In this document: in pieces, positions 1-64,000 of the stretch
Position numbering within the stretch: the stretch's first letter is position 1
Layout: every line of letters starts with the position of its first letter
From: an uncultured Bartonella sp.
GTDB lineage: Bacteria; Pseudomonadota; Alphaproteobacteria; Rhizobiales; Rhizobiaceae
DNA: 64,000 nt
NCBI RefSeq assembly: GCF_946479275.1
Contig: NZ_CAMLFE010000005.1
Location: forward strand, 124,001 to 188,000
Direction: 5' to 3'
The notes under the pieces: generated by a model
Seen by the model: only the letters and a program-made list of their open reading frames with translations
Databases searched by the model: none
What the model was told of the DNA's origin: nothing
Made by a program: the position numbers and the translations under genes

Positions 1-2246
1 ACCATCCGCAAAACCGCCGGGTCAAGGCTGTCGGCTTCGGCTGCAAGATCGGGATTTTGCCGGTCAACCGCCATGGTATATTGGGTGAGATCATTGGTGC
101 CGATTGAAAAGAAATCGACATGGGGCGCAAAAATATCGGCCATAATGGCGGCAGCCGGAACTTCGATCATAATGCCGATTTTTAAAACCGGCGCGGCAAG
201 ATCTTTGCGGATTTCTTCGGCAAGCGTTTTCAACTCTCTGATTTCGGTGACCGACATAATCATCGGAAACATAATCCACGGATCCCCGCCTTCTTTGGCG
301 GCGCGATAAATTGCGCGCAATTGCGGCACCAGCAGGTCTTTTCTGCGTAATAGGAGCCGTGCGCCCCTCACTCCCAAAAACGGATTATCTTCTTTCGGCA
401 AATCAAGATGGGCAACCTGTTTATCGCCACCAATGTCGAGTGCCCTGATAATAAGCGATTTGCCATTTAATGCCGAAAGCATATCGCGATAGACCTTATA
501 TTGCGTCTCCTCGTCGGGCGTTTCGGTGCTTTCCAGAAACAAAAATTCCGTGCGCATCAGCCCGACACCTTCACCCCCTTCATCCAATGCAAAGGCAACC
601 TGATCGGGGCGGTTGATATTGGCGGCAATGTCGATCACATGGCCGTCGGTGGTTTTTGCAGGCTTGGCGCGTTCGGCAACTTCCTTTTCACGCTCTTCTG
701 CCAATTTGACGATTTGCTTTTGTGCAGCCTCGACATCTTCCTTTGTGGGCGAAAGATATAAAATGCCGTTATAGCCGTCGACAATCGCGCTTTCGCCATT
801 CTTTGCTTCAAAAACCTTGTTTCCCGCTGCAACCAGCGCAGGAATCCCCAAAGTGCGCGCAAGAATGGCGGTGTGCGAGGTTGGCCCGCCTGATGCGGTG
901 ATGAGACCGTGGACTTTTTCGGGGTCAAGATTGGCCGTGTCGGAGGGTGTTAAATCTTCCGCAACAATAATTGCCCCTTCACCGATATTCTCGAACGAGC
1001 CTTTGGCATAAAGCGGGTCGATCTCGGCAAGGACACGCCCGCCGACATCGCGCAAATCCACCGCGCGGGCGGCAAGCAAAGGATTATCCATATGTTGAAG
1101 GGCACTGGCCGCCTCTTCGACCGCCTTGTTCCAGCTCCATGCCACGCCATGGCCTTCCGCCATCAAATGGCAGGCAGAAGAGATAAGATTATCATCATCA
1201 AGAAGGGTGGCCTGTGCCTTGAAAATGGCAGCATCCGACGCGCCGATACGACGGGTCACATCATCAACAATCGCTTTCATCTTGTCTTTGGTGCGCCCCA
1301 AAGCGTTTTCAAGCCGTGCGGCATCTTCAGAAAGTTTCTCCGGCTTATCTTCGACCTCACCCGCCCCGTTTTCCAGAATGAAAATTGTACCAAGTGAAAG
1401 ACCGGGGCTTGCCGACAGGCCGTCAATTCCCGCTTTTCCTGAAGGTGGCCGGAAGCCATAAATTTTCTTCGGTTTCACTTCCGCTTTTTCGGCTGCTTCC
1501 TTCTCGCTCAAGGTGATTTTTCTTGCCATTAAAATCGCATCACCCAGAAGCTGTTCGCCATTTTCCGCGTCGGTTGAAAAAACGAGCGTGTCACTATTTT
1601 TCCCGCCCAGTTGCAAGAGGCCGGCAAGGCTTGTCATATCGGCCTGACTATTGCCATTACGAACCAGAATTTTCTGCCCGCTTTTTTTGGCAAATTCCAC
1701 CCAGATCGACGCCGGGCGCGCATGAAGACCCGACGGATAATCAAGAACCCATTCCTTGCTAATACCAAGATCGGTGGCCTCACTTTCTGGTGCTTCATCA
1801 TTTTCGACAAGAGCTGCCATAATGACCGATTTGTCGCCCGTCGTTTCAAGTTTTTGCAGCGCATCGGGATGACTAAGAAGACGGGTGAGCCGCTTTAAAA
1901 TTTCAATATGACCGTCGGAATTGGCGGCGATAGCAAAAATCAGTTTTGCCTTTTCACCATTTTGCCAGTCCACCCCGTTTGGAACCTGAATAACCGAAAT
2001 CGCATCACGGTTGACAAGGTTGCGGTCTTCCACCATGCCATGGGGAATGACAACGCCCGAACCAAGCCATGTATTGGCAACCTTTTCACGCGCCAACATG
2101 CTTTTTCCATAAGCCGGTTCAATTGCGCCTTCATCAACAAGAAGTTGAGCTGCGGCAAGAATGGCCGACTCCTTGTCGGGAAAATCCGCATTCAACAAAA
2201 TTGCATTTTCGGAAAGAATTGCTGTCTTTTCAGATGCTGCTGCCAC
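1..2246 (-). CDS. fruB: PTS phosphoryl-transfer fusion protein IIA(Fru)-HPr-EI, 3' end outside window
   Basis: The gene reads leftward from a GTG at 2246 preceded by a GGGAGG ribosome site; it is open to the window edge, giving about 748 residues of a family usually near 830. The domain order is visible. An N-terminal fructose-type IIA domain has the phospho-histidine motif [10 protein letters not shown]. An HPr domain follows with the active-site motif SGLHARPAS. Then comes enzyme I, with the phospho-histidine region [12 protein letters not shown] and the C-terminal signature [12 protein letters not shown]. In the family, phosphate passes from PEP through EI and HPr to IIA and on to a membrane IIBC fructose permease, so fruK and fruA probably lie just beyond the window. 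It is divergent from a LacI-type regulator with two operator-like palindromes between them. Substrate assignment to fructose is by family; the domain call is secure. Confidence 0.93.
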
Positions 2247-2277
2247 GGGTTTCCTCCCTTGGGCTTTTCAAAATGAA

Positions 2278-2293
2278 TTGAAAACGTTTTCTT
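2278..2293. promoter_or_regulatory. LacI-family operator candidate, fruB side
   Basis: GAAAACGTTTTC (2280-2291) is a perfect palindrome with the central CG typical of LacI-family operators. It lies about 35 bp upstream of the fruB start and is probably bound by the divergently encoded regulator. Confidence 0.6.
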
Positions 2294-2345
2294 GAAAAAT
2301 ATCAAGCAACTGTTTAATTCTGCCATATAATTTTACAGCAAATTC

Positions 2346-2362
2346 TGGAAACGTTTTCAAGG
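2346..2362. promoter_or_regulatory. LacI-family operator candidate, regulator side
   Basis: GGAAACGTTTTC (2347-2358) is the second copy of the same operator, one mismatch from a perfect palindrome. Its centre is 67 bp from the first and about 60 bp before the regulator's ATG, so it fits autoregulation and possible looping between the two sites. Confidence 0.58.
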
Positions 2363-2413
2363 AAAAAACGCCTATTTATCGTGTTCAGGCACCAAGAAAG
2401 AAAGAAAAATCGG

Positions 2414-3445
2414 ATGGCTGCCACAATTAAGGATGTTGCAAAACTTGCCGGTGTTTCGGTTGCCACCGTTTCGCGTGCTGTTTCCGGCAAAGTTGTGAGC
2501 CATGAATTGAAAAGCAAAGTGGAAAAGGCAATCCTTGCCACCGGTTACCGGCCGAACCTTGCCGCCCGCCGTTTGCGCGCTCGAACCGACGACACAATCG
2601 GCCTTATCATTGCCGACATCAGAAACCCGTTTTTTACCCGCTTTGCCCGCGCAATCGACGATATTGCCAAAACCCGCAACCAGCATGTGATCTTATGTAA
2701 TACGGATGAAAATTTCGAGCAGGAAAAGGCCTATCTCGACCTGATGGAGGAAGAAAATGTTGCCGGTATCATTCTTGCCCCCACACTTTTAACGAGCCAC
2801 AAACACATAACAAGCCGCAAAACAAGACCGGCAAAACTCCAACGCCCGCTTGTTCTTGTTGATCGCAAGCCAGATGAAATGATTTATGATTCAGTGCTGA
2901 TCGATAATCATGCTGCCGCCAAAAAACTTGTGCACCACCTTTATGAAAATGGCCGGAAAAACATTCTTTGCCTTTACGGAGCGGATAGCCGCACCGGTTT
3001 TGAACGGCAAAAAGGCTTTGATGAAGCAATCAACGCACTTCACCTTTCCGGTGAAAGTGTAGCCATAAAACACGGAAAAGATAATGTGGCGAAATCTTTA
3101 AAAAATGCGCTTGCAAAAAATCCCGATAGCGATGCGCTCATCCTCACCAATGGGGTTCTCGCTTTAAAAGCGGCGGCATTTTTAAAAAAATCCGGTCTTG
3201 TTGTGCCCGATCAACTGGCTTTTGCAGCCTTTGATGACGAACCGTGGATGGAACTTGTCTTTAACGGCATTACAACCATTGCCCAGCCGGTTGGCGACAT
3301 TGCCCGCGAAGCCTATCATTGTTTGATGGAAAGGCTTGAAAACCCGTTAAAACCGGTGCTGCAAACCGTTTTGAAAAGCAAATTGATTGTTCGCGGTTCA
3401 ACCTTGAAAGCCTGCATAAACCCCGATGCGAAAGAAATGAAATAA
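2414..3445 (+). CDS. LacI-family transcriptional regulator, probably of the fructose PTS operon
   Basis: The 343-residue protein has the standard LacI layout. An N-terminal helix-turn-helix covers residues 4-25 (TIKDVAKLAGVSVATVSRA), followed by a hinge (YRPNLAARRLRA) and a periplasmic-binding-protein-like effector domain beginning near GLIIADIRNPFF. I chose the ATG at 2414 because the HTH begins immediately after it, as in family members; an in-frame GTG at 2381 would add 11 residues that overlap the upstream operator. It is divergent from the PTS fusion gene and two LacI-type operators lie between them, so it most likely represses that operon and itself. The effector is not visible; a fructose phosphate is the natural guess for a FruR/Cra-like role. 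Confidence 0.9.
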   Translation: MAATIKDVAKLAGVSVATVSRAVSGKVVSHELKSKVEKAILATGYRPNLAARRLRARTDDTIGLIIADIRNPFFTRFARAIDDIAKTRNQHVILCNTDENFEQEKAYLDLMEEENVAGIILAPTLLTSHKHITSRKTRPAKLQRPLVLVDRKPDEMIYDSVLIDNHAAAKKLVHHLYENGRKNILCLYGADSRTGFERQKGFDEAINALHLSGESVAIKHGKDNVAKSLKNALAKNPDSDALILTNGVLALKAAAFLKKSGLVVPDQLAFAAFDDEPWMELVFNGITTIAQPVGDIAREAYHCLMERLENPLKPVLQTVLKSKLIVRGSTLKACINPDAKEMK

Positions 3446-3746
3446 GGCATGAGCTTTCTTCTTTTGGCACATTTGCCGGTTCAGGAATTTGGTTCACACC
3501 ATTATGATTCACCTTTGCCCACGCTTTCAATGAAACTTCAAGTGGCAGAAATTGAAATGCTTCAATAAAGCAGCACGGCTTTAACGGTTGATATAAAAAT
3601 TAGACCGGCGAGTAACGCCGCCGCTTGCAAGAAAGGTTCAAGCAAAATAGGCGGCTTGATATTTGACCGGATTGATGAAAGCGTGGCGCAATCACCGCGG
3701 CGCCTCCCCCACAAACAATTATAACCGATAAACGGCTGCTACAGAA
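3446..3746. other. Intergenic region between convergent genes
   Basis: Convergent end region between the LacI regulator and the leftward dehydrogenase. I see no convincing ORF, RNA or strong rho-independent terminator here. Confidence 0.5.
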
Positions 3747-4613
3747 TTATTGCGGGAGCCGCTTGATAAGGCTTGATGTATCAAGCCGGCCGCCATTTTC
3801 TGCCTGAATATCGGCATAAAACTGGTCGATCAAAGCAGTAACAGGCAAAACCGCGCCGTTACTGCGCGCTTCATCAAGGCAGATGCCGAGATCTTTTCTC
3901 ATCCAGTCGACAGCAAAGCCGAAATCGAACTTGCCTTCAACCATGGTGGTGCCGCGGTTCGACATTTGCCATGAACCGGCAGCCCCTTTGGAAATGACAT
4001 CAAGAACCTCGTTCATATCAAGACCGGCCTTTTTACCGAAAGCAAGCCCTTCGGCAAGACCTTGAACAGCACCGGCAAGGCAAATCTGGTTGACCATTTT
4101 GCACAATTGCCCGCTGCCGCTTTTTCCCAGCCGCTTTACCGAAATGCCATAGGCTTTCATGACATCGGCGGTTTTTTCAAATATGTCCTTCTTACCACCG
4201 CACATAATGGTGAGTTTGCCGTTCTCTGCACCGGCCTGACCACCCGAAACCGGCGCGTCGATAAAACCGATACCGCATTTTTCCGCTTCCTCTTCAAGCT
4301 CGCGGGCAACCTTTGCCGAATCCGTCGTATGGTCGACAAAAACGCTTCCCCTTACCATTGTTTTGAACGCGCCATCCTTGCCGGTTGTGACTTCTCTTAT
4401 ATCATTGTCATTGCCGACACAGGCAAAAACAATATCCTGCCCCTTTGCCGCTTCGGCCGGTGTATCGGCTTTTTTACCGTGAAATTCCTCTACCCATTTT
4501 TCAGCCTTTTTGGCCGTGCGGTTATAAACCGTTACATCATGGCCGGCTTTTTTCAAATGCCCTGCCATAGGATAGCCCATTACACCCAAACCGATAAAAG
4601 CCACTTTTGCCAT
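3747..4613 (-). CDS. NAD(P)-dependent beta-hydroxyacid dehydrogenase (3-hydroxyisobutyrate / tartronate-semialdehyde reductase family)
   Basis: The 288-residue protein has the full family layout. A Rossmann nucleotide-binding motif GLGVMG lies at residues 8-13, the substrate-binding motif DAPVSGG at 119-125, and the catalytic lysine region GQLCKMVNQ has Lys at about 172. The basic NRT after the second strand suggests NADP(H) preference. Family members reduce tartronate semialdehyde, oxidise 3-hydroxyisobutyrate or reduce glyoxylate or succinic semialdehyde; sequence inspection cannot choose between these, so no symbol is given. An AGAAAG ribosome site precedes the ATG. It stands alone on its strand and is divergent from the alcohol dehydrogenase at 5076. 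Confidence 0.9.
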   Translation of the reverse strand: MAKVAFIGLGVMGYPMAGHLKKAGHDVTVYNRTAKKAEKWVEEFHGKKADTPAEAAKGQDIVFACVGNDNDIREVTTGKDGAFKTMVRGSVFVDHTTDSAKVARELEEEAEKCGIGFIDAPVSGGQAGAENGKLTIMCGGKKDIFEKTADVMKAYGISVKRLGKSGSGQLCKMVNQICLAGAVQGLAEGLAFGKKAGLDMNEVLDVISKGAAGSWQMSNRGTTMVEGKFDFGFAVDWMRKDLGICLDEARSNGAVLPVTALIDQFYADIQAENGGRLDTSSLIKRLPQ

Positions 4614-5075
4614 TTTGCTACTTTCTATTTTGTCGTGCGTTTATTTTGTCGTGCATTTATTTTTTCATTTGTCGGGTTTTATGAAAAATATTCATAAGCC
4701 CAATGATTTTGATAGAGTTTATCAAACTCGTCCTGAAGAATATAGTTGTTATCAACCGGAAAAAGTGCCGGATCCCAAAAACAACCGGAAATAGAATTGA
4801 CGGTTGTTATTTCGGGTTGAATAGCTCCATTCCTGACCGGAAATTTTATTTGAAAAAATTGCGTTTTTAAAACCGGAAAAAAAGAGAATAACTGCTTGTA
4901 GAAGGTTTAAGAGAATGAAACCGGATGATTTCAATTTCAAATGAAATATTTCGCTTTTAAAAAACCGGAGAATTAAAACCCGATATCAAAAACCGGAGAA
5001 CCAACAAGTAAAGAAGCAAAAAAGAAAAAGCTCGAAACCGATCGCCAAACAACTATTCAAAAGGAAATTCCCTCT
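4614..5075. other. Divergent intergenic region with a 16-bp tandem duplication
   Basis: This is the shared upstream region of the leftward dehydrogenase and rightward alcohol dehydrogenase. TATTTTGTCGTGCGTT (4626-4641) is repeated with one change at 4642-4657. Many AACCGGA(A) words occur between 4750 and 5000. I see no ORF with a ribosome site and no clear promoter. Confidence 0.45.
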
Positions 5076-6125
5076 ATGTTTACATGTGATGCATTTGCCG
5101 TAGACGGTGCTGACCAGACCTTTCACCCTTTCACATTCGAGCGGCGTGACCCGCTTGACCATGATGTGGATATTGAAATTCGCTATTGCGGCGTTTGCCA
5201 CTCCGACCTTCACACCGCGCGCAGTGACTGGGAGGGCACACTTTATCCTTGTGTGCCAGGTCATGAAATTGTCGGTAAGGTGCGCCGCGTGGGTAAAAAA
5301 GTAACCCGTTTCAAAGAGGGTGACACGGTGGGTGTGGGCTGCATGGTCAATTCCTGCGGGACGTGCGATTGCTGCCGTGCCGGACTTGAACAATATTGCG
5401 AAAAAGGCAACACCCTTACCTATAACAGCCCCGACCCTGAAACCGGAAAAGACCGTTATACGTTTGGCGGCTATTCCAAACGCATTGTGGTGAACGACAA
5501 CTTTGTTTTGTCGGTACCGGAAAATCTTGATCTTGCAGGTGCAGCACCGCTCCTTTGCGCAGGCATTACCACCTATTCACCATTGCGCCACTGGAAAGCC
5601 GGTAAAGGCATGAAAGTGGGTGTTGCCGGTCTTGGCGGTTTGGGACATATGGCGGTGAAACTTGCCCACGCTATGGGGGCGGATGTGACGATGCTCACCA
5701 CCTCGCCTTCCAAAGAAGCGGATGCGCGTCGTCTTGGTGCCCATCATGTGGTTTTGACACGCGACAGCGAGAACCTTGCAAAAGCTGCAAAAACGCTTGA
5801 TTTGATTATCGACACCATTGCGGCCAAGCACAATATCGACGCTTATCTCGACCTACTTAAAGTCAATGGCACATTGGTGCAGGTTGGTGCACCGGCCGAA
5901 CCTTTGCCGGTTGGCGTTTTCAACCTCATTATGGCACGTCGTTCATTTGCCGGCTCTTGCATTGGCGGCATTGCCGAAACACAGGAAATGCTCGATTTTT
6001 GTGGCAAACACAACATTACCGCCGATATCGAGCTCATCAAAGCACAGGAAATCGACAAGGCTTATGAACGCATGCTCAAAAGCGATGTGAAATACCGCTT
6101 TGTCATCGACATGGCTTCATTTTGA
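5076..6125 (+). CDS. Zinc-dependent NAD(P)-linked alcohol/aldehyde dehydrogenase (cinnamyl-alcohol-dehydrogenase type, YahK/Ahr-like)
   Basis: The 349-residue medium-chain dehydrogenase is complete. Catalytic zinc ligands fit Cys38 and the GHE motif (His63-Glu64), with the CGVCHSD motif at 38-44. Structural zinc cysteines are at about 94, 97, 100 and 108. The nucleotide-binding glycine motif GLGGLGHMAVKLA lies near residue 190. The pattern matches the cinnamyl alcohol dehydrogenase group that includes E. coli YahK and Ahr, NADPH-dependent reductases of broad aldehyde specificity. The ATG follows an AAAGGA ribosome site. It probably detoxifies aldehydes in the cytosol. No operon partner is apparent; the downstream cupin is 362 bp away. 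Confidence 0.92.
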   Translation: MFTCDAFAVDGADQTFHPFTFERRDPLDHDVDIEIRYCGVCHSDLHTARSDWEGTLYPCVPGHEIVGKVRRVGKKVTRFKEGDTVGVGCMVNSCGTCDCCRAGLEQYCEKGNTLTYNSPDPETGKDRYTFGGYSKRIVVNDNFVLSVPENLDLAGAAPLLCAGITTYSPLRHWKAGKGMKVGVAGLGGLGHMAVKLAHAMGADVTMLTTSPSKEADARRLGAHHVVLTRDSENLAKAAKTLDLIIDTIAAKHNIDAYLDLLKVNGTLVQVGAPAEPLPVGVFNLIMARRSFAGSCIGGIAETQEMLDFCGKHNITADIELIKAQEIDKAYERMLKSDVKYRFVIDMASF

Positions 6126-6272
6126 AAAATGCTTGCGTTCTAAAAATTTTATTCCGGAAAACGGTTTTAAGTCGAGAAAGCGGGGCTTGATATTAGCCCC
6201 GCTCACAACAAAACTTGTTGGCGCTTGGCTTGACCGAGCAAGCGAAAGCCCTAACCGGCAAAGCCCCTGCTC

Positions 6273-6376
6273 TTTCAACCAATCATGTTTATGCGCTTTC
6301 AAAGACTGTTTGGAAAAGTGTTTTTGCGGGTACTGTTCATACGCTTTCAACCAATCATGTTTATGCGCTTTCAAAG
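6273..6376 (+). repeat. Perfect 32-bp direct repeat with 72-bp period
   Basis: A 32-bp sequence at 6273-6304, beginning TTTCAACCAATCATGTTT, is repeated exactly at 6345-6376. After each copy the similarity continues in diverged form (ACTGTTTGGAAAAGTG versus AACGTTCGGGAAAAATG), so the unit is about 72 bp. It fills the 362-bp gap (6126-6487) between the alcohol dehydrogenase and the cupin. No gene is supported there. Confidence 0.85.
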
Positions 6377-6487
6377 AACGTTCGGGAAAAATGTTTGGGA
6401 GAATGTTTTTGTTGGCAGCGCGCTGAAACAGCCATTCCAAAGTAAAGCCGGAACTCATAACGAAACACATTTTAGGGAAGAAAAACA

Positions 6488-6886
6488 ATGGAAATCAAAA
6501 GAAGTGGCAGCCGCCCTTCCGGCAAAGTACCGGAAGAATTTTTTACCGGTCGGGTGAGACTTGATCCGGCAATCGACCCGCATGAGGGTTCAAACCTTCT
6601 TGCCGGTCATGTCACCTTTGAGCCGGGAGCGCGCACGCATTGGCACACCCACCCGAAGGGGCAGGCTCTGATTATCACTTTCGGGCGCGGGTTTATCGGC
6701 CGTGAAAATGGAGAAGTGAAGGAAGTTTTTGCCGGTGATATTGTCTGGTTTGAAGCGGGTGAAAAACATTGGCATGGTGCTTCCCCTGACACGGCAATGT
6801 CACATTATGCCATACAGGAAACAGTGAATGGCAAAAGTGCCGACTGGATGGAAGAAGTGACCGATAAGCAATATAAGGGACAATAA
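6488..6886 (+). CDS. Single-domain cupin, hydroxynitrile-lyase-like (GtHNL type)
   Basis: The 132-residue protein is one cupin barrel. Metal ligands fit His53, His55, Gln59 and His94, in the motifs HWHTHPKGQ and GEKHWHG. These positions coincide with the Mn-binding residues I recall for the bacterial hydroxynitrile lyase GtHNL, and the N- and C-termini (MEIKRSGS, WMEEVTDKQY) also resemble that family. Related proteins are often annotated as carboxymuconolactone-decarboxylase-associated cupins, so cyanohydrin lyase activity is a possibility rather than an assignment. The ATG follows an AGGGAAG ribosome site. A cytosolic metalloenzyme is likely. Confidence 0.86.
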   Translation: MEIKRSGSRPSGKVPEEFFTGRVRLDPAIDPHEGSNLLAGHVTFEPGARTHWHTHPKGQALIITFGRGFIGRENGEVKEVFAGDIVWFEAGEKHWHGASPDTAMSHYAIQETVNGKSADWMEEVTDKQYKGQ

Positions 6887-7763
6887 AAACAAACTAAAAT
6901 TTCAAAACCTTGCGCTTCATCAAAACTTTTATTTCATAAAATGCTACAAAACCGGCAAGACACTTGAGCAGAACCCTTTGGGATAAATGGCGCACAAGTT
7001 TTATTGCAAACTGTGACAAAGTTTCTTGTTTTCCTTGGAAACTATTACAAAGTTTCTTGCCGGAAATGAAAATAACCCATCAAGAGCCTATTTCCTTCGG
7101 CGTGACGTGCATCAATTCAAAGTCGTTTTTTAAAAACGCGGGCTTTTTGGAAATTGGATTTTTTTGAAAATTCAAACTTCGAAAAGCCGCTTTCCATTTT
7201 TCTGTTCCGCCCGCCTGTTTTTTAAAAGCCAAACCGTAACCGATTGAATCAAGTGTTATGTTGCAAACTTGCGGCAAGCAAAGCCCTGATTTTTGACCGA
7301 CGAGAACGGAAAAGAACGGATCATGCCGGATTATAGAGGCTTGATTTCTTCGGCTCTTTTCATGGACTTTCCTTAAATTTATCTCCGATTTTCGCCGTTT
7401 TTTGCTATTTTTTCTGATTGTCGTTCATAATATTTCAACCAAATAACAGGCACTCTGTCGAGTGAATTTCGTATCTGATCAAAAATATAACGATCGTTCC
7501 CTTAGCGATTCGAAAATATATTTTATTTCATCCCTATAAATAAATAGTAGAACGATAAATGAAAAACTTTCCACATGCCGGAAGTTGCATTCTATATTTC
7601 ATGAATTTATTTTTTTTCGCGTCTAAGCTCCTATTATTAAATGTTTTTTACAGTATATTCGAACTATTCTAAAACTTGAGTGTTGACATTAGGTTTAAAT
7701 ATTTTTTTAACTGTTTCTCAATCTATACCTTTTTTATCAACTTTAAAATTCGAGGGATTGCGT
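6887..7763. other. Long intergenic region upstream of the siderophore receptor
   Basis: These 877 bp lie between the cupin and the TonB receptor. The right half is AT-rich and carries the candidate iron box (7657-7673) and a TTGACA (7683-7688). The short open frames here lack ribosome sites and look accidental. Confidence 0.45.
7657..7673 (-). promoter_or_regulatory. Candidate iron-control element (Irr-type box) before the siderophore operon
   Basis: On the minus strand this reads TTTAGAATAGTTCGAAT. The left half matches the TTTAGAA-N3-TTCTAAA element recognised by Irr in Rhizobiales; the right half keeps TTC with mismatches after it. It lies about 90 bp before the receptor ATG and just upstream of a TTGACA -35-like hexamer at 7683-7688 whose -10 is poor. 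Iron-responsive control is inferred from this site and from the genes downstream. Confidence 0.35.
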
Positions 7764-10253
7764 ATGTCGATCGGGTACGGTGAAGGAGAACATTTTTCAG
7801 ACGATCAGGGATTTTCGGCTTGTCAGAATGCGATGACGGCTGAGAAAATTCAAAAAAGCCAAAAGGACATGGCTTTTGAAAGCTTGAGAGCGAAAAACGG
7901 AACCGGTGGGGGCCAAGAATTCGGCGAGGGTGAAAGCTTCTCGAAGAAAAAAGGTTTCAGAGCAAGCCGGAAAATATTGGTTACACTTGCTTGCAGCACA
8001 ATTTTTTCAACAAGCCTGTTTTTTGATGGCGCAGCCTTTGCCGAGACAGTCAATGACGACGCAAAATTGGGTGACGAAGTGAAAATTGCCAATAATGGCA
8101 AACAGAGCAAACCCTCTATTGCGGCAAAAAAGCAAAACGCGACGGGGGAAAAGGCGGAAAGTGAAAATAGTGAAGCCGCTTCTAATTCCGCTGCTTCGGC
8201 TTCGGCTGATAATCCGGCTCCACTTGCCGATGAAGGCACGATGTTGCGCCAAGTGGTGGTGAGTGCGACCGGCTTCGAGCAGAATGTGAAAGATGCGCCT
8301 GCCAGTATTTCGGTGATCCCGCGCGAGGAAATCGAAAAAGGGTCGTTCCGTGATTTGACCGATGCCTTGAGGAATGTTCAGGGTGTTGCTGTGACGGGAA
8401 CGGCTGCCGAACAGGATATCTTCATTCGCGGGCTTCCTGGTGCCTATACGCTTATTCTGGTTGACGGCAAACGTCAGAGTACGCGTGAAGCACGCACCAA
8501 TGGCAATTCCGGTTTCGAGCAGAGTTTCATTCCGCCGGCTGCCGCAATCGAGCGGATTGAAGTTGTGCGCGGGCCGATGTCGTCGCTTTACGGTTCGGAT
8601 GCAATGGGTGGTGTTATCAATATTATCACCCGCAAAGTGCCGCAAAAATGGACCGGTTCCTTTACCATTGATGGCACGGCAAACCAGTACAGCAAATTCG
8701 GCAATACCGCTCAAGGAAGCTATTATGTTGGCGACCCTGTGGCGCCCGATGTTGTGGGAATGCAGCTTTGGGGAAGAGGTTTGGGGCGCGAGGAAGATGA
8801 TATTATTTCCGGTACACCGAAGAAAAAGGAAATCGACATTACCGGCAAGGTTACCGTAACACCGGACGAAAACAATGACCTCACCTTTGAAGCCGGTCAC
8901 ACAAGATTGCGCCGCTATAGTTCGGTGGGCCACAATATCGAGCGAACCGAAAATATCAGCCGCGCACCTGTTGACACCTATAACAAGAATGATCGCGACC
9001 ATTGGGTTGTCGGCTATACCGGCCGTTACGGCTTTACCACTGCCGATTTTTCCGTGTTGCAGGAAACCGCAAGCCGTACCAATTACACATGGGACAGCCC
9101 GACCCATGATTATGTTGCCAATTTGCGTTCGCCGGAAATAAGAAACACCGTGGTGGATGGCAAATTTACCACCCCGTTCGACATTTTTGGCCGCCACACA
9201 TTGGTAACCGGCGGGCAATTCAACCGAGGGGCATTGACCGACCAGAACCCCGGTATGCGCACCGGACTTGATGAAGAGTTCACCATTGAACAATGGGCGG
9301 GTTTTGCCGAAGATGAATGGTGGCTGACAGATACATTCTCGCTAACCGGCGGGGTGCGTATGGACCACCACCAGATTTATGGCGAACATTGGAGCCCGCG
9401 CGGTTATGCTGTTTGGCATGCCACCGACAATCTGGTTTTCAAAGGCGGTGTTTCAACCGGCTTCAAAGCACCGGAAATTCGTGAAATTGCACCCGGATAT
9501 GCTTATACAACCGGAGGTGGTAATTGCTTTTACGGGCGCAATCCCCCGAAAGGGCGCAACCGCTGCGGTGTGATTGTCGGTGCCGACAATCTGGAAGCGG
9601 AAAAAAGTACCTCTTATGAATTTTCTACCATTTGGGACAATCTTGATAATCTCGAATTGGGGGCAACCTATTTCTATACCGATTTCAAAGACAAAATCAC
9701 CAACCGGCAGGTTCTGGATAGCAAAGGCAATCCGGTTGAATGGTCGGTTGACCCGAACTATGTGCTTTATGAAAACCTCAATATCGACGATGCTGTGATG
9801 CAAGGGGTGGAGCTTACCGGTTCATGGAAACCGATTGATGTTTTGACTATCCGTTCCAACTACACCTACACCCATTCCGAACAAAAGAGCGGCGATTATG
9901 AGGGGCTGCCTTTGGCAAGAACGCCAAAACACATAGCCAATCTGCGTGCCGAATGGCAAACACCGATTGAAAAGCTCGAAAGTTTTGCGGCTGCAACCTA
10001 TCACGGCAAGGAAACCAATGCGGGTTTTAGAACCGGTACTGCCGGTAAGGCGGTTTACAAAGACGGCAAAATTGTCGGCCGTGAATATGATGATTACGTC
10101 ACCTTCGATATTGGCGGTTCTTACGCTTTTTCCGAAAATGTCAAACTGAATGCCGCAATCTATAACCTGTTTGACAAACGTGTCGGTGTTGACCAGTTCA
10201 ATGATGTGGTGGAAGGCCGCCGCCTGTGGTTGAGCATGAACTCGCAATTTTAA
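7764..10253 (+). CDS. TonB-dependent outer-membrane siderophore receptor (FepA/CirA-like)
   Basis: The 829-residue receptor has a TonB-box-like segment (LRQVVVSATG) near residue 160. A plug domain follows (motifs DALRNVQGV, IFIRGLPGAY, RIEVVRGPMSSLYGSDA), then a long beta-barrel ending in aromatic Phe, as is usual for outer-membrane proteins. I chose the ATG at 7764 because GAGGGA precedes it; an in-frame TTG at 7680 is weaker. Oddly, the signal-peptide-like segment (KILVTLACSTIFSTSLFF...AFAE) begins only about 70 residues in. The extension before it holds two related motifs (GEGEHFS and GEGESFS), and the signal segment is followed by a low-complexity Ala/Glu/Ser linker. The downstream esterase, binding protein and ABC transporter indicate ferric catecholate import. 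Confidence 0.93.
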   Translation: MSIGYGEGEHFSDDQGFSACQNAMTAEKIQKSQKDMAFESLRAKNGTGGGQEFGEGESFSKKKGFRASRKILVTLACSTIFSTSLFFDGAAFAETVNDDAKLGDEVKIANNGKQSKPSIAAKKQNATGEKAESENSEAASNSAASASADNPAPLADEGTMLRQVVVSATGFEQNVKDAPASISVIPREEIEKGSFRDLTDALRNVQGVAVTGTAAEQDIFIRGLPGAYTLILVDGKRQSTREARTNGNSGFEQSFIPPAAAIERIEVVRGPMSSLYGSDAMGGVINIITRKVPQKWTGSFTIDGTANQYSKFGNTAQGSYYVGDPVAPDVVGMQLWGRGLGREEDDIISGTPKKKEIDITGKVTVTPDENNDLTFEAGHTRLRRYSSVGHNIERTENISRAPVDTYNKNDRDHWVVGYTGRYGFTTADFSVLQETASRTNYTWDSPTHDYVANLRSPEIRNTVVDGKFTTPFDIFGRHTLVTGGQFNRGALTDQNPGMRTGLDEEFTIEQWAGFAEDEWWLTDTFSLTGGVRMDHHQIYGEHWSPRGYAVWHATDNLVFKGGVSTGFKAPEIREIAPGYAYTTGGGNCFYGRNPPKGRNRCGVIVGADNLEAEKSTSYEFSTIWDNLDNLELGATYFYTDFKDKITNRQVLDSKGNPVEWSVDPNYVLYENLNIDDAVMQGVELTGSWKPIDVLTIRSNYTYTHSEQKSGDYEGLPLARTPKHIANLRAEWQTPIEKLESFAAATYHGKETNAGFRTGTAGKAVYKDGKIVGREYDDYVTFDIGGSYAFSENVKLNAAIYNLFDKRVGVDQFNDVVEGRRLWLSMNSQF

Positions 10254-10280
10254 AGCCAGGATGAACGGCGGGATGAATTC

Positions 10281-12011
10281 GTGAAAGAAAGAATTAATTT
10301 TGAAAGTTCATGGCTGATGAAAAACATCATGTGCCGGTTTTTTAAAAACCGGCCTTCTCTGTTTCCGGCAAATGCTCTTTTTACAAAGAATGTTTTTGCT
10401 CCGGCAAATTCTTTAACTCTGGAAAACGCTCTCTTTCCGGAAAATGTTTTTGTTCGTGAAAAATCTTTGGCTTTGGCAAAACTTGAAAATTTGGCGGAAG
10501 CCCAAAGTTTGGAAAGCTGCTTCTCCGGAACACGCCGGTTTATTTCAAGCCCCCGCTTTGTGAGGGAAAAACAGGGGGTAAATGTTCGGGTAGAAAAAAT
10601 GGGAATTGTTACGGGAGAACGGGCGGGAATTGTTACGGTTGAAAGGACGGGAATTGTTACGGGAGAAAGGGCGGGAATTGTTACGGTTGAAAAGGCAGGA
10701 GATATTCGCGCACAACGGGCGGGCGTTTGCCGCTTGCAAGCCTTGCCATTTTTTTGCTTTTCATTTTCCTGCGTTCCATTGTCCGGTTTGTCATTTTTCT
10801 GCTTGAAGATGTCTGTTCTTGTTGTTGCCGGCCTTTTTTTCGGCCTTTCCTGTAGTTTTGCGAATGTGGAAAACGAACATACAGAAAAAATGCGCATCTT
10901 CACCAAAGATATAGACGTTTCTTTTGTGGATGGACATATTGCTTTGTTACCACCTGAAGGAGAGGCGCAAAATTCGGCTGGCAACAAAGAAGATGAAAAG
11001 AAAAACAAAGCAGAAAGCCCGACAAAAACCGGCGGGGAAAATTCGGGTAAAATGAATCCAAGCATCGGGTTTCATGGCGCCGGGAATAACGGTTCTGAGA
11101 GCGCCGTGCTTGAAAATGCTGATGAAAAAAGTGATCAAGCGATAAACACCGCACAGCCGACAAGCGAAGAAACAATCAAGGCCGGAAAGAGGCACGAAAA
11201 CAGTGAGATAAGGCGCTATCGCCTGTTTATTGCTGTGCCGGAAAAGCCGGCACCAAGAGAGGGCTTTCCGCTTGTTTTACTCCTTGATGGCAACACGACA
11301 TTCAAGCCCGCAATCAAGCAAGCACCCGATGCCGTAATTGTGGCAATCGGCTATTCCACCGACGAGAAAAAAGAGATTGTGAAACGCCGTTTTTATGACC
11401 TCACCTCTTATGCACCGGCCGATAAAATTCCGCTTCGAGAAGGCATGGAAGCGCCGAAAACCGGCGGTGAAGAAGAATTTCGCAGCCTTATCGAAAAAAA
11501 GATTTTACCGGAAATATTGATGGAATTGCCGGTCAATCGCAACAATATCACGTTCTTTGGCCATTCGCTTGGCGGGCTTTTTGTGATGAAGAGCTTTTTA
11601 TCGGCGGGCAATCACGGTTTTGCTACCTATTGCGCTGCCGACCCGTCTATCTGGTGGAACGGGCATGAATTTATGGAAAAACTTGCCGCCTATCATAAGC
11701 CGGAAGGGTTAAAATCACGATTATTGATTGAAACATCGGGCATTAAAACCCATCATAAGAATGTGACTGAATCGAATAAAAAGCCGGTCAAGGATTTACA
11801 TTCCGGTCCGAATGGCAAAGATGTTTCAGAGATTTTGAGAAAGGTAAAGGCAGTTGACAACACGTTTTACAGCTTTTCCGATAAAAACCACGGCACAATG
11901 CTTTCACCTGCGATCAAAGACTGTCTGCACTTCGCGTTGGGTGCGAAAAATTTCAAACAACAAAAATTTCCCTACAAACTCCCTTCAACCAGTCGAAAAG
12001 AAATGAGGTAA
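10281..12011 (+). CDS. Ferric-siderophore esterase (Fes/IroE-like alpha/beta hydrolase) with repeat-bearing N-terminal extension
   Basis: The C-terminal 280 residues form an alpha/beta hydrolase of the esterase-D/IroE type. The nucleophile elbow is GHSLGG (Ser at about residue 429 of the long form), and a C-terminal His is in DKNHGTM. Such enzymes cleave the trilactone of enterobactin-type siderophores to release iron. The start is uncertain. The GTG at 10281 with GGCGGGA upstream gives 576 residues, including four copies of a GIVT-ERA-type octapeptide. An internal ATG at 10809 gives 400 residues and begins with a conventional signal peptide (MSVLVVAGLFFGLSCSFA), which would place the enzyme in the periplasm. 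The gene follows the receptor by 27 bp and precedes the binding protein by 2 bp, so it is in one operon. Confidence 0.85.
   Translation: MKERINFESSWLMKNIMCRFFKNRPSLFPANALFTKNVFAPANSLTLENALFPENVFVREKSLALAKLENLAEAQSLESCFSGTRRFISSPRFVREKQGVNVRVEKMGIVTGERAGIVTVERTGIVTGERAGIVTVEKAGDIRAQRAGVCRLQALPFFCFSFSCVPLSGLSFFCLKMSVLVVAGLFFGLSCSFANVENEHTEKMRIFTKDIDVSFVDGHIALLPPEGEAQNSAGNKEDEKKNKAESPTKTGGENSGKMNPSIGFHGAGNNGSESAVLENADEKSDQAINTAQPTSEETIKAGKRHENSEIRRYRLFIAVPEKPAPREGFPLVLLLDGNTTFKPAIKQAPDAVIVAIGYSTDEKKEIVKRRFYDLTSYAPADKIPLREGMEAPKTGGEEEFRSLIEKKILPEILMELPVNRNNITFFGHSLGGLFVMKSFLSAGNHGFATYCAADPSIWWNGHEFMEKLAAYHKPEGLKSRLLIETSGIKTHHKNVTESNKKPVKDLHSGPNGKDVSEILRKVKAVDNTFYSFSDKNHGTMLSPAIKDCLHFALGAKNFKQQKFPYKLPSTSRKEMR
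10601..10696 (+). repeat. Four tandem 24-bp repeats inside the esterase N-terminal region
   Basis: The unit starts GGGAATTGTTACGG and occurs at 10601, 10625, 10649 and 10673. Odd and even copies differ (GGAGAA versus GTTGAA), giving a 48-bp higher-order period. The length is a multiple of three, so each copy encodes an octapeptide and copy-number change would keep the frame. Confidence 0.9.
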
Positions 12012-12013
12012 AA

Positions 12014-12943
12014 ATGATTAATAGACGTAATACTCTCGCTGCACTACTCTTTGGTGCACTGGCTTCCGTTTTGTCATTTCAATCACCGGCAAGTGCCGAT
12101 GTTGTCATCAAACATGCCGCCGGTGAAACCTCTATCCCCGATAGTCCGAAACGGGTTGTGGTGTTCGACCTTGCCACGCTCGACAATATGAACCGGTTAA
12201 AAATTGATAATATTGTGGGTGTACCGGAAGGGATAAAGCCGAAATATCTTCAGCAATATAATGATGCAAAATACACCAAGGTCGGAACCTTGTTTGAACC
12301 CAATTATGAGACAGTGGCAAGCCTGAAACCTGATCTTATTATTATTGCCGACCGTTCGGCACCGAAATTCAACGATCTTGCAAAAATTGCCCCGACAATC
12401 GATTTGTCCGTCAACAATAAACAATATCTTGCCGATGTTGATCGCAATGTGACAATTTTGGGCCAGATTTTTAATAAGCAGAAAGAAGCAAAAGACGAAA
12501 TCGACAGCCTTAACAATAAGCTTGAAGAGGTGAAAAAACTTGCGGCTGACAAAGGAACAGGCCTTCTTGTTATGACCACCGGTGGCAAAATTTCCGCCTT
12601 CGGGCCGGGGTCGCGTTTCGGCCTGTTGCACTCCGGTTTTGGTGTCAAACCGGCGAACGACAAACTGGAAGTGGGAAATCACGGGCAGATGATTTCACCC
12701 GAATTCATTTTGGAAACCAATCCCGACTGGCTCTTTGTGATCGACCGTGATGCAGCCATTGGCCGCGAAGGGGAATCAGCTGCAAAATTGCTTGATAATG
12801 CCCTTATCAACAAAACCAAAGCGGCCGAGAACAAGCATATCGTTTATCTCGACCCGCAAAACTGGTATCTTATCGGTGGCGGACTTTCGGGTCTTCATGA
12901 GACAGCCGATCAACTTGATGACGTATTTTCAAAAGCAAAATAA
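12014..12943 (+). CDS. Periplasmic ferric-siderophore-binding protein (FatB/CeuE-like)
   Basis: The 309-residue class III substrate-binding protein starts with a signal peptide (NTLAALLFGALASVLSFQSPASA, cleaved near residue 28). It has the usual helix-linked two-lobe layout: KRVVVFDLATLDNM in the first lobe, SLKPDLIIIADR, then GPGSRFGLLHSGFGV in the hinge or second-lobe region. The RFGLLH arginine region resembles ligand-contact positions in CeuE/YclQ/FatB binders of catecholate siderophores. The ATG follows GAGGTAA and starts 2 bp after the esterase stop, implying translational coupling. It delivers the ferric siderophore to the permease pair downstream. There is no lipobox, so it is a soluble periplasmic protein. 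Confidence 0.92.
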   Translation: MINRRNTLAALLFGALASVLSFQSPASADVVIKHAAGETSIPDSPKRVVVFDLATLDNMNRLKIDNIVGVPEGIKPKYLQQYNDAKYTKVGTLFEPNYETVASLKPDLIIIADRSAPKFNDLAKIAPTIDLSVNNKQYLADVDRNVTILGQIFNKQKEAKDEIDSLNNKLEEVKKLAADKGTGLLVMTTGGKISAFGPGSRFGLLHSGFGVKPANDKLEVGNHGQMISPEFILETNPDWLFVIDRDAAIGREGESAAKLLDNALINKTKAAENKHIVYLDPQNWYLIGGGLSGLHETADQLDDVFSKAK

Positions 12944-13027
12944 GCATTTAGCCTGTTGTTGACTGAAAAAGTCATGAAACGGGTTGATTGTTTCAAGCTT
13001 TAACGCTTAAACATCGGAAGCAGCAGA

Positions 13028-14029
13028 TTGGTCTGCCGGCTTCTGATGTTTTTTAATCGGGTAAAGATTGACGTGCGCTCTCTTATTATTGGCATAACGG
13101 TTATTATCGTCCTGTCGATTATCAGTATGTTTCTGGGGTTTTCCAGTGTTACCCTCTCCGGCCTTCTTGCCGGTGACGAGCACAGCTTCCTTGTATTTTT
13201 CCAAACCCGTGTTCCGCGCACCATTGCGCTTATTCTTTCGGGCGCTTCTCTTGCCCTTGCCGGCATGATTATGCAAATGCTAACAAGGAACCGTTTTGTT
13301 GAACCTTCAACAGCGGGAACCGTTGAATCGGCCTCGCTCGGTATCCTTGTGGTGATGATATTTGCCCCCGGACTTGATGTGATTTTAAAAATGCTGGTGG
13401 CCGCCCTGTTTGCACTTTTCGGCTCGCTCATTTTCATGTTTTTATTGCGGCAAATACCGCTTAAATCTGTATTGATTGTGCCGCTAACAGGTATCATGCT
13501 CGGCTATGTGATTGGCGCGCTCACAAATGGCATTGCCGATCAGGAAATGTTGTTGCCATCGCTGCAATCCTATCTTTTTGGCAGCTTTTCCATGGTGGTT
13601 GAAGGCAAATATGAACTATTATGGCTGTCGTTGCCGCTTTGCCTTATTGCCTATCTTGCGGCCGACCGTTTTACCGTTGCCGGTTTTGGAGAAGATTTTT
13701 CCAGTAATCTCGGCCTTGATTATAAAAAAGTTATGCTTTTCGGCCTTGTCATTATTTCCATGATAACGGCAACCGTCATTTGCACTGTCGGGCGGATTCC
13801 CTTTATCGGCCTTGTTGTGCCCAATATCGTCTCTATCGTCATGGGCGACAATATGCGCCGCACAGCACCTTTTGTCATGATAACCGGTGCGGGACTGGTG
13901 CTTACCTGCGACATTCTTGGCCGGTTGATGAGCAAATCGGCAGAAATACCGGTTGGAACCATTATGGGGGTTCTTGGCAGTGTGCTTTTTATCGCACTTC
14001 TCTTGAAATGGAGAAAGCGCCTTGGCTAG
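13028..14029 (+). CDS. Siderophore ABC transporter permease 1 (FecCD/FatD-like)
   Basis: The 333-residue FecCD-type permease has about nine hydrophobic segments and family motifs: RVPRTIALILSGASLALAG near the N-terminus and GRIPFIGLVVPNIV late in the protein, which contacts the ATPase. The start at TTG 13028 is preceded by GGAAG at a 7-nt spacing; an ATG at 13046 would remove only six residues. There are 84 bp between the binding-protein stop and this start. The end overlaps the next permease by 8 bp, as expected for an operon. It sits in the inner membrane and imports the ferric siderophore with its partner. Confidence 0.9.
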   Translation: MVCRLLMFFNRVKIDVRSLIIGITVIIVLSIISMFLGFSSVTLSGLLAGDEHSFLVFFQTRVPRTIALILSGASLALAGMIMQMLTRNRFVEPSTAGTVESASLGILVVMIFAPGLDVILKMLVAALFALFGSLIFMFLLRQIPLKSVLIVPLTGIMLGYVIGALTNGIADQEMLLPSLQSYLFGSFSMVVEGKYELLWLSLPLCLIAYLAADRFTVAGFGEDFSSNLGLDYKKVMLFGLVIISMITATVICTVGRIPFIGLVVPNIVSIVMGDNMRRTAPFVMITGAGLVLTCDILGRLMSKSAEIPVGTIMGVLGSVLFIALLLKWRKRLG

Positions 14030-15500
14030 GAAAACACCGGACAATAAAAAGCCCGCTCTCAAAGGTGAGAAACCACAACCTGCCGGAAAGGGCGTCACCG
14101 AAACAAATGCGGTCGAGTCCGGTATTGCTACAGCCGGCCTTCTTGAAACCAATCAAATCGAAACTGCAATTGGTGAGAATAATTTTACAAAAACAGAAAT
14201 TATCGAAACCGATGCCAGCGCGCCGAATGGTCAAAAAAATGTTTCTGTTAAAGCGGATATTGTCGAAGCAGAAATTGACGAAAAAGATATTGGCGAAGCC
14301 GGAATTGGCGAGGCAGGCCTTGACGAAGTAAAAATCCCGAACAAGAAACCGGACAGGGATTTGGGCAAAGAAGCGGAAAGGGAAGCAAACGGGCAAGCAA
14401 ACGGGCAAGCAAGAGAAAAAGACAAGAAAGCAAATAGCGAAAATGCCGCAGCTTTATCCCGCTTTATTAGCACGGATGAAGCAAATTCTTCCAAAACGGC
14501 TATTACCGGCAGTGGTTCCACAGATTTGAGCTTCGGCAAAACCGGACATTCAAGAAAAATCCGCTCGACACTACCGCTTCTCGTCGGCCTTGGCGTTGTT
14601 GCTGCCATTTTTATTGCGCTTTACCTTTCATGGAATATGTCGGTTGTGATCTGGCCGTTCCGTTTGGGCAAACTCGTTTCGCTTATTCTGATTGCCTATA
14701 CGATTGCTGTCTCGACGGTGCTTTTCCAGACGGTTTCCAACAACCGGATTCTTACCCCCTCGATTATGGGTTTTGACCAGCTTTATATTCTCATCCAGAC
14801 GGTCGTGGTTTATTTTGTCGGCTCGACCGTTATTTACGGGGTGAGCGACGAAGTGCGTTTCATCGTTGTGGCGCTCATTCTGACACTGTTTTCGACAAGC
14901 CTTTTCACATGGCTCTTTTCGGGAACCATCAAGGGGCTACACATGACGCTTTTGATCGGCGTTGTGTTTGGCGGCCTGTTCTTCAGCTTGCGCATGTTGT
15001 TGCAACTGCAATTAAACCCCGATGAAGCGGTCAACCTCACCGATGTGATGTTTGCCAATTTCAACCGCTTCAACACCAATCTGATCGGCATTGCAGTGAT
15101 TATTGTTGTGATTGTTTCCCTGATCGGCTGGCGTATGCGCTATCTTTTCGATGTGCTGGCACTGGGGCGCGATATGGCAATCAATCTCGGTGTCGATTAT
15201 AAACAGGCCGTCACGCGCATTCTCGTGCTGGTTTCGATCATGGTTGCCGTTTCAACCGCACTTGTGGGGCCAGTCACCTTTTTCGGCCTGTTGGTTGCAA
15301 GCCTTGCCTACCAGTTTACGCCGACGGCCAAACATATGAGCGTGTTGCCGGTTGCCATTCTGCTTTCGATTATTTTTCTTGTCGGCGGCCAATTCATTCT
15401 CGAACAGCTTTTCAATATGGCAAGCCGGTTGAGCTTTATTATCGAATTTGTCGGCGGCATTGTGTTTTTGACCCTGCTCATCAAGGGAAAATTGAGATGA
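14022..15500 (+). CDS. Siderophore ABC transporter permease 2 (FecCD/FatC-like) with long acidic N-terminal extension
   Basis: The C-terminal 310 residues are a FecCD-type permease with about nine membrane segments; motifs include FQTVSNNRILTPSIMGFD and VGPVTFFGLLVASLA. It is preceded by about 175 hydrophilic residues rich in Glu, Ala and Lys, with degenerate repeats (DIVEAEIDEKDIGEAGIGEAGLDE). Ordinary members are near 315 residues. The TTG start at 14022 overlaps the previous stop and has GGAGAAAG upstream; no good internal start with a ribosome site is apparent just before the first membrane helix. The extension would be cytoplasmic and disordered; its role is unknown. The 3' end overlaps the ATPase gene by 4 bp. 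Confidence 0.88.
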   Translation: MARKTPDNKKPALKGEKPQPAGKGVTETNAVESGIATAGLLETNQIETAIGENNFTKTEIIETDASAPNGQKNVSVKADIVEAEIDEKDIGEAGIGEAGLDEVKIPNKKPDRDLGKEAEREANGQANGQAREKDKKANSENAAALSRFISTDEANSSKTAITGSGSTDLSFGKTGHSRKIRSTLPLLVGLGVVAAIFIALYLSWNMSVVIWPFRLGKLVSLILIAYTIAVSTVLFQTVSNNRILTPSIMGFDQLYILIQTVVVYFVGSTVIYGVSDEVRFIVVALILTLFSTSLFTWLFSGTIKGLHMTLLIGVVFGGLFFSLRMLLQLQLNPDEAVNLTDVMFANFNRFNTNLIGIAVIIVVIVSLIGWRMRYLFDVLALGRDMAINLGVDYKQAVTRILVLVSIMVAVSTALVGPVTFFGLLVASLAYQFTPTAKHMSVLPVAILLSIIFLVGGQFILEQLFNMASRLSFIIEFVGGIVFLTLLIKGKLR

Positions 15501-16255
15501 TTGAAATTAGCCATGTATCCAAAAGCTATGACGACACTAGCATTATCGAGGATTTGTCACTTGAAATCCCGAAAGGCGGAATGGTTTCGATTATTGGCCC
15601 CAATGGTGCGGGTAAATCCACACTTTTAACTATGATAAGCCGCCTGCTGCCGATCACAAAGGGTAAAATTACGGTTGACGGAATTGATGTGACAAAGGCC
15701 AAAGGGCCTGATTTTGCCAAACGGCTTTCTATTTTGCGACAGGAAAACACTCTCACAGCGCGTATCACCGTGGAAGATCTCGTAAGCTTTGGCCGCTACC
15801 CCTATTCGCATGGTGTCTTGACAAAAGAAGACAAAACATTTGTCGATAATGCCATTAGCTATCTGGGCCTGGACCCTTATCGCAAACGTTTTCTTGACGA
15901 ATTGTCGGGCGGGCAGAGACAACGCGCTTTTGTTGCTATGGTGATTTCGCAAAATACCGATTACATCCTGCTTGACGAACCATTGAACAATCTTGATATG
16001 CGCCATGCCGTTTCAATGATGAAGCGGCTTCGCAATGCGGCCGACGAATTGGGAAAAACCATTATTATGGTAATGCATGATCTCAATTTTGCCTCCTGTT
16101 ATTCCGATCTCATCATTGCTTTGAAAGAAGGCAAACTCGTCTATTCCGGTACTCCCGAAAATATCATGAAAGATGAAATTCTTTCGGCAATCTACGATAT
16201 CGACATCAAAGTTAAAGATATAGACGGGCAGAAAATCGCTGTTTATTACCGCTAG
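15497..16255 (+). CDS. Siderophore ABC transporter ATP-binding protein (FatE/CeuD/FepC-like)
   Basis: The 252-residue ABC ATPase is complete. Walker A GPNGAGKS is at residues 34-41, the signature LSGGQ at 136-140 and Walker B with the catalytic Glu, YILLDEP, at 156-162; the H-loop is in VMHDLNF. The ATG overlaps the permease stop (ATGA), so it is translationally coupled. It powers import through the two FecCD permeases. It is the last gene of the uptake operon; I see no strong terminator immediately after it. Confidence 0.95.
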   Translation: MIEISHVSKSYDDTSIIEDLSLEIPKGGMVSIIGPNGAGKSTLLTMISRLLPITKGKITVDGIDVTKAKGPDFAKRLSILRQENTLTARITVEDLVSFGRYPYSHGVLTKEDKTFVDNAISYLGLDPYRKRFLDELSGGQRQRAFVAMVISQNTDYILLDEPLNNLDMRHAVSMMKRLRNAADELGKTIIMVMHDLNFASCYSDLIIALKEGKLVYSGTPENIMKDEILSAIYDIDIKVKDIDGQKIAVYYR

Positions 16256-16871
16256 AAACATCCCGATGACATGCTTGCGACAGAAGCTTCATGCAGCATA
16301 GTCAAAAAGCGACAGACAAGGAAAAGCTGCCCTTCAAATTCAAGCGGTCACTTCTGAAGCAATCAACAAAAAATCCGGCAGAAGACCGATGTTTTCACTA
16401 CCTTTCCGTTTTCACCAATCAACTTGACCGGCACGGGCGGTTTTAAGAGGCATAGGCATTTTTAACCGCAATGGCTGCTTTATATTTTTCCTTCTGCCCG
16501 CGTCATTCAAAAATTCTCTTCAACGACTAAAACGGGTGAATTTTAAAAAAACACCATCACTTTTCACCTTCTTTGAAAAAATGGGCGGATAAAAGCGGGT
16601 AAGCCAAATGGCAAAGCGAAAAAGAGAAAAACCGAAAGGCAAAATCATAAGCGAAGGCGAAAACCAAAACGCCAACGAGAAGATAAAATCAGGAAAGACA
16701 AAAGCCGAAAGACCAAAAGCGTTTTTAAAAAACCCGTGTATCGGTGCTTCTTCACGAAAATATTCTTATGCATTTGAAGCGCGTTCATGTTTATAGTCAT
16801 GGCTCAGGAAGCCTCGCCGGAAAGACAGCTGACACAAGATTGAAGTCCGCATTGTTAAAGAGACGTTGCAA
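16256..16871. other. Intergenic region after the siderophore operon
   Basis: These 616 bp hold no supported gene. A 62-codon lysine-rich open frame at 16608-16796 has no clear ribosome site and looks like composition noise. No strong hairpin with a T-run was seen. Confidence 0.45.
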
Positions 16872-18236
16872 GTGAATAGAAATGCTGAAGTGACGAAATC
16901 CTATAAATTGGCCGCTATTTTTGCGATTTGCCTTGGTGTTATCATGGCAATGATCGACACCGGTATTACCAATACCGCCCTTCCCACAATTGCACAGGAA
17001 TTCAAAACCAGCGAAGCTTCAACCGTTTGGGCGGTGACAGCCTATCTTCTCTCCATGGTTGCAATGACACTTCCCTTCGCAAGCCTTGGCGAGGTGATCG
17101 GTTTTCGCATTATCTTCATTGTCGGGCTCATGGTTTTCACCCTCGCTTCGCTTCTTTGCGGGCTTTCATGGTCACTTCCAACACTGGTTGGCGCACGCAT
17201 TTTGCAAGGTATTGGTGCGGCCGGAATATTGAGCACCAACCTTCCCCTTATCCGCTTTACCTTTCCGCCGCAGAAACTGGGTGTCGGGCTTGGCATCAAT
17301 GCCATTTGCATGGGCGTGGGCTTTTCTTTAGGGCCGACACTCGCCTCACTTATTTTGTGGTTTACCACCTGGCATTGGCTGTTTTTGATGAATGTTCCAC
17401 TCGGCCTTGTGGCGCTTGCTATTTCCTTCCATTCACTGCCGAAAACACCCTTGAGCCACTATCGTTTTGATAATCTTGCCGCCTGTTTTTGCGGCATCGG
17501 TTTTGCCGCTCTCATCTTCGGCATTGGTGAATGTGCGCACCGCCAGCCGCTTTCCATGATTATTCCGACCTTTGTCATTTCATTTGTTGCAATTGCCGCA
17601 CTTATCATTCGCCAGAAAAACCACCCTGCCCCGTTTCTGGCCTTCGATCTCTTTTCCTCGCGGATTTTTACCCTTTCCATTCTTGCAGTCCTTTTTGCCT
17701 TTATCGCGCAAGGGATTGCTTTTGTGGCGCTTCCCTTCTCGTTCCAGATGTTGATGCATAAAAGCCAGTTTGCCACCGGCTTTCTCATTGCGCCGTGGCC
17801 TGCTTGCGCGGCACTCACCTCAACCTTTACCGGCAGGCTTTCCGACCATTTTTCACCGGTTCTTCTTGTTGCTATCGGCATGTTTTTATGCGCAAGCGGC
17901 ATGTTTTCCTTAAGCCTTCTTGGTGAGGGAACGCCGGTTCTTGTGATTGTGATCTGCATGATGGTGTGTGGATGCGGCATGGGCTTTTTCAATGCGCCCA
18001 ACCAGCGCGTTATCATGCTTTCAGCGCCTGCCGACAGAAGTGGCGCTGCCGGTGGCATTATGGGCATAGCAAGGCTTATCGGCCAATCGGTGGGAAGCAC
18101 ACTTGTTGCATTTTTCCTGATTGTCTCTTCCCATTACGGCTCGCGCTATGCTTTGTGGTGCGGCACAACCTGTTTTTTACTCGCCGTATTGACCGGTGGC
18201 TTGCGGCTCACAAGCGGAAAACATAAAAAATCATAA
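16872..18236 (+). CDS. MFS multidrug-type exporter (DHA2-like)
   Basis: The protein of about 454 residues has 12-14 hydrophobic segments. It shows the MFS hallmarks of the drug:H+ antiporter group: the TM1 motif MAMIDTGITNTALPTIA, WAVTAYLLSMVAM in TM2 and ARILQGIGAAGI in TM4 (motif B with Arg). The start is one of two neighbouring codons: GTG at 16872 has GAGA eight bases upstream, while TTG at 16866 adds two residues. It stands alone between the siderophore operon and the antiporter. Proximity to siderophore uptake could suggest catechol or siderophore export, but the sequence does not show substrate. Confidence 0.88.
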   Translation: MNRNAEVTKSYKLAAIFAICLGVIMAMIDTGITNTALPTIAQEFKTSEASTVWAVTAYLLSMVAMTLPFASLGEVIGFRIIFIVGLMVFTLASLLCGLSWSLPTLVGARILQGIGAAGILSTNLPLIRFTFPPQKLGVGLGINAICMGVGFSLGPTLASLILWFTTWHWLFLMNVPLGLVALAISFHSLPKTPLSHYRFDNLAACFCGIGFAALIFGIGECAHRQPLSMIIPTFVISFVAIAALIIRQKNHPAPFLAFDLFSSRIFTLSILAVLFAFIAQGIAFVALPFSFQMLMHKSQFATGFLIAPWPACAALTSTFTGRLSDHFSPVLLVAIGMFLCASGMFSLSLLGEGTPVLVIVICMMVCGCGMGFFNAPNQRVIMLSAPADRSGAAGGIMGIARLIGQSVGSTLVAFFLIVSSHYGSRYALWCGTTCFLLAVLTGGLRLTSGKHKKS

Positions 18237-18366
18237 AGCCCGCATTCTGTTTTTGGCGTTTTTTCAGGCCGTTCTTTTCAGGCTTTTCTTTTCTGCCATT
18301 CAAGCTACAACTTGCCGCTTACCGGCTTGGGAAGGTCGGGCAATAAGCCGTTTCAAAATTTCGCGC

Positions 18367-20007
18367 TCAACCGTTTGAAAAACGGGTTTCCAGAAGATCG
18401 ACTTCGCGGATCAATTTTGCAGTTGTTTCTTCCGAAAGCTGGTGACGACGGCCGAAAGCAAAATAGGTCTGGCGTTCGGCTTTCAAAGCTTCAAGGCGCA
18501 AACGCCGCTCGATTTCGGCAACCTTCTGCGTGTTGATCGCATCGGCATCCGAAACATTCTGGTCGGCCAGTCTTTCGCGATAGTTCGACATGACGCGCGC
18601 GCCGGCTGTTGTATAAAGGTCGGCATCGCTACGGCCTTCACCCCAATTGTGCACCGCCTGTTCAACCGCTTTGATGGCCGCCTCGGCAGCGGCAATATGG
18701 GCACGTTCTTCTTCCTTCTGATGGGAAGGTTCGGGCGGCAATTCCAAACCTTTGAGGAGATAGGGAAGCGAAACGCTTGCCATGACAAGCGAAATCAGAA
18801 TAACGCCGGTGGCAAGAAATATTGCAAGGTCGCGCGCAGGAAATGGCGAGCCATCGGGGAGGAAAAGCGGCAATGTCAAAACACCGGCAAGGGTGACTGT
18901 TCCACGAACACCGGCAAGCGATGTCACAGCAACCAGCCGCCAGCTTGGCACAAACGGTTTGAAACCGCGTCGATAGGCACGTGCAAGCGTAAAACGCAAA
19001 GAGACCCAAACCCAGATGAATCTGAGTAAGGCGAGCGCCAGATTAATGGCAATGACATAGACCACAAGCCAGATCGGTTCATGATGGCCGGTTTCCTGAA
19101 CCACAATTGCCGCGCCGCTTACAATATGGGGAAGCTGCTCACCCAAAATAACGAAGATGACACCATTGGCAACAAATTGCACTGTGTCCCAAACGGCAAG
19201 CCTGCGAATGCGCGTTAAAGCAAGGTTGCGCAAACTGTCTTCGGTAAAGCTCATGGAAATACCGGCAGCAACAGCGGCAAGGATTCCCGATGCATCCACC
19301 TGTTCGGCAGCAAGATAGGCAGCAAAAGGTGTGAGCAGGCTTACGACAATGTGGGAACCGGTTTCTTCACCGAATTTGTTGTTCCAGAAAGTGCTGACCC
19401 AAGTGACACAAAAGGTCGTTGCCGCGCCGATAATAAGACCGGCAACAGCCGTCCATAAAAAAGTTCCGAAAGCGGCAAGGAGCGAAAACGAGCCCGTCAT
19501 GGCAGCAGCCACAGCAAAGCGCATACTGACCAGACCTGATGCATCGTTCAACAGCGATTCACCTTCCAGAATGTGCATCAAACGCTTCGGAATGGGCGAG
19601 CGTTTGGCAATTGCTGTAACGGCCACAGGATCGGTTGGTGAAACGATGGCAGCAAGTGCAAAAGCCACCGAAAGCGGCATGGCCGGAATCATCCAATAAG
19701 TGAAAAAGCCGACCCCCAAAACCGTAAAGACAACAAGCCCCAGTGCCATTTCAAGCACGGTCCAGCGGTCGCGCCTTAAACCGTCTTTGGGAATGCGCCA
19801 GCCATCAAGAAACAGAAGTGGCGGCAAAAACAGCAGGAAAAACATTTCCGGCCGCAGTTTTACGCCCATGTCGCCGGCAAGTGAAACCAGTACACCGACA
19901 GCAATCTGGATAAATGGTAACGGAATGGGCAAAGGAAGTGCGCGCGATATTGCGCCGCTGAAAACAACAGCAACAAGCAATATCAATATCACAACAACCG
20001 ATTCCAC
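18367..20007 (-). CDS. Na+/H+ antiporter of the CPA1 family (YjcE/NhaP-like)
   Basis: The 546-residue protein has about 12 membrane helices over the first 410 residues and a cytoplasmic tail of about 130 residues. CPA1 hallmarks are present: LLFLPPLLFLDGW, ALAAIVSPTDPVAV (unwound helix region), EGESLLNDASGLV with the ion-binding Asp, and GVRGTVTLAGVLTLP with a conserved Arg. The GTG start at 20007 has AAAGGG upstream. The soluble tail is rich in charged helices. It exchanges Na+ or K+ for protons at the inner membrane. The convergent MFS gene ends 130 bp away. Confidence 0.92.
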   Translation of the reverse strand: MESVVVILILLVAVVFSGAISRALPLPIPLPFIQIAVGVLVSLAGDMGVKLRPEMFFLLFLPPLLFLDGWRIPKDGLRRDRWTVLEMALGLVVFTVLGVGFFTYWMIPAMPLSVAFALAAIVSPTDPVAVTAIAKRSPIPKRLMHILEGESLLNDASGLVSMRFAVAAAMTGSFSLLAAFGTFLWTAVAGLIIGAATTFCVTWVSTFWNNKFGEETGSHIVVSLLTPFAAYLAAEQVDASGILAAVAAGISMSFTEDSLRNLALTRIRRLAVWDTVQFVANGVIFVILGEQLPHIVSGAAIVVQETGHHEPIWLVVYVIAINLALALLRFIWVWVSLRFTLARAYRRGFKPFVPSWRLVAVTSLAGVRGTVTLAGVLTLPLFLPDGSPFPARDLAIFLATGVILISLVMASVSLPYLLKGLELPPEPSHQKEEERAHIAAAEAAIKAVEQAVHNWGEGRSDADLYTTAGARVMSNYRERLADQNVSDADAINTQKVAEIERRLRLEALKAERQTYFAFGRRHQLSEETTAKLIREVDLLETRFSNG

Positions 20008-21030
20008 CCTTGAACCCTTTCACAGACAAAACGTTTCGATGCAATTTAGGCAATGAACAGTTTCAATAAGATAAACAAAAAACCGGAACTCATGAAAGAA
20101 GCCTGAAAAAATTCTTCTGCTTGATCCGGATAAATGTCATGAGCGGCAATAATGGTAAATTGTAGGCAGTTTTTCTTCTATTCAATGAAAAATAATGGTA
20201 CTTCATCAAAATTCTGTAACTCTTTGAAATCTGACTGTTACCCGAAAAAACATCCACTCAAAGAAACGCGCCGTCAGTTGCGGCTTCTTCAGACTTTTGA
20301 AAAAATGCTTAATCATGATGTTTTTATGTTGAGAAGAGTTTGCCCGACTTTTTAAAAGCAATGCGCCATGTTCCATGTTGTTGGCTTGCTGTGCAACGTT
20401 GCGGATGTTTAAAAACGCATAATTGGAAAAGACTTTTATCATCTTGGGCTTTTATATTTTGAATAAGTCTGCCCGGCCTTCAATCAAAAGAATGGAACAC
20501 AAAAAAACGGCTGAGTTCGCGGCTTGCGGGTCAAAGCCATGACGGATTTTAAAAAACGAAATCGTAATATTTCCCCTCTTGCCGACACCCTGTTCAAACT
20601 TTTTAAAAAGACTGATAAAATAGGAAGCCTGTTAATGGGGTTTCCCCTTCTCGTCATCAAGAGGTTTTATCGTCCTTGATGCGTGGGGAAAAGACCGGTT
20701 TTTACCGAGAATGCAGGCTATTTTCACTTTTCTATTTCTTTTTTATTTCCCGCAATTTTTAACCTTCAAAACAAAACAGATTAGCGTGTTTAAGGCTTTA
20801 TCATAGAAATGCCGGTCTTATTATCCGCACAATAGCTTTAAGTGAACAGTAATAAAGAACTTCATTTCATAATTTCGGCATGATTGTTCAAGTGTTAATT
20901 TTATTAAAAACGTATTTTATATTTTATACTTTGTTATAAAATTAAAATATGATATTATTTATCAGATGTTTAGAGGTTTAACAATATTGTGTAGCATGTA
21001 AATTCGGGTAACAATACGGGAGAAACAGTG
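20008..21030. other. 1-kb AT-rich intergenic region
   Basis: I find no supported gene in this region. It is increasingly AT-rich toward 20.9 kb, just before the orphan gene at 21031. Short open frames (e.g. 20152-20355) lack ribosome sites. It may contain the orphan's promoter, but no clear -35/-10 pair stands out. Confidence 0.4.
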
Positions 21031-21750
21031 ATGGCGATGACACCGGTTCAGAATTTGAAATTCGCTTCTGTCAAAATCTTGCAAGAGAGGATTGATCAGA
21101 ACGAACAACAAGCCAAACGCGCTCCCACGACGACGGAACAGATTTTTAAAGCCAAAGAAACAGGCTCTCCTTTGAAAGCGGAAGAAAAATCGACTTATGA
21201 CAAAATCCGCAGCAAGATAGCAGGCGCTACGGTATTTGATAATAGCCGTATGAGCAAAAGCGAATTCAAAGCAAAAATACTGAAAGAAATAGCAAGGAGC
21301 CTCGGCATTGATCTTGATAAAGGTGGAGCAGATCTTAAACGTCTGGCCAATTTTATCCGCGGCAAATTGGCTTACATGAAATCTCAAGACCCGGTAGGTT
21401 ATGAAGAATTTATGGAAGGCATCACTAAAAGGCTCGGCCTTGATAAATTAGGCTTGAAGGCGGAAGACGTTGTCGAGGCAATGGCTGACCCATCTTCACA
21501 AAAGGCTGAAGAAGTTGACCAAATGCTTGATGTCTATTTCGGGAAAGATGGTGAAGCCTCTTCTGAGGTTGACAGTGAACTCAACGATATCAAAGAAGTT
21601 CTGAACCGGAACGGAGACAATTCCGCAACCGGAAAAGCGGCCGAACAACTTGGCAACGCATCATCCAATGCTTCAGCGCCAAACGAGATTTTGACTGATC
21701 AGCCGACCGGCACTTATATGCCGAAAAGCTTCCCACCTGCGAGAAGATAA
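21031..21750 (+). CDS. Unrecognised 239-residue hydrophilic protein
   Basis: I do not recognise this protein. It has no signal peptide and no membrane segment. It is rich in Lys, Glu and Ala and appears mostly helical in residues 1-170, with repeated Leu/Ile heptad-like spacing (IARSLGIDLDKGG, ITKRLGLDKLGLKAEDVVEAM). The tail of about 70 residues is Asn/Ser/Pro-rich and probably disordered, ending KSFPPARR. GGGAGA precedes the ATG at 21031; GTG at 21028 is an alternative. It stands alone after 1 kb of AT-rich DNA and next to the prophage, so horizontal acquisition is possible. The basic C-terminus is faintly reminiscent of type IV secretion signals, which is speculation. Confidence 0.75.
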   Translation: MAMTPVQNLKFASVKILQERIDQNEQQAKRAPTTTEQIFKAKETGSPLKAEEKSTYDKIRSKIAGATVFDNSRMSKSEFKAKILKEIARSLGIDLDKGGADLKRLANFIRGKLAYMKSQDPVGYEEFMEGITKRLGLDKLGLKAEDVVEAMADPSSQKAEEVDQMLDVYFGKDGEASSEVDSELNDIKEVLNRNGDNSATGKAAEQLGNASSNASAPNEILTDQPTGTYMPKSFPPARR

Positions 21751-22349
21751 TTGCTTTTATAGCACTCATCACGCGATTACCTGTTTTTAAAAAACTGCAT
21801 TTTTGGAGAATTGTGTTACCGGATTAGAAAATAGTGTGACGAATGGCAGCAGCTCTGCGTTTAACATGAAGCGCAATGGCCGGAACCTGTAAAGTCGGAA
21901 GTTGGTAGAAATGATTTTTTAAACCCGAAAAACGAAACGTTAAAAGCAGCAGAACACCGGCATTTGGGAAATGCTGTTCGAGTTTTAACGATAAAGTTTT
22001 TATGCAAGCTCGGTAATTTTTCCTACCCGCAAATGGTTTTTCAGGCTTTTGAGATGAGGCTTTATAACACCCCAAGAAAAACGGTTTCCGGAAGCAATGG
22101 CAGATTTTACGAAGTTTCTTGTGACAGTAACAAATAACTTATTGTTGCGCTTCATCGCATATATTCTTGGAAGTCCAACATGTCCGATCGGCTATCGCTT
22201 CTTCGTGGCATTCAATCAAGTTTAGGTAAACTATGTGCACAGGCAAACTGTTCAGCATCTAAAAGCAAAAATTATTTTTCGCATATTTTTTATTGTCGGA
22301 CAGCTCTTACAATGCGGCGACGGTTATATTTTGAAGACAGGGAAATGAA
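21751..22349. other. Intergenic region at the left prophage border
   Basis: No gene is supported here. TGTCCGA near 22180 and TCGGACA near 22294 form distant inverted half-sites that could be regulatory. The left prophage boundary probably lies in this stretch, but I could not identify a repeat matching the right border. Confidence 0.4.
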
Positions 22350-22715
22350 TTGGATACGCGAAATAAAATGGATTTGGAAAATAAAATAAAATTGTGGGTG
22401 AAAGACCAGTTAAAGCCTATGCCGCGAGGAACTATGAAAAAATTGGCGGATTATTTAAACATAACCCCGACCAAATTAACGCGCTTGTTGAACCTGGAGG
22501 CTGGCAAAGAACCCCGCTCAATGCGGGTGGAAGAGTTTTTGAAGATAGTCGAATTTTTTGGTAAATGGCCAGATAATTTAGCATCGTCCATTTTCCCTGA
22601 TTGCAGGAAACAGCATTTAATAACTATGTTTGACGCTGTTTCGCCCGAATGGCAGCAAGCGATCATTGCGATGGTTGAGGCGTTAGTCCAGAGCCACAAA
22701 AGCCCTGAAAAATGA
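22350..22715 (+). CDS. Small phage HTH-like regulator, unrecognised
   Basis: The protein is about 121 residues. Residues 25-50 (RGTMKKLADYLNITPTKLTRLLN) fit a Cro/CI-type helix-turn-helix. The C-terminal part (FDAVSPEWQQAIIAMVEALV) resembles the short helical tail of the convergent HTH protein at 22787-23107 (FSQASPDMRAAILTLLRAI), so the two may be paralogues. The TTG at 22350 has AGGGA upstream; an ATG at 22368 is an alternative. It faces the leftward repressor cluster and could be a Cro-like or anti-repressor component. Confidence 0.72.
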   Translation: MDTRNKMDLENKIKLWVKDQLKPMPRGTMKKLADYLNITPTKLTRLLNLEAGKEPRSMRVEEFLKIVEFFGKWPDNLASSIFPDCRKQHLITMFDAVSPEWQQAIIAMVEALVQSHKSPEK

Positions 22716-22725
22716 CCACACGCCG

Positions 22726-22752
22726 CATCGATCATTCTGCGATGGTTTTTTA
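22726..22752 (+). terminator. Weak rho-independent terminator candidate
   Basis: CATCG (22726-22730) pairs with CGATG (22740-22744), followed by G and six T. The stem is short, so it is only plausible. It would end the 22350 gene. Confidence 0.35.
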
Positions 22753-22786
22753 CAGAAAACCACCAAAAGGCGGCCAGATATTTTAT

Positions 22787-23107
22787 TCATTTTGCGCCGG
22801 TTATTGCGCGCAAAAGCGTCAAGATTGCAGCTCGCATGTCAGGTGAGGCTTGTGAAAAAAGCTTAAGAAATTCTTCTTCAGCAGAAATATCAATACCGTA
22901 TAAAACATAAGATACACTTGTACCCACTTCTGAACATATTTCCGCGAGCGCTTCAGCGCGTGGGTTTTTCTTTTCTTTCATAATCGAAAAAACATAGCCG
23001 GGAGCTTTGCCGCAAGCGATAGAAATCGCCCGCATCGACTTGCCGCTCTCTTCGATTTTTTGTGCCAAACGTATACGCCAGTCATCATAAATTTGTGGTT
23101 CTGACAA
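22787..23107 (-). CDS. Small Cro/CI-type HTH regulator
   Basis: The protein is 106 residues. The helix-turn-helix (SMRAISIACGKAPGYVFSIM) is at about residues 24-43, and the fold continues to an SVSYVLYGID segment typical of phage XRE repressors without a protease domain. The TTG start is supported by an excellent AGGAGG six bases upstream. It lies at the promoter-distal end of the leftward immunity region, separated by 76 bp from the S24 repressor gene. Its C-terminal helix resembles that of the protein at 22350. Confidence 0.82.
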   Translation of the reverse strand: MSEPQIYDDWRIRLAQKIEESGKSMRAISIACGKAPGYVFSIMKEKKNPRAEALAEICSEVGTSVSYVLYGIDISAEEEFLKLFSQASPDMRAAILTLLRAITGAK

Positions 23108-23183
23108 ATTTTCCTCCTACCAATTCATAACAGAGTGTCAGCAAGGGGTGTGCTCAACACCTTTTTTTACCCCGCTCAGTAGC

Positions 23184-24047
23184 CTAACTTTCTACCAACA
23201 AGCGCAACGCTTGACGTGGAAAAATTGCGAATATTTCGCCTATCCATTCCAGCTTAACGCCTTCCATCGGTCTGGCATTCCACGAAACGAGATTGACGCC
23301 ATCTGCACCGCGCATAATCGTTTTAATGAAACGGCGACCATCACTTGTTTGAACAACAGCTTCTTCACCATAAAAAGCTTCAAGCGGCTTCGTCTGGTTT
23401 CGATATACGATGATGATATGGCCTTCCCGATAAACCGGTAACATCAAATCCCCACGAACCCGAAAAGCCACCATATCAGCAGGCATTGAAAAGGGAATCT
23501 CGATGACACCTAATCCGTCGGGAGACATCTCTCCGAAATCCGGTTCAATTTTTCCCCCTGCTCCGACATATCCCATCAAGGGAACATAGCTTTTAGACAG
23601 GCTTTCCGTGTTTCGGGTAATCTCGCTTTTTCCAGTGATAGCGTTATAAATTTCAGTTATTTTATCGCGATGCTCGCCACGCGGGTCTGCGCCTGCAAAC
23701 CACCGACTGACACTTGCCTGCGCCACAGAAAGCTTTTCTGCAAGATCAGCTTGCTTCCAGCCGGTTGCTTCCATAATAAAACTTAATTTTTCGTCGATTT
23801 TTCTTTTGTAGCGATTTCCGGCAGCATCTTTTCTTCCGCTTAACAACCAATCTGTTGTAACACCAAACCGCTTTGCATAGAGCTCTAACGCATTGCGACT
23901 TATCCCACGATTACCATTTTCATGGCCAGCATAAGTACGATAATTCATGCCTAAAGCCGTAGCTGCTTCGGTAGCAGAGAGAAAACCGGCGGCTTTTCTC
24001 GCTGCTTTTAGTCTATTGCCGATTTCTTTGTTCTTCTCTTCTTCCAT
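23184..24047 (-). CDS. CI-like repressor with two HTH domains and an S24 domain lacking the catalytic Ser
   Basis: The protein is 287 residues from the ATG at 24047, chosen for the AGGAG seven bases upstream. HTH 1 (ATEAATALGMNYRTYAGHE) and HTH 2 (KQADLAEKLSVAQASVSRWF) are followed by an S24/LexA-type fold (SYVPLMGYVGAGG, VAFRVRGDLMLPVYREGH). In active S24 proteins the motif is GDSM; here it is GDLM (Leu201, codon TTG at 23445-23447, one base from TCG Ser). The downstream Lys region (RRFIKTI) is present. Self-cleavage after RecA activation should therefore be lost, giving a non-inducible repressor or a purely oligomerising domain. Two tandem HTH domains are also unusual for this family. Confidence 0.86.
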   Translation of the reverse strand: MEEEKNKEIGNRLKAARKAAGFLSATEAATALGMNYRTYAGHENGNRGISRNALELYAKRFGVTTDWLLSGRKDAAGNRYKRKIDEKLSFIMEATGWKQADLAEKLSVAQASVSRWFAGADPRGEHRDKITEIYNAITGKSEITRNTESLSKSYVPLMGYVGAGGKIEPDFGEMSPDGLGVIEIPFSMPADMVAFRVRGDLMLPVYREGHIIIVYRNQTKPLEAFYGEEAVVQTSDGRRFIKTIMRGADGVNLVSWNARPMEGVKLEWIGEIFAIFPRQALRLLVES

Positions 24048-24085
24048 GCCCCACTCCTGCACCAAAAACTATGGATAGACCGCCA

Positions 24086-24730
24086 CTAAAGTCCTTCGCC
24101 AGCCAAGGCTATATAATGCACTGAAAGAACATGTTGATGTGGAAAAACCAGTTCGTTCGCCGGATTTAATTGTGTAAGCACCAGCTCTTTTTCATTATGG
24201 CGAATAAAGCGCTTGATGAATGCCGTTGGAAAACTATCCTCTTCCCTCATCATTATTTGGGCAACGACATAATCGCCTTTTTTTACTCTTCGCAATGTAT
24301 CGATATAAACAATTTCACCATCTTCATAGCGCGGGGACATTGTGTCACCTGCGACCTCCACGCCATAAGCGTTTTTCACATTCAATAATTGGGGCGGGCA
24401 AGGCACCTCAAACAACTTTTTACCGTCAAAAGCAAACTCGCCGTTTATTCCCGCTACCGCTTGCCCATAAACGGGAATGAGCTTTATTGCTGGTCTGTCA
24501 GATATCTGCCGGCTATCGCATTCCCCCACATCTTTATCTCCAACTAGAAGCCATTCCAGCGAGACATTAAGTGCTCCGGCAATATCTTCAAGAGTGTTCG
24601 GGCGCGGGTGAGTCGCTCCAGATTCCCACTGGGCAACCGCGTTACGTGTCTTGCCAACAGCTCTTGCTAACTCTTCTTGCGTCATCTTCGCTGCAATGCG
24701 CGAATTTTTTATACGTTCTTTCAAATCCAT
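24086..24730 (-). CDS. CI-like repressor with S24 domain, Ser-to-Thr at the nucleophile
   Basis: The protein is about 214 residues from the ATG at 24730. An N-terminal XRE HTH (MTQEELARAVGKTRNAVAQWE) is followed by an S24 domain (KLIPVYGQAVAG, VEVAGDTMSPRYEDGEIVYID, AFIKRFIRH). The nucleophile position is Thr130 (ACA at 24341-24343, one base from TCA Ser), with the catalytic Lys apparently conserved. Thr might support slow cleavage or none. An ATG at 24763 would add 11 residues; neither start has a clear ribosome site, so a leaderless message is possible. It sits 38 bp upstream of the two-HTH repressor and is probably co-transcribed with it. Confidence 0.86.
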   Translation of the reverse strand: MDLKERIKNSRIAAKMTQEELARAVGKTRNAVAQWESGATHPRPNTLEDIAGALNVSLEWLLVGDKDVGECDSRQISDRPAIKLIPVYGQAVAGINGEFAFDGKKLFEVPCPPQLLNVKNAYGVEVAGDTMSPRYEDGEIVYIDTLRRVKKGDYVVAQIMMREEDSFPTAFIKRFIRHNEKELVLTQLNPANELVFPHQHVLSVHYIALAGEGL

Positions 24731-25117
24731 AGTTTTGTTTAGAAAAAGTACATTTTGCACCATCAGTTTTATTTATATCGTGTAGAATGTCACTTCACTA
24801 CTAAAATATCCATTAAAAGCGATTGGCGTCGTTGGCTTTTATAAAAGCAATCAAGCAAAAATGACATTGTTGGTCATTAGCCGATGAAATCGGTAACCCC
24901 TTCGCGAGTAACGAGGCGATAGGTGATTAAGAGACCGCCAGAACGTATAATAAACCTATGATAGAAGTCGGGAGACTATATATATTTCATTCATTTTTAA
25001 GCCGGTTCGGTTGGCTGTGTTGTTGAAGCTATTCTGTCATGAAACAATGTAATCTCTTTAGAAAAGACTATACAACGCGGGTTTTCTTGAATCCGTGCAG
25101 AAAAAAAGCGCTGTCAA
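24731..25117. other. Intergenic region within the immunity block
   Basis: These 387 bp lie between two leftward genes. No ORF is supported. They probably hold the promoter for the S24 repressor pair. A short inverted repeat occurs near 24882-24896 (AGCCGATGAAATCGGT). Confidence 0.35.
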
Positions 25118-25678
25118 TTAATCTTCTTCCGGTCTGGTGGCGCAATCGGAACCGATAAAGAGGATTTCTTCACGGCTCATGGTAATTGGCGGGTCGTTTT
25201 CGTGTTCCACTTCTGCCTGAGCCGTGCGCATGAAAAGGGCAAACCTTGAAAGATCGAATGTCTCATCCGTCATCGGGCTTGAACGATAAAGTTTCCAAGC
25301 CAGTGCCTCAATTTTTTCAGTCCTCGAATGGTGCTCCAAACTTTTCAGATAAGGTTTTATGTCGCCCCACGAGAAATGGTCTGTTTCATCGTGCTTTTTT
25401 CCTGCATTATCGGCTTGCTTAACCGGCTTTTTTTGATGTAGCCCTGCGGATTTTTGGCTATCCAAAGTTTTCCCCGTCATACCGGCAGGTTTGCTTTGAC
25501 CCTGATCTATTTCTGCGCGACTTGTTTCTTTGCTATTTCCACCTTCTTTACCGAAAGACGGTTTTATTTTTTGATTAAAACTTGAACCATGTTCCGGCGA
25601 GCCTTTTTGTTTATCAGGAGGCCGAAGAATTCCGGCTTGTGGCTTTGAAGTTTTCCCATAATTTTTAGGCTTTTTCAT
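25118..25678 (-). CDS. Unrecognised phage protein with disordered basic N-terminus and helical C-terminal domain
   Basis: The protein is 186 residues from the ATG at 25678, which has GAGGG upstream; ATG 25687 and TTG 25708 are alternatives. Residues 1-110 are Lys/Gly/Pro/Gln-rich and probably disordered. Residues 115-186 form a compact acidic region (HFSWGDIKPYLKSLE, KIEALAWKLYRSS, TFDLSRFALFMRTAQAEVE). I do not recognise it. It sits within the leftward immunity region, and its upstream DNA carries a dense array of TGACA half-sites, so it is probably repressor-controlled. It could be a moron or a regulator. Confidence 0.68.
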   Translation of the reverse strand: MKKPKNYGKTSKPQAGILRPPDKQKGSPEHGSSFNQKIKPSFGKEGGNSKETSRAEIDQGQSKPAGMTGKTLDSQKSAGLHQKKPVKQADNAGKKHDETDHFSWGDIKPYLKSLEHHSRTEKIEALAWKLYRSSPMTDETFDLSRFALFMRTAQAEVEHENDPPITMSREEILFIGSDCATRPEED

Positions 25679-26815
25679 CCCGCCCATCCCTCGCCTGTTT
25701 TTAAACAAACACCATAAGCTTCAATATTTTTAACGGGAGAATCTTAAAAAAATGACATGAATAATGTCAACATTTTTCATGTTGACATGTGTCGAGTTTA
25801 TGATAATGGCGAATCGTTAGACGGTTAAGATTTTGTTGTTTTTAGGGTTGTTCTTTAAGATTTATATTTTTTAAAAAAACGGATAGTTGTCGTGAAAAAT
25901 CAAAGTTGAACCGGAAATTTAATTGGAAGAACAAAAATATCGTCAAAATTACCCGCGAAATCACGGATTTTTTAAATGAATGTTACTTCCAATCGGAACA
26001 ACATGAAAATGTTAAAGGATGCGTTGCTTGGGCTATTAACCGGAAATGAATAGCCATAGAGAGAAGGAAATATAGCGGCCAACCAAACATTTTGAATATA
26101 AACCTCGGGTTCATCAGACGGCAAAGGCTCTTGCATCAACAAGACGAGCGTTAAAGCAAACGGTGTTTTGAAAGATCAGGAGACAAGGAATAAATTATCA
26201 GTGCATTTAACTGAAAAGATAACGTGTCAGCACCTTTGGCAGAAAATAGTCAGGTAACGGCAGTCAAGCATCAGTAATACGAGCGTAAAAACATTCAGTT
26301 GCCGATGATCGGCCTTACCAATCAGACATTTAAAAATTATGTCCCTGACAAGTTCCATGCGGTGTGAAGAAATCCGGCAATGGGAACTTTTGTGCAAGCT
26401 AATCGGGTAGCAATAAATCACACGCATCGAGAAATGCGACGCCAGAAAATCAGGCATTGAAAAATCAGATTGGGAGAAAATCTGCCAAGGCGATGTGTGT
26501 TAGAAATAATCGTGTCGCGATAAATAACGCATCAAGAAATGCAGTGTAAGAAAATCATCTTGCCAAAAATGCTTTTTCATCAGACCGGTCAACGAACAGT
26601 TTCCGTACAATCAAATCACAAGCAAAAATATGGGCCTTAAAACAATCAGACTTGAAAATATCGGCCTTTAAATGAATGATCGGCGATATGAAAATTTTGG
26701 TCTTCATTATGCTGTTTGATGATATTTCCTCGATTATCCGGCTCAAATGTCAGCCTTGGATAAACATAAGCATTTGACATATCGATGCTTTTGGCACCTA
26801 TTTTATGCCAATTTT
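25679..26815. other. 1.1-kb ORF-poor region in the immunity block
   Basis: Apart from the operator array at 25753-25797, this stretch has no supported gene. It contains diverged direct repeats: CGCATCGAGAAATGC near 26423 recurs as CGCATCAAGAAATGC near 26528, each followed by AGAAAATCA, and ATCAGAC words recur at 26112, 26331 and 26648. It looks like decayed or slippage-derived DNA, or an unrecognised RNA. Confidence 0.4.
25753..25797. promoter_or_regulatory. Overlapping TGACA-type operator array
   Basis: TGACAT-N5-ATGTCA (25753-25769) is a perfect inverted repeat. It overlaps TGTCAACAT-N5-ATGTTGACA (25765-25787), also perfect, and a further degenerate pair continues to TGTCGA. The array is 75-120 bp upstream of the 25678 start, and its half-sites recur before the 27559 repressor and at 33543-33570. 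TTGACA also resembles a -35 box, so operator and promoter may overlap. Confidence 0.55.
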
Positions 26816-27559
26816 TTAGCGCGTAAAACGGCCGATATAGCGGCCAAGAATGGTGATTTCGCTTAAATTCAGAATGCGTGGTTTGTGGTGGGGATTATCC
26901 GATATGACCTCAACCTCGATTTCATCCGCACCAGGGCGAGAGACAACTTCCAAACGCTTGATGATAACGCCGCCAAGCTCGTCAGCCAGCGCATAAATTC
27001 CCGGTGGTGACGGAACACGGTGCGATATGTCGATAAACACCGCGTCGCCATCATGAATGGTGGGCGACATGCTGTCACCATAAGCGGGAAGAACGGCAAC
27101 ATTGGACGCGACAACATTGAGTTTTGCCAACAGGCTTTCCGGTAAACGCCAAAAATCCCGTATCACTTCTGTAGAAATCTGAACAGCATTCTTGGCACCA
27201 TTGACGATCATAATTTCCCCGCCGGCCCCCATGCCTGCCTTGACATCAATTTCGGGAATTTCACCGTCTTTTAACTGCAACCTTGTTTTGACATCGCTCT
27301 CGATACGCTCGGGAATATCGGGATCAAAACTCGATACGATCTTGTGTTTTGCGCCATTTTCACCTGTCAAAAGATAGGATGCGCTCACGCCGAATTTGCG
27401 GCCATAAATTGCCGCCTCTTCAGGCCCGAATTCATTCTGCCCGTTTTCGTGCGCCCGATAGGTCGAATGGCTCACGCCAATTGCATCCGCAGCTTTCGTT
27501 GCAGATGAAAAGCCCGCTTTCAGCCGTGCTTCGCGCAATCTTTGTCCCATGGTGTCCAT
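26816..27559 (-). CDS. CI-like phage repressor with intact S24 auto-protease domain
   Basis: The protein is 247 residues from the ATG at 27559. The HTH (ATKAADAIGVSHSTYRAHE) is followed by an S24 domain with the canonical GDSMSPTIHDGD (Ser163, AGC) and the Lys region VIIKRLEV, so it should be cleavable during an SOS response. It is the best candidate for the true prophage repressor. Its HTH is closely similar in style to HTH 1 of the repressor at 23184. Four in-frame starts (27595, 27568, 27559, 27550) exist and none has a good ribosome site; 27559 and 27550 keep the operator-like palindromes outside or at the edge of the gene. Confidence 0.9.
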   Translation of the reverse strand: MDTMGQRLREARLKAGFSSATKAADAIGVSHSTYRAHENGQNEFGPEEAAIYGRKFGVSASYLLTGENGAKHKIVSSFDPDIPERIESDVKTRLQLKDGEIPEIDVKAGMGAGGEIMIVNGAKNAVQISTEVIRDFWRLPESLLAKLNVVASNVAVLPAYGDSMSPTIHDGDAVFIDISHRVPSPPGIYALADELGGVIIKRLEVVSRPGADEIEVEVISDNPHHKPRILNLSEITILGRYIGRFTR

Positions 27560-27572
27560 AACATACATTATG
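27557..27572. promoter_or_regulatory. Operator-like palindrome at the repressor start
   Basis: CATAACATACATTATG has perfect CATAA/TTATG arms with a 6-bp spacer and overlaps the likely start of the leftward repressor. An ATGTTGACA at 27594-27602 repeats the arm seen in the 25765-25787 inverted repeat. Confidence 0.45.
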
Positions 27573-27620
27573 TCAGAATAATAAACATAAATCATGTTGA
27601 CAATCTGCTACAAATGATGT

Positions 27621-27660
27621 TGTTATACAACTATACGCTACTTTTGAGTGTATTATAACA
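27621..27660. promoter_or_regulatory. Inverted repeat upstream of the repressor
   Basis: TGTTATA (27621-27627) and TATAACA (27654-27660) are perfect inverted arms 26 bp apart, in AT-rich DNA upstream of the repressor gene. They may mark operator sites for the divergent lytic promoter. Confidence 0.4.
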
Positions 27661-27771
27661 TTATTAGTGTTTAAAAGTGGCGGGTAAAAGATGGAAGGTG
27701 CAGTGCGCGCTTTCCTGCAAGTTTTTTAGACGGCGTATTTGCCATGTTTCGGGGTGGAACAAATGGACAAA

Positions 27772-27843
27772 TCAGATATTGGCGTGTTGTCAGATATTGG
27801 CGCATTGTCAGATATTGGCGTATTGTCAGATATTGGCGTGTCA
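27772..27843 (+). repeat. Four tandem 18-bp repeats, iteron-like
   Basis: TCAGATATTGGCGTGTTG at 27772 is followed by three near copies at 27790, 27808 and 27826; changes are confined to the last five positions. Unit size and copy number resemble initiator-binding iterons of lambdoid origins, and the replication gene is about 1 kb downstream. The origin role is an inference. Confidence 0.8.
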
Positions 27844-28176
27844 CGATTATTCGACACCGATATTTTGCATGAAATACAACCGTTGACCTGCTTTAACCGC
27901 AAGCCCGCACTGTTGACTTGGCCTTTAGAAGCTTCAACCGAAATACCAGCAACAGATGATGAAGGCGCATTAAAAAGCATTTTACAAAGCGCACAGGTCT
28001 TGAAATACCAATCTTGCGCTGCGCCTTCTTCCGGCAGTTTCAAAAAGCTGTTTGAAAATGCTGGTGGAAGCACCTGTTGCGGGCAGAAGGTGCTTGCGCC
28101 CCGTTCATTATGCCGAACGTTTTTATGCAGCTCGTCTTCTTTAGCCCGATCTTTTTTTAAGAAAAGCAAATTATAC

Positions 28177-28470
28177 TTATTCGGCTTTGGCTCTGTCGGA
28201 AGCACTATCATCCGGCGAGCCTGCACCTTCTGCAGAAGCCTTTCTGGCATTGGTATTTTCGAGTGTCACATCATATTTCTGCGGCTCGGCAAGGAAATTT
28301 TCCGGTTTGCCGACAGCGATCATACATTTGGCGAAAAGCGGCAGAACATCCTTGCTATCAATCGTATTTTCAGAAGCACCGGCAATAATACTGAACAAAC
28401 GGAATGCGACTTCTTCCGGTGTGGCTGCTGCATTGACAGTTGCAGATCTGATCGGGTTAATAACGGGCAT
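28177..28470 (-). CDS. Small unrecognised phage protein, leftward
   Basis: The protein is 97 residues from the ATG at 28470, which has a clear AAAGGA ribosome site. An Ala-rich helical region (TVNAAATPEEVAFRLFSIIAG, SKDVLPLFAKCMIAVG) is followed by an acidic, probably disordered tail. No family is recognised. It is the only gene in this interval with a proper start, so I prefer it to the long rightward frame that covers it. It may be an early regulatory protein of the immunity region. Confidence 0.62.
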   Translation of the reverse strand: MPVINPIRSATVNAAATPEEVAFRLFSIIAGASENTIDSKDVLPLFAKCMIAVGKPENFLAEPQKYDVTLENTNARKASAEGAGSPDDSASDRAKAE

Positions 28471-28719
28471 TCTTTTTCCTTTGTCTTTCATCAATCACTT
28501 GATGAAATAGTTAAACAACTTGTTGTTTTTATCAAGGCAATAGCAATCGCCATTTTTAAACCGGTGAGCCTTTCTGCTTTCGGGAAAAGGCTTTGTTTGA
28601 GCGCACCTTTTTTTGCCCGTGCAGGACAACAAAGATCAAACCGAATTTTTAAAAGCATTGTTTCGAGCGCAACAAAAGTCTGCTTGTCCGCAAAAAGCGT
28701 AACCGGAAAAATCAAAGAT

Positions 28720-28860
28720 ATGACCCGAAAAAGCAAGGCTTTGGCACTTCAAGGTGGAAGCGTTTTTGAAGCCGGTTTTTCTCCAGAATTATTGGAATTT
28801 TTTGCGCGTCAATTGTGCAGCCAACCAACATTTTCCAAGGCAGAGAAGAGAGTTTTATAA
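28720..28860 (+). CDS. Possible 46-residue leader gene before the replication gene
   Basis: The frame runs from ATG 28720 to TAA at 28858-28860, one base before the replication-gene ATG. It encodes a basic start (MTRKSKALAL) and a helical middle (FSPELLEFFARQL). GGAAAAAT precedes the ATG at a loose spacing. Tight spacing suggests translational coupling to the replication gene, but its shortness makes it uncertain. Confidence 0.42.
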   Translation: MTRKSKALALQGGSVFEAGFSPELLEFFARQLCSQPTFSKAEKRVL

Positions 28861-28861
28861 A

Positions 28862-29869
28862 ATGGATTCGTCAACACTACGCCGCCTTGCCGGTTTGAAC
28901 CTTTCTACCGAACAAATGTCGGCCATTCTGGAACTTCTTGCCGATATTGACGAGCGGGAAGACTTGCGCCGTGCCCGTACACGCGAGCGTGTGCGCCGTT
29001 TCAGGCTGACACGGAAAAACAATGTAACGTTACAAGAGGAAAATTGTAACGGCGAGGAAACATTACCCCTTTCCCCTAAAAGAAAGGTTCCCCCACACCC
29101 CCTTAAAGAAAATAACCCCTTTCCCGCTTTCTCTGAAACATCTTCTGATGCGCTTGTCGAAGAACCAACAGACAAAAAAAGCGGGCATGGTTTCTCCCCT
29201 TGCGGGATTAAAAATTTATCGGAACTTCCCGCAGGGTGCGAGCCGGAGAAAGCTTGTTCTTTTGCGGAGAGTTTGCCTAAAGCCAAGGCTTGTTCCTTTT
29301 CTGAAAATTCAGCTTTTGCTCAAGCGAAAAGTGCATCACTTTCAGAAATCACGGGAACGATGTCTCTGGCTGAAAAGGATGACGTTTCGGGCGCAATTTC
29401 AGCTTCCGTCATAAGTGCGGGCGTGCCGCTTTTGCCTTCACCTTCAGAAATTTTTGGAAGCCGGAATTTTGGAAAAAACGAAGTTCCAGAGCTTGCAATA
29501 AGCCGCCCTAAAAAACGGGGGTTTGAAGCCGAATTTCATGAAATTTTCTGGCCTGCTTTCCCGAACAAATGTGGCAAGCCGAAAGCGCTAACGGCGTTTT
29601 TGAAAGCGCGCAAAAAAGACAGTCTTGCCGCCATTATGGCGGGGCTTCAACGCTATATCGCCGACAAGCCGCCCGACCGCCCCTGGCTTAACCCGACAAC
29701 GTTTCTCAATCAGGAACGCTGGAATGACCAACCTGCCCCCGTTCTGGAGCGAAAAAATGCAAAATTTAAATATGATAAAAGATCGACTGCCAGAAAAGTT
29801 ACCGATGCGATGGCCCGCCTCGCACCTCGATTTGACGCTTACCAAACTCGTTTCCCTCACGACAGGTGA
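28862..29869 (+). CDS. Phage replication initiation protein (O-like / replisome organiser type)
   Basis: The protein is 335 residues from the ATG at 28862 (AGAGAAGAGAG upstream). The N-terminus (LRRLAGLNLSTEQMSAILELLADI) and a basic segment (RERVRRFRLTR) are typical of alphaproteobacterial phage replication proteins. Residues 70-235 are a low-complexity linker. The C-terminal domain (EIFWPAFPNKCGKPKALTAF, RPWLNPTTFLNQERW) is the family signature shared with helix-loader or primosome-type proteins. It probably binds the origin and recruits host helicase. It is the first clear rightward early gene after the iteron-like repeats. Confidence 0.78.
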   Translation: MDSSTLRRLAGLNLSTEQMSAILELLADIDEREDLRRARTRERVRRFRLTRKNNVTLQEENCNGEETLPLSPKRKVPPHPLKENNPFPAFSETSSDALVEEPTDKKSGHGFSPCGIKNLSELPAGCEPEKACSFAESLPKAKACSFSENSAFAQAKSASLSEITGTMSLAEKDDVSGAISASVISAGVPLLPSPSEIFGSRNFGKNEVPELAISRPKKRGFEAEFHEIFWPAFPNKCGKPKALTAFLKARKKDSLAAIMAGLQRYIADKPPDRPWLNPTTFLNQERWNDQPAPVLERKNAKFKYDKRSTARKVTDAMARLAPRFDAYQTRFPHDR

Positions 29870-30410
29870 AGGCTTTCCGCCCCGCTTCAAAGCGGGAAAG
29901 AAACCGACAAACGCCCAAATTGCAACAATCAGGCACACGCTTGAGGAAGCAAAAAACACACTTTTAAAAAAGGCGCGAAGCGACGAAATCATGGACCAGT
30001 TTTTGCTGCTTTCAGGCGGTATGCGCCTGCCGCGTGATATAGACGGGGAAAGTGCTGCCAAATCCTATATGATTGCGCTTTCCGGCTTTTCAAGCTTTGC
30101 CATTATGCAGTCGGTGCTTTTGATTATTCGCGGCAAGGCGGAAGGCTTCAACAAAACCTTCATGCCGACAGCGCCGGAACTCGCCGCTTTTTGCGAACAT
30201 ATCGAAAAAACAGAATGGTTGAAAATCGACCATGTGGAACGGCTTTTAAGAGCCGGTGAGGAAGAACCAAACGACGTTTTAATTCCGGAAGCGCGGAAAG
30301 AAAAACTGACCTTTCACCACCAAACCACCACCGCAAGCGGAAAACAAACAACAGAACATAAAAACATGGCAACACGCTTCCCGCAGGCAAAAGAAATGCG
30401 CGTTCAATGA
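29724..30410 (+). CDS. Unrecognised phage early protein, possibly a replication partner
   Basis: The protein is 228 residues from the ATG at 29724, which has AGGA eight bases upstream but overlaps the replication gene by 146 bp; later ATGs at 29757 and 29769 would shorten the overlap. The body is helical (ATIRHTLEEAKNTLLKKARS, SYMIALSGFSSFAIMQSVLLII, KIDHVERLLRAGEEE). No family is recognised. Its position right after the initiator suggests a helicase-loader-like or accessory replication role, by context only. Confidence 0.68.
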   Translation: MTNLPPFWSEKMQNLNMIKDRLPEKLPMRWPASHLDLTLTKLVSLTTGEGFPPRFKAGKKPTNAQIATIRHTLEEAKNTLLKKARSDEIMDQFLLLSGGMRLPRDIDGESAAKSYMIALSGFSSFAIMQSVLLIIRGKAEGFNKTFMPTAPELAAFCEHIEKTEWLKIDHVERLLRAGEEEPNDVLIPEARKEKLTFHHQTTTASGKQTTEHKNMATRFPQAKEMRVQ

Positions 30411-30428
30411 AACCGGATGAAACGGAAT

Positions 30429-30491
30429 GGGACAATGTGGGACGAGATGGGACGACATGGGACGACGTAAGACAGTGTGACGGTATGGGAC
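30429..30491 (+). repeat. Degenerate 10-bp repeats (GGGACGACAT type)
   Basis: GGGACAATGT, GGGACGAGAT, GGGACGACAT and GGGACGACGT follow one another, ending in a GGTATGGGACAT variant. They lie in the 194-bp gap before the next gene and could be slippage products or protein-binding sites. Confidence 0.6.
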
Positions 30492-30604
30492 ATTTATGAA
30501 AAGGCCAATGGTTTTTTCGGGCGGCAAAACGCGAACCACAAGATTTCAAACAGCAACACTTCAAACAACAACGCGATAAAAAGCGATCATGAAAGGCTTT
30601 AACC

Positions 30605-31210
30605 ATGCAGGAAGTTGAAATTATCAGATTGAAAGCCCGTTCAAAAGCAGGCAAACTCCGGCCCAAGCGCGGGCGCGGAAGGCCACGTATCGAAGGTATT
30701 GCGCGCGAACCGAATGGCAGGCGCAGCCGCGCAAAAAAACCGCGCGAGGCGATTGACCGTCTAGCCATTTTGATGCGTGCAAAGCACACAGGCCTTTCCG
30801 AAAAACAGGCAAAAGACCCGCGCGCTTCCACCTATATCGGCAGGCTTTTTTTGGCCGGTCCCGAATGCGGCGGCATTAGCGAAGACCAGTACAATGCCGC
30901 GCTAAAATTTATCGAGGTTGATAATAATTATAAAAAGGCACTGCTTTCGCCTGCCGCCTATTACGACGATTTTAACAGCACGCCCAATCCCGAACTTTAT
31001 GAAGCGTTTTGCAAGCGTGCCAAAAAGCAATATCTTGCCGCGAGGGAAGCCATTCAGGAAGCGCAATTCGATAACAGAATTGATAACCTTTATGCCGCCT
31101 TGCAATATATCGTGCTGGAAGATCTCGAATTGCCGCACCTTGTCGGCGCAACAAGGCTTGTGCTCAATGCGCTAAACCGGCATTTTTTCCTTGCCAATAA
31201 AGGTCATTAA
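30605..31210 (+). CDS. Phage protein with AT-hook-like basic motif
   Basis: The protein is 201 residues. Residues 19-33 (RPKRGRGRPRIEG) contain an AT-hook core GRGRPR inside a strongly basic N-terminus, suggesting minor-groove DNA binding. The rest is helical and includes ISEDQYNAALKFIEVDNNYKKAL and YAALQYIVLEDLELPHLVGATRLVLNAL as separate segments. Similar proteins occur near the replication modules of alphaproteobacterial prophages without known function. AAGG lies upstream of the ATG. It is the last gene of the early rightward group; an inverted repeat overlaps its stop codon. Confidence 0.75.
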   Translation: MQEVEIIRLKARSKAGKLRPKRGRGRPRIEGIAREPNGRRSRAKKPREAIDRLAILMRAKHTGLSEKQAKDPRASTYIGRLFLAGPECGGISEDQYNAALKFIEVDNNYKKALLSPAAYYDDFNSTPNPELYEAFCKRAKKQYLAAREAIQEAQFDNRIDNLYAALQYIVLEDLELPHLVGATRLVLNALNRHFFLANKGH

Positions 31211-31225
31211 ATTTTTAATGACCTT
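31200..31225. repeat. Perfect inverted repeat overlapping a stop codon
   Basis: Arms AAGGTCATTAA (31200-31210) and TTAATGACCTT (31215-31225) are separated by ATTT. The TAA stop of the preceding gene lies in the left arm. There is no T-run after the stem, so it may be an mRNA-end stabiliser or a binding site rather than a standard terminator. Confidence 0.7.
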
Positions 31226-31619
31226 GATGGCGCAACGGGAATTCTATTTTTCAAACGGGGTTTCTTGGGTGGCGAGACATTCATATTGCGAGAAGGAATT
31301 TTATGATTTTGTTACAATTCTGTTATGCGGCGGGAAAGACGATCTTTGTAGATAGGTCTGTTTTTAGCTGCGGCTATAGCCTAAAAGAGTAAACTCGGCT
31401 TGCAATTTTTGAGAGGCGGCACCCGTCAAATCGGAAGTTTGGACTGCTTCTTTTATTCCGACCTTTAACACTAGTTTTAGAAGGCAGGCACTCCCCTGCC
31501 TTTTCTTTTACACCTTGCACAATTTATCACCGTGCGATGGCAGGAAAAACGAAAACTGGCAAGATAACCGCTTGCCTTGCGGTGATAGAGATAGCAACGA
31601 TTTACACTTTACCGGAAAT
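31226..31619. other. Intergenic region between early genes and the accessory membrane gene
   Basis: No gene is supported in this stretch. GGCAGGCACTCCCCTGCC at 31482-31499 is a hairpin (GGCAGG/CCTGCC) followed by TTTTCTTTT, and would serve as a rightward terminator. Confidence 0.5.
31482..31508 (+). terminator. Rho-independent terminator candidate of the early operon
   Basis: GGCAGG pairs with CCTGCC around a short loop and is followed by a T-rich tract. It lies about 270 bp after the last early gene and faces the leftward accessory gene. Confidence 0.5.
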
Positions 31620-33278
31620 TCAATTATTTTTATAAGCACGTGACTGTTTGCGTTTATTTTTTTTCGGAGGCGAAAAATGCATACTAGGGTAATCCTTAAA
31701 TTCTTGCTCAAATTGCTCTTTTGAAGTAATTTCGATCAAGAACTTACCTTGTATTTCTTTATTGAAACCTTCGGGTTCATGACCTGAATAATAATAGCAA
31801 TTTTTAAAGACCTGTTCTCCACTTAAATTTAATTCTCGAAAGGCAGCATCATTCCACGACGGACAATCGCTAAAATCACATAACAAAAACTTACTAACCC
31901 GCGGGCTAGCAATTGACCAATATTCATCGGGTACATAATTTAACAAACTTATTTTGTTCGTCGAAAAGTCTTTCACTTGAATAAAACATGAAACATTAAG
32001 TCGTCCAATCTTGCAATTGGTAATTTTACAATTCCACACTGAAACATTATTTATAAATATAGTTTTTGGTACATTAACAATAGCGTTTTTTTCATTTACA
32101 AAAAGAGCACCTCCACCTTCAAAACTACAATTAATAAATGCAATTTTCCCGTCGTTTTTTGTTTGAATACCATATAGTAATACGTGCGGACTAATTGAAA
32201 ACTCAATATATACGATATATAAACTTTTTATTTCAATAGATTCTAAATAACTATTTTTAGCATCGCTACTCGATATGTATATAAGTTCGATAATTACAAA
32301 TTTATCAGGATTATTCCCGACCAGATCATCAGCATAATGAATCGCTCGCATTCGGACTTTATTTTCTATTGTGACATCACTGGCGGTCAAAATAAAATCT
32401 GCTATCAAATCAAATGCTTCTTTTCTGAGAGATCCTTCAGGGTCACTTGCAACTGCATTCAAAAAGGAAAGACCTGTATATTTTTGCGCGTCATTTTCGC
32501 TACTTAAAAGTTTTGATGCTTCTGCGATAAGCTGGGCAGTATCACGCCGTTTTGCCATTGCAATTTCATTGTCATGACGTTTGCCATCCTGCTTCTTTTC
32601 TTCTAGCTCGATTGATTTGTTCTTTGTCGCTTTGGCAGCCCAGAAAAAAGTAACAAGACCGGCAGTGGCGAGGGCTACATTTTTTATGTCAATGCCACCG
32701 AAAAAGGTTGAATTGTCGCCACCGGGATAAAAATAGAGAAAAGCAATCGTCCCGAACAGTGTGCCGAGAATTAAAGTGACGTTCAAAACATCAATAGCAA
32801 AACGGTTGCTTGCAAAATCGACACTTTGGCGAATATCTGCATTTTTCGACGGGAAAAAGGCTGCATTAATCCAGCTATTCAGAGCCACGAATAAAAGTGT
32901 TGCAACAATTGCAACCAAGGAAATAACTTTCAATCTATATTGAAAGTCCTGAAAGGGATAAAAAACCGAGAGGCAAAGGAAAACAATACATAAAATAGTC
33001 GAACCGAGAAGCGCAAGCCAGTTTGTTTCTTTCGTAATGGTTGCGGGAAGCAAAATCAGTATGTCTGCCAAAACGACAAATAAGAAAATGCCCACCCCAA
33101 GAATGTTGTTACTTGTTTCGAGAAAAAAATAATTCGGAAGAGAGAGAACTATTGCTACAATTAAAAAGAAAATACCAAGCCACAACATGCGCTTTTTAAA
33201 CGCAATGAATTTTTTATCTGCTTCATTTGATTGTTCAAGATTATCGTTCTGTTTATCGGTATTGCTATTTGAAGGCAT
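31620..33278 (-). CDS. Prophage accessory membrane protein with pentapeptide-repeat-like C-terminus
   Basis: The protein is 552 residues. About six hydrophobic segments occupy residues 30-215. A charged coiled-coil-like stretch follows (IELEEKKQDGKRHDNEIAMAKRRD is cytoplasmic in the model), then a helical segment (ASKLLSSENDAQKYTGLSFL, NAVASDPEGS) matching the layout that often precedes pentapeptide repeats. The C-terminal 200 residues hold an irregular right-handed-helix-like region (IAFINCSFEGGGALFVN, VWNCKITNCKIGRLNV) and a basic tail. It is AT-richer than its neighbours and runs against all surrounding phage genes, at the replication/packaging junction. This is the hallmark of a moron. 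Superinfection exclusion or another defence role is plausible but unproven. Confidence 0.78.
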   Translation of the reverse strand: MPSNSNTDKQNDNLEQSNEADKKFIAFKKRMLWLGIFFLIVAIVLSLPNYFFLETSNNILGVGIFLFVVLADILILLPATITKETNWLALLGSTILCIVFLCLSVFYPFQDFQYRLKVISLVAIVATLLFVALNSWINAAFFPSKNADIRQSVDFASNRFAIDVLNVTLILGTLFGTIAFLYFYPGGDNSTFFGGIDIKNVALATAGLVTFFWAAKATKNKSIELEEKKQDGKRHDNEIAMAKRRDTAQLIAEASKLLSSENDAQKYTGLSFLNAVASDPEGSLRKEAFDLIADFILTASDVTIENKVRMRAIHYADDLVGNNPDKFVIIELIYISSSDAKNSYLESIEIKSLYIVYIEFSISPHVLLYGIQTKNDGKIAFINCSFEGGGALFVNEKNAIVNVPKTIFINNVSVWNCKITNCKIGRLNVSCFIQVKDFSTNKISLLNYVPDEYWSIASPRVSKFLLCDFSDCPSWNDAAFRELNLSGEQVFKNCYYYSGHEPEGFNKEIQGKFLIEITSKEQFEQEFKDYPSMHFSPPKKNKRKQSRAYKNN

Positions 33279-33804
33279 TCTTCGCTTTTTCCCCTTCTCT
33301 CACCATAGCGATTTATGCCAAAAGTTCAGACAAAAGCAATGATAGGATGTGATTTTCCCCTTTTTGCAACCGCTATTTGTGGGATGTGTTTGCTTGTCTA
33401 TTGTTTCAAGCTTCCGCAAAAATGAGAAGGGGAAGACAAGGCTGCGGTTTGGTGGCAAAAAGCTTGAAAGGTGCAGGAAAAAGCCGCGCCGTTTTTACGA
33501 AAATAAATTTTTAAATTTCCTATTTATTTTTTTCTTGCAAAAATGTGTCACTAAATATTAACTGACACATACGGCACAAGAAGAATTGTAACTATCGTTT
33601 GGTTGACGTTTATAAATATAAAAAACGTTTTATGATTTTTATCATATTTTAATTATTTGATTGTTTGTCGAATTTGATTTCAGTTTAAAACGATATTATT
33701 TTAAATTACAGAATTTTATTCATTAATATTGCCATTAAGTGTTCATAGCTGTTTTTGAATGCTTTCAAAAAAGCCGGATGAAATAGTTTGAGCCGCAAAA
33801 ATGT
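33279..33804. other. AT-rich intergenic control region before the packaging genes
   Basis: These 526 bp are strongly AT-rich between 33500 and 33720. They contain the inverted repeat at 33543-33570 and no supported ORF. A late or moron promoter is likely here. Confidence 0.45.
33543..33570. promoter_or_regulatory. TGTCA/TGACA operator candidate
   Basis: ATGTGTCA (33543-33550) and TGACACAT (33563-33570) are perfect 8-bp inverted arms around an AT-rich 12-bp centre. The half-site matches those at 25753-25797, suggesting the same repressor binds before the accessory gene and packaging genes. Confidence 0.5.
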
Positions 33805-34608
33805 GTGGCGAATGTTTTCAAGCTCATGGGGCATTTGGCAGTTAAAATTTTTATCCTTGAAAAGGAAAAGGGACGTGGTCGGAACCAGAAAGCTACCCCC
33901 CCTGAAACAAAAAAATCCGTGAAAAAAACCGTCGTTAAGAAGGTGCGTCAACATAAAAACGCCGCGCCTTTAACGGAAGAGATTGAAAAAGAAATTGTGC
34001 GGGTTGCTGATGGATTTTTAGAAAAGGCTGCACGTTCGAGAGTGAAGTGTGAAAAGGAAATTGAGCGGCAAGTGCTGGGCAATGAAGGGATGGCCGCGCG
34101 TTCAAGCGGAGCAGTTGAAACAAAAACCGTGCAGGATGGGAATGATGGAAATGGGAAATTGCCGGTTGAAAGCCATGATGTTTTGAAAACAATGCCGACT
34201 GAAAAAAAATTGACGAAGAAAGCCGCGCAAAAAAAACGGGAAGCCATACGAGAAAAGAAAGCTTCCGGAATTTTGAAAGAGGCTATTTTAAAAGCTGCAA
34301 CAAAAGCCGGTAACCAATTGGGAGAAGACGGGCTTGTTTCCTATCTTGAAGCACAGGCTTTAAAAAATGCTTCTTCCTTTTTGACACTACTCGGCAAAGT
34401 ATTGCCTGCCGAACTTAATTCAGAAGGACAAGAATTAAAAACCGTAACAAAAATCGAACTGGTTGCTTTAACTCCGTCACCGAAAGATTTGACAGTTGCA
34501 AAATCACCAACCGGAAAAAAGCGCATGACTTCTAAAAAGCCCATGAGCCGAAATCAGGAACTTGGGATAAATCAGGAACTTTCGGAAATCCTTAAAAAAG
34601 ACGATTGA
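33805..34608 (+). CDS. Phage packaging-region protein, putative terminase small subunit
   Basis: The protein is about 267 residues from GTG 33805 (ATG 33826 is an alternative). A Lys/Arg-rich N-terminus (GRGRNQKAT) and a disordered middle precede a helical block, ILKEAILKAATKAGNQLGEDG then SSFLTLLGKVLPAEL. This last block resembles a common domain in small proteins just upstream of terminase large subunits. The remaining tail is basic. Position before the terminase large gene supports a small-subunit or DNA-recognition role, but the length and disorder exceed the usual size, so the assignment is tentative. Confidence 0.62.
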   Translation: MANVFKLMGHLAVKIFILEKEKGRGRNQKATPPETKKSVKKTVVKKVRQHKNAAPLTEEIEKEIVRVADGFLEKAARSRVKCEKEIERQVLGNEGMAARSSGAVETKTVQDGNDGNGKLPVESHDVLKTMPTEKKLTKKAAQKKREAIREKKASGILKEAILKAATKAGNQLGEDGLVSYLEAQALKNASSFLTLLGKVLPAELNSEGQELKTVTKIELVALTPSPKDLTVAKSPTGKKRMTSKKPMSRNQELGINQELSEILKKDD

Positions 34609-35033
34609 AAAACCTCCGGTGAAAAAGGCTTTTAAAAAAGTGAACCGGTTTTGCAATTGTTCAGTGAATTTGTTTTCGATGCGAAATGAAAAGAGAGTTT
34701 CACTGTTTTTCGGGTCTTGAAAATTATTTCAAAAAACGTCGTGCCGTTTTGAAATAGTGGCCGTTTTGAAATGACGGGCTTTTTAAAAAGCTTGACGTGC
34801 TGCCTCTCGGGCTTTGGCCTTATTACGATGGGATATATTATTTCCTGAAGGCGTGGTTTTTAAAAGTGGCGATGCTTGTTTAAAACAAGTGTTTTTCCTT
34901 CCATATCCGTCAAGGTGGTGAGAGCGGCTTTCAGAACAGTTTTTCAAGCTTTTTTAGGCTACCGGATTTGGTTTGGAACGTGGCAAACGTCTTGTCCGGT
35001 CTTTTTGTTTCGGTGGTTTTGTGGTGGTTCATG
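34609..35033. other. Intergenic region before the terminase large subunit
   Basis: No gene is supported. GCCGTTTTGAAAT occurs twice, at 34746 and 34763. A GGCACG-type pac or cos site was not identifiable by eye. Confidence 0.4.
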
Positions 35034-36356
35034 ACAACAGAAAAAATAGAATTGCCGGAAAAGCTCATTACCCTTTTCGACGGGCCTGCCGATATCAGGG
35101 CGGCCTATGGCGGGCGCGGTTCGGGAAAAACCCGTTCCTTTGCCACAATGAGCGCAGTGGTCGGCTATTGTTTGGGAAAAAGAGGAATTCGCGGCATTAT
35201 TCTTTGTGCCCGCCAGTTCCAGAATTCTTTGGCTGACAGCTCTTTGGAAGAAATCAAAAGAGCCATTGCCGATTATCCGTTTTTACAAAATTACTATACC
35301 ATTGGTGAAACCTATATACGCTCGAAAGACGGGCGCATTACTTATGCCTTTTCAGGTCTTGACCGGAATATTGCGAGTATCAAATCGAAGGGGCGGTTGC
35401 TTCTCTGTTGGGTGGATGAAGCCGAACCTGTGACCTCTCACGCATGGAACACATTGATACCGACTTTGCGCGAAGAAGGTGAGGATTGGAACACCGAACT
35501 CTGGGTAACATGGAACCCGCTCAGAAAAGAGGCAGCTGTTGAAAAGCGTTTTCGCGACAGTAAAAATGCGCGTATCAAATCTGTTCAACTGAATTGGCGT
35601 GATAATCCGAGATTTCCCGATCTATTAAACCGCGCCCGCCTTGATGACTTGAAGAACCGGCCGGAAAGTTATGACCATATATGGGAAGGGGGATTTCTTT
35701 CCCGGATGGAGGGAGCCTATTTTGCAACCGGTCTTGCAATTGCCAAAGAAGAAGGGCGCATTTCCAATGTTCCGGCCGACCCGTTAATGACATTTCAAGC
35801 TTTTTTCGACATTGGCGGCACAGGCGCCAAAGCCGATGCAACCGCTATCTGGATTGCGCAATTTATCGGAAAAGAAATCCGCGTTCTTGATTATTATGAA
35901 GCGCAAGGGCAGCCTTTGAGTGCCCATATCAACTGGCTGCGCGAAAAAGGTTACGGACATGCAAGAATTACATTGCCGCATGATGGTGCAACCAAAGATC
36001 GCGTGCGGGATGTGAGTTTTGAAAGTGCGCTTCAACAAGCCGGTTTCGAGGTGGACATTATTCCCAATCAGGGAAAAGGGGCAGCACGCGCCCGCATTGA
36101 AGCGGCAAGACGGCTTTTCCCCTCTATCTGGTTTAATGAAAAAACCACAGAAGCAGGACGCGATGCTTTGGGCTGGTATCACGAAAAACGTGACGACAAA
36201 CGCGATATAGGACTGGGGCCGGAACATGATTGGGCAAGCCACGGGGCTGATGCTTTCGGCCTGATGTGTATTGCTTATGAAGCACCAAAAATTTCTAAAA
36301 ACCGGCAGCGCAATTTCCCGCGACATGATTTTAATACGTCATGGATGGCAGGATAA
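35034..36356 (+). CDS. Phage terminase large subunit
   Basis: The protein is 440 residues from the ATG at 35034. Walker A (GGRGSGKT, residues 27-34) and Walker B with the catalytic acid (LLLCWVDEAE, about 114-123) form the packaging ATPase. The C-terminal nuclease half includes FFDIGGTGAKADATAIW and the late HDWASHGADAFG motif with acidic metal ligands. This is the motor that cuts and translocates DNA into the prohead. An in-frame TTG at 34968 would add 22 residues with no ribosome site, so I prefer the ATG. The type fits headful-packaging podoviruses. Confidence 0.94.
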   Translation, partial: TTEKIELPEKLITLFDGPADIRAAYGGRGSGKTRSFATMSAVVGYCLGKRGIRGIILCARQFQNSLADSSLEEIKRAIADYPFLQNYYTIGETYIRSKDGRITYAFSGLDRNIASIKSKGRLLLCWVDEAEPVTSHAWNTLIPTLREEGEDWNTELWVTWNPLRKEAAVEKRFRDSKNARIKSVQLNWRDNPRFPDLLNRARLDDLKNRPESYDHIWEGGFLSRMEGAYFATGLAIAKEEGRISNVPADPLMTFQAFFDIGGTGAKADATAIWIAQFIGKEIRVLDYYEAQGQPLSAHINWLREKGYGHARITLPHDGATKDRVRDVSFESALQQAGFEVDIIPNQGKGAARARIEAARRLFPSIWFNEKTTEAGRDALGWYHEKRDDKRDIGLGPEHDWASHGADAFGLMCIAYEAPKISKNRQRNFPRHDFNTSWMAG

Positions 36357-37004
36357 CAAAAAGCAAAATTGTCGACTGTTGAACCAAGATTCAAGTGAAA
36401 GAACCGTGCGTGTCCAAATTATAGCGGATAGTAATTGCATTTTGCTATTCTTTCAAAGCTTGAAAGCGAAGTTTCAAAAACAAAAGACGCTACCAAGGGT
36501 GCGGCACAATATGCGAAACCGGAGACTTTCTTGAACGAGAGCTTCCAAAACGGGCAAAAGAGCAAGAAAAACGAGGGCCGAAGCTCAAACAAGCTTTATG
36601 CGCGGCAGGCGTGAATTTGGCGGCGTTCGCAATGTTTGCGATATATGCATTGTTTAAGGCACGGGAAATGTTCGGAATGTTTTCGATGTTTGCGGGACGC
36701 GTAAAATTGGCAGCGTTCGCGGCATGAGTGATATTCGCTGTGATTGCCGGTTTGGCACGAGGTGAACTATTCGGAACAATAGAACCGGATGCGCAACGTG
36801 TCGGCTTTTGTTTTTCCGGCAATGGCTTTTGCTTTATGTGACCTGACCTTTTTGTTTCTTTATGACGGTTGCCTTGTGCTTTCCCGCCTGCCCGCTTGCG
36901 CGGTTTCCCTTTTTATTTTTCGGGCTTTTCGGCTTTTCAGAATTGAACTTTCAAGTTGTGCGGGCTGCGACACGACCAATTTTAACCATTAATTTTACGG
37001 GCTG
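36357..37004. other. Terminase-portal intergenic region with diverged repeats
   Basis: This gap of 648 bp is unusual in a packed morphogenesis cluster. AATTTGGCGGCGTTCGC (36610) and AAATTGGCAGCGTTCGC (36705) are near-identical, and words of the type (G/C)AATGTTTGCGA recur between. No ORF with a ribosome site was found; a gene may have decayed here. Confidence 0.45.
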
Positions 37005-39122
37005 ATGATGATGCAAGAAAACGAGAGTTTAGACCATGGGGCTTCGGATGACTTTGACAGTGCAAAAAGAGATATTCTGTTCCAGTCATTGTTAAAGCTT
37101 TTCCGGCAGGATATGGCGCATGTTGCCGAATGGCGCAAAAATGCCCGCGAAGACTATGCCTTTTATAATGGTGAACAGTGGGAAGCCCAAGACAAGGCGG
37201 CGCTTTTCGAGCAAAAACGCCCTGTCATGACGTTCAACCGCATTGCGCCGCTTGTCAATGCCGTTATCGGCTCGGAGCGCAACAACAAACGCGAAGTGCA
37301 ATTTATTCCGCGTGAAATCGGAGATGCGAGAGCCAATGAAATATTGACCGGTGCGGCGGAATGGTTTCGCGATCAGGCGGAAGCGGAATATGAGGATTCG
37401 GAAGCTTTTACAGATACTGTCATTTGCGGTATGGGGTGGACAGATACACGCCTTGACTTTGACGATGATGAAGCGGGTAAACCTGTTGTGTGCCGCCTTG
37501 ACCCGTTGAAAATGGTGTGGGATGCCTCAGCGGTGAAAGCCAATCTGGTAGATGCGGAGCGCCTCTGGTATATCGACGAAAAGCCGCTTGCCGAAGCGCG
37601 CCGCATGTTTCCCGATATTGACCCGTCACTGCTTGATGCGCGCTGGGCAAAAAATGGTGTTTTTGACAGTAGCGCACCTCTTTCCCATGTGAATTCTGAC
37701 ACATTCTATGGTGACGACCAAACGGGTGCTTCGGATGCGGATGAAAACGACTTGGGGCTTTCTTCCGCTGCGAGCTCTTTGGTGACGCTTGTCGAATGCC
37801 GCTGGTTCGAGCGCGAGGCTTTTTACAAGGTTTTTGACCCGCTGACAGGTGAAACACAGGATTATTCGCTTCGCGACTATGAAGAGAAAAAGAAAATTTC
37901 GCCTGAAATACAATCGGTAAGGCTTACAAGAAAGATTGTGAAACGGGCTTTTCTGGGCGAGGTTTTGCTTGCCGAACCGGATCAGCCGATGGTGCCGAAC
38001 GGGCAACTTGGTTGGGAATGCATTACCGGTTATTTCGACAAGATGAAAAAGCATTATTATGGCATTGTGCGCCCCACAAAAGACCCGCAGCGTTGGGCGA
38101 ACAAATTTTTCAGCCAGGTGATGTATCTTTTAAACAGCCAATCGAAGGGCGGCATTCTTGCCGAACGCGGTGCTTTCGATGATGACAGGCAGGCAGAAGA
38201 AAGCTGGGCGCGCGCCGATGCCATTACCTGGACAAAACAGAATGCGCTCGCCGGACAAAATGCCCGCATTCAACCCAAGCCCGTGGCACAATTTCCTGTT
38301 GGTTTTTTCCAGCTTTTCAACGAGGCCAAAGAAGCAATTTCGGATGTGACGGGCTTGTCTTCAGAATTTATCGGCACGAGAGAAGTAAACCAGCCCGGTG
38401 TTTTGGAAAGCCAGCGCCGGCAATCTTCTTTGAATTTGCTTGCCTCGCTTTTTGATGCGCTGCGCCGTTATCGGAAAAGACAGGGGCAAATTATGCTTTA
38501 TCTCATACAGAACTATCTTTCCGATGGAAGGCTTATCCGCATTGTGGGGGATGACAACAAGAAATATGTGCCTTTGACACATGAAGCAGTCGCCAACCGC
38601 CAATATGACATTATTGTTGATGATGCACCGACAAGCCCTAATGAAAAAGAACGGACATTTGCGATTATTCAACAGATGTTGCCGATGTTGAAAGATTATC
38701 TCACACCGGAAATCGGACTGGAAATTCTGCGCTATTCGCCACTTCCTGCCTCGCTTGTTGAAAAATGGACAGCCAAGGCACAAGAAGCGGCGCAACAAAA
38801 AGCAGAACAGGAAATGGCCAGAGAACAGATGGCCAGAGAACAGATGGCAAGAAAACAGATGGCCGGCCAAGAAGCGGCAATGGAGAGAAATGCATTGCCG
38901 GAACAGTCTATCGGGCAACAGGCGGAGCAATTGAAGTTGCAAGCTCTGGCAAACGAGCTTGATATGAAAGCCAAAGCCCGTGAACTCGACCTTAATGCCA
39001 AAGCGGCCGATCTTTTTTTAAAAAATCAGAAAGCAAGGCTTGAGACCGAAACGGCCAAAAACCGCGCGCTCATTGAACAATTGAAAATTGAACAATCGCA
39101 AACGGGGCGCGCCAATTCCTGA
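37005..39122 (+). CDS. Phage portal protein (P22 gp1-like)
   Basis: The 705-residue portal protein has the features of the P22-type group: an N-terminal AREDYAFYNGEQWEAQDKAAL motif (spread over residues 47-67), RPVMTFNRIAPLVNAVIGSE, then the stem/wing body (ELIGTR-like SEFIGTREVNQPGVLE). The C-terminal 100 residues are a long charged coiled coil containing three to four MAREQ repeats, comparable to the P22 portal barrel. Three consecutive ATGs (37005, 37008, 37011) are possible starts. It forms the dodecameric DNA gate at one capsid vertex and binds the terminase and the gp4-like adaptor. Confidence 0.93.
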   Translation: MMMQENESLDHGASDDFDSAKRDILFQSLLKLFRQDMAHVAEWRKNAREDYAFYNGEQWEAQDKAALFEQKRPVMTFNRIAPLVNAVIGSERNNKREVQFIPREIGDARANEILTGAAEWFRDQAEAEYEDSEAFTDTVICGMGWTDTRLDFDDDEAGKPVVCRLDPLKMVWDASAVKANLVDAERLWYIDEKPLAEARRMFPDIDPSLLDARWAKNGVFDSSAPLSHVNSDTFYGDDQTGASDADENDLGLSSAASSLVTLVECRWFEREAFYKVFDPLTGETQDYSLRDYEEKKKISPEIQSVRLTRKIVKRAFLGEVLLAEPDQPMVPNGQLGWECITGYFDKMKKHYYGIVRPTKDPQRWANKFFSQVMYLLNSQSKGGILAERGAFDDDRQAEESWARADAITWTKQNALAGQNARIQPKPVAQFPVGFFQLFNEAKEAISDVTGLSSEFIGTREVNQPGVLESQRRQSSLNLLASLFDALRRYRKRQGQIMLYLIQNYLSDGRLIRIVGDDNKKYVPLTHEAVANRQYDIIVDDAPTSPNEKERTFAIIQQMLPMLKDYLTPEIGLEILRYSPLPASLVEKWTAKAQEAAQQKAEQEMAREQMAREQMARKQMAGQEAAMERNALPEQSIGQQAEQLKLQALANELDMKAKARELDLNAKAADLFLKNQKARLETETAKNRALIEQLKIEQSQTGRANS
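38814..38873 (+). repeat. 15-bp tandem repeats inside the portal coiled coil
   Basis: ATGGCCAGAGAACAG is repeated at 38814 and 38829, with variants at 38844 and 38859. It encodes MAREQ-type pentapeptides in the barrel region, so length change would stay in frame. Confidence 0.85.
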
Positions 39123-39318
39123 AACAGGCGACCCGAAAGCTTCGGATAAAATGGTTTTTTAAATTTGGCAAAGCGGCATTTCAGATTGTCGCCGCTTTTT
39201 ATCGCCCGCAATTGCAACTTTTGTCTTTCCTGCCGGATGAACCGGCTTCGCCTCAAGCATCGGCGTTTTGATGCTCTGCTGCCCGTTTTTTCAAAGGGCA
39301 TGTTTAAAGGATAAATTT

Positions 39319-40305
39319 ATGGATATTGCACCCGAATTTTCACCGGAAGAACAGGATGTTCTCGGCCAGCAAAATACCGACAATGAAAGCTTTGACGATG
39401 AAACAGCCTTACCGGAAAATTTTTCCGACATGGATGCGATGACCGGACCTTCTGAAAATCCGGAAGGGGAACATGAAAAAAAGGCGGGCGAAGAAGAAGA
39501 CGAAAGAACCGCAAAAGCGCGAAACCATATGGTTCCGCATGGTGCACTTCACGCTGAAAGGGAAGAGCGCAAAAAAGCGCAAGCCGAGGCGGCAGAGGCA
39601 AAAGCCAAACTTGCCCGCATTGAAGAACGTTTCAAAATTGCGCGCGAATTCACAGAAAATAATGCCGAAGGCGAGAGCTTCTCACCATTAAAACAGCCAC
39701 AAATGGAAGCGCCCGATCCGGAAAAAGATTTTGTCGGCTATGTCAAATGGATTGGCGCCAGATTGCAAAACGAGGAAACCGAAAGACAAAAAAGAGAAGC
39801 CGAAGAGCGGCAATCTATCAAAGCCGCAAGAGAACAGGAAGCGGTCAAAGATTATTTCGCCACTTCTGTAACGGCACTTAAAGCCGAACTGCCGGATTTC
39901 GACGAAGCGGCCGATTTTCTTTATGAAGCACGGGTAAACCAGTTGAAGGCGCTCGCCGATGCTTACCCTGCTTTTAAAAATGTCGATGCGATCAATGCGC
40001 AGATTGGAAACGAGCTTGCGGCCATTGTTAAAGGCGCTTTGGAAAGCGGCACCAATCCTGCGCAAACAATTTATAATTATGCAAAAAATATCGGCTTCAA
40101 GGCGAAATCTATAGCGGGGGGTGACATTGCCACAATGCGCGCCAAAAAAAACGCTGCACGCACACTCACCGCATCGAACGGGCGCGCTATTGCCGACCCT
40201 ATTAGCCTTGAAGCCATAGATGCCATGAGCGACCGGCAATTTGCCGAGTGGATTTCCAATCCGCGAAATGAAAGAGCCTTCAACATTCTGATGAAGGGGG
40301 AATAA
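39319..40305 (+). CDS. Phage scaffolding protein candidate
   Basis: The protein is 328 residues from the ATG at 39319, which has AAAGG eight bases upstream. It is acidic at the N-terminus, then strongly charged coiled-coil (EREERKKAQAEAAEAKAKLA, ETERQKREAEERQ), and ends with a helical, more basic C-terminal part. This composition and the position between portal and major capsid are standard for scaffolding proteins, which guide prohead assembly and leave. There is no protease motif. The functional call rests on position and composition. Confidence 0.75.
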   Translation: MDIAPEFSPEEQDVLGQQNTDNESFDDETALPENFSDMDAMTGPSENPEGEHEKKAGEEEDERTAKARNHMVPHGALHAEREERKKAQAEAAEAKAKLARIEERFKIAREFTENNAEGESFSPLKQPQMEAPDPEKDFVGYVKWIGARLQNEETERQKREAEERQSIKAAREQEAVKDYFATSVTALKAELPDFDEAADFLYEARVNQLKALADAYPAFKNVDAINAQIGNELAAIVKGALESGTNPAQTIYNYAKNIGFKAKSIAGGDIATMRAKKNAARTLTASNGRAIADPISLEAIDAMSDRQFAEWISNPRNERAFNILMKGE

Positions 40306-40614
40306 GGCTTTTTGCAAAATAAGGCTTTTTGCACAAGCCTGTTTTTTAAAGCTGATTTGAGACACGAAGCTTCAAAAGCTTGTGTTTTAAAAACGATCGC
40401 TTGCAAAACTTCAGGCTTTCAAAACCTTGGGCTTTCAAAACCTTGAAGCAAGTTTGTGCGGGTTTGTTTTAAAACTTTCAACTTTTTCTTTTGCGGATTT
40501 TCGTTTGAAATGGACGTTATCATTTTCACCCACCGGAGGTTTTCCGGTTTCGTTGGTTCGCTCGCGTTAAAGCGACAAAAAGCTTGAAAATCAATTGAAT
40601 TTTAGGAGGCCATC
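40306..40614. repeat. Intergenic region with two separate tandem duplications
   Basis: AATAAGGCTTTTTGCAA (40301-40317) is duplicated at 40318-40334, and GGCTTTCAAAACCTTG (40414-40429) at 40430-40445. The rest is the 5' leader of the capsid gene, ending in a strong AGGAGG ribosome site. No gene was found. Confidence 0.75.
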
Positions 40615-41733
40615 ATGGCTATTACATCCATCGGGGTGAACGACCCTCTGGCTGTTCGTGCCTGGTCGAAGAAACTTGCCGTCGAAGTATCGAAAGCTAC
40701 CGAGATTGCGCCTTTGATCGGAACCGACACCAACAGCATTATCCAGCTTAAAGACGAAACCCAGAAAGGTGCGGGTGATACTGTCCGTTTCGGCTTGCGC
40801 ACCCAGCTGATGGGCGAAGGCGTATCAGAAGGGGTTAAACTGGAAGGCAATGAAGAAGCCCTTTCAACCTTGAATGATGCTGTTATCATCAATGAACTTG
40901 CCCATGCTGTGAGGGTGAAAAACGAGGGCACAATCGACCAGCAGCGTGTGCTTTTCGATTTGCGCAGCGAAGCCAAAGACGGTTTGACCGACTGGTATGC
41001 CGACCGTTTGTCGCTCATGTTTTTTACCCATGTTTGCGGCTATACCGCTAAACAAATGAACTTTGAAGGGCGCACCATTTCATTGTCGCCGGTGCATTAC
41101 GGTTTCAATGAGCCGACAGCCCCGACCGACAAGCGCATTATTCGCCCGAATGGCAAAACCACTGACGAAAGCCTTGACGAAAAAGATGTGTTCAATCTTT
41201 CGCTGGTTGATAAAGCGGTGGAGCGGGCAAAACTTGCCAATCCGCGTTTGCGCCCTGTGCGTGTCGAGGGGGATAGTGTTTATGTGCTTTACCTGCACCC
41301 GACACAGGTGACGGCACTGCGCACCAACACGGCAACCGGCCAATGGCTTGATATTCAAAAAGCAGCCTATCAGGGCTCGCGCGCCAAAAACCCGATTTTT
41401 GACGGCTCGCTCGGCATGTATAACGGGGTGGTTCTGCGTGAAGCCGAACATATTACCGAAGGTGTCAATTCTGCCGACCCGACCACGCCTGTTTCAAACA
41501 CCCGCCGTGCGGTGCTTTTGGGTGCACAGGCTTCCATCGTCGCTTTCGGCAAGGACCGCGGACCAACGCGCTACAAACTGGTTGAAGAATTCTTCGACTA
41601 TGAACGCGAACTCGGTGTTGCAGCAAAAACCCTGATCGGTATGAAGAAAACAAACTTCAAACTGAAAGACAGCACTGTCGGCGAACAGGATTTCGCAACC
41701 ATCGTTATTTCGACCTATGCCGAGCCACTTTAA
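40615..41733 (+). CDS. Major capsid protein, N4-gp56 family
   Basis: The 372-residue protein matches the N4-gp56 capsid group: the start MAITSIGVNDPLAVRAWSK, TEIAPLIGTDTNSIIQ, the body VLYLHPTQVTALRT and the late NTRRAVLLGAQASIVAFGK with YERELGVAA. The ATG has an excellent AGGAGG site, consistent with the high expression a major capsid protein needs. It pairs with the upstream scaffold candidate. Combining an N4-type capsid with P22-like portal and tail genes is common in mosaic podoviruses. Confidence 0.92.
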   Translation: MAITSIGVNDPLAVRAWSKKLAVEVSKATEIAPLIGTDTNSIIQLKDETQKGAGDTVRFGLRTQLMGEGVSEGVKLEGNEEALSTLNDAVIINELAHAVRVKNEGTIDQQRVLFDLRSEAKDGLTDWYADRLSLMFFTHVCGYTAKQMNFEGRTISLSPVHYGFNEPTAPTDKRIIRPNGKTTDESLDEKDVFNLSLVDKAVERAKLANPRLRPVRVEGDSVYVLYLHPTQVTALRTNTATGQWLDIQKAAYQGSRAKNPIFDGSLGMYNGVVLREAEHITEGVNSADPTTPVSNTRRAVLLGAQASIVAFGKDRGPTRYKLVEEFFDYERELGVAAKTLIGMKKTNFKLKDSTVGEQDFATIVISTYAEPL

Positions 41734-41863
41734 AACGGCATTTCAAACAACAGGAAAAGGGGCAAGTGCTCCTTTTTCTTTTTATGCGACGAGCTGTCTA
41801 AGGCGCAATTTTCCCCCTTCCCGATTTTTTAAAAAACCGGTGATTTTGCCAGAGACGAAAAAA

Positions 41864-42151
41864 ATGACCCATGCTTATTCTATAGACATGCCTTCAAGCG
41901 ATGATACCGACTGGATATTGATGGATTTTGAGGAGCCTGCGGCAAAAAGCGGGAAGGTGCGAGATAAAAAGACCGCGCCCCTTTCCCGAAAACCGGCAAA
42001 AAAAGCGAGAATGAAAAAACCGCAAGCGGAAACCGGAAGCACATCTCGAAACACTGCGGAAAAAGTCGCCGATTTGAAGACCGCAAGCGGAAAGAAGCGG
42101 CAGAGAACACGCAACCCGAACTCAAAGCAAAACCGTAAAACAAAGGTTTAA
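41864..42151 (+). CDS. Small basic phage protein between capsid and adaptor genes
   Basis: The protein is 95 residues from the ATG at 41864 (AGAGA upstream). A short acidic head (MPSSDDTDWILMDFEEP) is followed by about 65 residues of Lys/Arg-rich, probably disordered sequence. No family is recognised. Basic disordered proteins here may bind DNA or decorate the head. The longer frame from 41717 overlaps the capsid gene and is not preferred. Confidence 0.68.
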   Translation: MTHAYSIDMPSSDDTDWILMDFEEPAAKSGKVRDKKTAPLSRKPAKKARMKKPQAETGSTSRNTAEKVADLKTASGKKRQRTRNPNSKQNRKTKV

Positions 42152-42155
42152 TACC

Positions 42156-42851
42156 ATGGCCATTATCATTACCACGACAGGGCCGATGACAAGTCTTCCC
42201 ACTTCTCTCCAGCCGAAAAACAAAAACTTTTCGGATATGATTGCCGTTATTCAGGATGAAATTGATGATACGACAAATGAATATTTCAGCCAGATTCAGG
42301 AAGCAATCTATTCGGCCATCCGCTTTTCAGCACGTGAACCGCTTTATTTCAATGAAACGCGCGATATTACCTTTTTGACGACTAAAAATCAGGAATGGTA
42401 TGGCGCAACAACCGAAAAGGCGATTGCAAGTGCGGCCGGTATCCGCTTTGTTTTTCTTGAAAAATCTCACGGAAACGCAAAAAGGCTTCATCTTAATTCC
42501 CCGCAGGAACTTGAAAGCGCGGGTTCAGCCCATGGCGAACCTTATGCCTATTGTTATTTCGGGAAAAAACTACGGCTCTTTCCCTGCCCTGACAAAGTTT
42601 ACAAAATACGCCTGATGATTGAGCCTTACCGGCTTGAAGAAGTTTTGAAAGCCGACGAGGAATCCCCTTGGTTTCTCGATGCGTTCGACCTTGTCAAAGC
42701 GCGGGCAAAATACGAGCTTTATAAAGATATTTTGAAAGATGCCGAAATGGCTCGAACAGCCTTTAGCGATTTTAACGAGCAGCTTTCAGCGTTAAAAGTG
42801 GAAACCTCGCGGCGCAATGGTAGCGGCAAAATCAAAGCAACGGTGTTTTAA
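42156..42851 (+). CDS. Head-tail adaptor (P22 gp4-like)
   Basis: The 231-residue protein has the common adaptor features: DMIAVIQDEIDDTTNEYFSQIQEAI (over residues 27-51), a beta-rich middle (FLTTKNQEWYGAT) and a C-terminal WFLDAFDLVKARAKYELYKDIL helix set. Such proteins form the ring just under the portal in P22-like phages. It is immediately followed by the gp10-like gene (no gap). Confidence 0.8.
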   Translation: MAIIITTTGPMTSLPTSLQPKNKNFSDMIAVIQDEIDDTTNEYFSQIQEAIYSAIRFSAREPLYFNETRDITFLTTKNQEWYGATTEKAIASAAGIRFVFLEKSHGNAKRLHLNSPQELESAGSAHGEPYAYCYFGKKLRLFPCPDKVYKIRLMIEPYRLEEVLKADEESPWFLDAFDLVKARAKYELYKDILKDAEMARTAFSDFNEQLSALKVETSRRNGSGKIKATVF

Positions 42852-44318
42852 ATGACATTTTTATCGATAGCCGAATATCGCCCCGACATTGCCGACATCA
42901 ATAGCGACTACAGCGATGATATATTGAACGTTTTGCCGGCAGACGGCAGTTATATTCCAATGCCCGGTTTCAAAGCGTTTTCCAAGCCGTTTCCGGAAAA
43001 ACCTTATGGAGCCTATGCTGCACGGTCACTTGACGGAACAACCTCGGTTTTTGCGGGAACTGCAAAAAAACTTTTTGTCCTCGACAATACCGATCTTTCC
43101 TGGCGCGACATCACTCAAACGGGAAAAATCTATTCCGCTTCCGATGAGGCACGCTGGTCTTTTGCTTCTTTCGGCAATTATATTATCGCCGTCAACAAAA
43201 ACGACCCGCCACAGGTTTTCGAGCTCAACCGTTCGGCAAAATTCCGCAATCTTGGCGGCAATCCCCCACGGGCGGGAGCTGTCAAAGTGTGGGGCGATTT
43301 TGTTTGCCTCATGCAATTGCCGGATAATCCCAACCGCGTTTACTGGTCGGGCCTTAATGATGCGGAATTCTGGACGGTGGGAGAAAAGTCTTGCGACTAT
43401 CAGGATTTTCCGGATGGCGGCAGTGTTCAAGGCTCGAGCGAAGCCACCAACCCGATTATTTTTCTACAATCGGCGATTTATCGCGGCACATTCATTCCCG
43501 GTTCCGACATTATATTTTCTTTCCAGAAAATTCATGACAAACGCGGTGCAAAATCATCCAATTCGATCAGCAGTCGCGGTGAGTTTTCCTTTTATGCCGA
43601 TGAAGGCGGATTTTTCCAGATTACAAGCGATGGCGCGGTGACACCTATCGGCTTTGAAAAAATCGACCGCTCGGTCTTTACCCGCATGAATGCCAATAAT
43701 CTTGCCGAAATGTTCTGCGCAATCGACCCTTTCTATAACCGCGTTTATTGGGCGATGGATTATAACGGTTCAGGCGTGATGAACGAATTGATGGTTTATG
43801 ACTGGGGCCTGCAAAAATGGACAGTTATCAACATTGCGGCAAGCAGCATCATGCCGATTTATACGAGCGGTTACACGCTGGACGGGCTTGATAATATTTC
43901 TACAATTCTGGAAAATCTGCCATTTTCGCTGGATAGCAAAATCTGGCAGGGTGGCGCGCCCATTCTTGGCGCTTTTTCCGTTGATTACCGTTTGGGCTCT
44001 TTTTCGGGAGAGGCGATGGAGGCAATTGTTTCCTCGCAGGAAATTGCAGCCCCCAATGGCGATATCAAGCGGCTGGAAAATGTCATTGCACAAATAGACA
44101 CGAATGAAGCCTTGCTTGCAATCGGTGCAAGAATGCGAAGAACTCCGCAAGAACCGGTAAAATGGTCAGGTGAAAAAAGCCCCTCTTATAATACCGGCCG
44201 TTACCATGGCCGCTCGCGGGCGCGTTTTCACAAATTTCGCCTGCGTGTTCCGGCGGGTGAAAAATGGTCGCATATCGCCGGCTTCAATGTTGATTTTACA
44301 AGAGCCGGAAAAAGATGA
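42852..44318 (+). CDS. Short-tail hub / packaged-DNA stabilisation protein (P22 gp10-like)
   Basis: The 488-residue beta-rich protein begins PDIADINSDYSDDILNVLP and has blade-like repeats (GTTSVFAGTAKKLFVLD, WGDFVCLMQLPDNPNRVYWS). The sequence resembles the P22 gp10-type tail nozzle or stabiliser group, which closes the portal after packaging. It starts with the ATG directly after the adaptor stop and overlaps the next gene by 4 bp (ATGA), so translation is coupled. Confidence 0.78.
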   Translation: MTFLSIAEYRPDIADINSDYSDDILNVLPADGSYIPMPGFKAFSKPFPEKPYGAYAARSLDGTTSVFAGTAKKLFVLDNTDLSWRDITQTGKIYSASDEARWSFASFGNYIIAVNKNDPPQVFELNRSAKFRNLGGNPPRAGAVKVWGDFVCLMQLPDNPNRVYWSGLNDAEFWTVGEKSCDYQDFPDGGSVQGSSEATNPIIFLQSAIYRGTFIPGSDIIFSFQKIHDKRGAKSSNSISSRGEFSFYADEGGFFQITSDGAVTPIGFEKIDRSVFTRMNANNLAEMFCAIDPFYNRVYWAMDYNGSGVMNELMVYDWGLQKWTVINIAASSIMPIYTSGYTLDGLDNISTILENLPFSLDSKIWQGGAPILGAFSVDYRLGSFSGEAMEAIVSSQEIAAPNGDIKRLENVIAQIDTNEALLAIGARMRRTPQEPVKWSGEKSPSYNTGRYHGRSRARFHKFRLRVPAGEKWSHIAGFNVDFTRAGKR

Positions 44319-44758
44319 GCTATCAAATCTATCTCACCGAAAAATGGCCTTATGAGCGGATGAAACGCTATAGCGGCGATCTTACTGAAGCGATGAAAAA
44401 AATCGCCCGTCGTTTTCCCGACGACATATCATTTCAAACAATGGCAGAAGAAATTGCAAATGGCGAGCGGCAATTGTGGATCATTGTTGACGAGAAAGAA
44501 AACTTTGTCGCCTTCGTCACCTCGCATATCGAAATTCTGGCGAGCGGGAAAAAACGTGTCGAACTCCTCGAACTAGCCGGTCACGGCGGCGAGAAAATAG
44601 CCGATATGATCGAACCGATAGAAGAATGGGCAAAAACCATCGGCGCATCCGAAATTTGCCCGATCGGTCGCATCGGCTGGTCAAAAATCATGCGCACACA
44701 TGGCTATCGGCCAAGCGTGGTCAAATATCGAAAGGAATTGAACAATGGGCGGAAGTAG
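44315..44758 (+). CDS. GNAT-like phage protein, putative internal virion component
   Basis: The 147-residue protein has a partial acetyltransferase-like pattern: LWIIVDEKENFVAFVTSHIE in strands, then KRVELLELAGHGGEKI and a late GWSKIMRTHGYRPS. Comparable small GNAT-like genes occur in the tail region of T7-like and other podoviruses and are annotated as acetyltransferase or internal virion protein. The acetyl-CoA P-loop is not convincing, so enzymatic activity is doubtful. It overlaps both neighbours. Confidence 0.65.
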   Translation: MSYQIYLTEKWPYERMKRYSGDLTEAMKKIARRFPDDISFQTMAEEIANGERQLWIIVDEKENFVAFVTSHIEILASGKKRVELLELAGHGGEKIADMIEPIEEWAKTIGASEICPIGRIGWSKIMRTHGYRPSVVKYRKELNNGRK

Positions 44759-45794
44759 CGGAAAAGGCGGAAAAACAAAGCAAACGAAGACCGAGACATC
44801 AGCCCCGCCGGAATGGGCAGCACCACTCTTCAAGCGCTCGGCCGAGGATGCCATGGACCTTTATAATTCCGGTCAGGGTGGCAATGTTTATCAAGGCTCG
44901 CGGGTGGCCGATTTAAGCGACACAACAAAAAATGCCATTAGCGGGCTTGGAAACGCCACCGCCAATTATGGCAACAGCTATTTGCAAGGCCTTGCAGGCG
45001 GCAAAAATGCGAGTGGCCAGAACCTTGCCGATATGGCTTCAGGAAAAATGGTGGGGGCAAACACAGCCTATAATCAGGCTTTACAAAACACACTTGATAA
45101 CACTGCCAATACCATCAACAGTCAAATGAGCGGTGCTGGTCGTTATGGTTCGGGCGCCCATAGCGGTGTTTTGTCTCGACAATTGGGACAGGCTGCAACA
45201 ATGGCCCTTTCCAACCAGTATAATCAGGATGTTGGAAATATGCTCAATGCCAATGAACTTATCGACAGGGCAAACAATAACCAGCTTTCGGCCGCAAGCA
45301 ATTATTTTCAAGGGCAAGGAAATAATTTTCTTAATGCTTTGAAAGGCGGCACAATCCTTGACCAGAACAACCAGCAAAAACTTGATGCAGCACGTGACCA
45401 ATGGAATGAAGAAGATAATCGCGGCTGGAACCGTCTTGCCATGCTTTTAAGTGCGGCTCAAGGTGCGGCCGGAAATTACGGAACGTCAAGCGGAACGCAA
45501 ACAACAAAACAACAGAATGGTGCGCTCACCACAATAGGAAACGGTTTGGGTGCGCTCACATCGCTTTTTGGTCTCTCGGACCAACGCACAAAAGAAAATA
45601 TCCGCTATGCGGGTAAACGCAACGGCTACAATGTCTATGATTTTAACTATATCGGAAGGGCTGAACGCTATCGCGGTGTTATCGCGCAAGAAATCCTTAA
45701 AACCGACCCCGATAAAGTTGTGATCCACCCCGAAAGCGGGTTGTTAATGGTCAATTACAACAAGCTCGGATTTGATATGGAAAGGCTTCTTTGA
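44745..45794 (+). CDS. Virion protein with C-terminal S74 auto-chaperone domain
   Basis: The protein is 349 residues. An N-terminal GGSSGKGGKTKQTKTE stretch and a long Asn/Gln/Ala/Gly-rich helical middle resemble ejection or tail proteins. The C-terminal 75 residues are a Peptidase_S74 intramolecular chaperone: SDQRTKENI supplies the Ser-Lys dyad (Ser278, Lys283, spacing as in K1F endosialidase), followed by YRGVIAQEIL and an MVNYNKLG end. In the family this domain trimerises the protein and then cuts itself off. The attachment to an Asn/Gln-rich, non-fibre-looking body is notable. Confidence 0.78.
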   Translation: MGGSSGKGGKTKQTKTETSAPPEWAAPLFKRSAEDAMDLYNSGQGGNVYQGSRVADLSDTTKNAISGLGNATANYGNSYLQGLAGGKNASGQNLADMASGKMVGANTAYNQALQNTLDNTANTINSQMSGAGRYGSGAHSGVLSRQLGQAATMALSNQYNQDVGNMLNANELIDRANNNQLSAASNYFQGQGNNFLNALKGGTILDQNNQQKLDAARDQWNEEDNRGWNRLAMLLSAAQGAAGNYGTSSGTQTTKQQNGALTTIGNGLGALTSLFGLSDQRTKENIRYAGKRNGYNVYDFNYIGRAERYRGVIAQEILKTDPDKVVIHPESGLLMVNYNKLGFDMERLL

Positions 45795-45980
45795 AGGCAA
45801 GCCATTAAGCTGTTTTAAAACGCCTTTCAGTGACATGGGAGACAAGAGGCTTGTCTACACCCGCCGCTTGAGCATGAGCCCCATAAATTTAACGACAAAT
45901 CAATCAAAAGACATTGCGTGACCATTCCGGATCCCACCGGAAGCGCGAATAAAAAATTCCACCCGAATGGAGGCTACCTC

Positions 45981-46376
45981 ATGAATTCACATTCTTTTTT
46001 TAATTTTTGGAAAAACCACCCGTCCACTAACAATGCGCCGGTGCTGGGCTCGATTGGCCCTGCCGGATATGGTGGCCAAAACTTTAACACCGGCCTATCC
46101 GCCCCTTCTCTCATTACGAGTGATAACAATAGAGGAACCCCTTCCGCCCCCACCACCGCTTACGGATTACTGGAAGACGGGCAAACGCAAAAAGGCCTTG
46201 AAAAAGGCGCCGGCTCACTTGCCAATGCATTGATCGCCCTCGGCAATGTTGATGCACCGCAGACAAGCTCGATGCAACTAAAACCGGTGCGTGGCCCTTC
46301 AGCCGAACAATCGGAGGCGCTTTTGCGCCTTTTATCAAACATGCGCTCGAAAACCGATAATGGGGGAACGTTATGA
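45981..46376 (+). CDS. Small unrecognised tail-region phage protein
   Basis: The protein is 131 residues from the ATG at 45981, which has GGAGG eight bases upstream. It is Gly/Ser/Pro/Asn-rich with a short helical C-terminus (SAEQSEALLRLLSNM). No family is recognised. It overlaps the collar-fibre gene by 4 bp, so translation is coupled. It may be a minor virion or ejection protein. Confidence 0.68.
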   Translation: MNSHSFFNFWKNHPSTNNAPVLGSIGPAGYGGQNFNTGLSAPSLITSDNNRGTPSAPTTAYGLLEDGQTQKGLEKGAGSLANALIALGNVDAPQTSSMQLKPVRGPSAEQSEALLRLLSNMRSKTDNGGTL

Positions 46377-47314
46377 GTTCGATTTATGATTGGTCACTTT
46401 CGGCAGCAAGCAATGCCAATGCCGACAATATTATCAACTGGACAGAAGGGCAACCGCCAAGCACGGTCAACAATTCCGCCCGCTCGATGATGCAGCGTGT
46501 GCGCGAATATATGTGTGATATTGGCGGCGACGTGACTGTCGAAGGGTCCTCTTCTCGCATTGCCATTCAGTCAAAAACACCGATAACCGCTTATATCAAC
46601 GGCATAACATTGCGGTTTCGCGCTCTCGCTATGAATATCGAGCAACCGCTGATCAGCCTCAACAATATTGATTATAAACCGGTTTTCAAAGCAACTTATC
46701 AAGGGGTGAAACCTTTGGAAAGTGGGGACATTCAGGCCGGCGCTCTCTATGAAATTGTCTTTTGCAGTTTATTGAACAATGGAAGCGGCGGCTGGTTTTT
46801 GTCTTCACCGACACCTCAACAAGCAACGCCGGCCGGTGTTATTTCAATGTATGGTGCGCCAACTGCACCCGCCGGTTGGATACCCTGCGACGGACGCTTA
46901 TTATCAAGAACACAATATGGCGCGCTGTTTTCAGCCATTGGCGAATGGTGGGGAAGAGGCGACGGGCAAACAACCTTTGCCGTGCCGGATTTGCGCGGTG
47001 TTTTTCTGCGCGGCGCCGATGCCGGTAAGAATATCGACCCCAACCGTGCCTTTGCCTCTTTTCAGGATAGCCAGAACCGGTGGCACAGCCATTCCGGTTC
47101 GGTCGGTGAGGCTGGCGAACATAGCCACAGCTATACCACATGGCAGCGCAACAAAGGCGGAGCGGACGGCCAAAATGGCTGGGATTGGTATTCACAGATT
47201 ACCGAAAACACTGCGATAGCCGGAAGACACAGCCATAGTCTCACCATCAATGCTGACGGCGGCAATGAAGCGCGCCCGGTCAATATTGCCATTCAATATA
47301 TTATCAAGGCTTGA
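46373..47314 (+). CDS. Tail fibre with phage collar domain
   Basis: The 313-residue protein has an N-terminal virion-attachment-like region (IYDWSLSAASNANADN, INWTEGQPPSTVNNSARSMM). A C-terminal tail-collar domain follows (GVISMYGAPTAPAGWIPCDG, FAVPDLRGVFLRGADAG, and His-rich HSHSG/HSHS motifs as in iron-binding fibre tips). It recognises the host surface or stabilises the fibre tip. It starts on an ATG overlapping the previous stop, with GGGGGAA upstream. Confidence 0.87.
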   Translation: MSSIYDWSLSAASNANADNIINWTEGQPPSTVNNSARSMMQRVREYMCDIGGDVTVEGSSSRIAIQSKTPITAYINGITLRFRALAMNIEQPLISLNNIDYKPVFKATYQGVKPLESGDIQAGALYEIVFCSLLNNGSGGWFLSSPTPQQATPAGVISMYGAPTAPAGWIPCDGRLLSRTQYGALFSAIGEWWGRGDGQTTFAVPDLRGVFLRGADAGKNIDPNRAFASFQDSQNRWHSHSGSVGEAGEHSHSYTTWQRNKGGADGQNGWDWYSQITENTAIAGRHSHSLTINADGGNEARPVNIAIQYIIKA

Positions 47315-47317
47315 ACA

Positions 47318-47485
47318 ATGGATGAACACCCTTTTGCAATATCTGGCATAAAAGAGCCGGAGAAAATCCGCATATTGATTTATGCAAATAATCAAATGGC
47401 GCATGTTGCCCTTTCCGCACTTCTTACGCCGTTACAAAACAAGATTACCGAACTTGACAACCGTTTGAAGAAACTGGGGGTTTAA
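47318..47485 (+). CDS. 55-residue phage protein between fibre genes
   Basis: A short frame runs from ATG 47318 to TAA 47483-47485, with the next ATG directly after. The sequence has a short acidic head and then an amphipathic helix (MAHVALSALLTPLQNKITEL). It fits tightly between two fibre genes with no gap, which supports it despite the size. It may be a fibre chaperone or connector; no family is recognised. Confidence 0.6.
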   Translation: MDEHPFAISGIKEPEKIRILIYANNQMAHVALSALLTPLQNKITELDNRLKKLGV

Positions 47486-48325
47486 ATGGCTGTACCCTAT
47501 CATACACACACTTTCGAAATTCCGATTGCAACGCCGCAGGATATGGCCGCACGCGCTTCCAGTGACAAAGCCGTAACACCTTCGGTTCTGGGCACGGCTG
47601 CAACAGCCGATAGAAGCGAATTTGCAACGGCCGAACAGGGCAAAAGAGCCGATAGTGCCGTTCAACCGGAAACGCTCGGCACTTTGGCGAGAAAAAACAA
47701 AGTCGTTTTAACTGAAATTGAAACAAATGGTTTGCCTTCAAACACCACTTTTCTATCCGGCAATGGTTGGCAGAGCCTTACCGGTGATGGCGATATGACA
47801 ATCGCAGTCTATGACCCGTCGGGCAAGCGAACCGACGCTTTCGATATGGGGGCTATGAAAGAAACATCGAATGCCAAAATCATGACCGCCGACGAACGCC
47901 GCAAACTTGCAAATATCAACGCATTAGCCGCATCGCTATGGAATGCCGGTGCGGATGGAACAGAAGCACTCGTTTCCCCCGTTAAATTACGAGATGCCAT
48001 TAATGCCCGTTTTGGCGGCAATCCTGCAAGCGGTTGGACGCGAATGCCTAACGGAATGCTAATTCAATGGGGGAATGCGGCGGTTGCATCGGGAAACGGA
48101 TATTGGCAGATTTTTTTCCCGACTGCATTTACAAAAAAAGGCATTTTCCTGCCCACAATAGCGACGGAGTGGACGGGCGAATGGTTTGCTCCGATCGTAT
48201 TTACAGCCGCGAGTGATAATACAAATCTCAATATGAGAGGTCTTCACCTACGACAAACAACAGGAACAAATAGCGTTTCTTATCTAAATTCTTGCAACGT
48301 GCAATGGTTGGCGATTGGTTACTGA
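47486..48325 (+). CDS. Tail fibre protein with gp53-like C-terminal domain
   Basis: The 279-residue protein begins AVPYHTHTFEIPIATPQDMAARASS, a pattern seen in rhizobial phage fibres, followed by fibre-like repeats. Its C-terminal domain (MPNGMLIQWGNAAVAS, IFFPTAFTKKGIF) is the gp53-like fibre tip. It probably binds host polysaccharide. It is directly followed by a tail-fibre-assembly-like gene, the usual order. Confidence 0.83.
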   Translation: MAVPYHTHTFEIPIATPQDMAARASSDKAVTPSVLGTAATADRSEFATAEQGKRADSAVQPETLGTLARKNKVVLTEIETNGLPSNTTFLSGNGWQSLTGDGDMTIAVYDPSGKRTDAFDMGAMKETSNAKIMTADERRKLANINALAASLWNAGADGTEALVSPVKLRDAINARFGGNPASGWTRMPNGMLIQWGNAAVASGNGYWQIFFPTAFTKKGIFLPTIATEWTGEWFAPIVFTAASDNTNLNMRGLHLRQTTGTNSVSYLNSCNVQWLAIGY

Positions 48326-48326
48326 T

Positions 48327-48791
48327 ATGAAAAAAGCAAAATTCGATGAAAATGGCTCCCCTGCGGCATTTTACGACACGAACGCATACGATGACCCATC
48401 AGCTGTTATTCCGCCGGATGCCGTCGAAATCACAGATGAGCAATGGATGGCCTGCCTCACCAACCCACGCGGTTGGAAATGGGAAAATGGCGGATTGGTA
48501 AAGTACACGCCACCACCCCCTGCCCCCGTATTTCCTCAGCTATCAGCGAGGCAATTCTGGCAGGCGGCTTTTGCTATCGGTATTAGAGAAGAAGACCTGA
48601 TTGCAGACATCGCAAATAAGGACAACCCTTTTTACATTGCAGATGATAAAGACCGCGAAAGCGCACTCATTGATATTTCCAAGGCAACAAGCTTTACCCG
48701 CAATTACTGGCTTTTGAAAAAAATGGCCGAAGTCAACAAAATTCCCGACGAGCAGCTCGATACTTTATGGGCATGGGCGGCAACTATCTAA
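48327..48791 (+). CDS. Tail fibre assembly-like protein
   Basis: The protein is 154 residues from the ATG at 48327. The front half (FDENGSPAAFYDTNAYDDPS, AVEITDEQWMACL) matches the common fibre-assembly or fibre-tip companion pattern. The rear half (QLSARQFWQAAFAIGIREEDL, YWLLKKMAEVNKIPDEQLDTL) is helical. It begins 1 bp after the fibre stop and ends the morphogenesis operon just before a strong terminator. Confidence 0.75.
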   Translation: MKKAKFDENGSPAAFYDTNAYDDPSAVIPPDAVEITDEQWMACLTNPRGWKWENGGLVKYTPPPPAPVFPQLSARQFWQAAFAIGIREEDLIADIANKDNPFYIADDKDRESALIDISKATSFTRNYWLLKKMAEVNKIPDEQLDTLWAWAATI

Positions 48792-48818
48792 TAGGCGCGT
48801 CCACCATAAAGGACAATC

Positions 48819-48846
48819 AGCCCCGCTTTTGCGGGGCTTTTTATTA
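48819..48846 (+). terminator. Strong rho-independent terminator of the late structural operon
   Basis: AGCCCCGC (48819-48826), a TTTT loop and GCGGGGCT (48831-48838) are followed by a T-rich tract. It is near-identical to the terminator at 57519-57545 before the lysis genes; the two bracket the accessory block. Confidence 0.92.
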
Positions 48847-48859
48847 CCTTGGAAAAGGA

Positions 48860-49165
48860 TTATGGTTGTTTATACTTTTCAAGAGTTTCTTTAGCTTTGT
48901 TTATGTCATCCTTGGTAAAAAGCGGATGCCATTTTTTATTGTTTACAACAAGAGATTCAACCGTCAAATCAAGCCGTTGGTTCTCCCATAGTTTGGTAAA
49001 ACCGGTAGTAGTAGACTTGGAGTGTATCAGCATTTTCGCTGCGTAAACGCCACGATGCCGCCAAACCTCCTGTTTGAATCTGGTAAGTCTTATTCCGAGT
49101 TCATCGCGAGCTTTATCATAAATAGCCAACATTTCTTTATGAAATTCATCTGCCAAGCTTGTCAT
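48860..49165 (-). CDS. Small accessory protein of a widespread uncharacterised family
   Basis: The 101-residue protein starts at ATG 49165 with an excellent GGGAGGAG site. Helix-rich features include DEFHKEMLAIYDKARDELGI, FTKLWENQRLDLTVESLV and WHPLFTKDDINKAKETLEKY. Short proteins of this pattern are common singletons in proteobacterial genomes, often near prophages or defence genes, and have no established function. It runs against the late operon and follows the terminator at 14 bp, so it belongs to the accessory block. Confidence 0.8.
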   Translation of the reverse strand: MTSLADEFHKEMLAIYDKARDELGIRLTRFKQEVWRHRGVYAAKMLIHSKSTTTGFTKLWENQRLDLTVESLVVNNKKWHPLFTKDDINKAKETLEKYKQP

Positions 49166-49947
49166 TTTATACTCCTCCCGCTTAAAACCGGACTGTCGTT
49201 CATAATATCATATGCTGCCACCATTTTTCAAAAGGCAAAATATAAAACCTTCAAATTTTCCCTCAATGAACAGTCTAAAAGCAAAGTGCCATAAAGTTTG
49301 CGTTAAATGTCAAATCCGTTGAGGTAAAAACAACCTCTATTGCTGATCTTTTGCTGTTCACCTATCAATTGGTACATTGCAAACTTCGCGACCTTCCCGA
49401 AGAAAAACGGTAAAAATCTATTTTGCTGCGGCTTTGTCGGAAAAGTTTTCTTCTATAACATTTCTTAAAACAGTCAGAGGCCTTAACTGGCTCACTGTTG
49501 ATCAACTTCCGTCATAAAACGCCCTTGTTATCTAAACGTCAACTGGAACTCGATTTTTTACATATATAAATTTTCTAGTATTTTTATATAAAATTAAAAA
49601 CATAACATTTTTTATATTGTAATATTTTTACTAATAAAATTATAATTACATATAACCATCGTATCAATGTTACATATTTTACTATCTTATTTATAATTGT
49701 CATTATATATATCATGATAAAAATACAAAAAATATGAAAGTAATATTTTTTAATTAAAAATTTTTTCACCTTTCCGAGTAATACACACGCTGCTAAAAGA
49801 ATTTTCTTTACATTCAAGCATTCTATTGACTCGATGAACTGCACCATATAGAGCTTCTGTCCCAAGCAGGTGCATACAAATCTATAGCACTGTTTTTAGT
49901 TTGGCACTAAATGACCGGCATTTCGATAATGTGAAGAGGGCTAAGCA
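49166..49947. other. Upstream region of glycosyltransferase module A
   Basis: The stretch is very AT-rich from 49550. It contains leader copy 1 (49623-49898). No ORF is supported; the 93-codon leftward frame across the leader is a product of AT-rich sequence. Confidence 0.5.
49623..49898 (+). repeat. Module leader repeat, copy 1 (276 bp)
   Basis: It is identical, base for base as read, to 51673-51948. A diverged third copy of its last part lies before module C (about 54690-54820). Each copy ends about 50 bp before a GTG start with the same AGGCTAAGCA-type ribosome region. Confidence 0.9.
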
Positions 49948-51459
49948 GTGGAAACCGGATTTTACAAGCATAATGAAGAGAAATTTAATTATAATGTAGA
50001 TTGTCTTATAAAAAAAACTTTATTATTTCTGAAACATAATTATTTATTTTTATGTATATTTTGTACGTTTTTATGGTTATTCTACGCGTTTTATCCGGGA
50101 ACTGTCGTTTATGACTCCTTCTACATGTATTTGGGAGCATTGGGGGGATATACAGGAAATTGGCATTCTGCGCTTATCACCAGAATGTGGCAGTTGATTT
50201 TATTCTTCACCGACATAAAAGGCACATTTTTGCTCATTCCTTTGGCTGCAACCTGCGCAGGATTGTACATAATTGCTAAAAACATTTCTAAAGGAATTAT
50301 AACGGGCATTATCTGCGTATTGATATTGTTTATGCCGCCTGTTTTTGCAAATATAACAGTTGTTTTGAAGGATACTTATCTTGCTTCGTTCACCTTTTTA
50401 GTAGCAGCACTGATGATTAATCAGGCGATTTCCGATAAAAAACAAACATATTTATTTTATATATTTTCCGGGATTGCCTTGGTTTGTTGTTTTTATTTTC
50501 GGCCCAACGGATGTTTTATTGCGGTACCTTTGCTTGTAGCGATTTTTATGGCGTGGAAATCTCCAATTATATACCGCTACATTGCGTTTCTTGTGCTTGT
50601 TGTTTTTGTCTGTGCAACAGCCTCATTTGTCAATTTAAAACTATTAAAAGCCAGCGATGACTTCCCTGAAATTTCTTTGATGTGGTTTGATATTGCAGGT
50701 ACAGCAAAACATAGCGGCGTATCCACTCTTCCTGAAACACCTGGAACTCCTGATCAATTGGGCCTCATAAAACATTGCTATTCACCTGACCAATGGGATA
50801 CGATAGCCACTTGGCGTGGAACCGATAATTGTAATGCTATTGCTAAATACTTTTACGATCAAAGAGATAAAGGCCCTGAGCAGCTTAAAAAAGTTAAAGA
50901 TGAACTCCGTAAAGCGTGGATTGATGCTATCACGCAACATCCATTAGCCTATTTAAAACATCGTTTGTCTCATTTTAACCGTTTTATAGATTATCAAGGA
51001 CACCGTCCTGCATTCCAACCTCTCCATGTCCGGGTTGTTGGATTTGTCTACATGTTCGATAAGGATCACTACCAAGATATAACCTATGAAATTGATCCGC
51101 CGCGATTATGGAAAACGTTTATTGATATGGATTTGGGTAACCAATTATGGTTCCACCCATATGTCAGTTTGCTTATTCTGTTATTTTTCTATCTTTCGAC
51201 CCTTGCCACAAACGACCGCTTTAACCGGACATTGAACGTTGTTGCTTTTTCCGGCATGATCTACCTTATCGGCTTTTTGTTCGTCGGAGTTTCTGCCGAC
51301 TTCCGATATTCCTATCCGAGTTTGTTATTGAGTATTTTGTGCATCTTAGCTGCGTTCGGCTATTACAGCCAAAAGCGGAAAGTGTTCGGAAACAGAAAAA
51401 TGCGGATCGTGGGAGCCTCGATCACAATTCCTTTATTTTTAGTCGGCATTATTCTGTAG
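49948..51459 (+). CDS. GT-C-like membrane glycosyltransferase, module A (GtrC-like role)
   Basis: The 503-residue polytopic protein has about ten membrane segments. A periplasmic loop after the first membrane segment has FYPGTVVYDSFYMYLG and NWHSALI; the acidic YDS motif is placed like the catalytic Asp of GT-C enzymes. A soluble loop includes GVSTLPETPGTPDQ and HPLAYLKHRLSHFNRF. The GTG start has AAGAGGG upstream. It is paralogous to the proteins at 51998 and 54821. By analogy with GtrC it would transfer a sugar from an undecaprenyl carrier to lipopolysaccharide in the periplasm. Unlike modules B and C it has no GtrB-like gene after it. Confidence 0.8.
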   Translation: METGFYKHNEEKFNYNVDCLIKKTLLFLKHNYLFLCIFCTFLWLFYAFYPGTVVYDSFYMYLGALGGYTGNWHSALITRMWQLILFFTDIKGTFLLIPLAATCAGLYIIAKNISKGIITGIICVLILFMPPVFANITVVLKDTYLASFTFLVAALMINQAISDKKQTYLFYIFSGIALVCCFYFRPNGCFIAVPLLVAIFMAWKSPIIYRYIAFLVLVVFVCATASFVNLKLLKASDDFPEISLMWFDIAGTAKHSGVSTLPETPGTPDQLGLIKHCYSPDQWDTIATWRGTDNCNAIAKYFYDQRDKGPEQLKKVKDELRKAWIDAITQHPLAYLKHRLSHFNRFIDYQGHRPAFQPLHVRVVGFVYMFDKDHYQDITYEIDPPRLWKTFIDMDLGNQLWFHPYVSLLILLFFYLSTLATNDRFNRTLNVVAFSGMIYLIGFLFVGVSADFRYSYPSLLLSILCILAAFGYYSQKRKVFGNRKMRIVGASITIPLFLVGIIL

Positions 51460-51997
51460 CCTCTTAAAACCACAGAAAAAAGCGGGATTTAGAAAGCTGA
51501 ACGGCGAAAAAAACTGAAGATTAAACTGATCCGTCGGCAAGTCGCTGCCGGATAATCGGCTATGACAGGCAGCCATCGGGTCTTTGCGGCCACGATTCAT
51601 TTTACAATTATCAACGCTGCAAAATTGCACCAACTTGCATAATCTACGTCTTTCATAAGTTTGTTATTGAATTATTTTTACTAATAAAATTATAATTACA
51701 TATAACCATCGTATCAATGTTACATATTTTACTATCTTATTTATAATTGTCATTATATATATCATGATAAAAATACAAAAAATATGAAAGTAATATTTTT
51801 TAATTAAAAATTTTTTCACCTTTCCGAGTAATACACACGCTGCTAAAAGAATTTTCTTTACATTCAAGCATTCTATTGACTCGATGAACTGCACCATATA
51901 GAGCTTCTGTCCCAAGCAGGTGCATACAAATCTATAGCACTGTTTTTAAATTGGCGCTAAATGACCGGTATTTTGATAATGTGAGGAAGGCTAAGCA
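51460..51997. other. Region between modules A and B
   Basis: The first 200 bp (51460-51660) have no supported gene and no trace of a gtrB-like sequence that I can see. Leader copy 2 follows. Confidence 0.45.
51673..51948 (+). repeat. Module leader repeat, copy 2 (276 bp)
   Basis: It is identical to 49623-49898 at an offset of 2050 bp, although the downstream coding regions are well diverged. It ends about 50 bp before the GTG of module B. Confidence 0.9.
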
Positions 51998-53503
51998 GTG
52001 GAAACCGGATTATATAAGAATATTGAAAAGAAATTTAATAATAATGTACATTATCTTATAAAAAAAATTCCACTTTTTCTTAAAGATAACTATCTATTTT
52101 TATGTGTATTTTGTGTTTTTTTATGGTTCTTCTGCGCTTTTTATCCTGGAACAGTAGCCAACGATTCATTCGAAATGCTAAAAGAAGCTGTTCATAATAA
52201 TATAGGAAATTGGCACTCTCCACTTATATCAAGGTTTTTTCAACTTATTTTATCAATAACTAGTATAAAAGGCATATTTGTACTAGTGTTTATGATACCA
52301 TTCTTTTTAGGCTTGTACATAATAGCAAGAAATATTTCAAAAGGAATTTTTACAGGTCTTTTATGCATAATAATATTGTTTATTCCTCCCGTTTTTGTTT
52401 TTGTACCCGTTGCTTTGAAAGACACTTATATAGCTTCATTTGCCTTTTTAATATCGGCACTGATGATTGATGGGGCAATTTCAGACAAAAAGAGAACTGC
52501 GGTCTTTTATGCGTTTTCAGTGTTCATTCTTGTATGCTGTTTTTATCTGCGTCCCAACGCGTGCTTTATTGCAGTGCCTCTACTGATCGCAATTTTTATG
52601 GGATGGAAAACTCCGATTATATATCGTTACATCTCATGTCTTGTCCTTGTGCTTTGCGTTATAGCGTCGACCCCGCTTGTCAATTTCAAATTATTGGGAG
52701 CTCGAGATGATGCTCCTGATTTTTCTTTGATGATTTTTGATGTAGCTGGTACAGCAAAATATAGTGGAGTATCCACTCTTCCCGATATTCCTGGTGTTCC
52801 TGACCAAGTAAACCTGTTCCAAAAGTGTTATTCACCTCTCCAATGGGATGCGGTTGCTAATTGGACGGGCCCTGATTGTAACGGTGTTGGGTACTATTTT
52901 TACCATGAGAGAGATTCAGGAAAAGAACGCCTTATGGCAGCCAGACAGGAGCTTCGTAAAGCCTGGATTGCAGCCATCACACAGCATCCAGTGGCTTATT
53001 TAAAACATCGACTAGCTCACTTTAATCGTTTTATTGACTATCTAGGATATGAGCCTGTTTATCGACCAATTTATATCACAACAGTTGGCTTTACTGTTGG
53101 ATATGGCGATCCTGACTATTCGCTCTTTTACTTGGTTAAGCCTCCTCGGCTGTGGAATTCTGTTATTAATATGGATTTGGCAAACCAACTGTGGTTCCAC
53201 CCTTATGTTAGTTTGCTTATTCTATTATTTTTCTATCTTGCAACGCTCACAACAAACGACCGCTTTAACCGGACATTGAACGTTGTTGCTTTTTCTGGTT
53301 TGACCTACTTCGTTGGCTTCTTATTCGTCGGTGTTTCAAGTGACTTCCGGTATTGTTATCCAAGCTTGCTGTTGAGTATTTTGTGCATCTTAGCTGCACT
53401 CGGCTATTATAGTCAGAAACGGCAAGTGTTCGGAAATAGAACAACGCGAATTATTGCAACCGCAGTCACTGTACCATTATTGTTGATCGGCATAATCTTT
53501 TAA
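51998..53503 (+). CDS. GT-C-like membrane glycosyltransferase, module B
   Basis: The 501-residue paralogue of the 49948 protein shares the FYPGTVANDSFEML loop (with NDS in place of YDS), GVSTLPDIPGVPDQ, QHPVAYLKHRLAHFNRFIDY and NQLWFHPYVSLLILLFFYL. Divergence is concentrated in the periplasmic segments likely to bind the acceptor sugar. The GTG start has GAGGAAGG upstream. It is followed after 50 bp by a GtrB-like gene. A distinct specificity from module A is likely. Confidence 0.8.
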   Translation: METGLYKNIEKKFNNNVHYLIKKIPLFLKDNYLFLCVFCVFLWFFCAFYPGTVANDSFEMLKEAVHNNIGNWHSPLISRFFQLILSITSIKGIFVLVFMIPFFLGLYIIARNISKGIFTGLLCIIILFIPPVFVFVPVALKDTYIASFAFLISALMIDGAISDKKRTAVFYAFSVFILVCCFYLRPNACFIAVPLLIAIFMGWKTPIIYRYISCLVLVLCVIASTPLVNFKLLGARDDAPDFSLMIFDVAGTAKYSGVSTLPDIPGVPDQVNLFQKCYSPLQWDAVANWTGPDCNGVGYYFYHERDSGKERLMAARQELRKAWIAAITQHPVAYLKHRLAHFNRFIDYLGYEPVYRPIYITTVGFTVGYGDPDYSLFYLVKPPRLWNSVINMDLANQLWFHPYVSLLILLFFYLATLTTNDRFNRTLNVVAFSGLTYFVGFLFVGVSSDFRYCYPSLLLSILCILAALGYYSQKRQVFGNRTTRIIATAVTVPLLLIGIIF

Positions 53504-53553
53504 ATCGATGGCTTTGGAACTTTTGACATCTGATATTAACTGGAAGAAGAAAT

Positions 53554-54468
53554 ATGGAAAAGTGTTCGATCGCAGTTGTTATTCCTTGTTATAACGAGGA
53601 AATCACCGTCAAATCTGTCATCACGGATGCGAAGCGTTACATTAAAGACGCGACAATTTATGTCTATGACAATAATTCTTCTGATGACACCATCAAAATA
53701 GCAAAAGAAGCCGGTGCAATTGTCCGTAGTGAAAAACGGCAAGGCAAAGGCAATGTTATCAAGCGTGCATTCAGAGAACTTGATGAAGATGTGATATTGA
53801 TTGTCGACGGCGATTCAACTTATGATTTGTCCATCGCTCAATCTGCGATTGACAAATTTATTGATGAAAAACTTGACTATATGAATATTCGTCGGGTTTC
53901 AGAAGCAAAAGAGTCCTATCCCTTTGGCCATCGTTTCGGAAATAAAGCGTTAACTGGTGCGATACAGTTTATCTTCGGTCGGCAAATTACCGATATGTTA
54001 TCCGGATATAAGATATTTTCGCGTAAATTCGTCAAATCATTTCCGATTTCTTCCAATGGTTTTGAAATCGAAACAGAAGTCACTGTTCATGCTTTGGAAA
54101 TGAATGTTGCACTGGATGAAATCGAAGCCCCCTACGGAGAACGTCCAGAAGGTTCCGAAAGCAAGCTTTCAACGATTAAAGACGGTTTTCTGGTAGGTGT
54201 TACCATCATCCGACTTATCCAGTTGGAACGCCCCTTTATGTTTTATTCCATCGTTGCATTGTTGTTCTGGATACTTTCACTTGCCTGTGGCATTCCAGTA
54301 ATTACCGAATATGCAAGAAGCGGACTGGTTCCACGCTTACCAACAACAATTCTTGCAGGTTTTCTTGGTATATTGGGAGCCATGAGCTTTATGGTCGCCC
54401 TTATTCTGGATCTCGTCAAGAAAACTCGCGCTGATATGAAAAAACTTGCTTACCTTGCGGTGAAATAA
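53554..54468 (+). CDS. GtrB-like polyprenyl-phosphate glycosyltransferase, copy 1
   Basis: The 304-residue protein has an N-terminal GT2 catalytic domain of the dolichol-phosphate-mannosyl-synthase type: VVIPCYNEEITVKSV, nucleotide and metal motif IVDGDSTYD, and the acceptor-side RPEGSESKLSTIKDG. Two C-terminal membrane helices follow. In the family it links a sugar from UDP- or GDP-sugar to undecaprenyl phosphate on the cytoplasmic face. It differs from copy 2 (56380) at about 13 residues, 11 of them after residue 205. It follows module B and probably supplies it; it may also supply module A. Confidence 0.9.
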   Translation: MEKCSIAVVIPCYNEEITVKSVITDAKRYIKDATIYVYDNNSSDDTIKIAKEAGAIVRSEKRQGKGNVIKRAFRELDEDVILIVDGDSTYDLSIAQSAIDKFIDEKLDYMNIRRVSEAKESYPFGHRFGNKALTGAIQFIFGRQITDMLSGYKIFSRKFVKSFPISSNGFEIETEVTVHALEMNVALDEIEAPYGERPEGSESKLSTIKDGFLVGVTIIRLIQLERPFMFYSIVALLFWILSLACGIPVITEYARSGLVPRLPTTILAGFLGILGAMSFMVALILDLVKKTRADMKKLAYLAVK

Positions 54469-54820
54469 CATTCATGATGATAGATGCAATTGTTGTGCTA
54501 ACAAATTTCACAATCTTTCTATACTATTAGGCAACGTTTATTTTTAATCAATACTGATAAAACGAGATTGGATGCATATTAATTTTTAGAATTACACAAA
54601 TTTTTCAGCGAAATAATTATAAAATAACTTAATATATTACAGTTATTTTGTATAATTTTATATATTATTTCAAATGTATCTTTATTGAAACCTTATGATT
54701 GACTTGATGAACCGCGCAATATAAAGCTTCCGTTTCAAGCAGGTGCATACAGATCGAGAGCACTGTTTTTAAATTAGCACTCAGTGACCAGCATTTTGAT
54801 GATGTGAGGAAGGCTAAGCA
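54469..54820. repeat. Region before module C with a diverged leader copy
   Basis: From about 54690 the sequence follows the leader of modules A and B (GACTTGATGAACCGCGCAAT, GCAGGTGCATACAGATC) at perhaps 80 percent identity by eye. The AT-rich first part of the leader is not conserved. No ORF is supported. Confidence 0.65.
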
Positions 54821-56329
54821 GTGGAAACCAAATTATATAAGAATATTGAAAAGAATTTTGATAATAAAGCATATTATTTTATAAAAAACATTCCACTTTT
54901 TCTGAAAGATAACTATCTACTTTTATGTATATTTTGTGCGTTTTTATGGTTATTCTACGCCTTCTATCCTGGAACAGTTGCGTATGATTCATTTGTTATG
55001 TATGCGGATGCATATAACAATCATACTGGAAATTGGCACTCTGCTCTCCTGATAAGATTCTGGCGCATCATTCAATCGGTTACCGATATAAAGGGTATTT
55101 ATGTATTTATACCTTTGGCTGCAACCTGCTTGGGATTGTATATAACCGCTAAACATATTTCCAAAGGAATTTTAACTGGCATTATCTGCATATTGATATT
55201 GTTTTTGCCTCCTATTTTTACCTATATCACCACTGTTTTGAAGGATACTTATGTCGCTTCATTAGTCTTTTTGATAGCAGCATTGATGATGGATAGAGCA
55301 ATTTCAGACAAAAAGAAAACAACGTTATTTTGTGTGTTTTCAACGGTTATTCTGGTGTTTTGCTTTTTCGTACGCTCCAACGGATGTTTTATTGCAGTGC
55401 CTCTTCTTATAGCGATTTTTATGGGCTGGAAAGCTCGGATTATTTATCGTTATATTGCGTGTCTCATCCTTGTGATTTGTGTTATCGTGGCAACACCATT
55501 TATTGATCTTAAATTATTACACGCAGATGACGAAGCTCCTGATTTTTCTTTATTGATTTTTGATATAGCTGGTACAGCAAAATATAGTGGAGTATCTACT
55601 CTTCCCGATATTCCAGGTGTTCCTGACCAAGTAAGCCTGTTCAAAAACTGTTATTCAAATACCCAGTGGGATTCTGTCTCTAGTTGGGCGAGCGCCAACT
55701 GTAACAGTGTTGCGGCCTACTTTTACCATGAGAGAGATTCAGGAAAAAAACACCTTAAGGCAGCCAGACAGGAGCTCCGCAAAGCTTGGATCGCAGCCAT
55801 CACACAGCATCCGGTAGCTTATTTAAAACACCGTTTTTCATTTTTTAACCGGTTTATAGACTATCAAGGCCATCAGCCTGTTTTTCAACCATTTTACATT
55901 GAAAAAGTCGGTTTCATCGATATGGTAGATCGTGACCAAAACCGTGCGCTCACCTACACGATTAATCCTCCGGATTTATGGAACACTGTTATTCATATGG
56001 ATTTGGCAAAACAACTATGGTTTCACCCTTATGTCAGTTTGCTCATTCTGTTATTTTTCTATTTGGCAACGCTTGGCACTAGCGACCGGTTCAACCGAAC
56101 ATTGAATGTTGTCGCTTTTTCCGGCTTGATATACCTTGTCGGTTACTTATTCGTCGGTGTTTCAAGTGAGTTCCGGTATTCTTATCCGAGCTTGCTGTTG
56201 AGTATTTTGTGCATCTTCGCTGCATTCGGCTATTATAGTCAGAAGCATGAAGTATTCGGAACAAAGAAAACAAGAATTATAGCAGCCTCGGTTACTATAC
56301 CTTTATTTTTAGTCGGCATAGTCTTATAA
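54821..56329 (+). CDS. GT-C-like membrane glycosyltransferase, module C
   Basis: The 502-residue paralogue keeps FYPGTVAYDSFVMY, NWHSALL, GVSTLPDIPGVPDQ, HPVAYLKHRFSFFNRFIDY and KQLWFHPYVSLLILLFFYL. Its N-terminus is closest to module B, while the LIPLAATCxGLYI segment is closer to module A, hinting at exchange between copies. GTG start as in the others. A GtrB-like gene follows after 50 bp. Confidence 0.8.
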   Translation: METKLYKNIEKNFDNKAYYFIKNIPLFLKDNYLLLCIFCAFLWLFYAFYPGTVAYDSFVMYADAYNNHTGNWHSALLIRFWRIIQSVTDIKGIYVFIPLAATCLGLYITAKHISKGILTGIICILILFLPPIFTYITTVLKDTYVASLVFLIAALMMDRAISDKKKTTLFCVFSTVILVFCFFVRSNGCFIAVPLLIAIFMGWKARIIYRYIACLILVICVIVATPFIDLKLLHADDEAPDFSLLIFDIAGTAKYSGVSTLPDIPGVPDQVSLFKNCYSNTQWDSVSSWASANCNSVAAYFYHERDSGKKHLKAARQELRKAWIAAITQHPVAYLKHRFSFFNRFIDYQGHQPVFQPFYIEKVGFIDMVDRDQNRALTYTINPPDLWNTVIHMDLAKQLWFHPYVSLLILLFFYLATLGTSDRFNRTLNVVAFSGLIYLVGYLFVGVSSEFRYSYPSLLLSILCIFAAFGYYSQKHEVFGTKKTRIIAASVTIPLFLVGIVL

Positions 56330-56379
56330 GTCAGTGACTTTAGAACTTTTGACATCTGATATTAACTGGATGAAGAAAT

Positions 56380-57294
56380 ATGGAAAAGTGCTCGATCGCA
56401 GTTGTTATTCCTTGTTATAACGAGGAAATCACCGTCAAGTCTGTCATCACGGATGCGAAGCGTTACATTAAAGACGCGACAATTTATGTCTATGACAATA
56501 ATTCTTCTGATGACACCATTAAAATAGCAAAAGAAGCCGGTGCAATTGTCCGTAGTGAAAAACGACAAGGCAAAGGCAACGTCATCAAACGCGCATTCAG
56601 AGAACTCGAAGAAGATGTGATATTGATTGTCGATGGCGATTCAACTTATGATTTATCCATCGCCCAATCTGCGATTGACAAATTTATTGATGAAAAGCTT
56701 GACTATATGAATATCCGGCGGGTTTCCGAAGCAAAAGAGTCCTATCCTTTTGGCCATCGTTTCGGAAATAAAGCGCTAACCGGTGCAATACAATTTATCT
56801 TCGGTCGGCAGATTACAGATATGTTATCCGGATATAAAATTTTTTCGCATAAATTCGTCAAATCATTCCCTATTTCATCAAATGGCTTTGAAATCGAAAC
56901 AGAAGTTACTGTTCATGCTTTAGAAATGAATGTTGCACTGGATGAAATCGAAGCCCCCTATGGAGAACGTCCTGAAGGTTCCGAAAGCAAGCTTTCAACG
57001 ATTAAAGACGGTCTTCTGGTTGGTCTTACCATCATCCGTCTTATCCAGTTGGAACGCCCCTTTTTGTTTTATTCCGTGGTTGCACTGTTGTTCTGGATTA
57101 TCTCTCTAACCTTTGGCATTCCGGTCATTACCGAATATGCAAGAAGCGGACTGGTTCCGCGGCTGCCAACAGCAGTTCTTGCCGGTTTTCTCGGACTGTT
57201 AGGCGCTATGAGCTTTATGGTTGCGCTTATTCTGGATCTCGTCAAGAAAACACGGGGCGATATGAAGAAACTTGCTTACCTTGCGGTAAAATAG
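56380..57294 (+). CDS. GtrB-like polyprenyl-phosphate glycosyltransferase, copy 2
   Basis: The 304-residue protein has the same domains as the 53554 protein, with about 96 percent identity counted by eye. The catalytic half is almost unchanged; nearly all differences lie in the membrane helices (for example FWIISLTFGI versus FWILSLACGI). The preceding 50 bp are also nearly identical to those before copy 1, so the duplication includes the intergenic spacer. The gene ends the accessory block. Confidence 0.9.
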   Translation: MEKCSIAVVIPCYNEEITVKSVITDAKRYIKDATIYVYDNNSSDDTIKIAKEAGAIVRSEKRQGKGNVIKRAFRELEEDVILIVDGDSTYDLSIAQSAIDKFIDEKLDYMNIRRVSEAKESYPFGHRFGNKALTGAIQFIFGRQITDMLSGYKIFSHKFVKSFPISSNGFEIETEVTVHALEMNVALDEIEAPYGERPEGSESKLSTIKDGLLVGLTIIRLIQLERPFLFYSVVALLFWIISLTFGIPVITEYARSGLVPRLPTAVLAGFLGLLGAMSFMVALILDLVKKTRGDMKKLAYLAVK

Positions 57295-57518
57295 CAATCA
57301 TAATTATAGATCCGTTTGTTGCGCCAATCGTTTTATCTCACGGTCGCCCTTTCCGCTTTTTCAGGGATGGGGAAAATTCCAACTGCTATAAATCCGGTTT
57401 GATGAAACGGAGTTTAGGAACAGCGCTTTCCGCAGCTTTCTGGGCTTTCATTTGTCTGATGACAACAGCATCCGGTTTTTAACAAAAGCAAAAATCAACG
57501 AATTGAATATTGAACCAC

Positions 57519-57545
57519 AGCCCCGCTTTTCGCGGGGTTTTTTAT
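57519..57545 (+). terminator. Rho-independent terminator before the lysis genes
   Basis: CCCCGC (57521-57526) and GCGGGG (57532-57537) surround TTTTC and are followed by TTTTTTATT. It closely matches the terminator at 48819-48846. It ends transcription from the glycosyltransferase block; the gap 57295-57577 holds no gene. Confidence 0.9.
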
Positions 57546-57577
57546 TGCCTTCATTTATCATTGATAAAGGAAACACC

Positions 57578-58243
57578 ATGACACGACAAATCAACCCCCA
57601 CGGTCTTGAAAAACTGAAACAATGGGAAGGTCTCAAAACCAAAGCTTATAAAGATGCCGGCGGCGTCTGGACAATCGGCTACGGGCACACGGCAGCGGCT
57701 GGAACGCCCGCACCACACCAAGGAATGGTTATCACCGAAGCCGACGCGGAAAGCATTCTCCTGAAAGATCTTACGCAATATGAAGCGGCTGTCGAGAACA
57801 ACGTCAATGTCAAACTCAACGACAATGAATTTGCCGCTCTTGTATCCTTTACATTTAACGTCGGCATCAATGCTTTCAAAAATTCTTCACTTCTCAAAAA
57901 ACTCAATAAAGGCAATTTTGATGCGGTTCCATCTGAACTGATGAAATGGGTCAAAGCAGGGGGCAAAAAGCTTCAAGGCCTTGTCAATCGGCGGCGGGCT
58001 GAAGCGTATCTCTGGATGGAAGGCGCTTTTGTCGCTTCCAAAGATGTCGTGCCGGAACAAAAAACTGTTCATCCGGTGTTGAAGCCGGAAGTCGTCGGGC
58101 CGGTTATCAGCGCCGCTTCCGGCTTGACCGGTTTTGCCACCGGTTCGGGGCCTTTCCAATGGGCGTTAGCCGCCGTCATGGTGATCGGCGTTGCAATCGG
58201 CAGTTTCTATTTCATTAAACGATTGCGAGAGGCGGAATTATGA
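57578..58243 (+). CDS. Phage lysozyme (GH24) with C-terminal membrane anchor
   Basis: The protein is 221 residues from the ATG at 57578 (AAAGGA upstream). The GH24 triad is Glu17, Asp26 and Thr32 in WEGLKTKAYKDAGGVWTIGYG, with exactly the T4-lysozyme spacing. The fold continues to FTFNVGINAF and RRRAEAYLWMEG. A linker and then one hydrophobic helix (WALAAVMVIGVAIGSFYFI) follow, ending with KRLREAEL. The enzyme cuts peptidoglycan; a C-terminal anchor differs from the N-terminal SAR anchor of many endolysins. There is no N-terminal signal. The longer frame from 57452 runs through the terminator and is rejected. Confidence 0.9.
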   Translation: MTRQINPHGLEKLKQWEGLKTKAYKDAGGVWTIGYGHTAAAGTPAPHQGMVITEADAESILLKDLTQYEAAVENNVNVKLNDNEFAALVSFTFNVGINAFKNSSLLKKLNKGNFDAVPSELMKWVKAGGKKLQGLVNRRRAEAYLWMEGAFVASKDVVPEQKTVHPVLKPEVVGPVISAASGLTGFATGSGPFQWALAAVMVIGVAIGSFYFIKRLREAEL

Positions 58244-58506
58244 CTGCATTCGAACGTCTGTCAATCACCATTGCCATCATCATTGTTGTTATTCTTGCCG
58301 CCGCTTCCGGCGGTCTTTTTATCGGGCAACGATTAGAAAAACAAAAATCGCTTGCAGCCGCCAACGCTGCCTTCCAAAAATCACGCGAGGTTGAAAATGA
58401 AGTTGAAGCTCTTACCCCTTACAATCGCTGCCTTGCTCTTGGCGGGGTGTCAAACGAATGCGCGGTTCTCCTGCGCGGGTTGGACAAAACCGCCAAAGGT
58501 GAATGA
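58240..58506 (+). CDS. Inner-membrane spanin candidate (Rz-like)
   Basis: The 88-residue protein has one N-terminal membrane helix (LSITIAIIIVVILAAASGGLF) followed by a charged periplasmic helix (QRLEKQKSLAAANAAFQKS), as in i-spanins. It overlaps the lysozyme by 4 bp (ATGA) and contains most of the start of the o-spanin frame. With that lipoprotein it would fuse the two membranes at lysis. It is short for an Rz protein. Confidence 0.72.
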   Translation: MTAFERLSITIAIIIVVILAAASGGLFIGQRLEKQKSLAAANAAFQKSREVENEVEALTPYNRCLALGGVSNECAVLLRGLDKTAKGE

Positions 58507-58597
58507 CGCTCCACGCCTTGTAGAAACCGAACCGGCAATCACCAAATGGATCATCTCGACTGACCGTTTTGGGCAAAAACAGAAATGCTGGAAATGA
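58397..58597 (+). CDS. Outer-membrane lipoprotein spanin candidate (Rz1-like), overlapping out of frame
   Basis: The 66-residue protein starts at ATG 58397. A lipoprotein signal peptide ends in the lipobox LLAGC (Cys at about 17); the mature part is about 50 residues with few prolines. It starts inside the Rz-like gene in a different frame and extends 91 bp past it. This overlap is characteristic of Rz/Rz1 pairs. The longer frame from 58352 would bury the lipoprotein signal and is rejected. Confidence 0.75.
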   Translation: MKLKLLPLTIAALLLAGCQTNARFSCAGWTKPPKVNDAPRLVETEPAITKWIISTDRFGQKQKCWK

Positions 58598-58988
58598 AAA
58601 AACTTCTTAGTCTTTTGCCAATAGGCGTTCATTAAAAGACTATAAATTGGCGGCGGGTTGATAACGATGTTTTTATATACTTTGTCGGACAATCCGGGAA
58701 AAACCATCTTACGGACAACTAAAAGCAATTTTCCGACCAAAGCCGGATCACCAGTTTTATAATAAAATATGAAATGCGGCATTTCGCAGTTTCCAATAAA
58801 TATCATTGATGAAAAATTCCGCCCTCATTCTATCTCCCAGAGAATTACAAATATGTTCGATTTATTAAAGTTCTACTTGCCCCTCTCCGTCGACACAGCT
58901 TGCGCCCGCTTATCATAATATTCGCCGACTAACTTATGAGAGCAAATAATGTTCAAACAACGCTTCACGCCTTTTATGGAATAATCAA
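58598..58988. other. Intergenic region in the lysis module
   Basis: These 391 bp hold no supported gene. A leftward 118-codon frame covers the o-spanin region and looks like a shadow. Confidence 0.4.
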
Positions 58989-59333
58989 ATGTCAGAAAAC
59001 AATCCCCCTCCCGACTGGCTTGCTCATCTTGTCAGGTTCGGACTTCTTGCTCTTGCCGGTGCTTGCGGCAGCTTTTTAAGCCAGCTTAACAGCGCGCCAA
59101 AAAAATGGCCTCAACGTGTCATGGAATGGGTTGGCGGTGCTTTATGCGCCATTTATGGAGCGGAACTTGCCGCCAATGCACTTTATCACCTTCTCGATAA
59201 ATCCGACCTTATTGACGGTTCCTACGCCGTTCCGGAAAAATTCCTTGGCCTTGCCGGTTTTTTATGCGGTGCTTTGGGTGTCGTAGCTATTGATATTGGA
59301 ATAGGATTTTTGAAAAGAAAATTCGGCTCATAA
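58989..59333 (+). CDS. Holin candidate, three membrane segments
   Basis: The 114-residue protein has three hydrophobic segments at about residues 12-32, 47-66 and 84-106, with a hydrophilic start (SENNPPPDWLAHLV) and a basic C-terminus (KRKFGS). Size, topology and position beside lysozyme and spanins fit a holin. The order lysozyme-spanins-holin is reversed from the usual one. It may equally be a phage membrane protein without pore function. Confidence 0.7.
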   Translation: MSENNPPPDWLAHLVRFGLLALAGACGSFLSQLNSAPKKWPQRVMEWVGGALCAIYGAELAANALYHLLDKSDLIDGSYAVPEKFLGLAGFLCGALGVVAIDIGIGFLKRKFGS

Positions 59334-59999
59334 CCAAGTTTTCGTAACCGTTCCTCATGCAACCGGTAAACCGGCCGTGTTCACATTGGATCAATAAAAG
59401 CCGGAACATAGTGATGCATGAGCGAAAAGAACTTTCAAGCTTTGCCACAACCGGTTCACTATCCTTTTGAATATCGCAGTTTGATCGGCAACAGAACGAC
59501 ACAAAACAGCGATCAAATCCGAAAAAAGCCGCTTTAAATCCTCATGAAACTTTGGATTATCGGATAACCGGTAATCCTATTATCTGTTATTTTGCCTTTT
59601 ATAACGCGAAAAACCCCGTCCTGACGGGAATATGACCGAAGGGCAGTAAAGCCGTTTTAGACTACGCCGCATCTTCTCCCCGCCTCATGGCTTCTCCCCT
59701 TCTCTTTGCCTCTCCCCGTCTCTTTGCTTCTCCCCGTCTCTCTGCTTCTCCCCGTCTCTTTGCTTCTCCCCGTCTCTTTGCTACTCTCCGTCTCTTGGCT
59801 TATAATTTCATAATCTGGAGTCCTGTTTGAACTCCAAGCCTTGGATGTTCGACATAGCAATCCTGCTTCAACCTTAAATTGACCAGTCTGGCACAATTTT
59901 CCGATTGTTTTTCAAACCCGATTGACAGGCTCTGAAACAAAAATGAAAAGCAAAATTTTAACGCAGGATCCAAACGTCATAGAGAAAAAAACGGGGAAT
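59334..59999. other. Region after the holin with 18-bp repeats
   Basis: It holds the seven-copy repeat described separately. The leftward frame through the repeats (59657-59896) has a TTG start without a ribosome site and is not called. Nothing else was found. Confidence 0.45.
59673..59798 (+). repeat. Seven tandem 18-bp repeats
   Basis: CTTCTCCCCGTCTCTTTG is the central unit (59745 and 59763 are identical); copies at 59673, 59691, 59709, 59727 and 59781 vary, with the outer copies most diverged. Edge decay is typical of arrays that expand and contract by slippage. Confidence 0.88.
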
Positions 60000-60212
60000 C
60001 TATTCGATTGGCAGTTTCGGTTTCCAGCCCCGACCATAGCCGACAGACATAGCAGAAGCCGCAACTTCAATTTGGTGGATCAGCATTTTCCGTTCTTCAA
60101 GCAAAGCTCTAATGAGGGCTTTTGCATCCCCGTCATAGGCTGCAATGAGGCCATCAATATCGTCTTCACAACTATCGTTTGAAACAGCTTTGCTCACTTT
60201 ACGCGACTCCAT
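60000..60212 (-). CDS. Small helical protein of a Rhizobiales family
   Basis: The 70-residue protein has CEDDIDGLIAAYDGDAKALI, then ALLEERKMLIHQIEVA and a GYGRGWKPKLP end. Small proteins with a D-Ax-AL-ALL helical core and a Gly-Arg-Gly-Trp tail recur in Rhizobiales genomes and prophages without known function. ATG start with a weak GAGAAC site. It lies alone at the right end of the prophage. Confidence 0.65.
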   Translation of the reverse strand: MESRKVSKAVSNDSCEDDIDGLIAAYDGDAKALIRALLEERKMLIHQIEVAASAMSVGYGRGWKPKLPIE

Positions 60213-60618
60213 TTTTGTTCTCGTATTGTTCTTATTTTTCTAAAAAGAGTCAATGAAAAAATCGTTGAGACGAATAGTCCAAACGAACCTTTTATATAAA
60301 TTATATGCGATTGATGAACGTGGGTTTCAAGCCGCACTTCCTTTTCAGTTCAACTGCAAATCCACATTCCTTGAAGAAAATTGATTTCTGATTAATCAGA
60401 ATTTTTGCACTTATTTTTCAAGGATTTTCCAGCCTAAAGACCAACGAAATTACAAAATATAATACTGGCTCACGCTGGTTCCCGTTTGCTTGAAACCGCT
60501 TTGTTTTGCCGCATTTTCCGATAACCTCGCGGGGAAAAAGAAAAATAATTGAAGCCATCGTCCGTCCTGAAAGACGTAAAGCAATTTCCTGTCACCAATC
60601 CCTGCCATCACAAGCTTC

Positions 60619-60900
60619 CTAGGATGATTTTAGAATATCGGCGGTAAAAAGAATAAGTTTCATTTCCATACCTTTTATCTGAAAAAATCCGAAATGCTCA
60701 TAAAACCTCTTGGTTTTTTCGCCCACCCCGTCAACGACAACGGCACGGAAAGCAACAAGCCGGAACGAGGAGATGACCAAAAGAAGGGCATTCTGGAAAA
60801 GCGCAGCCCCTTACCTTGGTGATGACTATCAACCGCCATGCGTGTGAAGAACTGCCACCGAAATTTCATCAGGCGCATGAGCCTCTTTGATTTTACCAGA
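60619..60900 (-). pseudogene. Frameshifted GNAT-type toxin-like acetyltransferase remnant
   Basis: Reading leftward, one frame gives the acetyl-CoA motif RMAVDSHHQGKG; the next frame then continues as LFQNALLLVI, FRAVVVDGVGEKTKRFYEHF and GFF, ending at a TAG at 60619-60621. Together these form the C-terminal half of a TacT-like GNAT; an upstream shift also separates a PDEI segment. No single frame encodes an intact protein and the N-terminus is missing. An antitoxin gene is not visible. It was probably a toxin-antitoxin cargo gene. Confidence 0.7.
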
Positions 60901-60948
60901 GCGCAATAAACGTTTTTAATTAACGGATTGGACGTGAACCAAAGAGTT

Positions 60949-60986
60949 GGAAGCGCCTCCGACTAAAGAGGCGCTTCCGTTTTTTT
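60949..60986 (+). terminator. Strong rightward rho-independent terminator
   Basis: GGAAGCGCCTC (60949-60959) pairs perfectly with GAGGCGCTTCC (60968-60978) and is followed by G and seven T. Read leftward there is no T-run. No intact rightward gene precedes it closely, so it may end a lost gene or an unrecognised RNA. Confidence 0.85.
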
Positions 60987-61173
60987 AATGTTCTATGGGA
61001 AAATCGGCAGGAAGTGACTTGGCCATTTCAACTCCCTTTCCAATTCTTCCCATTGTCACGTCCGCTATTCGCCCCTGATTTATTTTAAAATAGGAGGCAA
61101 TAATATGATATTTTATGCCTTTTGAACGTGCCAGCTTAATTACAGATGCCATATAATTGGTTACTATTGCCAT
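60985..61173 (-). CDS. Small HTH-like protein at the prophage border
   Basis: The protein is 62 residues from the ATG at 61173, which has AAAGGA nine bases upstream. Residues 12-40 (KLARSKGIKYHIIASYFKIN, QGRIADVTMGRIG) fit a helix-turn-helix of the resolvase/Hin-like NQGR type seen in small rhizobial regulators. It faces the prophage across a strong rightward terminator. It may be a phage border gene or a host regulator. Confidence 0.66.
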   Translation of the reverse strand: MAIVTNYMASVIKLARSKGIKYHIIASYFKINQGRIADVTMGRIGKGVEMAKSLPADFPIEH

Positions 61174-62009
61174 ATTTTTAATGTTCCTTTCTAAAGGAAC
61201 TGCCGCAAGGGAGGAAAATCTACGATTATGAGGTTCTTCTCTATTCACACATTGATATTTTTCAAAATGAAAGATAAAATGTTTGATGTATAATAAGAGA
61301 ATAAACATAATCGCACCTATTCTAACCGCGACAGTTTGTTCGATATTTCAAATCAAGCCTTGGTTAGCGCCAAGGCTTGATCGTTAACAGCCGAATTGTC
61401 GCTAACGGTCTAAATGTAATTTATATCCTGCAAAAGTGTCAATATGTCATATGAACGCCACTTCTGTTTTCCAAAGTATTATATATTAAGTTGGCTAATG
61501 ATTACTTTTCGCATTCTTAAAAAAATAAATATTTGAAAATGCTGTAGAAAATACCTTGTTCTAAAAATCTTAAAGGAGTTCTATTACTTATATACACGTA
61601 TCCTTTCAATGAAAATTTTAAATTCGAAAATTTTTTAGCTTAAAAAAAATATAGTGAATTCGATATTTTTACCGAATCACTTCTTTTTTAGGAAGAAACT
61701 GCAACTAATCAGAAACATGTTTATTATAAGCTCCACCGGTCACCTTCAGCTTATGCTTTTCCGTCAAAGATAATAATCAAAAATCCGGTCGTTCTGGTAA
61801 GCATTTTATGCGAGCGTAGGTATTTTATTCAAGCAGGGCATTTTAGTAACGCGGTTGAGACTTATGAACCCCGACTGTTAAAACAATTATAGATGATAAA
61901 ATCACACGCAAAGCATAACAAAGTCACGCGCAAAGCATGATTGCTTTTCCGATGTTTTGAAGTTTGAAAACTCGACATTTTGTCGTTTAAAACAATTTTT
62001 GATGAAAAA
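61174..62009. other. AT-rich region between prophage edge and tRNA-Pro
   Basis: These 836 bp hold no supported ORF and are strongly AT-rich between 61480 and 61680. The right prophage attachment region probably lies between here and the tRNA 3' end. Confidence 0.4.
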
Positions 62010-62086
62010 TGGTCGGAGTGAGAGGATTTGAACCTCCGACCCCCTCGTCCCGAACGAGGTGCGCTACCAGTCTGCGCTACACTCCG
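62010..62086 (-). tRNA. tRNA-Pro (anticodon CGG)
   Basis: The 77-nt tRNA reads leftward. Acceptor CGGAGTG pairs with CACTCCG, then discriminator A and an encoded CCA (complement of 62010-62012). The anticodon stem CCTCG/CGAGG holds loop TTCGGGA, so the anticodon is CGG. The T-arm contains GGTTCAAATCC. Its 3' end faces the prophage, the usual orientation for phage integration into a tRNA gene. Confidence 0.95.
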
Positions 62087-62680
62087 ACTAACTGGTGTTG
62101 GCGGGCTTATACCGTTATGACAGCTTTCTCGCAAGTGTTTTTTGAAAAAACCCGCTCAACAATTATTCATTTCGTGTTTGTTCCCCCCTTCCTCCTTGGC
62201 TCACAATCGCCTTTTCCTGATCTGTTTTTTGCCTTTTCCGCCTTTGCCCCCTCGCCCGCCAGCGTTTTAATATCTTGTGCCAGAAACTTTTTCGCCAAAG
62301 CATGAAATTTTTGCCATTGGCGCGACGGTTTTTGCCGCTTTAAAAAGTTGTCTTCCCACCTTTCGAAACCTCTATTGCAAGTTTGGCTGATTTTTCTGTT
62401 CTTGACCGATTTTGCGTTCCTCACCATTTTCTAGAGAATTCACGTGGTTGCCGTTTATCCGATCGGACAAAGATCACAGACGGCAATCAAAGGAGAGTTT
62501 AAAAATATTTGCCGGTTCTCACAGCCCTCGCCCTATCGCTTGGAAAGGCTTTCACTTTTCATCAACCTTCATTTTAATGGTTTTATTATTTTTTATGCGG
62601 CGCGCGGCATTCACTTGACCTAAGCCAATGAAAAGCGATAGCAAGAATATGCTTTTTAAGTTCAAGCCGGAAAAGAAAAA
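62087..62680. other. Intergenic region between tRNA-Pro and the sugar-nucleotide gene
   Basis: No gene is firmly supported. A leftward basic frame of 86 codons (62167-62427) has an ATG but no ribosome site. The region should contain the promoters of both flanking genes. Confidence 0.4.
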
Positions 62681-64000
62681 ATGGCCGAAAAAATCATCAG
62701 TTTCATTATGAGTGGCGGCGTTGGTACCCGCCTTTGGCCATTATCGCGCGAAGATTTTCCAAAACAGTTTCATGACCTTTCCGGCAAAGGCTCAATGGTG
62801 TCCGGCACAGTCAAGCGTATGAATGCACGGCCAAGCGGCCACGGGCCGATTTTTCTAATTGCTTCGGAAGCCCATGAATATCGTTTGCGCCATGATATTG
62901 CCGGTTTGCCATTAAATGGCGGGCGCCCGATTTTTGAACCTTTGGGGCGAAATACGGCAGCAGCCGTTGCTTTGGCAACAGCCATCACCCTTGCCGAATA
63001 TGGTGACAGGCTCATTCTCGTTGCCCCGTCAGACCATGAAATTTCAACTGATGACGATTTTTGGAAAACCATTCATGAAGGGGAAGAAGCCGCAAGGAGC
63101 GGACGCATTGTGGTTTTCGGAATTCATCCGGATAAGCCGGAAACCGGCTATGGCTATGTCGAAACAGGACAGGAAAAAAACGGCGTTTATGACGTTATCC
63201 GCTTTGTTGAAAAGCCGGATGTTGAAACGGCCAAAAAATATTTGCAGTCGGGTAATTTTTTATGGAATTCGGGAATATTCCTTTTTTCCGCAGCAACTAT
63301 GAAAAAAGCCTTTCTTGAATTCCAGCCGGAAATCTGGAACAAGACAGTCGAGGCACTTAAAAGCGCCCATACCGATATATCGGGCACATGGCTAAATTAC
63401 GAGCATTATGCGGCAATCCCTTCCGATTCAGTTGATTATGCCATTATGGAGCATGTCAAAGACATTGCGCTTGTGCCCGCCCGCTTTCACTGGAATGATC
63501 TCGGCTCGTGGCAATCGCTTTTGAACCAGCAATCAAGCCCCACACCGCCGGATAAAAACGGTAATGTGATTATGGGCGATGTTGTGGCGATCAATTGCCA
63601 TGGCAGCTATTTACGCTCGGAAGCGGGGTTACTATCGGCTGTCGGGCTTCACAATATGGCGGTTGTTGCCACAACAGACGCAACTTTTGTGGCTCCCGTC
63701 AAAGAAAGCCAGAATGTGCGCGACGTGGTGGCAACACTTGAGAAAGCGGGAAGGCTTGAAACCAAATTCACCCCTGCCGCCGATAAAATACCGCAAAGCG
63801 GCGCCTATCTCACCCGTGTCGAGCATTGGCTTTTTGATGAAGCGCTGCCGCTTTGGTCAACCCGCGGGGTTGATGAAAAAGGCGGCTTTTATGAAGCCTT
63901 GGGTTTTGACGGAATGCCGGTATTGCGCGCCAAACGCATGCGCACAATGGCGCGCCAGATTTATGCTTTTGCCATGGCCGGTGAAATGGGCTGGGACGGC
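62681..64000 (+). CDS. Mannose-1-phosphate guanylyltransferase fused to an AGE-type isomerase domain, 3' end outside window
   Basis: The frame is open for 440 codons to the window end. Residues 1-340 are a GDP-mannose pyrophosphorylase: nucleotide signature MSGGVGTRLWPLSR at 10-23, FEPLGRNTAAAVALA, VAPSDHEI, KPETGYGYVE, FVEKPD and NSGIFLFSA. Near residue 375 a second domain begins (VEHWLFDEALPLWSTRGVDE, ARQIYAFAMAGEMGWDG), matching the N-acylglucosamine-2-epimerase/AGE phosphomannose-isomerase fold rather than the cupin isomerase of ordinary ManC/AlgA. Together the domains would convert fructose-6-phosphate to mannose-6-phosphate and mannose-1-phosphate to GDP-mannose, with a mutase elsewhere. 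The ATG follows GGAAAAGAAAAA. Confidence 0.9.
   Translation, partial: MAEKIISFIMSGGVGTRLWPLSREDFPKQFHDLSGKGSMVSGTVKRMNARPSGHGPIFLIASEAHEYRLRHDIAGLPLNGGRPIFEPLGRNTAAAVALATAITLAEYGDRLILVAPSDHEISTDDDFWKTIHEGEEAARSGRIVVFGIHPDKPETGYGYVETGQEKNGVYDVIRFVEKPDVETAKKYLQSGNFLWNSGIFLFSAATMKKAFLEFQPEIWNKTVEALKSAHTDISGTWLNYEHYAAIPSDSVDYAIMEHVKDIALVPARFHWNDLGSWQSLLNQQSSPTPPDKNGNVIMGDVVAINCHGSYLRSEAGLLSAVGLHNMAVVATTDATFVAPVKESQNVRDVVATLEKAGRLETKFTPAADKIPQSGAYLTRVEHWLFDEALPLWSTRGVDEKGGFYEALGFDGMPVLRAKRMRTMARQIYAFAMAGEMGWDG

Follow-up and report, generated by a model that had tools for sequence, protein, structure and literature searches.

A probable gtr-type lysogenic-conversion cassette with up to three GtrC-type alleles in one slot of Bartonella prophages

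Known gtr operons and related cassettes

Temperate phages of Salmonella and Shigella carry gtrABC operons in which the partner genes are conserved, the polytopic transferase is variable and the genes are mosaic between phages (available sections of PMC3688519 and PMC3259042). In the accessible parts of this literature, a phage gtr locus is one operon with one specific transferase. The array described here, from a prophage of an uncultured Bartonella sp., resembles these operons in its GT2 enzymes of the GtrB type, in its conserved partner genes and in a putative polytopic transferase that varies and is mosaic between phages. It differs in that GtrA is lacking, in its site, with tail-fibre genes on one side and an endolysin gene on the other, and in that as many as three GtrC-type genes follow one another, all of them preceded by a promoter-like element. 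No Pfam family matches the GtrC-type protein, and it has no detectable kinship with the host's GtrII. Our search of published work found none on honey bee Bartonella prophages with glycosyltransferases and none on Bartonella apis with O-antigen, and the available main text of a bee-prophage survey (PMC10259446) contains no word beginning with glycosyl or glucosyl.

We consider it likely that the region is an accreting gtr-type lysogenic-conversion (moron) cassette, which combines GtrB with several alternative GtrC-type transferases and has no GtrA of its own. The three versions of the membrane enzyme, a swappable set of which related phages have zero to two, probably add sugars to the bacterial surface and may decide which other phages can attach.

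Cassettes with a homologous membrane protein and a GT2 enzyme were identified on two independent phage contigs, L083 and L110. In L083 (IMG/VR prophage contig 2899023524; order gtrC-gtrB-gtrA), the membrane protein (27%, E 3e-48) is accompanied by a GT2 enzyme (59%) and GtrA (PF04138, 4e-18). The placement is also like that of the Bartonella cassette, with a tailspike candidate (pectate-lyase-like) on one side and a phage lysozyme on the other. In L110 (order gtrB-gtrA-gtrC), the membrane protein (25%, E 1e-20) occurs with a GT2 enzyme (47%), GtrA (PF04138, 1.5e-15) and baseplate genes. Both differ from the Bartonella array in having a single copy and in the presence of GtrA. In a further genome, G351, genes for the homolog (26-28%), GT2 (49-56%) and GtrA (PF04138, 4e-20) are consecutive. 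A 780-aa ORF there was considered as a fusion of membrane protein and GT2, and was rejected because a frame check resolved two genes, each in a frame of its own, with GtrA after them. Two genomes of the same family, L030 and L031, encode a GT2 enzyme, a DUF2304 protein, an EamA-like protein and a GtrC-type protein. The likeness is in the membrane protein (hhalign 98.3% for L031), whereas the GT2 is of another type and the DUF2304 protein and the weakly EamA-like protein (below cut-off) take the place of GtrA. The L030 cassette lies by a tail-fibre gene and that of L031, by eye, next to an endolysin-like ORF. The adjacency of homologs to GtrB and GtrA in L083, L110 and G351 supports the GtrC-type role proposed in an initial annotation of this DNA, and connects a family of membrane proteins that has no Pfam entry with the function of GtrB and GtrA.

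Layout and insertion of the array

In the window (the whole 64-kb stretch that was analyzed), we identified three polytopic proteins of 501-503 aa (65-69% pairwise identity in amino acid comparison; GTG start in all three ORFs) and two GtrB-like GT2 proteins of 304 aa each with 96% mutual identity. Tail genes, including the tail fibre, lie to the left and an endolysin gene to the right. The ORFs, identities and neighbors thus bear out what the initial annotation had described, three such proteins with near-identical GtrB-like enzymes on phage DNA between tail and lysis genes. The first GtrC-type gene (49948-51459, + strand; 503 aa) is without its own GT2 gene. The second (51998-53503, +; 501 aa) is followed by a GT2 gene at 53554-54468 (+), and the third (54821-56329, +; 502 aa) by the second GT2 gene at 56380-57294 (+).

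A promoter-like element (TTGAC, spacer, TATARA) lies 122 nt 5' of the first GTG (49826-49852, +), and pattern matches place the others at 51876-51902 (+) and 54699-54725 (+). These are the three occurrences of the pattern in 64 kb, against 0.23 expected. The element precedes all 11 Bartonella copies found, with a spacer of 15 nt in most. The sites listed by a general sigma-70 scan do not include these elements.

The cassette itself (49240-57469, +) is missing from cassette-less sister prophages. Homology to L075-L078 stops at 49232-49239 and restarts at 57469-57470, so that the site spans ~8.2 kb here versus ~100 bp there. Among nine genomes with the phage's ejection protein at least 73% identical, the cassette is present in four and absent in five, and the copies of GtrC-type genes at the same site in closely related prophages number 0 (the five genomes), 1, 2 or 3. 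Presence and absence in otherwise alike prophages is the behavior of temperate-phage accessory DNA. One GtrC-type copy is also carried by a different, baseplate-bearing prophage. The slot comes with natural sister prophages for each copy number, from zero to three alleles, a ready comparison that could ask what number of modifications can accumulate on the surface of one lysogen and whether each of them excludes a different phage.

Terminator-like hairpins mark the edges of an insulated region. The left one, after the tail genes (48819-48838; 8 pairs, 7 G-C), is listed on both strands, and the right one precedes the endolysin gene (57519-57539, +; 8 pairs, 6 G-C); the terminator scan returned 13 such sites in the region scanned versus 7.5 expected. 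Formation of the cassette by recombination between the two hairpins was rejected because homologous flanks also exist in cassette-less prophages. Between the left hairpin and the cassette is a 101-aa phage ORF (48860-49165, -), whose matches in relatives, whether or not these have the cassette, are 67-74% identical. A tRNA-Pro gene (62010-62086) is ~4.7 kb from the cassette end, so that a great distance between cassette and prophage end is not obvious. As for candidate att sites, 61400-62700 and 14000-34000 share no exact direct repeat of at least 16 nt. The phage DNA at 40000-49000 has no relative in the phage collection ('near'-mode search).

Across 10 phages, the type of tail-fibre tip does not follow the type of cassette. 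G014 and G062 have a tip type in common but their transferases only in part, and G044, with one copy, has the tip type of G003, with none.

Partner enzymes, GtrA and the polytopic proteins

Known GtrB enzymes are GT2 proteins with C-terminal transmembrane helices. The first GT2 enzyme of the array matches PF00535 (3e-17) and a GtrB-like PHROG (1.7e-11) and has two C-terminal transmembrane helices by hydropathy; the second matches a solved DPM synthase (5e-9). The GtrB-like identity given to these enzymes earlier is thereby supported. The best NCBIfam match of the GT2 is AglJ (TIGR04182, E 9e-57), at 192.6 bits versus a 325-bit cut-off, and thus it is not an AglJ. Eight records in the phage collection match the GT2, each at less than 60% identity.

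Lacking from the 64-kb window is any GtrA (PF04138, E <= 0.001), in agreement with the initial annotation. The genome-wide search that it proposed yielded one PF04138 match only, a chromosomal gene on another contig beside a GtrII (PF14264) gene. Host GtrA is present in 6 of 7 cassette genomes; G058, which is 86% complete, has no match. The host has one match to O-antigen ligase (PF04932), and as this is below cut-off, an O-antigen acceptor is doubtful.

The polytopic proteins have about 10-11 transmembrane segments and one loop that is about 165 residues long (hydropathy, by eye). No Pfam family matches them above cut-off, and neither a PHROG function nor a PDB match was obtained; two of the three have a sub-cut-off NCBIfam match to a putative glycosyltransferase family. 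D56 and H73, in the first outer-loop segment, and K141-D142 are conserved, a pattern that we take to fit GT-C enzymes. A first AlphaFold model (6 sequences; pLDDT 37.9) was useless, and a second (8 sequences; pLDDT 50.8) was weak and too poor to show a GT-C fold. Foldseek with this weak model gave 157 matches at E <= 10 and none at E <= 0.001; the best 50 of the 157 are mostly transporters, with one GT-C enzyme (ALG3) at rank 44 (E 3.2). No relation to the host GtrII was detectable (hhalign probability 0.4%). The polytopic protein has no relative in the phage collection, and scans of viral contigs, for which the queries were the three window proteins, that of L031 and one of G448, yielded no relative either.

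Mosaicism, proposed function and alternatives

In the tree, copies 2 and 3 each cluster with a separate copy from another prophage, and copy 1 is on its own; none of 200 bootstrap trees unites the three. Judged by this tree, the copies are members of three separate lineages common to sister prophages and not a local triplication, and "triplicated", as the array was first called, is misleading. The alleles are mosaic between phages. Slot 1 here and slot 1 of G014 have similar ends (pS 0.13 and 0.22) and exchanged cores (pS 0.64-0.77), and upstream of copies 1 and 2 the sequences have 98% identity across 320 nt. In most intervals of the compared pairs pN is below pS, as for working genes; three of the pairs show pN above pS in the first 27 codons. 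In G060 both genes of the cassette are open, although the neighboring endolysin gene is broken. Divergence of the copies is greatest in the core, which includes the large loop, and thus more than one specificity is plausible from the sequences. The earlier suggestion of three specificities from diverged periplasmic segments holds to that extent.

We predict, from its family, that the GT2 enzyme attaches a sugar to undecaprenyl phosphate on the inner side of the membrane. The lipid-linked sugar would be flipped, possibly by the host's chromosomal GtrA, and each GtrC-type protein would transfer it to a periplasmic surface glycan with its own acceptor or linkage. The three alleles are part of a pool common to Bartonella phages, and their mosaicism probably arises by recombination in sequences that are conserved upstream and at the ends. 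The conservation of the promoter-like elements suggests that each GtrC-type gene is probably transcribed from its own promoter, so that several modifications would coexist on one lysogen. Altered phage adsorption, i.e., superinfection exclusion, would be the likely benefit, with changed surface antigens as a by-product.

An interchangeable switching system, as initially suggested, would express one GtrC-type gene at a time and swap copies or segments between loci. The exchanged cores of slot 1 and the near-identical upstream regions are in keeping with this, and one G014 copy has a frameshift in a homopolymer close to the 5' end, an outcome expected of slipped-strand phase variation. However, the exchange is observed between genomes rather than inside a clone, most of nine copies inspected have a shorter or interrupted homopolymer, the frameshift may be a sequencing error, and 46000-60000 contains no inverted repeat of at least 25 nt. 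Instead of one expression site with promoterless silent copies, every copy has a promoter-like element, which makes such a system unlikely; what stands of the suggestion is the mosaicism. Quite improbable, too, are redundant copies of one activity, retained for dosage or accumulated neutrally. Equal length, the same partner type and the duplicated GtrB would fit, but the copies are polyphyletic, differ most in the core, remain open and have pN below pS all along that core.

The polytopic proteins could instead perform another membrane step with the GtrB product, as a polymerase, acyltransferase or flippase. Their lack of a fold or family match would allow this, and the GtrC of Salmonella prophage BTP1 is acetyltransferase-like and independent of GtrA and GtrB (available text of PMC4413052). 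The position of the protein beside GtrB here, and beside GtrB and GtrA in L083, L110 and G351, argues against it. So do the conserved residues, on our assumption about GT-C enzymes, and we regard this reading as unlikely.

Within the preferred reading, a lysogenic-conversion cassette, we tentatively suggest a further step, possible but on the doubtful side. The GtrC-type pool may accrete in one insulated slot by the tail-fibre genes, with own promoters and GtrA dispensed with. The resulting surface code would be combinatorial, with n modifications present together; it would decide superinfection by related phages, and its composition would change as resident and incoming phages exchange allele cores.

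A gtr-type cassette in a subset of related prophages

The genome (2.57 Mb in 22 contigs; the window is G000:C5:124001-188000) carries a prophage with genes for terminase, portal, DNA ejection, tail collar, tail fibres, endolysin and a holin-like protein. The stretch from the tail-fibre genes to the endolysin gene holds genes for three polytopic proteins of 501-503 aa (copies 1, 2 and 3, at 49948-51459, 51998-53503 and 54821-56329) and two GtrB-like GT2 proteins of 304 aa (53554-54468 and 56380-57294), all on the plus strand. The large proteins share 65-69% identity and the GT2 proteins 96%. Terminator-like hairpins occur at the edges of the region (48819-48838 and 57519-57539), from a terminator scan that gave 13 such sites in total vs. 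7.5 expected. The array genes are also present in two other genomes of the genus, those of B. choladocola BBC0122 (L013) and an uncultured Bartonella MAG (L014). Bartonella of this kind inhabit bee guts.

We conclude that the cassette is a genuine accessory unit of the gtr kind, ordered and in active evolution, that carries several alleles and lacks GtrA. The polytopic protein was identified in 7 of the 71 genus genomes (11 copies, one truncated by a contig end) and the GT2 in six (7 copies, E <= 1e-40). There are three copies in this genome (G000), two each in G014 and G062, one each in G044, G058 and G060, and a partial one in G061. In all three multi-copy arrays, the first polytopic gene lacks a GT2 of its own. 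Relatives of the ejection protein are found in 66/71 genomes but reach at least 73% identity in just nine. Four of these nine have the cassette (G000, G014, G044 and the MAG G062, whose ejection gene lies on a different contig from the array) and five do not (G003, G004, G045, G046 and G057). Homology between the window and four cassette-less sister prophage loci (L075-L078) ends at 49232-49239 and restarts at 57469-57470, with ~100 bp between these points in the sisters and a right-flank gene common to all four at ~98-99%; for the more distant sister in G057, it ends at 48859 and restarts at 57511. The cassette of G060 sits in another prophage, one with baseplate genes, where the adjoining endolysin is broken and both cassette genes are open. 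Across the order, the polytopic protein is matched in 8 of 397 genomes, including this one. Our searches of open-licence papers turned up no published description of it.

Origin of the polytopic alleles

The initial annotation described the array as triplicated, a reading that the phylogeny does not bear out. In a maximum-likelihood phylogeny of 11 proteins (the homologue on phage contig L083 plus 10 Bartonella copies, the partial G061 copy being left out), copies 2 and 3 pair with the first and second G014 genes, respectively, and copy 1 stands apart; only two of the eight inner branches pass both support limits. None of 200 bootstrap trees unites the three copies, and local triplication of the polytopic gene is rejected.

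The alleles are mosaic. Nucleotide identity between copy 1 and the first G014 gene starts at 99% (first 150 nt), drops to 55-73% and recovers to 87% and 93% in the final two windows. Synonymous difference shows the same contrast (core, 0.64-0.77; end intervals, 0.13 and 0.22), so that constraint on the protein is not a sufficient explanation. A run as long as the longest identical one arose in 1 of 2000 shuffles. Mosaicism extends to the GT2 genes. In their upstream regions, copies 1 and 2 match at 98% over 320 nt, a likely place for recombination.

Predicted functions and a possible source of GtrA

The GT2 proteins match PF00535 (3e-17), the GtrB-like PHROG 841 (1.7e-11) and a solved dolichol-phosphate mannose synthase (5e-9), as well as AglJ (9e-57, under the AglJ cut-off), and end in two C-terminal transmembrane helices. 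The polytopic proteins matched nothing in the PDB, no Pfam family above its cut-off and no phage family convincingly, and their function is read from gene context. Residues invariant in all eight sequences of alignment A6 include D56, H73, K141-D142, R185, K336-H337-R338 and F451-R452-Y453. The long loop (residues ~235-398) is one of the most variable parts: invariant columns number 18 of 94 in the 300-400 range and 18 of 79 in 220-300. Two AlphaFold runs gave low mean pLDDT (37.9 and 50.8), and Foldseek with the second, low-confidence model returned 157 matches at E <= 10 and none at E <= 0.001.

The IMG/VR contig L083 encodes a homologue (27%, E 3e-48), then a GT2 (59%), then GtrA (4e-18), flanked by a pectate-lyase-like gene and a lysozyme; an independent phage contig (L110) has GtrB, GtrA and a homologue (25%, E 1e-20) together, and G351 has homologue, GT2 and GtrA as three separate genes in a row. 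In two genomes of the same family the homologue is partnered by another GT2 type, DUF2304 and a weakly EamA-like protein. A genome of another family in the order (G448, L098:7630-12351) encodes three homologous polytopic proteins in tandem and a short ORF (44% like the GT2 over 149 aa, no Pfam match), at a locus without recognisable phage genes. A cautionary precedent is the GtrC of the Salmonella BTP1 prophage, reported to work without GtrA or GtrB and to look acetyltransferase-like (PMC4413052).

The absence of a visible GtrA from the array, noted initially, holds for the entire 64-kb window. One GtrA is encoded elsewhere in the genome, in a host locus (L080:5610-9533; G000:C1, ~317.6-321.5 kb) where it adjoins a GtrII gene (PF14264), with a GT2 (PF00535) and a 296-aa ORF, presumably YdjC/ChbG-like, on the other strand. 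The ORF-size arrangement of this locus is repeated in G060 and G014. GtrA is matched in 13/71 genus genomes, among them six of the seven with the cassette; the exception is G058 (86% complete). The cassette may use the host GtrA. For Shigella, a gtrA or gtrB gene from one serotype is reported to serve in another (PMC3259042).

Expression, possible role and prophage surroundings

The element TTGAC-N16..19-TATARA, a post hoc choice because it was drawn from an alignment of the copies, has three occurrences in the window, one 122 nt 5' of the GTG start of each copy (0.23 expected; 0/100 shuffles reach three). It precedes all 11 Bartonella copies, and was found away from such a copy once (L084) among 110 loci, many of them overlapping. 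Most copies have a 15-nt spacer, which is less than usual for a sigma-70 promoter, and a general promoter scan of the region did not list these elements. Judged from these motifs, each copy is probably, though not definitely, transcribed as a separate unit, which speaks against a reserve of unexpressed copies. A homopolymer close to the 5' end of one G014 copy carries a frameshift, and intact copies exist; because most of the nine copies compared have a shorter or interrupted tract there, phase variation is a possibility only.

Changes made by P22 gtr to the O-antigen receptor have been described as superinfection exclusion (PMC11436027). The only O-antigen ligase match in this genome is under the cut-off, and therefore LPS core, capsule and protein glycans are all candidate acceptors of the sugar. 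The cassette adjoins tail-fibre genes with variable tips; tip type did not track cassette type in 10 phages. The tail-fibre protein (47486-48325) and its relatives in 10 sister prophages keep the first ~145 residues and carry several unlike C-terminal tips.

A small contig of this genome (L074; G000:C19, 4543 bp) contains a near-identical stretch of the prophage, with four proteins at 99-100% and two diverged ones (66% and 82%) on the flanks, and is either a second prophage or an assembly duplicate. A tRNA-Pro (62010-62086) near the right end of the prophage is a likely integration site; no att repeat of at least 16 nt was found in the stretches compared. An 18-bp repeat in ~9 tandem units (59655-59816) lies between the holin-like gene and this end of the prophage.
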